A stretch of DNA of 64,000 bases, taken from positions 12,267,500 through 12,331,499 of the forward strand of contig OZ020593.1 of NCBI GenBank assembly GCA_963971535.1, given 5' to 3'. The notes under the pieces were generated by a model. That model was not told the DNA's origin. It was given only the letters and a program-made list of their open reading frames with translations, and did not search any database. Both the position numbers and the translations under genes were made by a program. Source of the stretch: Notolepis coatsorum (lineage: Eukaryota > Chordata > Actinopteri > Aulopiformes > Paralepididae). Positions 1 to 64,000 of this stretch are shown here, piece after piece (the first letter of the stretch is position 1; each line of letters opens with the position of its first letter).

Positions 1-398
1 GGGGCTTTTTTTTGTGTTTCTGACCCCCCACCCCCCCTCTTCTGGGCCCTTTAGGGGTATTTTCAATTTTTTTTATTTTTACATAATATGAAAGTACTGG
101 TTCATACCTTCAAAATAAGCCATCACTTGTACAAATCAGGCAGATACTTTTCAATCTATGTCTTATGAATCATGCTCATAACACACAACTCATTTCTGAG
201 CTATGGCGCTTCAAAGAAACCGTAACCTTTTATATAAAGGAAAAATATAGTTACTACTATAGTACACGTCATTATTCTATCTCATCGTGAATCCAAACAA
301 AGTGATTTTCAGGCGCCGTGAACCGAACGTAAGTCTGGAGGAAACGTATTTTGAATGTCTGTAAAAACCAAATCACAGGCCCCCTGCCGCTTTCTATT

Positions 399-935
399 CT
401 ATTCCATTGAGAATAGAATAGAAGGCTTTATTGTCATTCTACACAATACAATGAAATTAGGATACAAGATACAAGATTCCTTTATTGCCACACAACCAGG
501 TGGGTGGTATTTGTGATCGGTACAGAGTGTAATAAGCTCTCCAGTAGATAAAACTGGAACATAGATACATTTACCCCCCCCCCCCCCCCCCCCTTCCCAG
601 CAATGGATACATAATACAGCACAACATGACACAATAAATACATAAATACAGCACAGCACAACATAAACACACGGAAGAGTCTAGTCCATCAGGTCAGGAG
701 CTTGGTTAGTGTAAAGGGGGGGAGGGGGAGAGGGGGGGCTAGCCAAGGGAGTTCAGGGTCCGAATGGCGTTTGGGAAGAAGCTGTCCTTGAAGCGGGTGG
801 TTTTTGAGAGGATGGACTTGAAGCTCCTACTTGAGGGCAGGGGCTGAAACAGGGGGTGTGCTGGGTGTGAGGGGTCCTTTGCAATTTTTCTGGCGCGGGT
901 GATTGTGCCACTCCTGATCAGTGCAGTTAAAAACA
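399..935 (-). repeat. Dispersed retroposon-like repeat, with poly-C run
   Basis: Contains the ggctttattgtcattctacacaata and aagattcctttattgccaca type of sequence, then the gggaagaagctgtccttga block, shared in part with 9290-9780, 22600-22925, 31125-31360, 46195-46330 and 47945-48245. A run of about 22 C's lies near 573-594. No domain is recognisable, and the short open frames here are not genes. Positions 1-398 show nothing I can assign. Confidence 0.5.
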
Positions 936-956
936 AAATAAACAGGACAACTACGA

Positions 957-2075
957 TACATATTCATCATTCACTCCATACTAGACATATCATTCTCTCC
1001 ATACTACACATATCATTCACTCCATACTAGACATATCATTCACTCCATACTACACACATCATTCACTCCATACTACACATATCATTCATTCACTCCATAC
1101 TAGACATATCATTCATTCACTCCATACTAGACATATCATTCATTCACTCCATACTAGACATATCATTCATTCACTCCATACTAGACATATCATTCATTCA
1201 CTCCATACTAGACATATCATTCATTCACTCCATACTAGACATATCATTCATTCACTCCATACTAGACATATCATTCACTACATACTACACACATCATTCA
1301 CTCCATACTACACATATCATTCACTCCATACTACACACATCATTCACTCCATACTACACACATCATTCACTCCATACTACACATATCATTCACTCCATAC
1401 TACACACATCATTCACTCCATACTACACACATCATTCACTCCATACTACACACATCATTCACTCCATACTACACATATCATTCACTCCATACTACACACA
1501 TCATTCACTCCATACTACACACATCATTCACTCCATACTACACATATCATTCACTCCATACTACACATATCATTCACTCCATACTACACACATCATTCAC
1601 TCCATACTACACACATCATTCACTCCATACTACACATATCATTCACTCCATACTACACACATCATTCACTCCATACTACACACATCATTCACTCCATACT
1701 ACACATATCATTCACTCCATACTACACATATCATTCACTCCATACTACACATATCATTCACTCCATACTACACATATCATTCACTCCATACTACACACAT
1801 CATTCACTCCATACTACACATATCATTCACTCCATACTACACATATCATTCACTCCATACTACACATATCATTCACTCCATACTACACATATCATTCACT
1901 CCATACTACACACATCATTCACTCCATACTACACATATCATTCACTCCATACTACACATATCATTCACTCCATACTACACATATCATTCACTCCATACTA
2001 CTCACATCATTCACTACATACTACTCATATCATTCACTACATACTACACATATCATTCACTCCATACTACACTAC
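957..2075. repeat. 23-bp minisatellite, about 1.1 kb
   Basis: About 48 copies of cattcactccatactacaca plus cat/tat, with a 27-bp variant (attcattcactc) grouped at 1085-1280 and the tacacacat and tacacatat variants interspersed. Lies in an slc4a4 intron. A stray unit reappears at 2352, beyond the next element, showing that the element inserted at the array edge. Confidence 0.95.
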
Positions 2076-2094
2076 TACTAAAATAAACGACTAC

Positions 2095-2351
2095 GACTAT
2101 TATCGGCCGACCGATATTATCGGCCGATATCGGCAGTAAAATGTGATATCGGAAAATATCGGTATCCGTTTAAAAAAAGAAAAAAACAATAACAATATTT
2201 GTTATATATTTATATCCAGTGAAATGATTAGTTACCTGAAATTATTCCGTTTTTTGGGGTGGGAAACCCTGCATATATCGGTATCGGAAATTAAGAGTTG
2301 GACAATATCGGAATATCGGTATCGGTAAAAAAGCCAATATCGAGCATCCCT
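2095..2351. mobile_element. hAT-like non-autonomous element fragment (ATCGG-rich family)
   Basis: Rich in tatcggccgatatcggc and ending aagccaatatcgagcatccc ta. The same right end occurs at 25545-25854, and the left sequence at 19998-20065. The left terminus is not clear. Confidence 0.6.
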
Positions 2352-2707
2352 AATTCACTCCATACTACACATAGCATGTCATTTCTAAAAGTAATTAAAA
2401 GTGCAGGTCCGTATAGAACGGATATAAAAAGTGCAAAAGATATCAATATGATATAAAAATGTCAATATAACATATCGACATGAATAGAACACATCAATGT
2501 GAGATATAGAGAGCTGATTATTGCACAGATATGATGTGTACAGTATGGGTAGTGAGATGAGGCGGGTTTGGGTTTTTCAGATCTCACGACCAAAAATCGG
2601 CGCTGTGCACCTTAACCATTCAGTTCCCTCTCTTAACCACCGCTGTGCTGAACCTGTCCGGACCGACGGGACCCGTCTACCAGTAGTGGTCTTACAGTAG
2701 TGGTCCA
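2352..2707. other. Intronic DNA without recognisable feature
   Basis: One leftover minisatellite unit, then AT-rich sequence. No coding match or known element seen. Confidence 0.5.
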
Positions 2708-3113
2708 CAGGGTTCGCACAAGGTCCTTGAAGTGCTTAAAGTGCTTGATTTTTGACCCCAAAAAAGTCGAGGCCTGGAATTCCTTGAAAACAGCCCATTT
2801 TCTTTACAAGGTGCTTAAAAAGTCCTTGAAATTAAAATCAACCATTCGCATTGAATGTTTTGTTCATCCATGATCAAATTGTTCTGAATCAAGAAATCAA
2901 TTATTTTTTATCAAATTTGACGAATCGCTGTCTCGCCAACTGCTTTTCCTCATTTTTTCGCGTGTGACGCTCTAGCTGGCAAGCAGGCCAAGAAGATGCT
3001 TAAAAGAAAACAGCATTTAAAAGTGAATTATATCCTTCGAGCATTAAAAATAGTGCTTGGAAAAGTACTTAAAAGTCCTTGAATTTCATTTTGCAATGTC
3101 TGTGGGAACCCTG
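2708..3113. mobile_element. hAT-like element with CAGGGTT ends
   Basis: Begins cagggttcgcacaaggtcct and ends caatgtctgtgggaaccctg; the ends are short inverted repeats (CAGGGTTC/GAACCCTG). A second copy with internal deletions lies at 23729-24041. The phrase ccttgaa...cttgaaattaaaatcaacca is shared by both. Confidence 0.75.
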
Positions 3114-5134
3114 GTGCAGAACCTCTTGCGAGTCACAGAACAAGGTTCCGTCCCCCCCCCCGTCCCCCCCCGACACAAAGCCCCTGTAATCCTGGTCTAA
3201 ACGCCGTGTGTAATGCTCACCTCGTAGCAAAGCCCATAAGGAGCAGATACCACCCGAAACCCAGACGCAGTCATTCTTTGAGATTACTTTACCTTAACGT
3301 ACCTTCAGCCTGGGCCTGGGCGCGGAGGAAGAGGGGGGCGAGGCCGGGCCGCTGGCGGGGATATGTGCATCAAATAACGGCCTGATTATAGGGGGGGGGG
3401 GGGGGGGGGGGGTGGCGAGAACACAGAGGGGCCTTATAGTTAGGAGTACAGACAGAGCTTTGTGCGGCGACGGGGGACTTACTTGTAACGATGCACCACT
3501 CCTCGCTGCCAAGACTTATTACACGTGTAACAGAGTAAGCGTTGGTAAATTAAGTATTGCTTCTGTCCTATTTTTTCTTTTCTTTTTTTCCTCTGACATG
3601 GTACAAAAGACGTCGTCTGGCCTGTCTGTTATGTGTTACATATACATTTAGTCATTTAGCTGATGCTTTTATCCAAAGAGACTTACAAGTTCTGTACGAC
3701 AAGTCATCAGGAAGGGCACAACTCTTATCAGCTGAGTAACAATGTTCATCAAAGCATTTTTTTTTTCATTTCAGATAATGGTGTTATAGTGGTAGTAGTA
3801 GTTTTCCATTCAGTCATCACACACGATACAATATTATGCACAATCATTCCAAACTGTCGACGGTCTTTGATTCGGTCAGTGATTGAAAAGGTACAGGCTT
3901 GGAGCATAATGCTTATATATGCCTTGCCTTGTCCTATATTCTTATCATTAAGCCTTGCTCCAAAACAAAACAAAACAAAGATTATCCACATTTTTAACCC
4001 TCAATAGCTCTAACAAACGATTTTCTTGAAAACCAAAAGTGAATGACTCGATCTTAAATTGACATCAGCGTTGTTCCACAAGTTAACCCCAAATGTGTGT
4101 GGTCATAGTAATCAGCCTTGTTAATGCTCCAAATGATTATATCAATATAATACTTTTCTCATTACTTTTCTCCTCTGTGCTGATCAAAGTTTCATTTCAA
4201 ATCAAATAAGACGACCTGAGGTAAAAGTTCAGCCAGCCTTCATTTTATATATGGTTTATTTTAATTAAAATTGTTTTAATTCTATCTCTCTTGCTAACAA
4301 AAGCCATGATCGTGGACCCTGATATTTCACTAATAATCAGAATAATAGATATCGGAATAAAAACGAGTCTCCAGTCTTTGCTGCAGCTCTAGGAAAATGA
4401 GTGGACTGTTAATAGATCTCTCCCTTCATCTGTAGTTCATGCAGCTGTGGTCTCCGTGAACAAAGCCTTCTAATATATATGTCTCTCTCTCTGACGAAGC
4501 GGGGTTTCAGAATTTTAAGCAGCAGTTTAAAAAAAGGAAACATCGGTAACCAAAACTAGCTTAGCGTCGTACAGAGTTATATGGGTTATATGAAGGTGTA
4601 TAAGTAGGTATATAGAAGAATAAATGCAGGTTTATTTAGACAGATATGGATATATACATATGCAGTAAATATATAGTTGTGATTTATATGGTACGTATAT
4701 ACAAACTGAGTCACCAAAGAAGAGCCTGAGTCGAGTCCCCGTTACCCTAGTCCGAGTCCGAGTCCAAGTCATCAAGGTTGAGTCCACTCCACTCTGGCAG
4801 TCAAAGAGCTTTCACCCATGGGTGTAGAGACTAATGGGGATCCATTAAATAAACAAATAAACAAAGCTGACATACAAATAAAAAAAAAGGTCTACAATTA
4901 ATTAAACATATATGACACAGCAGGTCACCGTTTCAAAAGGGAGTTTATTTACTTTGTGACACAATAGCCAAACAAATGCACTAGCCATCAACATATTATG
5001 TCAAATGAATAGGGCCTATTCATTTTAAATGCCACATTAAATATCTATAAAAAAAACTGTCCAAATATGTTGGTTTATTCGTTAAAATACGTTATTTTCT
5101 TCCTTTACCTGCTCTTCTCACTCTCTATAAAACT
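3114..5134. other. Intronic DNA, mostly unassigned
   Basis: Contains a G run near 3390-3411, the 3640-3740 segment ttagtcatttagctgatgct (a fragment shared with 30450-30560 and 60830-60930) and AT-rich DNA. The short open frames overlap low-complexity sequence, and I see no gene. Confidence 0.45.
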
Positions 5135-5569
5135 TTGTTTGAACCCCTCATTAATTACTGTAATGCCATCTCAAGAAACTTGAAAGCTTGCAAAAGAAAA
5201 TACTACGAGTTGTGTCATGGTCTGGGTTTAATAACGCCCACACGTCCTCTATTCCATCGCTTTGGTCTCCTGAGGCTCGCTGATTTTAATGTCCACCAAA
5301 ATGCTTCAATGATGTATCAAGTTGTGTATAACATGAATCACAGACTGTCTGAGCTTGTCCCAGTCTGCCATCCCCTGCACATTCATAACACTAGGAATAG
5401 GCATCTTATCTTTGGCAAGAGGAGAAAGCGCAAACGTGCCAGCCTAGCATGTATAGCGTGCAGGAGCCCGCAGATCTGGAACCAGCTCGACGAGAGTCTG
5501 AAACTGTCCAAATCCATCTCCACCTTCAAAAAATCACTGAAACAGGATTTACTCAAATCGTATCTCTAA
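5135..5569 (+). pseudogene. LINE reverse-transcriptase C-terminal remnant
   Basis: Open frame of 144 codons ending SPQIWNQLDESLKLSKSIST then FKKSLKQDLL. The xxWNxLP-like motif followed by ST.FK..LK..L is the usual C terminus of L2/Rex-type non-LTR ORF2 proteins. No RT core is present, so it is a 5'-truncated copy, here in an slc4a4 intron. Confidence 0.7.
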
Positions 5570-5758
5570 ATAGTAACCATACTTGGGAATATTATTTGTC
5601 TGTATGTATGTACGTAGGTAGGTATGTAAGCCTATCCATGTTATATGTTTTGTTTGCCTCTGTTTGTGATCAGGCTCCCTCCAAAAGCTTTAGATAGCTT
5701 CTTGGGAGACCTGGCACACAACAACCCAATTCCGATGATGATGATGATATTTATTGTA

Positions 5759-5912
<154 letters not shown>

Positions 5913-6400
5913 GTGAATAAATTCAAATTACAAAAAAATAAATAACAATGTCCAAGTCGAGTCTGAAAATCAGTCCAGGACCAGAGTACTACAACACTGG
6001 CTGGAGGCAGTGTAGGCCGGATCTTTCTGGACACGTCAAACGAGTGATGTTCAGATGACGTGCTTTGGTCCACGTGAACATATGATGAACACGGCTCAGC
6101 TCCGTTTAGTGTCCGTGTAAGCGCTTGATTTGAAATGTCCAATCTGAACCATTTCAATCGGATTGTGGAAATATTGTGTGTGTGTAACGGCAGCTTATGT
6201 GACTGGATTATGAGAATACGCACAACTCAAGAGCACAGAGCAGCTCTGTGACACGGGTTGGATCTGTGTCGAGGGGTTTATTTACGGTCGACTCGTGCTG
6301 TGTGATGCCACACTCCCTGAGCGTGGCTTTACGCTTCACTACTGGGACATTGTCATAACAACGCACCATATACCGTATTTATGTTTTAAGTCAAATAAGA
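5913..6400. other. Intronic DNA without recognisable feature
   Basis: Single-copy-looking sequence; no coding or mobile-element match seen. Confidence 0.4.
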
Positions 6401-6409
6401 AATACTAAC

Positions 6410-7165
6410 CTTCGTAATGTCTTTTACTATTATACACTTTGCTACTAAGGAATATACCTTTATATATACCTTGCCTATATTACTACCTGCTATGCTACTA
6501 TGTCTATACTACTACCTACTGTGCTAATATGTCTAAACTACTACCTACTATGTTAATATGTCTAAACTACTACCTGCTATGTTAATATGTCTAAACTACT
6601 ACCTACTATGTTAATATGTCTAAACTACTACCTACTATGTTAATGTCTAAACTACTACCTACTATGTTAATATGTCTAAACTACTACCTGCTATGTTAAT
6701 ATGTCTAAACTACTACCTACTATGTTAATATGTCTAAACTACTACCTGCTATGCTAATATGTCTATTCTACTACCTGCTATGTTAATATGTCTAAACTAC
6801 TACCTGCTATGCTAACATGTCTATATTACTACCTGCTATGTTAATATGTCTATATTACTACCTGCTATGTTAATATGTCTATACTACTACCTACTATGTT
6901 AATATGTCTAAACTACTACCTACTATGTTAATGTTTAAACTACTACCTACTATATTAATGTCTAAACTACTACCTACTATGCTAATGTATAAACTACTAC
7001 CTACTATGCTAATATATCTACTCCCTACTATGTCTATACTACTACCTTATATGCTAATATGTCTCAAATACTACATACTATGCTAATATGTCTATACTAC
7101 TACCTACTATGCTAATATGTCTATACTAGTCTACTACCTACTATGCTAATATATCTATACTACTA
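6410..7165. repeat. 27-bp minisatellite
   Basis: About 27 copies of ctatgttaatatgtctaaac tactacc with variants (tatgctaat, gtctatact). Some units lose four to five bases. The repeated Met/Leu open frame here is an artefact. Confidence 0.95.
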
Positions 7166-7403
7166 TGAACTCAAGACTGTAGCACTCAAGTTCAACACTG
7201 TTTGATGAACATTGTTACTGATCATCAGCTGCCAGTTGTACCTTCCTGCTAACTAATTTTGGATGCAACAATTTTTTTAATTAAGAAAATAGACATTGAA
7301 ATAAAAACATAAATGCCCTCCCTCCCACTCTAAAGACAATGGAAATATATAAACAAATCCAATTCCAAATCCATAAATAAACAAATCCATAAATACAAAT
7401 ATA

Positions 7404-7434
<31 letters not shown>
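7404..7434. repeat. (TTA)n microsatellite
   Basis: About ten ATT/TTA units. The flanking 7166-7850 holds nothing recognised apart from gggaagttcgttccaccgct, a fish-repeat-like phrase near 7570. Confidence 0.85.
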
Positions 7435-7851
7435 GGTGTGTGTAAAGAAATGACAAGAAATCTTCTAGGAAAAATATATAAAAAAATAATATTTACATTT
7501 TATTTAAAGAAGTGTGTTTTTTAGTAAACGGTGGAAAATTGGGCTTGTTTCATCTGTCCTGAAGTCCTGGGAAGTTCGTTCCACCGCTGTGGAGCGAGAA
7601 CAGCCTGCTTCCCCTTGATGACCCACGGGAGCTCGTGTCCAACGTGTTTTATTTTGTATTTATTGGTTTAAAATACAGAGACGGTGCATAATAAGGAACA
7701 TTTTACTGTAAATATGCCAGTTTAGCCAGGTTGGCTAATTTTCAACTGTAGTCTCTGGGGCAGGTGACATGAGCACTACAATAATTAAGACATAGTACAA
7801 TAATTAAAACACAGTAGGAATCAGTAGGTTACAATACACTAAAATACAGGA

Positions 7852-8290
7852 CGACTAGGTGGCGCAGTGGGCAAGGCGCTCGCCACCAACGCAGGAGATG
7901 CTGGGTTAGAGCCCAGCTCTCGGCGTTGCTACCAGCTTGGCTGGTCGTTCATACTAACACAATTGGCAGTATTAGGGGGCGGGAAGCTGGTGGGTGGGGA
8001 TCGGACGTTGTGGACAGCGACTCCTACAGGTTGGTTGGTGCGCCTGCGCAGTAGAATCAGGAAGCGACGGGGGCGGCGTGTCCCTCCCACGCAGACCCTC
8101 GCCGCTGAGAGATCGCGCTGTGCAGGTGAAAAGATGCGACGGCTGCCGCCTTGTGTACCGGAGGGGACACGTGATGCAAGGCTTGGTCCACATTGCAGCC
8201 GGCTTGTGGGAGGCATGGCCTAACAACGTTCGAGACAGGGGAGGGTAGAATTGGACAATACGAAAAAAATTTAAATGGGGAGAAAAAGTA
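7852..8290 (+). mobile_element. tRNA-headed SINE, family 1, copy 1
   Basis: Starts with a tRNA-like head (ggtggcgcagtgggcaaggc as box A, gggttagagccc as box B), followed by a body with acagcgactcctacaggttg and an A-rich end. The same family occurs at 11815-12297 (-), 24783-25235, 53147-53610, 56586-57045 and 63288-63762. It is not an intact tRNA gene: no acceptor-stem pairing continues past the head. Confidence 0.9.
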
Positions 8291-8511
8291 GATAAAAATA
8301 TATACATTAAAATAAATACATTAAAATACATCACAACCACTCAGTTAAAATGGTCGCACACTTGACCATCTCTCAACCATGATTTTAAGTTCGATTTAAA
8401 TTAAATGTATCTTTGATACTCCCTGAGCCGTGTTGGCAGACTGTTCCAGGTGTGGGCTGCTCTCACGGAAAAGGCTGCCTGACTAAAAGCAGACCTCCTG
8501 CTTTACCTACA

Positions 8512-8895
8512 GATATACCTGTATACCAGGTATATCTGTCAGAACTACACAGTCCCTCTAACTACAGACCTGGTATATCTGTCAGAACTACACAGTCCCC
8601 TCTAACTACAGACCTGGTATATCTGTCAGAACTACACAGTCCCTCTAACTACAGACCTGGTATATCTGTCAGAACTACAGTCCCTCTAACTACAGACCTG
8701 GTATATCTGTCAGAACTACACAGTCCCTCTAACTACAGACCTGGTATATCTGTCAGAACTACACAGTCCCTCTAACTACAGACCTGGTATATCTGTCAGC
8801 AGAACTATACAGTCCCTCTAACTACAGACCTGGTATATCTGTCAGCAGAACTACACAGTCCTCTCTGACTACAGACCTGGTATATGTGTCAGCAG
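8512..8895. repeat. 43-bp minisatellite
   Basis: About nine copies of a unit containing acctggtatatctgtcagaa, then ctacacagtccctctaacta. It ends 145 bp upstream of the first visible slc4a4 exon. Confidence 0.93.
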
Positions 8896-9040
8896 ATGCT
8901 TTCTGTTTTATGAAAGTACAGAGGGGGGGAGGAGCCAAGCCATGTGGGGATTTTATAGGTAAGGCAGGCATCTTTGAATTTAACAAGACTTTTTAGTTGA
9001 CCAGCTTTATCTCACTGTGTGTGTCGTTTGTCCCCCTCAG

Positions 9041-27889
<18,849 letters not shown>

Positions 27890-30170
27890 ACAACCCTGTC
27901 CAGCGACGGCGTCCCTCGACGCGGCAAAACACAGCGTACTCAAAATCAACCTATATTTTGTATTATTATAGTACTATTTTTTTTTATTTTGCAGCAGTCG
28001 GTTGGTGTCCCTCTGAAGTCGAGGCTTTCTAATTAAAACCCGCCGGAATCTTTTTGTTCTTTTAAAAAAAATCGGAACGCAACGGGAGGTACTACATTGC
28101 GCAAAAGCACAAGCGAGGGGGGTGCGGCTTTGATAATTGATTATCTACTCGAGTCACATGGCGAACAAAAAAGGACTCCCCGCGGTCGACTATATGCAAC
28201 ATTGAACACTGATCTCTTCTTTCACGGGGCAATATTAATTAAGCGTCCGAGTAAAGCCGTAGATTCCTAATATGTAGATTTCAGAAGACACTTCCAACGT
28301 TGTCTCAGGCTGTGAAGGTAGAGGGGGGCCGATCCCCGTTGAGACCAGAGCAAACTTTGTAAACGTTTTTGTTTCTCTTTTTATCAAAACACATCGAGTG
28401 TTAAACCCCCCCCCCCTCCTTTCCTTACCTATAGGATATGTATTATAATATTTATTAAGTCTAAGCAAATATTTTGCTGTTCGAACCTTAATCATGGCTT
28501 GATGTCCCAGCGTGTGTGAAGGCTCTTCTCTTACTATGGTTTATCTCTCCCAGGCTTTATAAAGACTCCAGTTAGGGTTCCCCGACTTCGGGGAGTCTAA
28601 ATGTACCCGACCTGTATACATATCTTAGGGGAGTCTAAATGTACCGGACCTGTGTACTGTATGTAGCTCTACCTCTTCTATGTAGGCGCCAGGCATTAAA
28701 ACATTGAAAGCATTTGTACTGATCACACACTGATTCAATTTACTGAAGGGGCACAGTGTCTATCACTTTTACGAGTTCCGTTCACTTGTCTATCACTTTT
28801 ACGAGTTCCGTTCACTTGTCTATCACTTTTACGAGTTCCGTTCACTTGTCTATCACTTTTACGAGTTCCGTTCACTTGTCTATCACTTTTACGAGTTCCG
28901 TTCACTTGTCCATCACTTTTACGAGTTCCGTTCACTTGTCTATCACTTTTACGAGTTCCGTTCAGTCTATCACTTTTACGAGTTCTGTTCACTTGTCCAT
29001 CACTTTTACGAGTTCCGTTCACTTGTCCATCACTTTTACGAGTTCCGTTCACTTGTCCATCACTTTTACGAGTTCTGTTCACACTCTTAACACTTAAGAG
29101 ATTTTTTTTTGTTCTTTTTTGTTCTTTTTTATTGTATTTTGTTTCGTGTTCAATGCGATACTGGTGATGTACAGTGTTGCGGTTTAAAAAAAATGTGATC
29201 ATGAAGTGGATTTACTTCGACGCCGTTAAACGAGATGATTTTGCAGTTTGTCAATGAGCAAATTTTTTTTGCTAACTTTTATAATGAAGTTGTAATTTTA
29301 GTATGTATTTTTTATCCAAATCAACAAATGATCACTGTGAGACGAGGCAATGTTGAGTTGTGTCTTGCATTCCTTCCTACTGCTGTGTAGTTGGTGCTCA
29401 AACGAGGACGGGCGTCGTCTGCTCACAACCGCTTAACCTTCAGCGATATCACTTAACCCCCGATGACCCACACTCTCCAAACGGTGACGATTCATCAGGC
29501 AGTTGAATCAACTCGGATGGTTGAAAGTTAAATGATCAATGCTTTTCCCCAACTCATTGCAATACATAAGTGACTTACATTTATGTCAGTCAATTCGGGG
29601 GGGCATGGTTATTGAATATCTGACTCGTAACCTGTGAATTGAATTCATCTCAGTCATGCGTAATCACAAGATGTTATACGCCACTTATTGAGGAAAAACA
29701 TGCACAATCAAATGCTGTTTTTGTTTTAAATTAATTTCAGTGAATATAAGCACTGTTTCTGAAATGCTTCTACAATCACCTTTTTTAGCGCGGCATAAAT
29801 AATGTGAAATACAAGATTGTATCAAATGAGTTGATTTTTAAACCAACGACCCCAATCACATTAGTCTTCCATGTCATACTTTTTGGTTATTAATGCGTTA
29901 TCTGTATAACTTGACTTGTTATTTTTCATACATTTTACACGAGATAAAATTTGGGCTGTTCATGTTAACTTCCATGTAACTTCCATATTCTAACTGTCAA
30001 ACTGTTTTTTTCTACAAACATTATACTCTAAAACCACCGGTTAATCAGAAAGAGATCGAGATGTCAGAACTTTGAAAATGGTATACTTTTATGGAGTAGA
30101 ATTATTTTTGGAGTGAAATAAAACTATTGAAATCGTTCTTACTTGAGAATGTTCCTTTTTGAATAAACTC
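27890..30170 (+). other. slc4a4: Probable slc4a4 3'UTR with AATAAA signals
   Basis: There is no coding sequence. The stretch holds a 30-bp minisatellite (28754-29080), AT-rich single-copy-looking DNA and two AATAAA hexamers near its end, in gagtgaaataaaac (about 30116-30121) and tttgaataaact (about 30164-30169). Those hexamers fall in a block repeated near 60.4 kb. The transcript end is inferred, not proven; an earlier end is possible. Confidence 0.5.
28754..29080. repeat. 30-bp minisatellite in the slc4a4 3'UTR
   Basis: Eleven copies of cttgtctatcacttttacga gttccgttca, very uniform (tat/cat and ccg/ctg variants; one unit lacks four bases). Both strands are open because 30 is a multiple of three; not a gene. 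Confidence 0.95.
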
Positions 30171-30845
30171 TTCTTTATAAGTGTTTACTCACCCATGATT
30201 TATGTCCTTTCAAATGACAAATAATCACAAATGACAACTATTTCATTACACAAGTTCTAAATGGTCCTATGAACAGACGTTGCATAAGAAAGCGATATAT
30301 TTAGCTCATGTTTAGAATTTATATTAGTTTTTAGAAATTCCTACTACTGAATGTCAATGTCACAAAGGGCTTTTAGACTCATTAAAATGGAGAGAGAAAA
30401 CTCACACTTAAACTTGCAACTTGGAAGATCCGTTGGAAATGAAATTAGCATTTTACATTTAGTAATTTAGCTGACTCTTTTAAACCAACGCGACTTACAA
30501 GTTGTGTACTACAAGTCAGCAGGAAGGGAAGGAACTCAGCTAAGGGTAAGTAAGATTGTTCATCAAACTGTCGAACTTGAGTGCTACAGTCTTGAGTGCA
30601 TGGTAGTATAGACATAATAATATAATATAATATATAATAGGTAGTGTGGAAGAATCCTTTTGGTTTACCCAAACAATATCTTAGTTCACACCTAAGTGAG
30701 AACTATGCTAGGCATGGACTACAGATGAAAACTAGCTCATTAGCTAATTCTGGCACATTTACATTGATGTGGAAACGGAAGATGTTGATTAATATGCTCT
30801 GTCCCTGGGTAAAAAAATAAATAAACTTAAACTTAGCTGCAAGGA
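30055..30845. repeat. Duplicated block A, copy 1
   Basis: About 790 bp nearly identical to 60425-61210 in the same orientation, from actttgaaaatggtatactt to aataaataaacttaaactta, differing by small indels. Confidence 0.93.
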
Positions 30846-31314
30846 AGCCGGTCTGTGTGATGAATTCTACCCACAGCTAGATGAATCATGCTGCTCACGC
30901 CATCTACTGGTCACAGGGGTGTAATGTTCCTGGCCTTGTCGATGACTGGGAGAGAAGTAGAACGTGCTTGAGATTTGCGTGGGTGGATGATGTAGCGGCA
31001 GCCAATCAACAGCCACAATGGTTGCTGAATGGATACCAGTGTTCTTCTGACCCATTGATACAATGTTGCATTAATAAAAGGCGATTTATTGCTCAGTTTG
31101 TTTTGTTTCCAATAAACAAACAAACAAAGATAAGATATTCCTTTATTGATCCCCTTGGGGGAAATTCAGGCATCATAGCAGCATGGGGGAGGGGAGGTAC
31201 AGGTATGGGCAGGGTAATGGAAGAAATAAATACAGGCAATACAATTATAGTACAGTAGAGAAGTAAAAATAGGCAGTGTAAACAATATAATTAACTGATT
31301 ATATGCATCTGAGC
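30846..31314. other. Intergenic DNA with retroposon-like fragment
   Basis: 31125-31310 has gatattcctttattgatccc cttgggggaaattcaggcat, a repeat also seen inverted at 21500-21530 and 42400-42425. The open frame at 30881-31258 has no recognisable domain and is absent from the other A/B copy. Confidence 0.45.
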
Positions 31315-31740
31315 AAGTAGGCAGTGTGATCACAGGTGCAGATGAGGGTCTGTCTGCCCATCATGCCCTACCTCTGTGATGGTCTATATCCCAATAATAG
31401 ACAAACAATGCAACATGAATTTACTTCAAATCAAATAACCCGACACGGTCAAAAACGTGTATGCTTCCTCCAACTAGCAACACCTAGAGTCAAACAAAAA
31501 CCCTGATTATATTGACCCCATGACCCATGACCTGTGACCCCATGACTGTGGCAAGTGGTGGGAGGTTTACAAGACAGCAGAAATAAAATATGACACACAT
31601 GGCTCTTACAGATGATGCATTTGGTGCCCTGTTCACATAAGTCAAGTTAATGTGAGTAGAGTTGATTATGGAATGTTTTTGACATTATAAATAACATCTT
31701 TAATGGACACCTGCTAGAGCACTGAGGTCAGCGAATAAAC
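31315..31740. repeat. Duplicated block B, copy 1
   Basis: Nearly identical to 59705-60145 (gtaggcagtgtgatcacagg through gctagagcactgaggtcag), same orientation. A short block C (32517-32615, tgtatctacagtgtagcctg) matches 60165-60285. Confidence 0.92.
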
Positions 31741-32095
31741 TACTCTTAGGTGTCCCGAGGTCTGGGCTAAAGACTAAGGTGATCGAGCTTTTGCGGTGGC
31801 TGCCCCCTAAATTATGGAACAGTCTTCCACTGCACATGAGGTCTGCTGCCCAGAGCCTACAGAGTCTGAAGACACAGCTAAAGACTCACCCGTTTTTATT
31901 GGAGTTCTGAGGCTCGGTACAGTAAGCCACACATCCCTGGTCGTGTCGTGATTGTTTTTTAAAATTGTATTGTAGTTTTTATGACTGTGTATACTGTATT
32001 TCTTTTAATATTTCTGTTTTTTTATTGTACAGCACTTGGTACAACTTCGGTTGATTTTAAATGTGCTATATAAATAAAGTTGACCTTGACACAGG
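31741..32095 (+). pseudogene. L2-type LINE 3' end, present only in copy 1
   Basis: Frame ...LPPKLWNSLPLHMRSAAQSL then KTQLKTHPFLLEF stop, followed by the ctatataaataaagttgacc tail: the C terminus of an L2-like ORF2. It lies between blocks B and C and is missing from the second copy. Confidence 0.75.
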
Positions 32096-33116
32096 GCCAC
32101 AGATAGGATTACAATGTAAATAGGCTTGCTGTATCTTTCACTATCAAACAGAAGTTCTGTTTAAATTACTTCCTGAGCAATTACTTCCTGAGCAATATCA
32201 ATTTGTATAGTCTGCAAAAATAAAACATTAACAGTTCAGTAACATTGCAAATATCATTAATATAAAATATAAAAGGTAACTTTTGGACCTATCACCGATC
32301 CCTGGGGTACTCCACAGGTGACCTTCCTAAATCCTGACACAGTGTCATTAATTTGCACACATTCTTCGGCCAAGAGTTACATAGTTAAATAGCATACTAT
32401 GTAAACTATATTTGTTAGCCATATTGTGCTCAACAGAGAGCTCTGCCAAATTGATGTCAGACTGTGATCATTAAGCTATTAAAGTTCACACCAGGAGACA
32501 GCAAACATGGCCCCTTTTGTATCTACAGTGTAGCCTGCTGTGTGTTAAAATTATCTGTAATTGCTGACTGCAAATAACAGTACATCTGTGGTGCAAATGT
32601 AACTATATTTATTGTAATGCAAATATAACAGAGTAGAGGTAGAGGGTTCGAAAATGCCTCCATGTGAAGTTTTACACAACAACCCCCCCCCCCCATAAAT
32701 CTGCTAATTATTAGAACTTAACATTTAAAAACGACAAAGGATGCGCATGAATACTTTTTATTCATAAGTTCTACATTCTCCAAAGGTTAAGACACACACC
32801 CCACAGCTTCTCTTAACTCAGTTTATAATTTATTCAGAGGTAACCTTATAACTTAAATTCCTTCACATAGTCCACAAGTGTCACAAAGCAAAGACATTGA
32901 AGACAAGGTACCAAATGAAAGGGCCAAATGAAATCGAGCCCCTCCAGTGCAAGTAATCAGTGCATAAAGAACTGAGAAAGCAGCCCATGTTACTTTGACA
33001 CAACATCGGCTCAAGTCAAACAACGAGAGGCGTTTGTTCAAATGTTACATAGTTCATAATTCATCTTGCGTTCGGCTTGCAAGTGGCGTACGGCTGACGC
33101 CCCCGCGGCGTGGCTC
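32096..33116. other. Intergenic DNA between convergent genes
   Basis: Holds block C (32517-32615), a C run near 32683, and the peroxidase 3'UTR with its poly(A) signals. Nothing else recognised. Confidence 0.5.
32757..32834 (-). terminator. mpx: Candidate peroxidase poly(A) signals
   Basis: AATAAA on the - strand at 32834-32829 and 32762-32757, about 285 and 355 nt after the stop codon. The last one fits a short 3'UTR; neither is proven. The stop-to-signal DNA holds nothing else recognisable. Confidence 0.5.
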
Positions 33117-33470
33117 CTAGACTGTGAAAAGCAGATCGCAGTCATTGGTCAAGCCGTTACCGCCGAAGTTAGCCACCAGCCAGACCTTGTCGTCCTTGTT
33201 GAGCTGGATGAGAGCGCCCCCCGCTGGCCGCGACGTAGCCGTTCTGCCGCGAGGTGAAGGAGTGCAGCGCCAGCTTCCCATTGTTGCCGCAGGTCTATGT
33301 TGCCGTTGTTCTGGTAGATGGAGCAGGAGAACTCGAACTCGTAGACCCCCGGCTGGTCACGGGTGAACACCCCCGACTGGATGTTGTAGATGACGTTACG
33401 GAAGTTGTTCCGTCCTCTCCATCGTCGTCTTCATCTTGTTCAATAGGAAATGACAGTGAGAGATCAGTAT
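33117..33470 (-). CDS. mpx: Peroxidase exon 14: acidic linker plus C1q-like domain, three indels as assembled
   Basis: It follows a 70-nt intron ending in a poly-C tract and CAG. The in-phase start is [21 protein letters not shown], an acidic linker. A C1q-type jelly-roll then reads [73 protein letters not shown] and [14 protein letters not shown], stop 33119-33117. GVFT...PGVYEF and the L.L...D.VWL ending are C1q hallmarks; the first strand (VAFSA type) is not seen. The pieces lie in three frames because of single-base changes near 33409 (one A too few), 33287 (one base too many) and 33217-33222 (one G too many). Read literally, the frame turns Ser/Thr-rich and stops at 33297-33295. Confidence 0.75.
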
Positions 33471-36400
33471 CTGGGGGGGGGGGGGGTGTTGACCGTCTTT
33501 AGTGACATAATTCATAAAGGGTTTAAAGACATCCACTCACCATTGTCCTTCCACGGACTGAGGTCGAAAGCAGGGATGTCTTTGCACTTTGCGAAAGTAC
33601 GTCTGGGACGGTACTGGAAGGGTCTCCCTGGCACCTCCGTGATCCCGGTGTTGTCACAGATGATGCGGGCCAGGGAGGTAGTCCTCAGGGACTCTCTCTG
33701 GTCATCAGTGAAGACTCCGTCGTTCTCCCACCACAGCCTGACAGGGAGAACATGTTCAAATACCAGCGCAGTGTAGCCCCTTTCGTGACTGTGATGCACG
33801 CCAACAAGGTTTGGCCGAGTGGATCCACAGTCCCTTGCTCCTCAATGGCAAACCAACCTAGATTTACCCTGAATGACTGGTTCTAACCGAACCGTTCGTT
33901 ATAAAAGTATCAGAGAAATTTCAAAAGGTACTCACAGTTGCACGAGGGTTTCGAACAGACAAACGTTAGCTTGGCGTTGCTAATAAACATTTTAAATCAT
34001 TTTTATAAACTGGTCAACACTGCTCAAAACGGCTTCATTTCCGGCATCAGGCAGCTAAAGCCGTTTTGAGCAGTGTTGACCAGTTTATAAAAAATATTTA
34101 AAATGTTTATTAGCAACTCCAAGCTTTCAACCCCTAACGTTTGTTCGAAACCCTCGCGCAGTGAGGGTACAAGTGTGGCAAGTGGGCATATATGAACTGT
34201 ACACATTCTATATACATTAATCTATATCTGCATCCATACCCATTACCTACTCATATTAGTTAAACCACTGGCTAGTATGGTTTATTATCATAGTGTATTC
34301 ATACTTGTACCACTGTATATAATACTGTACATACAGTAGCTTAGTATACTTAGTCCGTAGCTTCATCATATACTGTATACTCCACATATTCACTTGTTAT
34401 ACTGCTACTTTGCACTCTGTAGATGGACTGAGGTCAAAAGCAGGGATGTCTTCACACTCATCTTGTGTAAAACCATCAGTAGGCATATCTATGGGCATCT
34501 ATAATACATGCCAGTCAGTGATCTCATCACAGGTTCCTCCGTGGTTCGTCTGGACCACTGCGCTCTGAACAAGTGTGTCAACCGCTCTACAACAGCTTCT
34601 AGGATCATTGTAGACTAGGGGTGTAAAGGTACACATATCCGTACCGAACCGTTTCAGTGTGTACCGTACCGGAACGGCTGTGTACCGTACCGAACGAATA
34701 CAACGGTATGTTAACCACTAACGACCGGCTGTTTCTTTCACAATCTAATATTATTATTTTCTTTACAAGTCTATTATTAATTTCAATATAGAATATTCGT
34801 CGACAGCCCTACAAGTACAATTAGTTACTGCACACTACATCACCCCTGAGTGGAACATGGAAAGCCAAACTTTCCCCTACTGTACCGAAAACCCTTACCG
34901 AACCTTGACTTCAAAACCGAGGTACGTACCGATCATTTGTTTTAGTGTACCGTTACACCCCTATTGTAGACTGATTGGTGAACTAAAAGGCTCAGACTAT
35001 AGAGTTGGAATTATTGCCTTTTTTTTGGCCAAAAGCGAAATCCTTTAATTTCGCCCCGGGGGACATTGACAATATCCTCGTCCCCGGTGACAACATGACT
35101 AGTGAAACTCAACCAGTGGGTTTGAACACCAACGAGATGAAGTTCAACCTTCTCCACACCCACAAGAAAGAAGCTCGACTCGAGTCTCACACAAAGACAT
35201 TGGGGATCTTACCGGCCCGGTAGTATTCGCTCAGAGGCCTGAGGGTAGATCTGGAACCGACCATCGGGAGAGAGAATCAAGAATTGCCAAAAATGGTGAG
35301 ATACTCAACCACTGCTCAAAAGACTTGATGTTGCTCATCATCAGACACACCAAAGATGAGCTACCCGCAGTAAAATCCTCAATTGAACAGCAGCTTGAGG
35401 AAACTAAGGCCGCCTGCAACACCGACTACGAAGCCCTTGTCCAAGACATCAGGGCCCAGATAACCAAATATAAACTATATACAGTATACTGGAGCTGAAA
35501 CTCTCCAAATTCAGAAGGGATACCACCGACTACAAGAACGACTGCACCCCCGCCCCACGAAAACCCATCCACCCAGCGACTGGTCGCGTGTATCCTTTCC
35601 GCAACGGAATTCGGTTTCCTGGTTCCTCTGATTGGCCGCGACCCCCACGTGACCCGCCGGGTCATTTACTGTACATTGGAGGGGGTTGGGTTATGACATT
35701 TACAGGGGCCAGTTTCGAATTGCAGTCTCCCGTAGGTGTTCTTTGAGTGGTTTTGAAAGTGGGTAGTGATTCACATTCCTTTACAGCTTTGGGTAGGGCG
35801 TTCCACATTGATGTGGCATAATTGTGAAACGTGTTTAGTCCCTTGTTTGAGCCGAATCTGGGTTTAACATGATTTGTGGAGCTCCCTCTGGTGTTGTGAT
35901 CGTGGCTGACCTTTGGGAAGTATTTTGACATGTACATGGGTACCTTGGTCGTGTAGTGCATCTTGTAGACCAGGCCCATTGCAAGTTGCTGTACTCTGTC
36001 GTCTACTCTAAGCCATCCTAAGTTATCAAAAGTGGGCAGGGGTGAGGTGGGTTCTAGGAGTAAGGTCAAGCAGTAGTCTGACCAGTTTGTTTTGAGATGT
36101 TTGTAATTTTGTTTTTAGCGCCTTTGAGGTGCAAGCATAGTCGTAGTACCCTTGAATGAGTGCTCCTGCCAGAGTCTTCAGGGTATTCTTGTTTACCAGA
36201 GAGGAGATCCGGTCAAAACCAATTGCTTTTAGCTCAATCAGAATGGAGTGATTGACAGTGTCGAAGGCCTTTTGTAGGTCCAGCATGACCATGCCGCAGT
36301 ATTTGCCCGCATCCACCTCTTGTTTGATGTGGTCGTTCAAATAGAGAAGCCATGAGTCAGTGGAGTGGGATGTTCTGAAGCCAGATTGGAATTCGTAGAT

Positions 36401-39400
36401 TAGATTTTTTTCCGCTAGGTACTTTTCGACCTGTTCGTAGACAAATGTTTCCATGACTTTGGAGGTAAGAATAGAAACAGGGCGGTAGTTTCCTGGGTCT
36501 AACTTGCTGCCCTTTTTGTGCAGAGGGGTCACCCTCGCAATTTTGAAGTCCTTGGGGACGTGTCCCTGTTTTATGGAGAGGTTTATTATGCGTGTGATGA
36601 CTGGGGTGATGGCGGCTGCTGAGTCTGAGGAATTTGGAGGGGATGTTGTCATGGCCAGTGGCCTTGTTAGGTTGGAGGGCGCTCAGTTTTTTGAGTACCT
36701 CATCTGTTGTTACCATTTCCAGCTTGAAGTCGTCCTTGCGGACCCCTAGGTTTTTGTAGTAAGCTACTATGTGTTCTACCCCATAATGCTCTGAGTGGGA
36801 GGGTAGTTTGTTTACCAGTGTTGTGGCTATGTTTGTGAAGAAAATTTTTAAGTAATTGGCTACATCCAGCTCGTCTGTGATGAGCGTGTTGTCCGTCTTT
36901 ATGTTTATGTTTGAGAATCTGGTTTTAAGTTTTTTACTGCAGCCTAGTTGATTATTGAGTACTTTCCAAAGTTCACATGGTTTGTTTTTGTTCCTCAGTT
37001 GTCATTGATGAAATTCTTTTTTGCAGTTTTGATCATGGAGTTTAAATCATTTCTTAGTCTGTTTCTTTCCAGTTTGCGTTCAGTCACATGGGCTTGGAGT
37101 TCACTGCTCGTGCTTTTGGTAAGCGTTGACTGAATTTTAGCATTTTTTGTCTCTGGTTTTCATAGCGGCCAGTATTTCGGAGTGCATCCACGGCTCAGCG
37201 CGATTTTTTTACTCTGATGGTTCTTAGGGGGGCCATGTCGTTCCAAGCCATGTTTCTTCAACCAGTGTACCATTGAGTTCATCTGACCAGTCCAGACTCT
37301 CCAGTTAACAGATCCCAGTGTTAAAGTGTTCAGACGCACTTTCAACCCTATGGTCAACAATCACTCTATTAATGCCTTTTGCAGACTGGTAGAGGATGAA
37401 GTTGAGAATCAGTTTGTGGAAAGAGAACAACTGATTAATAGCAAAAGAAAAAACGTATCTCAAACCGAAAAAAAGGCAATATCACCATTAACACTTTGAG
37501 TGCCACTCACAGCTTTTCTATTTTTTTTTATTAGCGATCTGAAATCATATTGCATCACGTAAGCCTACCGTTGGAGATCCAGGGACCGCCGGCGCTCAGA
37601 TGTGAAAAAGCGCCCCCTATCGTCTCCCAGATGGTAAATCACCCTTTTGGAATGGACTCAATGAAAGTGTGGGAGAACGGATTTCTGACTCCACATTTTA
37701 CTTCTCACTGATGCAGCCGGGGTCTACCAGAGTTCATTCTGGAGCCTCTGAGCCGCGCGGATCATTCGTTATATTGTACACACGATGGATCAATACATTT
37801 ATCGATTTTTTCTAATGGCGATCGGAAATTGGAATAAACCATTTGGATACCATCTGACCTCAGGTAAGGAATCTATGTTATCAGTGTTAGGATAATCACT
37901 CGTTTTCACTGATATATAAGCCGTTTATGTGATATGGCTGTTTTGACTGTAAAAGCCATGAGGAAATAAGTGCAGCGATTATCAGCGCACGGCACGAGCG
38001 CACACATACTATCGATCATCTAGCGTTTATTTGAAAACGATTCATAAATAGGCAGACAAATGACAACATTCTGGAATATTCCAGTAAAAGGAGATTATCA
38101 TAGGCATGGGTTGTTTTTCCCCGGAAAACGGGTGATTTTCAAAATGCTATCAAACGGAAATGAAGCGATAAAAATACAATCTGCCTTGCCAATGTTGACT
38201 GGAAAATGAGTCTTTGATAAGCGACGGGCAGATTAGACACAGCCATAATTTAAATATAATTTAAAACATAGATTAGGCGATATTAACGTTAACATTGGCC
38301 GTGGATGGTGGCATTCAACGGGGTAAACAGGAAAACACGGCCCGGCACTGAAAGTGTTAAGGCTTGTGACAAAGGCGGTGGAATCTCTATAATGGATACA
38401 TCTAGATACAGTGAAAAAAATCAAAGAGATGTTGACTGACACCAAATATTATAAGAGAACTTTACTGAATGCCAGGAATAACTACAACCTAGAATTGAAA
38501 CAGATAATCAAAAGAGCTGAAGAAAATAAATTAGTCACTGGATGAGTTCCCTATCACACCTGTCATCTATGGTTTAGCCAAGGTGCACAAATGTCCAAAT
38601 GACCCTCCACTCCGACCAATAATCTCAGGGAGAGGCTCCCTCACAGAGAATGCCTCTAGGTTTGTAGACTATCACATCCAACCACTAGTTTGGAAACTTC
38701 CCTCGTATATAAAAGATAACTCTGACTTTCTATCTGAACTAGATTTAGTCAAAAATATTGGTGACAGTGATATTCAAATATTGGTGACAGTGATATTCTC
38801 GTAACCCTAGACGTTACTTCGTTATATTCCAACATTAACCATACCTTTGGTCTAGAAGCTTTGAACCATTTCCTAGGTAAACACCCAGACCAAACACCTC
38901 CACATGAATTTATCATGGAACTGATGAGATTTACACTGAATAGAAATTTATTTCTGTTTGAAAATACCTATTACCAACAGGAATATGGGTCTGCTATGGG
39001 ATCCCCATCCGCTTATGCGTGTTTATTTATGGGAACGTTTGAAGATGGCCTTCATTTACAACAATACGTTATATAGACCCCATATCAAATACTTTGTTCG
39101 ATTTATCGATGATATTTTCATGGTCTGGTTAGGGAACGAGGTAGAACTGTCATCATTCTTGTCCTATTTAAACTCTTGTGTAGAATCCATCACTTTCAGC
39201 ATGGAAAATAGCCGAGAATACATTAACTTCCTAGATGTAAAACTAACTAAAGTTAATAACCTAATCGCCACAACCATCTACAGAAAACCAATGGATAAAA
39301 ACAATCTCCTACCGTTTTCTAGTCACCACCCCGGTGCCTTTAAAGAAAAGCCTGCCTGTAAGTCAATTATACAGACTCAAGCATATATGTAGCTCTCAGG

Positions 39401-42400
39401 AGGAGTTCCACTCCCAAAGTGAAAGGATGTTGAGAAGATTTGATGAAAAGGGCTACTACCCAAAGCAGTGTCTTAACTCCGCCATGGCCACTGTAAATCA
39501 AATTGGAAGAAAATAACTATTCCGTAAGAAAGAAACAGAACATCAGGCACCATTAATTATGTCCTTACTTATGATCCATTTAGTTCCGTTATTAAGTCCA
39601 CAGTCATGAAACACTGGCACATTCTATCATCAGATAGAACCTTAAATGACCGCTTCCAACACCTTCCACGCATAAAAGGGCTACCAACCTGAAGGACCGC
39701 CTAGTTAGAGCGGACTCTTATTCAAGGCCAGAGGCTTTTATTTATGGAAGCTTCCCATGTAGAGCATGCACATCTTGCAGCCACATGATCAAAACAAACA
39801 TTTCACGACTCCCACACCGGGAAGAATTACAAGATCATATCGCTAATAACATGTAATTCCACACGCATAATATATTTATTATTCTGCCCATGTCAAAAAT
39901 ACTATATCGGACAGACATCCCGCAAATAAAAAATAAGATTGAACGAACACAGAAGCAATATAAAGCGGGCCGACATTAATTCCCCTGTGGCACGACATTT
40001 TAACGAAATGGATCATAAAATCAATGACCTCAAGTGCATAGGTCTAGAGATGGTTTTTCTTAAGGGGAGACACTGCAGGTGAATAGGGTAAATTTTTTTA
40101 CTAATAGATATCACAATGAAACTTCCCCAGTTGATTACTTATATTAAGACAAGACTTTTTTGTATTACAAGTTTTCTGAAATTGTATGTTTAAATATGCA
40201 AATGAGGCATGATCTACTTAAATATGCACTAATTTGCATATAATTCCAGGACAGAAATCTGAACATTGGATAAAGCCATTTTCAAAATTATAGTTTCATT
40301 TTGTTGACATATTAGAGCCAAAGGTTATTACAGAGGGGATTTTGGATATCTCTTTTTATCACTCCATAAATCAGAAAACACTCCATTCAGTAAATTTTTA
40401 TGGTAAAATTCCATATTTCGCCATGTTTTTAGGAATAAAATGTGATATAAATCATGGTATGAATGAGATATCAACAAACCCTTCTGTAAATACCTTCAGA
40501 ACATAGATATGAATAGAACTGGAAGGTTTGGTGTATGTGAGTGCTACTGAAGTGGAGATTTCTGGCTCAGAGTATGAGGGAAAACTCTTAAAACTCATTT
40601 TTGGGAAAATGCCTTCAAAGTTCTGTATTGTAAAATGCCATATTTTTTTTTTTAAACAGATATTTACAAACACAATACCTAATCAAACCATTAGTAATAG
40701 ACAACCTAAACACATGCCTGATAACTGAATAATAATAATGATGTTATTGAACTGAACAGAACTACACACACGCTACAAACAGTGTAGTACCCCCTAATAG
40801 GCAAAAAAGATTTGAATAGATATCACTATGAAACTTTCCCAATTTGTTATGTACATATAAACTAAGAAAAAATGTATTGCAAGTTTTCTGAAATTTATGT
40901 TTATATATGCAAATGAGGCACTTCCCCATTAAATATGTGCACATTTATGGATGCAATAAAGCAAAATTATGTAAAATAAACAACTAAATGTGTGTTATTG
41001 ACGTTTTATTGTCACTAGTTTCATAGAAGACATGTTTAGGAAGCAAAATATAACAAAATCTCAAAATCAACAAAAAAAGTATATTTGACTATTCACCTGC
41101 AGTGTCTCGCCTTAATAGAAGGGGTGGTAACCATGAACAACTTCTTTTACAGCGGGAATGTGTATGGATTCATCGGCTCAAATCTATGTATCCATCTGGG
41201 ATGAATGAAGAGTTCAATTTGGCTCCATTCCTTTAGGTGAAAGCGATCTACTCTAAACAAAAACTAGTACACTGATTAATGAACGGTCTAACAACCCGAT
41301 ACCCCCAATGTACTGTTTTTTTCTTCCATACAGATTTGTAAATATTGTATTGTAATATGTATCGTTTCATACATAGCCATTATATGCATTCATGTGATAC
41401 TGTGATGATATCAATCTAGCCCTGCTAATTACTGATCATGACGTCAACCTAGCCCATTTGCTGATTGCGGATTGTTACCACCTGCATGTTGTCAAGTACA
41501 GCCTAGTTAAGGTTTGTTTGTCACAACTATCATTGCACACTGATGAAGGCCGGATGGCTGAAAACGTTTTGTGCGTTATACAACTTGTGCATATTAAGAT
41601 AAAATAAAAAAACAACGACTTTCCTCGAGTGCGGTCCCTAATCCATTTTTGTAACTTTTTTTTGGTTGCTCATCACCAGTTGGCCTTTTCTCCACTTACC
41701 TGTCTCCCAGGCGGATGTTCTTGAACTGGGTGGAAATGAGGCAGGCAAACAATGGCCCCACTCTGCCTCCAGCGACGAAGGGCTCAGCCACGCCGCCCAG
41801 CCACACATCAATGTTGTCGGGAGTGCCGTAGAGGTCCAGCAGATTACTGGCCAGTTCAGTGTTGTTCATAACTTCAGTCAGCTCCTCCAAGCACTGGGGT
41901 TGTGACAGTCCACAGAACTCACGCCACTTGTTGTAGCCTACACGAGGAGCGGGTAGCAGATGAGAGTCAGACAGTTATTCTACGTTTGTGAAGGTAGTTC
42001 GTACTTTGAAATATGGGTTCTCCTCAAATATGGCGGCTGACCGAGTGTGTCTGACTCCCACCTAAATGGCACAGACTACAACACATCACTCCATACGTAC
42101 CTTATGTGTATACTGCACCCGTGTATACGTATACTTACTCATAGTATATATTTAGAGTCTAGTGTTTATTGCAAACATATTTATTGAACGCATAATATAA
42201 CCGATGAGGCATACAGACCCTCATTTGCACCTCGATCACACGGCCTACTTGCTCACGTGCGTATATTCAGAGTTAAATTGTATCGTTTACACTGCTTATT
42301 TAAACTTTTTCTACTGTACTATAATTTTATTGACTATATTTATGTCTTTCTACCATTACCATGCCCATACCTCCCCCCCCCCCATGCTGCCATGCCTGAA

Positions 42401-45400
42401 TTTCCCTCAAGGGGATGAATAAAGGAATAACTTAGATCAGGGGTTCCCAAACTTTTCAGGCCGGGGCCCAGAAAATAAGGAGTCAGAGAGCCGCGGCCCA
42501 ATGCACATCGTCAGGCTTTTTTTTTGCCAGGCGACCGATTTTTTAAGCCAAATATCACTTCAATCCTATTAAGTTAGTTCAAGTTAGTTATTCATTTATA
42601 TGTGCTATTTATGAGAGGGCTAACTTGTTGCAAAATAATGATAATAATAATAGCCTCATTAAAATACTATTGTTGCTTCGGTTGTTTTCAGCGTTTTATG
42701 TGCATAATCTGTTATTTAGTTTGAAATGTTCATTGAAATAAGTAGATTTTTCGTTTTTGTTTATTTATTAAGTTAATATAAAACCATATAGTCACATTTT
42801 AGAATAGAATTTTAGAATACAACTAGAAACACTGTCCTGGCCTGCTTCTAAGTTCAGTGGCCTGACAAGAAAAAAAAAATTGGATTTATCTTTTTTTGGA
42901 AATCATCTCGCGGCCCTCCCGTGGCTGCTCGCGGCCCACCTTTGGGTCGCGACCCCGACTTTGGGAACCACTGACTTAGATCGTAGTTACAGAAGGGAAT
43001 GAAGGCCATACCTGGGAGTCCGTGGTCTCGGCCTCTCTGCAGGTTGAGAGCGGCCAGGTCCAAGGCCAGTCTGCTGGAGAACTCAAACAGCCGGTCCCTC
43101 AGCTCATCGTTCATCATCTCGCTCTGTGTGTTGAGCTTGGCCTTCCGACCCACCATCCCCCTCAGGATGGGGTCCAGACCACCTGTGGAGGAGCACCAGA
43201 AACCATGTCCGTTAGCCATGTAACCACTGCCACTGTGGGAGGAATCCACAAAGGGTTTGCGTGGCTTTTTCCCGACACGCAACACAGGACGAGCAACGGG
43301 TGCAATTAAAAAAATGGACAGGGACCTAGCTACATCACCAACACTAATAAATTACACGCCAGCAAGAACACTGCGATCATCAGCTGCTGGACTACTAGAG
43401 ACTCCCAGAAACAGTCAAAAGAGGATCGGTAATGCAGCCTTTATCAACTATGCCCCAAAACTGTGGAACAAACTACCCCAAAAACATCAGGGAAGCAAAC
43501 TCGCTAGACATCTTCAAAAGACAGCTTAAAACCCATCTCTTTGCTCAGGCATTTCAATGATTATTGCTAGATCCAAATGTGAAACACTGTGATTTACCAT
43601 ACCTTGCTATGCTCGCTCATGCCTGTATTTTTTATGTCCGTTCTATTTTATAATTTTTTGACTATTTTTAAACAGAATCATTTTAAACTATTTTTATTAT
43701 TTGAGTTACTGAAAACTGTAAGCGGAGAGCCTATTGGGATGCTAGATCCTAATGTGAAACACTGATTTACCATACCTTGCTACCAGTCTATCTTTTTTAT
43801 GCCCGCTTATGCCTGTATTTTTTACTGTTGTGAAGCACTTTGAACTGCAACCTCTGTATGAGAAGTGCTATACAAATAAAGTTATTATTATTATTAATTA
43901 GCACGTATTTAAATGAGGCAATATGGTCAGAACATGTCCCCTTACTATGCAAATGAGCCTCGTCCAAAGTCGCGCCCAATCCACAAAGCCCGGCGCAAAT
44001 TGCACCGAGCAGTTAACGCGACGCAACTACCATCTTCAGACATGGTGGTAACTAAGCGCAAAGCCCTAAGTGCTATGAAGGGGCATCATGCCAGCATCAC
44101 AGGTGATTATGGCAGTGGTAATTATTGGCATACTCAGGCCTCGTAATGCCAGGCATGCCCTTGAAAGAATATTTCGAAGGAGAATATCACCTTTTTTATT
44201 TAAAGGGGACATGCGTTGCTATTCCTAGCACTATTTGGGCAACGTTACACAATTCCTGTGAGTCTATCGAAGACATCTGTACGTTTCTTTTCAAAAAAAT
44301 GCATTGTTTTATATTTCTAATCAAGTACTCAAAACCATCATTTTTCAGCCTCAAGATTTCAGGCTGTTATGGCCTGGCTCCGCCCATAAGCACTTTGAGT
44401 GACAGTCGAAGTCCACACAGTCTGCGACTGGTAGACGGAGAGAGATAGAGAGAGAGAGGGGGGGGGGTGGGAGTTAGAGAGAGAAAACAGACAGGCCGTT
44501 ATTGATAAGGCCCCCCTCTCCCTCTTCCTTTCTTTTTTTCCCTCTCGGGTGTGCCGACTGCAGTTTGTGGGGGGGGCCTCCCTTCCTCCCTCTTCCTTTA
44601 TTTTTTTCTCTCCCGTTCAGGGGGTGTGCCGTAGATTGTGGGCGGGCATTAGCTACAACCACAGAGCCAATCACATCACTGTCCGCTACCCAGAGCCTGA
44701 GTGACGTCACTCAGGCCTTCAAATCAGGATAGCCTAATTTACTGGAGCAGGAAATGGTCTGAGCTGAATCAGAGCAATCCGCCAAATATGGTATTTGGAC
44801 ACTAAAACACATTGATACTAACTCCTATTACTATAATACAATGCTGGAGACTGAAAAATGACATTTAAACTTTTTTTTCTTTGACTGTGAATAACACTAT
44901 GCTCAAATTGACCAGAAAAATCTAAGCTAATTAATAGATGGAAGATTATTAAACGGAAGGTTTTGTAGATACAGTACTGCATTCTGCCATCCGGACACAT
45001 GCAATTTGAAATATGATTATAGAATATCAGGCATAAAATGGTTATGCGATTAATTAATTACAAATCCTGTAATAATTTAGATAATTTTTTTTGGATCATT
45101 CCATTTGGGCTGTGGGGGGTGCTTCATGTCTGATTTGAGTTCAAGTTCAAATCAGACATTAAGCACCCCCCACAGCCCAAATGGAATGATACATTTTTTT
45201 AATCCAGTCGACTATCAGCAGATTTTGGCCAATGAAAGTAGACTATACAAATCCTTAGTCGGGGACAGGCCTAGTGCACAGCATCTAGATCTGCCAACTT
45301 CATATAAACACTGCACAGCATCTAGATCTGCCAACTTCATATAAACACTGTTCACAGCATCTAGATCTGCCAACTTCATATACATTTCATATAAACACTG

Positions 45401-48400
45401 TTCACAGCATCTAGATCTGCCAACTTCATATAAACACTGTTCACAGCATCTAGATCTGCCAACTTCATATACATTTCATATAAACACTGTTCACAGCATC
45501 TAGATCTGCCAACTTCATATACATTTCATATAAACACTGTTCACAGCATCTAGATCTGCCAACTTCATATACATTTCATATAAACACTGTTCACAGCATC
45601 TAGATCTGCCAACTTCATATACATTTCATATAAACACTGTTCACAGCATCTAGATCTGCCAACTTCATATACATTTCATGTAAACACTGTGCACAGCATC
45701 TAGATCTGCCAACTTCATATACATTTCATGTAAACACTGTGCACAGCATCTAGATCCAACAACTTCATATACGTTCCATAGTAGTGGGGCGGCTTTGGCT
45801 CAGGGGTAGAGCGGGTCGTCCAATGATCGAAGGGTCGGTGGTTCGAATCCCGCTCAAGCCCATGCCCATCCCATTGCCGTTGTGTCCTTGGGCAAGACAC
45901 TTAACCTACTTGCCTCGTATGAATGTGTATGCATGTTGGTGGTGCCTCAGGGCAGCTCTGGCTGCAATTGTAGCTTACCACCACCGGTATGACTGTGTAT
46001 GAACAAATAATGGACTCTGTGAAGCGCTCTGGGTGTCATGAAGAGCGCTATTGTAAAAGCGCTATATAAATGCACCATTTACCATTTTAAGAGTAGGTAA
46101 GGGATATGTACAGATATAGATATAGTATCTACAGATACGTAAAAAGGATTGTGTGCAGTTATGTACAGACAGGTGGCTAGAATTGATTGAATGATCCTTT
46201 TTTTGTCATCGTACAGGTACAACAAAATAAAAATGCAAACCCTAGGTGCCAAGACACAATAAACGATGATATAAAAACAAGCAACGAGACAAATTTTAAA
46301 AAGTATACATAAAAATAAATAAGAGTAAACTAAGCATATAGATGCACTATATTATTGCACGATTTCGCTCATATTGCACGGTAGCTATTCGGCGTATATG
46401 CGGTGGAAAACGCGTGACTATACCTTCGAAGACGATTCTCCAGGGTGTGAAGAAGGCCGTGTGGAGCAGCGCGCTGGGGAACCGGGGGTGCTCGTGGTAC
46501 CGCTCGTCCAGGCGGAAGACGAAGGGCTGGACCATCAGGTGGGCGAACCTGTAGGTAGAGCCATATGAAATCAGTTTTATTTTTTTCCAAATTCCATTTA
46601 ATTTTTTTCCAAATTCCGTTTTAATATTTCAGAATTCTGTATTTTGCTTAGTACGCTCATTTTACCATCAGAAATAGTGTCTAATAAGTGGGAATGAATA
46701 AATTTCCACAATTTAATAAGATATAACAGTCCATTTAATAGGGCTGTCTTAAATACTTCGAAGCTTCGTTCGATGGGATTCGAATATGAAAAATAAATTT
46801 TGATTATTTAAAAAAAATTATAATAATTATATATATTTTTGCAAAATCAACTCTGCCTCTCTTTGTTAACTACAACAAGCAATGCTGTTTGTTATTTAAG
46901 ATGAGGTCGGACTCGGCACTGACAGATTTGTGTTCATTGTGCTGCTTTTATAAAGCCTCAAATGAAGGCTTACAATATTTCATGAAAGCAAAGTGTTTCG
47001 TTTGTCTAAGATTTTAAAATGTTTAAACGTTACAGCACTGACAAAGTTGAAGTGATGTACAAGTCCCACAACATAAAAAAAAAAGTAAAAATATATATTA
47101 TTTTTTTTATTTATTTTTTTATAGTCGATTCCATTTTTATTGCTCAATTCCGCGATTCCGTCCGCGATTCCGTGATCGCGGATTCCATATGGCTCTACCT
47201 GTAGGCGGCCGTGGCGAACACGTTGGCGATGCTGGGGTCCACGTCCTGGTCGTAGCCGGGGTAGTTGGACAGCTCGCTGGCCATGAAGTCGGGGCCAAAG
47301 ACGTAGGGCAAGTAGTCCCTGAAAGTGACGACCTGAGAAAGTAGAGGAACGGGTTGAATTTTTGCGTGCGGAGACGTCACACTAGATTCGCTTAGGTCAG
47401 TGGTTCCCAAAGTCGGGGTCGCGACCCAAAGATGGGCCGCGAGACGATTTTCAAAAAAAAAAATAATAATTTTGTCAGGCCACTGAACTTAGAAGCAGGC
47501 CAGGACAGTGTTTCTAGTTGTATTCTAAAATTATATTATATTGTATTCTAAAATGTGACTATATGGTTTTATATTAACTTAATAAATAAACAAAAACGAA
47601 AAATCTACTTATTTCAACGAACATTTCAAACTAAATAACAGATTATGCACATAAAATGCTGAAAACAACCGAAGCAACAATAGTATTTTAATGAGGCTAT
47701 TATTATTATCATTATTATTTTGCAACAAGTTAGCCCTCTCATAAATAGCACATATAAATGAATAACTAACTTGAACTAACTTAATAGGATTGAAGTGATA
47801 TTTGGCTTAAAAAATCGGTCGCATGGCAAAAAATAAAATAAAAAAAAAAGCCTGACGATGTGCATTGGGCCGCGGCTCTCTGACGCCTTATTTTCTGGGT
47901 CCTGGCCTGAAAAGTTTGGGAACCCCTGGCTTAGGTAACATTAGATTCAAAAGTACAGTACAACGAAAAGAGGTTTGACATCCAAACCTGAGAGCAAATG
48001 GGTAGAGTGCAATAGTAATATACAATGTACTGGTGATCAGATGTATGTACAGAGTTGTAATATTAATATGTACAGTGATACAGGTATAAAGACAGTATGG
48101 TAGTAATTCATACTGGCCAGCAGCGTAACTATTAAGAGTAGGTAAGGGATATGTACAGATGTAGGTATAGTATCTACATGTAAAAAGGATTACATGCAGG
48201 TATGTACAGATATATATAAATGGTATAATATATACAGCATTATTATACATGCCATCATACAGAGTATATGGTTCCCAAAGTCGGGGTCGCGACCCAAAGG
48301 TGGGCCGCGAGCAGCCACGGGAGGGCTGCGAGATGATTAAAAAAATAAAATCTCTTTTTTTTTTGTCAGGTCACTGAACTTAGAAGCAGGCCAGGACAGT

Positions 48401-51400
48401 GTTTCTAGTTGTATTCTAAAATTCTATTCTAAAATGTGACTATGGTTTTATATTAACTTAATAAATAAAAACGAAAAATCTACTTATTTCAACGAACATT
48501 TCAAACTAAATAACAGATTATGCACATAAAATGCTGAAAACAACCGAAGCAACAATAGTATTTTAATGAGGCTATTATTATTATCATTATTATTTTGCAA
48601 CAAGTTAGCCCTCTCATAAATAGCACATATAAATGAATAACTAACTTAATAGGATTGAAGTGATATTTGGCTTAAAAAATCGGTCGCATGGCAAAAAAAT
48701 AAATAAAAAAAAAAGCCTGACGATGTGCATTGGGCCGCGGCTCTCTGACGCCTTATTTTCTGGGTCCCGGCCTGAAAAGTTTGGGAACCCCTGGACTATA
48801 GTATGAGGTGGGTAGTGAAGATTATCATGCTTACTATGATTACAGTGTAGGGCAGTTGTAGACACTCACCTGGAGATAGGCACCAATGATCTTCCGGGTC
48901 TCCAGGTAGAGTCTATCTCCACGCCACATGGGGTTGAGCTCGGCCAGGGCTCGCACCAGGCGGTTGTGCTCACGCAGCATCAGCGTGTGAATCGAGGTCA
49001 GCTGAATGTTCTCATTGCACCGCTCATCACCTATGGAGAGAGAGAGAGAGGCAGGGAGGACAGGCCGTGTTTCTTACAGGCGGCAATGTGAGGATAGGTT
49101 AGGCTAGTGGTTCCCAAAGTGTGGGGTGCGACCCCCAACATTTTGTGTGGGGCGCAAAAAAAAGATTTTTTTTATTAATTAACCCTTTAATCGCCAAGGA
49201 CGCCGTAACACGTCATTCTCCGCCATGCGTAATCTGCCAATGACGCCGTAACACGTCACTGAGATCAATATTTCAAAAATCTGTGATGGCAATCATATTT
49301 CACCCGCGGAGTCTTGAGATCCCCTGTTGATCTCCTCTCAACTCTCCAACGGTTCAAGAGCGCCATCTGGTGGCTGATCGGCGGATCGCCCAAACAGCAA
49401 ACCGGAAACTGGTGCTCATCCATATTCGGTCCGGCCACTCGCGGGACTCGACACAATGGATAGTGATCAGTTGCCAATAACTCGATAAACACTATTATAC
49501 AACCTGGAAATGGATCGCATATTTCAACATCCCATATACGCAATCTTTTTGCTCCACGCTCATCACCCAATGGCCCGAGGAGACTGGGGTAAGTTTCAGC
49601 GTTTATTATTACCGTGTTCGATACAAACTGCTCCGATGATCATATCACCCACACTACATGAATCATCTAACGTTGGCCACGGAATTATAAACGACCCCCC
49701 CCCCCCCCCCCCATCCGGTCAACATCAGATGATAAGTAGTAACTTCTAGAAGCACGTACATTTGAAATTTTTTATCTGGCGCCGATCGCTATCAAACTGT
49801 ATTTGATCATCAATATAATGCATTTAGGGCTATAAATCACGTTCTGCAGAATGCTGCAGAAAACGAACACATATTTATACTTAGACCGTATTTTAGTATG
49901 AATATGTGAATGAAAAAGTTTAACGTTGCTACATCCTAAACGATAGATAATTGACGTTGAATGGGCCATAGTAATGTCAATTTAGCAATACAATTAAAAA
50001 AGTTATAGCCCTGCAAAGAAGGGGAACTTCTCCATAGACAAATAGAGCTGGCGGAGGATGGTATAAGGATGTACATAAGCGTGGCAGAGAAAGGGTTAAC
50101 CTACTACCAAAACGTATGATTATGTATAGTTACTCAGCGTCATTAGTGCACACACTTCACTCCAGTACTTGTGCACTGAATAAAAACTCACAAATGTACC
50201 TACCAACATCCGTCTGGCCACACCCCCATCCGCCACCTATTTCCCGTGGGGAACCGTCTCCCGCAAAGGCTCCCACACCACCTCAGGACAAAGGAGAGAC
50301 ACCATCGGCCTATCAAGCCGAGGCACCCCCTCCTTCATACCCTCGACCAGACCCACCACCCTCGTGACTTGCACGTAGGCGGGGGTGAGGCCCGTGATGT
50401 GGGAGACCACCCGTCCCTGACAGACGTAGGCCTCCATTGAGGGAAAAAATGGGCAGACAACACCCGTCTCCCTCACAGGACGACGTTGCCATAAGTGACC
50501 TATGAGATCATCAGGGACAGGAGCAGGCAGTGGCACGCCGTTTGCGACTGCCGCCATGAGCCCGGGGAACAAGGCACATGCGTACCTCCCCCCACTGAGC
50601 TCGCGTCCCTCACATGCGACAGACTACTGCCCATTGCAGAGCCACTCTCCGATGTGGCTGATAGCAGGGCATCTCGTCGCTGAGTCGGAGGTTCTAACCA
50701 GACACCAGAATATGAGGGACCCCAAGGAGAAATATCACCCCCTGCCATTTCGTCCTGAACGGAAGCCGTTGAACAAAAGAACATCTGCTTCTACCATGTA
50801 ATCCTCCGTTTCCATCAGCCACGGAGAAGCAGACGCACCTTCATCCGGCTCCAGCAACTCCCCGAAACCAGGCCGTTCGCGCCTGCACGCTACCATCCTA
50901 CGACGGGAGCGAGCAGACGCAAAAAGCTTGAGTCTCAAATCCTCCGCCTCGAGAGGAGCCGGCCGCCCAAAGGCAGACGACCGCTCGGCGGCGGAGGAAC
51001 CAGAGCAGGAACCAGGCCATCTCACAGGAGACGGCGCACCAGCTCCTCGGAGAGGCAAGCTACCCACCGGACGTCTACCGGGCGCGGATGACGTCCACGA
51101 CAGCGGCGTAAAACCCGCCCCAAGACGCACGGCAGAGGCGGCAACGGAGAACCGCTGGTGAAGGGTGACGTTGCTAGCGCGACCCCCCGAGGTAAACATT
51201 ATAGCTTAGCTTTTTTCTTTTGAAAATGTGAACGCTTTTACTCAACTTTCAGCTAATAAACATAGTCAAAGTGATGGTAGACAGGCACTTTCTTGTGGTG
51301 AAAGCGAAGAAGGAGGTGTGTATGGCCACACCCCTGCTTATATAGGTGGCGGATGGGGGTGTGGCCAGACGGATGTTGGTAGGTAAAGGTACATTTGTGA

Positions 51401-54400
51401 GTTTTTATTCAGTACTATAAGTACTGGAGTGAAGTATGTGCACTAATGACGCTGAGCAGAGCTACATGACATGTAACTGATAAACACCAATGTCCACAAC
51501 ATTGACAGTCAGTGTTATTATTTATACAGAGCATTCAGAAGCCTGAATACGTTTTGCCACTTTTGTGGCAAATTATTAGGCAAATTATTATTTGAATGAA
51601 AAGAAATCTCCTATCCTACTGTAGGCCTACAACTACATTTTTAATTAGGCCAAATTATTTCACAGTGGCACAGGATCATTTGCCAAGCTTTTGTTCATTT
51701 TCAAATAAAATATAAAACTATAATTGTGTCTTATGTTAATCTCGTCTTGTTAGTAGTAGAGGAAATGGCATGTTTGTAGCCTAAAAGTAATTCTAGCCTA
51801 CATCTAGGTGGGGACCAGGTTACTGTAGGTGGGGCTCAAAAGATATTTCCTAGTACCCAAGTGGGGCCTGATTGAAAAGGTTTGCGAACCACTGGGTCAG
51901 GCGGTGACACTCACACATCAAGACATGGGCGTCATGTTCTATTTGCAATGTGTTTCATACGTTTGTTTGTTTCTCACCAGCCAGGAAGCAAGGCACCTCC
52001 TCTGCGGTGCGGTTGTTCGTGATGCGGGCCCGGGTGGCACACATGTTGGCGCCCATGTTGCTGAAAGGCAGGAGCTCGCGACCGGCGTCCGTGTACAGGG
52101 TATTGACCCTCATGAGGCCCTTGTCGGTGCCGAGGTCACGGAGCGCGCGTGCTTTGACCTCCTCCGCACCGTACAACTGGCCCACGTCAATGAAGGCCGT
52201 GATGGAGTTCATCTGCTGACGCATATTACTGCTCCCGAAGACGTAGCCCGTCCTGCCCGAACCGCACGCCGGCGCGGAGCGGAAGAAAGGGATGCACTCG
52301 CTCGAGTTCTTGCCAAAGCGTGGATCGTTTTCGGGGATCTATTCCAGGGCGACAGGAATAACAATTGTTAGCTCAAGGTAAATGCTCTGGATCTGCTATA
52401 AGTGTCAAGTCTTGTGAGGAAGAGATGTTGCTTTTCATATCCTTGCAGTGGATCTTTCAGATGTTGCTGTATGTGCCAACCTGAATATCAGTCGAGTGCA
52501 TAATGGTCATTCATTTACACAGTTTATGCCCCTTGCCCATTTTGTAATTAATTTGGGCATAAATAAATAATAATGTGCGTGTGTATGTGTATGTGTGTGC
52601 GCATGTGCATGTGTGCAAGCATGCAAGTGTCCAATGCGAGCGAGCATGCATGCATGAGTGTGTGTGTAAGCAATTACATGCATGTATATATTAATTTGCT
52701 CGTGTGTTGCTGCGATACTGACCGGGATGGGGAAACAAGGCTCTGTGCGATCGCAGCTCTTGTCACAGTCGATGCCACTGTTGAACGAGCGGATGACGGG
52801 GGAGTGGGGGGTGAAAGTCAGGTCATGGTCTGTCCACTGGCCAAAGTTGGTCACCAGGTGGGTGTAGAGGTCGTCACTCGTCACATCTGCCGCTTTCATG
52901 ACACGATTGGACACTTCCCTCACCTGGAGGAGAGACATGTCGGGAGGGAACACATTAGAGACCGTGATAATGATACCAACCGTTGTGGTCAGGTTCAAGT
53001 TTTGTTTGTCATATACATTAGAAGGTACAGTGTAGAAGCAATGCAATGAAATGCATTTCACCCTGGCCCTCTCTCAGCCTTTACAACATATTAGTACAAA
53101 AAATAGATAAGCTAACCCGAGAATAATAAATAAAAACAATAGCACAGGGCGGCTGGGTGGCGCAGCGGACATTGCGCTCGTCACCAACACAAGAGACACC
53201 GGGTTTGAATCCGGCTGTCGGCGTTGCCCTCCGGCTTGGGCCGGCTGTCATACTGGCTCAATTGGCAGAGTCAGCGGGTGGAAGTCGATGGGTGGTAATC
53301 TGGACGTTGTGGACAGCGACTCCTACAGGTCGGTTGGGGGACGCCTGCACAGCAGAGACAGGAAATGGCGGGGGTAGCGTGAGCCTCCCACACGTTACAC
53401 CTCGCCAATGAGAGTCCGCGCTGGCAGGTGAAAAGATGCGACAGGCTGCCTCGTTGTGTACCGGAGGGGGACACGTGATGCAAGGCTTCTATCCTCCCTA
53501 CAACCGACCAGTGGCCGTGGGGAGCATATGCGAGCAACGTTCAGGGGAGGGGAGAATTAGAAACAGCGAAATCGGGATGGGAGAAAAATGAGAAAAAGTG
53601 GATCAAAAAGAAAATAAAAATAGCACCATATAATAAATAAAAACAATAGCAACGATCGCATCAATGGCATTCTGGTATGCGAACCAGACCATGCAGGTCA
53701 GATGGGGTGATACCGTCTCTGCTCCTTTTGGTGTTGGGAATGGCGTCCGGCAGGGGGGGGGGGGGGGGTACTCTCCCCTGCACTCTTAAAATTTCTATAT
53801 GAATGAACTTTCTGTACAGCTTGGCAGAAAGTAGTAGTGGTTTTCAAGAGCTGCTCAATATCTGTTCCGATTATGGAGTAAGGTATGACGTGAAATACAA
53901 TGCTAAGAAGAGTGTCATTCTGATTTGCAGGACCAAAAGCGTTAAGGATATTTCTTTTCCTTCTTTTTATCCGTCTGGGCTGGTGCTGGCCGTCTGCTGT
54001 AGTTCAAAATATGTCTGCTGTAGTTCAAAATATTTGGGACACATCATCACTGATCAAATTAGTGATGACATGTACCGACAGCGGCGAGTACTGTATGCTC
54101 AAGCGAACATGCTGAGGAAAAAGTTCCATTTCTGCTCTGATGGGGTGAAAATGTACCAGTTTAGGGCCTATTGCACTCCTCTCTATACTGCCCCCTTGTG
54201 GGTCAAGTTTAAGCAGGCTAGCTTTCATAAGCTTCAGGTTGCTATAATCATTGCCTGAGGATTCTGCCGAGGAAGCCCAGGTGCTGCAGCGCCAGTGAAA
54301 TGTTTTGTGCTGCTGGAGTTAACTCCTTCATGCTCTGCTGAGACACCTGATGTATAAATGTATCCGTCGCCTGAATGTGTCTCAGAACAGGATCATCCGG

Positions 54401-57400
54401 TCGCCGACTCAACCTATAGTCTCAGTGACCTCAAGTTCCAGGCTTGTATCTGGAAATATTGGTACAGTGCCCCGTTTTAGAGCTGCTATTGGTTTATGTT
54501 TTTATTAGTGCGATGTCATTTGTTGATGTTTTTTTTTTACTCTGTGGACCCTGTGTCTGTTAATAAAGATGATTGATTGAATAAATAACTAATCCACAGC
54601 ATCCGAGGGGAGATGAGAGAAAAGGCTATACGCTGGGTGACTAGTGTCCTTCATAATCCAGAGTTTCTTCCTGCAGTGGGTAGTGTAAATTACCTGTAAC
54701 TGTGGTAATCACTTTTATAATTTGTTATGCTGTTTTCACTATCCTGATCAGGTGTTTATGATCCCATGCTGCGACACTGCTGCCAAACCATACACATGGT
54801 TCAGACGTACTTCTCAAAACAGGCAAGAAGGTCTGCTAAAGGCGTGAGATAATTTCGCTTGTTTTACGAACGTAAACAAGCTTAAATGGAAATATTTTTG
54901 TTGAGAAAAATATGATTTTACATCTTAAATACAAGTTAAAAAGGTATATTTTTTTTACAGTGCAAGTGACAATTAGGTTCCCCCTCTGGGTCAAATTACT
55001 GCGAGAAAATACATATAGCATTATTAATACCGTACCCAATTAAGAAAGAATCTAAATACAATGTACAATGTATTTGCCGATATGTTTATGTATACCAGTG
55101 GGAGCAGGTTGTTGTTGATTTTCCGGTTGGGGTCCCAGCCCTTTGGCTCCGAGATCCCATCCTGGTACTCCGCAGGTAACCAGCGTGTGAAGGGCGTGTT
55201 GGAGGACCCTCGACGAGGGTGTTCCCTGAAGAGGAGAAACCACAGATTTATCTCTTCATCTAAGCATGCTAAACATCTTAACCTTGATGATGATAGGTTT
55301 GTATTGTAACTAGGGCTGTCCCCGACTAAGGATTTGGATAGTCTACTTTGAATATTTTATTTTTTTATTTTTTTTCATTCCATTTGGGCTGTGGGGGGTG
55401 CTTAATGTCTGAAGGAGTTGACGGAAGGCTCCTTGTCCTCTGCAAAAGCATGCAATTGGTCCACTGATGGATACATCTTGATATTTGTCTAGTCTAGTGT
55501 GTTCATTAGACGGGTGAAATCCTCTTTCAGTGCCTCTGTGCCCGTTTTCTTAGGCAGTTAGCCTCTGGTATGCATGCCATTAGCCACGCTTCTAGGCCTC
55601 TTTTCTTTTGGAAAGAATGATAAATTATAATATTTTTTTTTGTGCATTAGACTAAGAGGTTGACAGTCTACTACGGCTCCTTTCGGTCGATAATACAGAA
55701 GGTTAAGCCTTTCACAACCACACTACAAAAGGTTAACCCTTTCACTACCACACTGCAGACGGTTCAATTATGAATTGAAAATGGGGGACCCTGATGTAAC
55801 CAAGACGAAAGTCTCTCTGGTCTGCATCCCCTTAACAATTGTATGTATTGAGCTGTACTGTATTGTACCCATTCTGTAATCTGTTAATAAAGTGTTCAAT
55901 CAATCAATCTGTAGTGTGGTAGTGAAAGGGTTAAAAAGATAAAATAATAATTTCTAAGTACATAAATAAATAGGTCCGACAGGAACGATGGCAATAAAGA
56001 TGATAAAATAATAATAACCCGACTTGACAGACAGATATGTTGCTAGGCAGCTTCCGCACCTGTTGTTGCAGGCACTGGTGGCAAGGCGGTATTTGTCCAC
56101 ATTGGGCACTGCTTTGTCCACATTGGGCGCTGCTTTGCAGTTAGGAGCATGAGACCTGGCAGAGCAGCCAGTCAGCTCAGCAATGGTCTCCAGGTCCTCC
56201 TCAGAGATCAGATCTGAATGGCAGAGGCAGGGGGGAAAAAAAGAATACAGTTAGCTTCTCATTATTATGCACCTGAAAATGCCAGGATAAAAGACTGGAG
56301 AACAAATTGATCCCCCTCACTATACTTTTAAGGACCATCACAGAGTTGTTTACACACCTGCAACTGTCACACAGCCTGTGATTCGACTGTTCTGCTTCAT
56401 GTATGCCCCTTTGTAATTTTATTTGGTCGTTTGATGAGTTTTAATTATTCCCTTAACTCTGTGATGTACCATCCGTCTCGTTTCTATTTATTTAATTTTT
56501 TATTTTATTGGCCTATTTCCCTTATATACCCTTCGAGGGGACCTTTTGTCCTCTCGCCAGGCAGTCATTGAAAATAAATTAATCATGGGCGGCTACGTGG
56601 CGTAGTGGGCAAGGCGCTCGCCACGAATGACGGAGACGCTGGGCTTGCCTGTTCGAGCCCAGCGCTCCACATTGCTTTCAGTTTAGCTGGTCGTCCGCAC
56701 TAATACACATTGGCCGTATTAGGGGGTGGGAAACTAATGGGTGGGGATCGGGCGTTGTGGACAGCGACTGCTACAGGTCGGTTGGTGCGCCTGCGCAGTA
56801 GAATCAGGAAGTGTCGGGGGCAGCGTGAGCCTGAGAGATCGAGCTGCGCAGGTGAAAAGATGCGACTGCTGTTACCTCAAGTACCGGAGGGGACTTGTGC
56901 TATGTATGACTTAGTCCACATTGCAGCCGGCTTGTGGGAGGCAAGAAACAGCGTTCGTGACAGGGGAGGGTTGAATTGGATGATATACGAAATTGGGATG
57001 GGAGAAAAATATAGAAAATGGGAGAAAAAGTGGATAAAAATTTGTTTTTAACTGACCTGCCTGGTTAAATAAAAATAGAACAGACCTGTTGCGTTAATGG
57101 AGCGCTTGCTTATCTGGCGCCCCAATAGGGACCGCTTCTGGATCAGGTGGATGGCACTCTCCATGTAGTTAGCAGCGCGCACCGCTGTCCGGGTCTGACC
57201 AGAAGGCTGCTTCATCAGCCGCAGGATGTCAGAGGGCGTGGCTGCATGCCTCCGCACGCGCGCTAAGCTCCTATGCCGGAAGATAAATTACACCTGGTTG
57301 GAGTTTCTCATGCCTTGATATTGTTGGTTTATGTAGACATGTTTGAAGGGTTAAAAATACATATTCATCATAAATCCATACATCAATGGATGTTGTGTAG

Positions 57401-59146
57401 AAAAGAAATTCAAAAGTAATAAAAAAAATTAAGAAACTTACATTATGTGAAAAGCAAATGGATTACGTTTCCGATTGCAATTTCAATGAGGTAGTTAGTG
57501 ATCTCTTAACAGATAACATTTGTAAAGTAAGCGCCTCCACCATGTCAGTGGGTTTGTATACTCACTCAGTCCTGGAATATTCATAATCTACGTCCACTCT
57601 CGCCATGGCGTCATTCACGGCGCTCTGGATGAAGCCCCGTCTTAAGAGTGCTTCTGCATCTGCATCAACATTTGTTACTTTTCAATCATCACTCACCTGT
57701 ATCACTCACATACATTCATTATAGTATTACAAAACCTATTCTGAAATGTTGCCACTGAAATTTCACAAGCTTCTCAGTAATAATCCTATCTAATTAATTA
57801 GACATAACTTTACCAAGTGATTGCAGTAGGGGTAGGAACACCGATTGCTATTTAATAAGAAATGGACATATGATTCACATTCACTCATTATGCACATAAT
57901 TATGTCAGTATCTGTGGAAAGATGCCCAATGCATTTGTCATTATGTCACATTGTTATCTTAACAATTAGCCATCTAGCCAACAATTCCTTCAATTAATAA
58001 CCTCCTGTGATTGGAATTCTTCAGATGAACCATGCAAGTCAGTTTTTAGGTTTAAAACATGCCAACATTTTGGGAAATTAGCTCATCTTCTCCAGAGAGA
58101 GATAAGAAGATAGATACCAGTTTCCTCAGCTATCTGGCTGCATGTTAGCATAGCACAATGAATGGAAGCAGACATGACCGGTTTAGCCTTCGGGGAAAGG
58201 CGCTAGTTGGACAATGCCTAGGCTAACCGGTCATGTCGGCTTCCATTCATTGTGCTAAGCTATAGGCTAACATGCAGCCAGATAGCACGCACAGAGAGAA
58301 AACTCGTATCCATCTTCTTGTCTCTCTGGAGAAGACGGTAAGCTAATTTCCCAAAATGTTGGTGTGTTCCTTTAAATTGAATGAGCTCAAGGTGGCAAGT
58401 TAAGCGTTATCGTCGTTAATCGAAAGGGTTAACCCTTTCATTGCGACAATACAGAAGGTTAACCCTTTCACTACCACACGGCAAAGGGTTAATCCTTTCA
58501 CATCCACACTACAGAAGGATAACCCTTTCACAAGGGTTAACCGTCTGTGGTAGTGAAATGTTAACTCTCTGTAGTGTGGTAGTGAAAGGTTAACCTTCTG
58601 TAGTGTGGTAGTGAAAGGTTAACCTTCTGTAGTGTGGTAGTGAAAGGTTAACCTTCTGTAGGGTGGTAGTGAAAGGTTAACCTTCTGTAGGGTGGTAGTG
58701 AAAGGTTAACTCTCTGTAGTGTGGTAGTGAAAGGTTAACCTTCTGTAGTGTGGTAGTGAAAGGTTAACCTTCTGTAGTGTGGTAGTGAAAGGTTAACCTT
58801 CTGTAGTGTGGTAGTGAAAGGTTAACCTTCTGTAGTGTGGTTGTGAAAGGTTAACCTTCTGTAGTGTGGTAGTGAAAGGTTAACCTTCTGTAGTGTGGTA
58901 GTGAAAGGTTAACCTTCTGTAGGGTGGTAGTGAAAGGGTTAAAGACAGGTGCTGCTCTCGGAGCCTGTGACACATTCACACTGAAAGTGATTGGATTGAC
59001 TTTACGACTTACTTGTCTCAAGGATTCGCTTAGTTTACATACAGCTAGAAAGCAAGATGCTATAGGTATGGCTTACCTGCTGCATTGACCTGACTGAGCG
59101 AGCACAAATACAGGGCCGTAGCCAGCAGGCATGGAAAACATTTCAT
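33117..59146 (-). CDS. mpx: Animal heme peroxidase (myelo-/eosinophil-peroxidase type) with C-terminal C1q-like domain, 14 coding exons
   Basis: A secreted or granule heme peroxidase that uses H2O2 to oxidise halides or thiocyanate. Exons in transcript order: 59146-59077, 57653-57566, 57270-57086, 56213-56060, 55225-55096, 52923-52723, 52338-51978, 49030-48870, 47332-47199, 46548-46424, 43182-43012, 41937-41700, 33737-33541, 33470-33117. All phases agree through exon 13 (738 codons). Visible are a signal peptide, a propeptide, distal FGQWTDHDL (Gln, heme-linked Asp, distal His), a Ca-loop region [18 protein letters not shown] (Arg and heme-ester Glu kept; Asn where MPO has its sulfonium Met), proximal FAHLMVQP and the GYNKW Asn. 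The Asn makes it more like EPX chemically. The last exon encodes a C1q-like fold but has three indels as assembled. The intron at 46549-47198 is a transposon. An epx name is equally possible. Confidence 0.92.
33541..33737 (-). CDS. mpx: Peroxidase exon 13: end of catalytic domain
   Basis: 197 nt; [65 protein letters not shown] plus G. Mammalian MPO/EPX stop soon after the corresponding L.L..W, but here a strong donor (AATG|GTGAGT) follows and the gene continues. A 33773-33850 repeat begins 35 bp upstream of the acceptor. Confidence 0.95.
33773..34175. repeat. Fold-back derivative of the TAGCCCCTTT element
   Basis: Starts tagccccttt cgtgactgtg like the element at 61247. 33920-34165 is a long hairpin: aacattttaaat...tataaactggtcaacactgc pairs with gcagtgttgaccagtttata...atttaaaatgtt, with a ~30-bp centre near 34040. 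Relative at 61390-61620. Confidence 0.75.
34176..35030. other. Peroxidase intron, unassigned with repeat pieces
   Basis: 34617-34965 contains tgtaccgtaccgaac-type repeats resembling an ATCGG/GTACCG hAT-like element (left aggggtgtaaaggtaca, right gtgtaccgttacacccct, an inverted pair). The rest is not recognised. Confidence 0.45.
35685..37305 (-). pseudogene. LINE (L2/CR1-like) reverse transcriptase fragment inside the PLE
   Basis: Antisense to the PLE. RT part: [60 protein letters not shown]. After an internal deletion the C-terminal part continues [61 protein letters not shown]. The FADD block is missing, so the copy is defective. The upstream 36750-37300 part is more degraded LINE. Confidence 0.88.
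37492..38356. mobile_element. TTAA element (piggyBac-like) inside the PLE
   Basis: TTAA at 37488-37491 and 38357-38360; inverted ends CACTTTGAGTGCC / GGCACTGAAAGTG. Removing it with one TTAA joins PLE sequence directly (…accattaaggcttgtgacaa), which reads [10 protein letters not shown]. No transposase. Confidence 0.88.
38550..39510 (+). pseudogene. PLE reverse transcriptase, frameshifted
   Basis: [20 protein letters not shown], then [30 protein letters not shown]...[28 protein letters not shown], then in a shifted frame [13 protein letters not shown] (the catalytic DD) and [45 protein letters not shown] and FLDV...IYRKP...SHHP are Penelope RT signatures. Breaks occur near 38775 (a 22-bp tandem duplication) and near 39040-39080. 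Confidence 0.88.
39870..40059 (+). pseudogene. PLE GIY-YIG endonuclease remnant
   Basis: Reads [18 protein letters not shown], an in-frame stop, then [36 protein letters not shown]...R...H...I...D..SPVA.HF is the GIY-YIG domain typical of Penelope elements. The domain ends at a TTAA insertion and resumes at 41116. Confidence 0.85.
40064..41111. mobile_element. TTAA element with GGSGAGACACTGCAGG ends inside the PLE
   Basis: TTAA at 40060-40063 and 41112-41115; inverted ends ggggagacactgcaggtgaa / ttcacctgcagtgtctcgcc. Excision rejoins the PLE C terminus. It has internal near-repeats (aatatgcaaatgaggca at about 40193 and 40905) and no coding frame. Confidence 0.88.
41535..41574 (+). ncRNA. Hammerhead ribozyme motif in PLE 3' region
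   Basis: Core CTGATGA at 41540-41546, stem II 41547-41559 (AGGCC-GGAT-GGCT, one G bulged), GAA at 41560-41562, stem III AACGTT 41563-41568 (palindromic, no loop, so likely active only as a dimer), cleavage-site U at 41569. Stem I is GCACA 41535-41539 with TGTGC 41570-41574. Hammerheads with minimal stem III are known from Penelope-like elements. Confidence 0.8.
41700..41937 (-). CDS. mpx: Peroxidase exon 12
   Basis: 238 nt; [79 protein letters not shown]; donor gtaagt. The Asn of GYN corresponds to the Asn that hydrogen-bonds the proximal His in MPO. NNT is a possible glycosylation site. Confidence 0.96.
41938..42437. other. Peroxidase intron with retroposon-like fragment
   Basis: 42205-42427 matches the repeat at 20880-21530 and 27480-27590 (catacagaccctcatttgca, then ccctcaaggggatgaataaa). 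The rest is unassigned. Confidence 0.5.
42438..42973. mobile_element. hAT-like element (GGTTCCCAAA family), copy 1
   Basis: 536 bp, ends caggggttcccaaac / ttgggaaccactg, perfect 8-bp duplication acttagat (42430-42437, 42974-42981). Inverted relatives at 47398-47928 and 48270-48793. It ends 38 bp before the exon 43012-43182. Confidence 0.93.
43012..43182 (-). CDS. mpx: Peroxidase exon 11: GGLDPILRG...QRGRDHGLP
   Basis: 171 nt; [56 protein letters not shown] plus G; donor gtatgg. LDL.ALN.QR.RDHGLPGYN is one of the best conserved animal-peroxidase motifs. Confidence 0.96.
43290..43900 (+). pseudogene. L2-type LINE 3' end
   Basis: [34 protein letters not shown], then in a shifted frame [19 protein letters not shown] stop, followed by gaagtgctatacaaataaag and (ATT)n. 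This is the C-terminal end of an L2-like ORF2, with a duplicated ~100-bp segment (43570 and 43750, tgggatgctagatcctaatg type). Confidence 0.8.
43901..45059. other. Peroxidase intron, unassigned
   Basis: Includes an AG/TC-rich patch with a local duplication (44500-44640: ccctctt-ccttt-ttttt twice). No gene or known element recognised. The open frames here lack domains. Confidence 0.4.
45060..45265. mobile_element. GTCGACTA-family element rearranged as a hairpin
   Basis: ggatcattccatttgggctg tggggggtgctt...gtctga is followed after ~15 bp by its exact inverse (tcagacattaagcacccccc acagcccaaatggaatgat). The right end is ccttagtcggggacaggccta. Confidence 0.8.
45274..45775. repeat. 39/51-bp minisatellite
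   Basis: About ten units of cacagcatctagatctgcca acttcatat, with or without acatttcatat, then aaacactgtt. The 12-bp insertion (acatttcatat) defines the long unit, which takes over the right part of the array. Confidence 0.93.
45788..46080 (+). mobile_element. tRNA-headed SINE (V-SINE-like)
   Basis: Head gctttggctcaggggtagag, box B ggttcgaatcccgct, middle gtgtccttgggcaagacact taac, tail agcgctatataaatgcacca. Classic fish V-SINE layout. Confidence 0.82.
46085..46423. repeat. Intron with retroposon-like repeat
   Basis: 46085-46340 resembles 47940-48245 (agagtaggtaagggatatgt acagat...). Shared with the 399-935 family. No gene. Confidence 0.5.
46424..46548 (-). CDS. mpx: Peroxidase exon 10: proximal histidine
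   Basis: 125 nt; begins with the G that completes Arg, then [40 protein letters not shown] and E. FAH holds the proximal heme-ligand histidine. Deleting the upstream intron joins TAAY-R-FAH without any gained or lost base, matching NVF..A.R.GH...QPF of the family. Donor gtatag. Confidence 0.95.
46556..47197. mobile_element. hAT-like element that constitutes a peroxidase intron
   Basis: 642 bp with terminal inverted repeats TAGAGCCATATGRAA at both ends, flanked by perfect 8-bp direct repeats cctgtagg (46548-46555 and 47198-47205). It has no coding capacity; the right end is rich in gattccgcgattccg-type repeats. On the - strand the first duplication supplies CAG|G before the TAGAG end (5' splice site CAG|GTAGAG). 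The second supplies the CCTACAG|G acceptor, preceded by CTCTA from the element, with a CTGAT branch-like motif (A at 46571) 22 nt before the junction. Confidence 0.93.
47199..47332 (-). CDS. mpx: Peroxidase exon 9, upstream half
   Basis: 134 nt; [40 protein letters not shown] and TAAY plus AG of a split Arg codon. The 3' end is the CCTACAG of an 8-bp target-site duplication, and the donor is CAG|GTAGAG, where T is the first transposon base. Confidence 0.94.
47398..47928. mobile_element. hAT-like element (GGTTCCCAAA family), copy 2
   Basis: 531 bp, cagtggttcccaaagtcggg ... gggaacccctg, perfect 8-bp duplication gcttaggt (47390-47397, 47929-47936). About 90% alike to copy 3 just downstream. Confidence 0.93.
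48270..48793. mobile_element. hAT-like element (GGTTCCCAAA family), copy 3
   Basis: Same orientation as copy 2. The left end is eroded (tatatggttcccaaagtc), and the target duplication is imperfect (gagtatat/gactatag). It keeps the gagcagccacgggagggc segment missing from copy 2. Confidence 0.85.
48870..49030 (-). CDS. mpx: Peroxidase exon 8: heme-ester Glu and LREHNR
   Basis: 161 nt; [41 protein letters not shown] and [13 protein letters not shown]; donor gtgagt. The Arg and Glu that contact heme in MPO (R-S-S-E-M) are present as R-C-N-E-N. The Met that forms the MPO sulfonium bond is Asn here. Confidence 0.95.
49183..50095. mobile_element. TTAA element (piggyBac-like)
   Basis: TTAA at 49179-49182 and 50096-50099, ends CCCTTTAATCGCCA / TGGCAGAGAAAGGG. 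The ends match the consensus of the head-to-head TTAA arrays (TTAACCCTTTCACTGCCA), linking the two kinds of element. A short tandem repeat (cgccgtaacacgtca twice) lies near the left end. Confidence 0.82.
50135..51457. mobile_element. Unclassified 1.3-kb element with ~110-bp terminal inverted repeats
   Basis: The left arm ctcagcgtcattagtgcaca...acctaccaacatccgtctgg...ccgccacctat is the inverse of the right arm at 51340-51457. The interior is unusually GC-rich. On the - strand a frame at 51199-50735 begins [20 protein letters not shown] and is Arg/Ser/Pro-rich, resembling a gag-like protein fragment. The right arm has a TATA-like cttatatagg. DIRS-like origin is possible but unproven. Confidence 0.6.
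51978..52338 (-). CDS. mpx: Peroxidase exon 7
   Basis: 361 nt; [60 protein letters not shown] and on to EVPCFLAG; donor gtgaga. Strong match to the large MPO exon (C.PFFRS.PAC, R.Q.N..T.F.D....YG.E). A possible N-glycosylation sequon NRT lies near the end. Confidence 0.96.
52560..52690. repeat. GT/CATG-rich low-complexity tract
   Basis: gtgtatgtgtatgtgtgtgc...catgcatgcatgagtgtgtg; simple sequence 30 bp after the donor of the exon 52723-52923. Confidence 0.85.
52723..52923 (-). CDS. mpx: Peroxidase exon 6: distal heme site
   Basis: 201 nt, phase 0 to 0, donor gtcagt. [67 protein letters not shown]. It holds the distal Gln-x-x-Asp-His (heme-ester Asp and distal His) and the calcium-loop segment. 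Confidence 0.96.
53147..53610 (+). mobile_element. tRNA-headed SINE, family 1, copy 4
   Basis: gcggctgggtggcgcagcgg, box B gggtttgaatccgg, body acagcgactcctacaggtcg, A-rich end. Short flanking repeats aataaataaaaacaatagca at about 53125 and 53630 may be its target duplication. Confidence 0.9.
53640..54575 (+). pseudogene. LINE reverse-transcriptase fragment
   Basis: Reads [32 protein letters not shown], then after a G run [37 protein letters not shown] and [26 protein letters not shown]...NAKKS..I...YLG..I.D is the RT palm/thumb of a non-LTR element. The catalytic FADD is lost, and a ~17-bp duplication (tgctgtagttcaaaatat) adds a repeat. Ends with a TTGATTGA-type tail. Confidence 0.85.
54576..55095. 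other. Peroxidase intron, unassigned
   Basis: AT-rich, no element or gene recognised. Confidence 0.4.
55096..55225 (-). CDS. mpx: Peroxidase exon 5: WLPAEY motif
   Basis: 130 nt; [21 protein letters not shown], then [26 protein letters not shown]...G..N..F.RWLPAEY.DG is a family signature near the start of the mature enzyme. Ends in phase 0, donor gtatac. Confidence 0.94.
55312..55690. mobile_element. GTCGACTA-family hAT-like element, decayed copy
   Basis: tagggctgtccccgactaag...ccatttgggctgtggggggt... as in 19240-19723. The right end merges into array c (ttcggtcgataatacagaagg). Confidence 0.75.
55703..55934. mobile_element. TTAA-bounded head-to-head element c
   Basis: Two forward units (ttaagcctttcacaaccaca, ttaaccctttcactaccaca) on the left, one reverse unit (gtgtggtagtgaaagggtta a) on the right, and between them ~150 bp also found inverted at 14815-14965. 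This is the array type with real cargo between the arms. Confidence 0.8.
56060..56213 (-). CDS. mpx: Peroxidase exon 4, with a 21-nt internal tandem duplication
   Basis: 154 nt; [20 protein letters not shown], then [20 protein letters not shown] and [11 protein letters not shown]; donor gtgcgg. Aligns with the ...GC...C...DKYR.I.G.CNNR region of MPO. The PNVDKA unit occurs twice, adding about seven residues between the cysteine and DKYR. The nucleotide copies (around 56094-56138) are nearly identical, suggesting a recent duplication. Confidence 0.92.
56586..57045 (+). mobile_element. tRNA-headed SINE, family 1 (CTACGTGGCGTAG subfamily), copy 5
   Basis: gcggctacgtggcgtagtgg, box B gttcgagcccagcg; almost identical to 63288-63762 apart from a deletion (cccacgcgttactcctcgcc) in its body, so the subfamily is young. 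Confidence 0.92.
57086..57270 (-). CDS. mpx: Peroxidase exon 3: propeptide
   Basis: 185 nt; [20 protein letters not shown], then [20 protein letters not shown] and [13 protein letters not shown]...NATG. The KQP...TRTAVRAA.Y motif is the propeptide signature of MPO/EPX. A SINE ends about 35 bp from the donor. Confidence 0.93.
57566..57653 (-). CDS. mpx: Peroxidase exon 2: propeptide start
   Basis: 88 nt, reads [21 protein letters not shown] and VDYEYSRT; donor gtgagt. The acceptor side carries ATGCAG twice in tandem, so splicing six nt upstream (57659) would add two residues (D-A) in frame. I chose the inner site arbitrarily. Confidence 0.82.
57660..58045. other. Peroxidase intron, unassigned
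   Basis: AT-rich, no recognised feature. Confidence 0.4.
58060..58366. repeat. Fold-back (long inverted repeat) element
   Basis: Left arm ccaacattttgggaaattag...gcatgttagcatagcacaat gaatggaagc pairs with gcttccattcattgtgctaa...ctaatttcccaaaatgttgg over about 140 bp per arm, centred near 58205 (aaaggcgctagttggaca). Confidence 0.9.
58429..58942. mobile_element. TTAA-bounded head-to-head array d (largest)
   Basis: About four forward units (ttaaccctttcactaccaca etc.), a palindromic turn at 58525-58545 (ccctttcacaagggttaacc), then about 14 reverse units of a ~28-bp period (gtgtggtagtgaaaggttaa ccttctgta), ending in TTAA at 58939-58942. Confidence 0.85.
59077..59146 (-). CDS. mpx: Peroxidase exon 1: start codon and signal peptide
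   Basis: ATG at 59146-59144, then [22 protein letters not shown]: a short basic n-region, a hydrophobic core and small residues at the end, a normal secretory signal. The donor is gtaagc. Just before the ATG the sequence tttgtgtttcag could be an acceptor, so an upstream non-coding exon is possible. Alternatively the TATTTAT near 59203 could serve a nearby promoter. Confidence 0.85.
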
Positions 59147-59704
59147 CTTTCTGAAACACAAATTGTCTCCTGTCAGACACACACTATCAAGTCATCCGTC
59201 ATAAATACAAGGTTGCTTGCCAACAAAACCTTTCTACTAAATGACTTCTTCACTTCCCGCGAACTGGACTTTATGCTTCTCATTAGAGACCTCTCTGGTC
59301 CAAACGCAGCAAAACACTCCAACGGCCCAATGACTCCACGCGCGCTCTCAGACGCACGTGTAGGCTATTGCGCAATCAATCAGGTATGGGTGACGGAGAG
59401 GTCTCGCGGTTTTTTACCGCACAAGGACACATAACTATTAAGGGAAGGAAACTAGACACTAAACAGTAAACACTAACACTCAGGCAGGAATAAACATTGT
59501 AACATAACAACACTGGGAAAAAGGGCTAGACTGTCTAGGACATCTGAACATACTGGGAAGAACACAGGACCGCTAGCAAATATACAGGGAATACAATAGA
59601 AATTACAGTCAGCAGGTTCCAGAGACACTCGCCTGCAGTACCACAAACAGAGCGCCAGGGGGTGACAGCTGATAGTCTGTGTTCAGGTAGTTCAGATTAT
59701 GACA
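59147..59704. other. mpx: Upstream region of the peroxidase gene
   Basis: Probable 5'UTR/promoter. On the - strand a TATTTAT lies near 59203, about 55-60 bp before the ATG. No other element is clear. The open frame at 59213-59434 has no recognisable domain. Confidence 0.4.
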
Positions 59705-60285
59705 GTAGGCAGTGTGATCACAGGTGCAGATGAGGGTCTGTCTGCCTATCATGCCCTACCTCTGTGATAGTCTATCTCCCAATAATAGACTAAAACAAAA
59801 TGCAACATGAATTTACTTCAAATCAAATAACCCGACACGGTCAAAAACGTGTATGCTTCCTCCAACACCTATAGTCAAACAAAAACCCTGATTATATTGA
59901 CCCTGGGCCCTGACCTGACCCCATGACCTGTGACCCCATGACCGTGGCACTGTGGCAAGTGGTGGGAAGTTTACAAAACAGCATAAATAAAAATTATGAC
60001 ACACATGGCTCTTACAGATGATGCATTTGGTGCCCTGTTCACATAAGTCAAGTTAATGTGAGTAGAGTTGATTATTATGGAATGTTTTTGACGTTATAAA
60101 TAACATCTTTAATGGACACCTGCTAGAGCACTGAGGTCAGGTCTAGGCTAAAGACTAAAGACTTGTATCTACAGTGTAGCCTGCTGTGTTAAAACCTTTA
60201 CAATGCTGGCATACAATGAATATGTTATCTGTAATTGCTGACTGCAAATAACAGTATATCTGTGGTGCAAATGTAACTATATAAA
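59705..60285. repeat. Duplicated blocks B and C, copy 2
   Basis: 59705-60145 matches 31315-31740; 60165-60285 matches 32517-32615. The L2 fragment that separates B and C in copy 1 is absent here. Confidence 0.92.
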
Positions 60286-60424
60286 CCCCCCCCCCCTATT
60301 TCTTTTAAAGATTATTCACAACTACTCTTAACAGTAATTTACTTTTGAATGAGATGCTACATCTTATTAGACTTCCAAGTCAGTAGATGGCGCTCCTACG
60401 CTCCTGTGAGTGATAGAGGAAGAA

Positions 60425-61210
60425 TAAGAACTTTGAAAATGGTATACTTTTATGGAGTAGAATAATTTTTGGAGCGAAATAAAACTATTGAAATCGTTTT
60501 TACTTGAGAATGTTCCTATATGAATAGACTCTTCTTTAGTATTTACTCACCCATGATTTATGTCCTTTCACATGACAAATAATCACAAATGACACAACTA
60601 TTACACAGCTATAGTTGTATTTCATTACACAAGTTCTAAATGGTCCTATGAACAGACATAAGAAAGCGATATATTTAGCTCATGTTTAGAATTTATATTC
60701 GTTTTAGAAATTCCTACTACTATGAATGTCAAGGTCACAAAGGGCTTTTAGACTCATTAAAATGGAGGGAGAAAACTCACTTAAACTTGCAACTTGGAAG
60801 ATCCTTTGGAAATTAAATTAGCATTTTACATTTAGTAATTTAGCTGACTCTTTTAAACCAAAGCGACTTACAAGTTGTGTACAAGTCAGCAGGAAGGGAA
60901 GGAACTCTGGCAGCGAAGGGTAAGTAAGATTGTTCATCAAACAGTGTCGAACTTGAGTGCTACAGTCTTGAATGCATAGTAGTATAGACATAATAATATA
61001 ATATATATATAATAGGTAGTGTGGCAGAATCCTTTTGCTTTACCCAAACACTATCTTAGTTCACACCTAAGTGAGAACTGTTAGGCAGGGACTACAGATG
61101 AAAACTAGCTCATTAGCTAATTCTGGCACATTTACATTGATGTGGAAACTGAATATGTTGATTAATGTGCGCTGTCCCTGGGTAAAATAATAAATAAACT
61201 TAAACTTAGA
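60425..61210. repeat. Duplicated block A, copy 2
   Basis: Matches 30055-30845, including the AATAAA signals assigned to slc4a4. In this copy A follows B and C; in copy 1 A precedes them. Confidence 0.93.
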
Positions 61211-61617
61211 GGCAAGGAGCTACGGCCCCCGCCCCTCTCTCTACTTTAGCCCCTTTCAGGACTGATGCACGCTAACATGGTTGGACGAGTTAATACACCG
61301 TCCCTTATACGACCATTGAAAAACCCTATAATTAAGTCTGTCTCGCTTTTCTCTATCAAAACGCTTGTCGTACAGGTGTCGCAAAGAAAGGTGTCGCAAA
61401 GAAACTCACAGTTGCACGAGGGTCAGCGCAGGCGCATCAGGCACCCAAAGCCGGAAATAAAGCCGTGTTGACCAGTTTATAAAACTTATTTAAAATGTTT
61501 ATTAGCAACACCGAGCTTTCAAACCCTAGCGTTTGTCTGTCCGAAACCCTTGTGCAACTGTGAGTACCTTTGAAATGTCTTTGCGACACCTGTACGACAA
61601 GCGTTTTGATAGAGAAA

Positions 61618-61945
61618 AGTGGTGGCCTAAAGGTTAGAGAAGCGGGTTTGTGACCGGAAGGTCGCCGGTTTGATCCCCCGTACCAGCAGGACAAATCTGG
61701 GCTTGCGAAGTGAATTAAATAACTCTCTCCCATCCCCTTAACACCAACCGCTGAAGTGCCCTTGAGCAAGGCACTTAACCCCCAACTGCTCCAGTGGAGT
61801 TGCTCAGTGGCCAATGGTGTACGACTGGTTGTACTGGGCGGCTCCCAGGTGTGAATGGAACTGTGTGAATGTGAAGAAGCAGGGCGTAGCTGAAAAAGAG
61901 CATCTGTGCTCAGAGAACCTACCCTGGGTAAATAAAGGTAAAAAA
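61618..61945 (+). mobile_element. tRNA-headed SINE, family 4
   Basis: gtggcctaaaggttagagaa head, box B ccggtttgatcccc, then cccttgagcaaggcacttaa cccccaactgctcc. Resembles fish SINEs mobilised by L2-type LINEs. Confidence 0.75.
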
Positions 61946-61995
61946 AAATTGTTAATTGTAGGATTTTTCAATGGTCGTATAAGGGACAGTGTATT

Positions 61996-62576
61996 TGTGA
62001 CGGATCATACTGGGTCTGCGTTGTGTTTGATGTTAAATGAGAATGTCCCGAGGGGGAGTCGAACAGGGGGCTCCCGCGTCGCGGGCGACGACACAGACCG
62101 CTGCACTAAGAAGTGAATTCACTCCTAACTACCGTACCTATGCGTCTGTTAACCCTGTTATGGGGAAGTGAGTTTAATTTACCAGCCCGCACTGCCACAG
62201 TCACTCGTCAACACACCTGTTTCCGTGACTGTGGACATACCCACGGGCTTCCCCGTTACACTCACCTCCCTAAACTCACGCCCCTCAGGACATCCGGGTC
62301 ACGGCACCACTGTGACGGATCATACTGGGTCTGCGTTGTGTTTGATGTTAAATGAGAATGTCCCGAGGGGGAGTCGAACAGGGGGCTCCCGCGTCGCGGG
62401 CGACGACACAGGCCGCTGCACTAAGAAGTGAATTCACTCCTGACTACCGTACCTATGCGTCTGTTAACCCTGTTATGAGGAAGTGAGTTTAATTTACCAG
62501 CCCGCACTGCCACAGTCACTCGTCAACACACCTGTTTCCGTGACTGTGGACATACCCACGGGCTTCCCCGTTACAT
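61996..62576. repeat. 314-bp tandem duplication with antisense tRNA-like head
   Basis: tgtgacggatcatactgggt ... occurs at 61996 and 62310. Each copy has gagtcgaacagggggctccc gcgtcgcgggcgacgacaca, which on the - strand reads as a tRNA-like A box (tagtgcagcggtc) and B box (tgttcgactcc). A diverged third tRNA-like copy is at 62645-62715. Confidence 0.85.
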
Positions 62577-62931
62577 ATTCACTCGTCCAACCATGTTGGC
62601 GTGTGTAGCCGGTACAACGCTGTACCTGCGAAACACTTCGACCATGCCTTGAGTGGGAGTCGAACCCCGGGCGTCCGCACTGCGGGCGACATCACAAACC
62701 GCTGTGCCAAGAAAGGGTATCCTCTCTAAGCGCTCAGTTTGGATGCCTCTGGGGAGTGAGTTTTACTTCTATGTACCGTAGTCACACTATCGCGGTACAT
62801 ATCCGTTACACGTGCATCACAGTCCCGAAAGGGGCTATCTACTTAAACTCATCGTCTCCTCCTCTTCATCAGTGTCTCATAGCTGGCCACGATGAGAGCA
62901 GTGAGCACCCCTCTCAGCCAAGGCTCATTTA

Positions 62932-63762
62932 ACCTACATTGTACTTTGTATTAAATAGTTTTTACAATTAAACCTATTTTGATCAGAAGATCCATCTCGG
63001 ATATAATTGATGAACACAATCCACCACAGTAGTAATATAGGCACGGTAGTCGGTAGATTACTTAGTAGCAAAGTGCTTGATGGTAAAAGACCGTACAAAG
63101 TTTACTTTTTAATTATTATTTGAAACGGCATCTGTGCATCTCTAATAAGCATCCCTATTATTCACAAGCTCCGTGTATAGGCTGAGAGCCGAGCCCGCAG
63201 GTCAAGACGGCTAATAAGATACTATTATCGGCATCATCACCTCCGCCTTCGCTGAGTGGAGCGGTAAACAATTAAATGAGAAGCGTGGCGGCTACGTGGC
63301 GTAGTGGGCAAGGCGCTCGCCACGAATGCGGAGACGCTGGGATCGTCAGTTCGAGCCCAGCGCTCCACATTGCTTTCAGTTTAGCTGGTCGTTCATACTA
63401 ATACACATTGGCCGTATTAGGGGGTGGGAAACTGATGGGTGGGGATCGGGCGTTGTGGACAGCGACTCCTACAGGTCGGTTGGTGCGCCTGCGCAGTAGA
63501 ATCAGGAAGTGTCGGGGGCAGCGTGAGCCTCCCACGCGTTACTCCTCGCCACTGAGAGATCGAGCTACGCAGGTGAAAAAGATGCGACTGCTGTTACCTC
63601 AAGTACCGGAGGGGACTTGTGCTATGTATGACTTAGTCCACATTGCAGCCGGCTTGTGGGAGGCAAGAAACAGCGTTCGTGACAGGGGAGGGTTGAATTG
63701 GATGATACGAAATTGGGATGGGAGAAAATATAGAAAATGGGAGAAAAAGTGGATCAAAAAAA
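62932..63762. repeat. About 834-bp direct repeat unit containing SINE copy 6
   Basis: aacctacattgtactttgta...gatcagaagatccatctcgg at 62932 recurs at 63766 and continues to the window end with over 90% identity. Between the copies lies SINE family 1 copy 6 (63288-63762), so the duplication may have formed around the SINE. Confidence 0.88.
63288..63762 (+). mobile_element. tRNA-headed SINE, family 1, copy 6
   Basis: ggcggctacgtggcgtagtg head, box B gttcgagcccagcg, ends in poly-A before the second direct repeat. The most complete member of the CTACGTGGCGTAG subfamily. Confidence 0.93.
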
Positions 63763-64000
63763 AAACCTACATTGTACTTTGTATTAATTTTTTTTTTTTA
63801 CAATTAAACCTATTTTGATCAGAAGATCCATCTCGGATATAATTGATAAACACATAATCCACCACAGTAGTAATATAGGCACGGTAGATTACTTAGTAGC
63901 AAAGTGCTTGATGGTATAAAAGACCGTACAAAGTTTACTTTTTAATTATTATTTGAAACGGCCTCTGTGCATCTCTCCTAATAAGCATTCCTATTATTCG

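Follow-up and report, generated by a model that had tools for sequence, protein, structure and literature searches.

Many introners are non-autonomous DNA transposons, and in some introner families the target duplication yields splice sites; in most, the length of the mRNA is left unchanged (PMC9860276, as excerpted). The same excerpts of this 2022 survey report no gain pattern in vertebrates. According to PMC2746811, PMC3151243 and PMC3257199, vertebrates have gained introns very rarely and by a mechanism that is obscure; the title of the last of these argues for extensive intron gain in early placental mammals. The nearest vertebrate case found in the open-licence literature is intron 3 of the notothenioid slc26a2 gene, formed by the transposon-like element NTE-1, within whose direct and inverted repeats the GT and the AG lie (PMC12357937). 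In maize, Ds/Ds1 insertions have been described as acting as introns (Dennis 1988, Wessler 1991 and Giroux 1994, as cited in excerpts of PMC3260210). A further route, SOS splicing, is excerpted from a review as a pathway by which DNA transposons are removed from animal mRNA, with ligation by RTCB and not by the spliceosome (PMC13247085).

The locus described here lies in a window of 64,000 nucleotides, which is the whole stretch of Notolepis coatsorum DNA that was analysed. With slc26a2 intron 3, as excerpted, it has in common the teleost host, a DNA-transposon-like element in an exon, and a GT and an AG borne by repeats. It differs in its 8-nt hAT-like duplication, in being a single and younger copy, and in having empty-site paralogs in the same genome, whereas NTE-1 is described with 4-nt direct repeats, tgt/aca ends and a second element nested within, and is common to five species (PMC12357937). 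The likeness to maize Ds/Ds1 would be that of a hAT element removed from the mRNA as an intron; in the plant, however, the excerpted account has splicing from the message reported (PMC3260210), whereas the present case is known from sequence alone. Like introners, the element in the window has the features of a DNA transposon and takes a splice site from its duplication, but introners are described as occurring as many introns, and here a single host-gene exon is concerned. The mechanism is therefore one already known, of which the window would offer an unusually clean vertebrate example in the form of a putative intron. Since an empty site, an element family and a young intron-like insertion are found together in one genome, the mechanism of intron birth becomes directly testable.

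The host gene, which the sequence-only reading had taken for a vertebrate one, is a minus-strand gene of the eosinophil/myeloperoxidase type (Pfam PF03098, E 4.5e-46), and the best of the protein relatives listed are from spiny-rayed teleosts (Trachinotus anak, 78%). Its parts are given in the order in which they are read.

55093..57681, minus strand: N-terminal region, four tblastn segments (57681-57565, 57278-57081, 56217-56059, 55227-55093)
52723..52923, minus strand: peroxidase exon, open frame
51978..52338, minus strand: peroxidase exon, open frame
48870..49030, minus strand: peroxidase exon, open frame
47199..47332, minus strand: interrupted exon, upstream half, 134 nt
46424..46548, minus strand: interrupted exon, downstream half, 125 nt, carrying FAH
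43012..43182, minus strand: peroxidase exon, open frame
41700..41937, minus strand: peroxidase exon, open frame
33541..33737, minus strand: last peroxidase exon, open frame
33117..33430, minus strand: C1q relic; relative to paralog A it has two frameshifts of +1 and two deletions (27 and 18 nt)

The FAH of the downstream half contains the proximal heme histidine. A coding tandem repeat at 56217-56059 adds 7 residues, in frame, relative to other fish. A protein search of the genome gave eight matches. Two are the halves of the exon in the window; the other six are separate loci, and in all of these six the exon is unbroken (identities 94, 89, 60, 51, 46 and 42%). The closest of them, paralog A on C24, matches the window at 251 of 258 nt (7 differences) and carries CCTACAGG once, which makes it an exact empty site; paralog B is likewise uninterrupted at the DNA level. 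By ungapped projection, five paralogous loci have splice-site-like exon ends at corresponding positions, and the sixth, L086, has none there. In all 10 aligned fish proteins the motif F(A/S)TAA(Y/F)RFAH is in one piece, with no residue gained or lost. Because the exon is intact in 6/6 paralogous loci, the element was inserted into an exon and did not invade an old intron, and this central claim of the earlier reading is borne out by the exact empty site as well.

The element and the two copies of its target-site duplication are placed as follows.

46556..47197, minus strand: hAT-like non-autonomous element, 642 bp, with ends TAGAGCCATATG[G/A]AATC
47198..47205, minus strand: target-site duplication CCTACAGG, upstream copy on the gene strand, providing the CAG/G of the putative 5' splice site
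46548..46555, minus strand: target-site duplication CCTACAGG, downstream copy on the gene strand, providing the putative 3' splice site CCTACAG/G

A 642-bp element of hAT-like character with inverted ends and a perfect 8-bp duplication had been claimed, and both the structure and the assignment hold. The duplication, CCTGTAGG on the forward strand and CCTACAGG on the gene (minus) strand, is identical at 8/8 positions in its two copies, and the inverted 17-bp ends match at 16/17. The short inverted ends of hAT elements are of the type (C/T)A(A/G)NG, with which the TAGAG present at both ends is in keeping. Within the window, TAGAGCCATATG is found at 0 mismatches at the two element ends only. A chance inverted repeat is rejected by the existence of a large family: in the 3.42-Gb genome the exact 17-bp family end occurs 6467 times (3253 forward, 3214 reverse; reversed control 0). 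A DNA search in which 40 of 3355 first-look candidates were scored yielded the window copy and 39 others, the latter near full length and 89-94% identical, besides three short pieces. A consensus was drawn from 31 distinct full-length copies besides that of the window, taken from about 75 loci; the window copy, repeat fetches, identical sequences and copies outside 560-720 bp were excluded, and the copies were selected for a duplication within two mismatches. In this pre-selected set the 8-bp duplication is perfect in 28/31 copies and has one mismatch in 3. Over 637 positions the other copies show 10 to 26 differences from the consensus and the window copy 22 (3.45%), of which 7 are substitutions private to it. 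The family is large and looks like that of a non-autonomous hAT transposon. Five longer copies (L024, L026, L044, L061 and L064) have the same ends and share a zinc-finger-like ORF piece (around PNDFYAS.DKVFCKFCQ), perhaps the relic of an autonomous partner. When an autonomous hAT transposase was sought in the longer copies, none of 3 ORF pieces matched a Pfam family above the cut-off, and a protein search with one zinc-finger-like piece returned no relatives.

The proposed intron and its branch-point-like motif occupy the following positions.

46549..47198, minus strand: proposed new phase-2 intron, 650 nt, corresponding to the element plus one duplication, GT...AG
46570..46574, minus strand: branch-point-like motif CTGAT, whose A, at 46571, precedes the final G of the acceptor by 22 nt

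Read from 47198 down to 46549, the putative intron runs CAG/GTAGAG ... CTCTACCTACAG/G and falls in phase 2 of an Arg codon. The GT donor, the AG acceptor and the branch-like A, 22 nt before the acceptor, stand where they had been claimed, and the excision of 46549-47198 leaves a fused exon of the expected 259 nt (133+125 nt joined, plus the first G). A canonical GT-AG pair, a branch motif and a kept frame are all present, as judged from the letters of the DNA. The restoration of the reading frame with no base changed is true of the sequence, but it is automatic here: a duplication ending in AGG always restores the frame upon removal of a GT-AG intron, and restoration is therefore not in itself evidence of splicing. 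The donor of the putative intron would be a weak one. It lacks +4A, +5G and +6T and, with a vertebrate matrix, scores 5.32, the seventh of eight donors scored; the natural donor of the same exon scores 4.90 with the same matrix, below the new one. The acceptor tract contains 11/16 pyrimidines, the six other acceptors scored ranging from 10 to 16.

The CTGAT motif is peculiar to this copy. At element position 625 the window copy has a T, and the 31 others have 30 G, 1 A and 0 T, so that the private G>T creates the motif. Among 1974 single changes of the consensus, this G>T is the one that creates a YTNAY motif 18-45 nt from the acceptor, and the chance of a branch-creating change among the 7 private substitutions is p about 0.0035. 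In the family consensus the sole such motif is a TTCAT that may serve as a branch site too, its A lying at 17 nt from the acceptor; TTAAC is found at 26 nt from the acceptor in 2/31 other copies. The private substitution is suggestive of a working intron, a grade chosen because the motif had been pre-selected by the sequence-only reading, the rule that defines such a motif is permissive, and the calculation takes mutation to be uniform.

We consider it probable that a teleost peroxidase gene of recent duplicate origin had one of its exons split by a hAT-type element, which is spliced out as an intron. A copy of the high-copy non-autonomous transposon entered the exon by cut-and-paste insertion, whereby CCTACAGG was duplicated. 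The last G of the upstream duplication and the first T of the element would together supply the GT donor (CAG/GTAGAG), the AG acceptor would come from the CCTACAG of the downstream duplication, and the CTGAT inside the element end could act as branch site. Of this explanation the insertion, the duplication, the empty site, the family, the open frame and the presence of the signals are observed. Splicing itself and the continued use of the copy are what we infer: the spliceosome would excise the element together with one duplication (650 nt), and the resulting mRNA would equal that of the empty site.

The main alternative is that the insertion disabled a young duplicate that was redundant. The frame would then be still intact for lack of time, and the transcripts would be wrongly spliced, keep the element or lack the exon. 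This we regard as unlikely. In its favour, the window copy is young, its divergence from paralog A being 26/1197 in introns and, close to this, 22/1227 in exons. Over 409 codons, the branch leading to it has accumulated 11 non-synonymous changes and 5 synonymous ones (an omega, or dN/dS, of about 0.67), numbers too small to be distinguished from neutrality. The C1q tail is broken, and the weak donor would fit as well. Paralog A is itself truncated, with the first exon of the set not found and the second present without its first part, whereas in paralog B all exons of the set are found and the collagen and C1q tail is retained as far as fetched (C24); the complete gene B could do the work alone. 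The collagen part is lost in both paralog A and the window copy, and these two appear to have become C1q-less peroxidases. As a separate observation, exon 52923-52723 is identical to that of paralog B (L092) at 201/201 positions. As the other exons show differences of about 1-6%, this has the look of a mosaic duplicate or of gene conversion. The view of the host as a working gene stands as regards its open frame, with 0 stops and no frameshift in the 1588 nt of peroxidase coding sequence covered, and is weakened by the status of the gene as a young extra copy with a branch dN/dS of about 0.67, which leaves room for a loss of function.

Against disruption stands the distribution of indels between the window copy and paralog A. 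There are 0 in about 1227 nt of alignable exonic sequence (the unalignable first part of one exon being left out of this count). The C1q relic, with a length of about 370 nt, has 4, and the introns have 19 over the 1197 nt aligned, two of the seven blocks having been set aside as non-collinear. The contrast between relic and exons has p = 0.003, computed post hoc with a relic length of our own estimate, and since paralog A retains an open C1q frame, this stretch is imperfect as an unconstrained control. The absence of exonic indels in comparison with the relic and the introns argues for a kept peroxidase frame, although the frame data span the whole time since the duplicates split and not just that after the insertion. 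The 7 private substitutions of the element in 637 nt (1.1%), set against about 1.6% neutral change on the branch by our estimate, suggest by rough dating that the insertion came before the greater part of the branch. The private branch-site substitution speaks against disruption too, as does the insertion site, for which the chance is 4.3% for AGG on the gene strand and <1% for CAGG. Function of the host gene after the insertion is likely.

The site preference of the family has been determined from its ends. AGG precedes 280/6467 exact 17-bp ends (4.3%), which is 2.8 times the 1.6% of an equal-base expectation; AGG alone would thus have a 4.3% chance in any exonic insertion. CAGG followed by the 12-bp end occurs at 58 places genome-wide, CAGG standing before <1% of family ends. 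In 33 sampled duplications, read on both strands, C or G is preferred at the outer positions. It seems that the target preference itself favours proto-splice sites. AGG lies before a family end at 288 places, 287 besides the window copy, and the flanks of 97 of these 287 (57 CAGG and 40 other) were examined as a partial test of the suggestion that the family has given rise to many such introns. That suggestion is unsupported, for no second clear host exon was recognised among these 97 copies. Pfam was applied to 8 junction or flank ORFs (from lists of 124 and 40) and the remainder was judged by eye; at 29 of the 57 CAGG loci there was no accepted far end within 1500 bases, with just 30 upstream bases looked at. 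Three copies were considered more closely as host-exon cases. L013, with the duplication GCCTCAGG, is a weak candidate: its surroundings resemble an acceptor and a donor, and the RING-like frame there is weak (E 0.0033, below the cut-off), but the frames on the two sides disagree. The frame around L041 is open and resembles a hAT transposase (PF14372, E 0.00091, below the cut-off). L110 lies inside a frame of THAP type (PF05485, E 3.3e-5), which excision would let run on past the far side; the THAP ORF of L110, with L159, is in turn repetitive, 150 of 4092 first-look candidates having been scored. Exact excision would restore both frames, but both are repeat-derived ORFs. A bolder reading, by which an AGG-biased hAT family of some thousands of copies would keep making ready-to-splice introns, new copies persisting wherever a further change, of the kind that gave CTGAT, strengthens the branch site, would make of it a vertebrate introner caught early; we hold this to be improbable. 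The size of the family permits a genome-wide count of what decides the survival of exonic insertions.

Removal of the element from the mRNA by RTCB-ligated SOS splicing instead of the spliceosome is highly improbable. SOS splicing is reported to require inverted ends, and those of the element are near-perfect. That such a pathway is described in animals, as excerpted from the review PMC13247085, also counts for it; however, the canonical GT-AG stands exactly at the restoring positions and is accompanied by a branch motif, which makes a second pathway unneeded. The idea of an old intron that the element entered, and that was afterwards cut back to the sequence of the element, can be dismissed, as nothing was found in its support, the exon is unbroken in 6/6 paralogous loci (with matching splice-site-like ends in five), paralog A presents the exact empty site, and the exonic target duplication is flush on both sides with nothing intronic beyond the element. 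The introns of the peroxidase gene harbour another repeat, three exact copies of whose end, GGTTCCCAAAGTCGGGGTCGCGACCC, lie at 47402 and 48270 on the plus strand and at 42944 on the minus strand.
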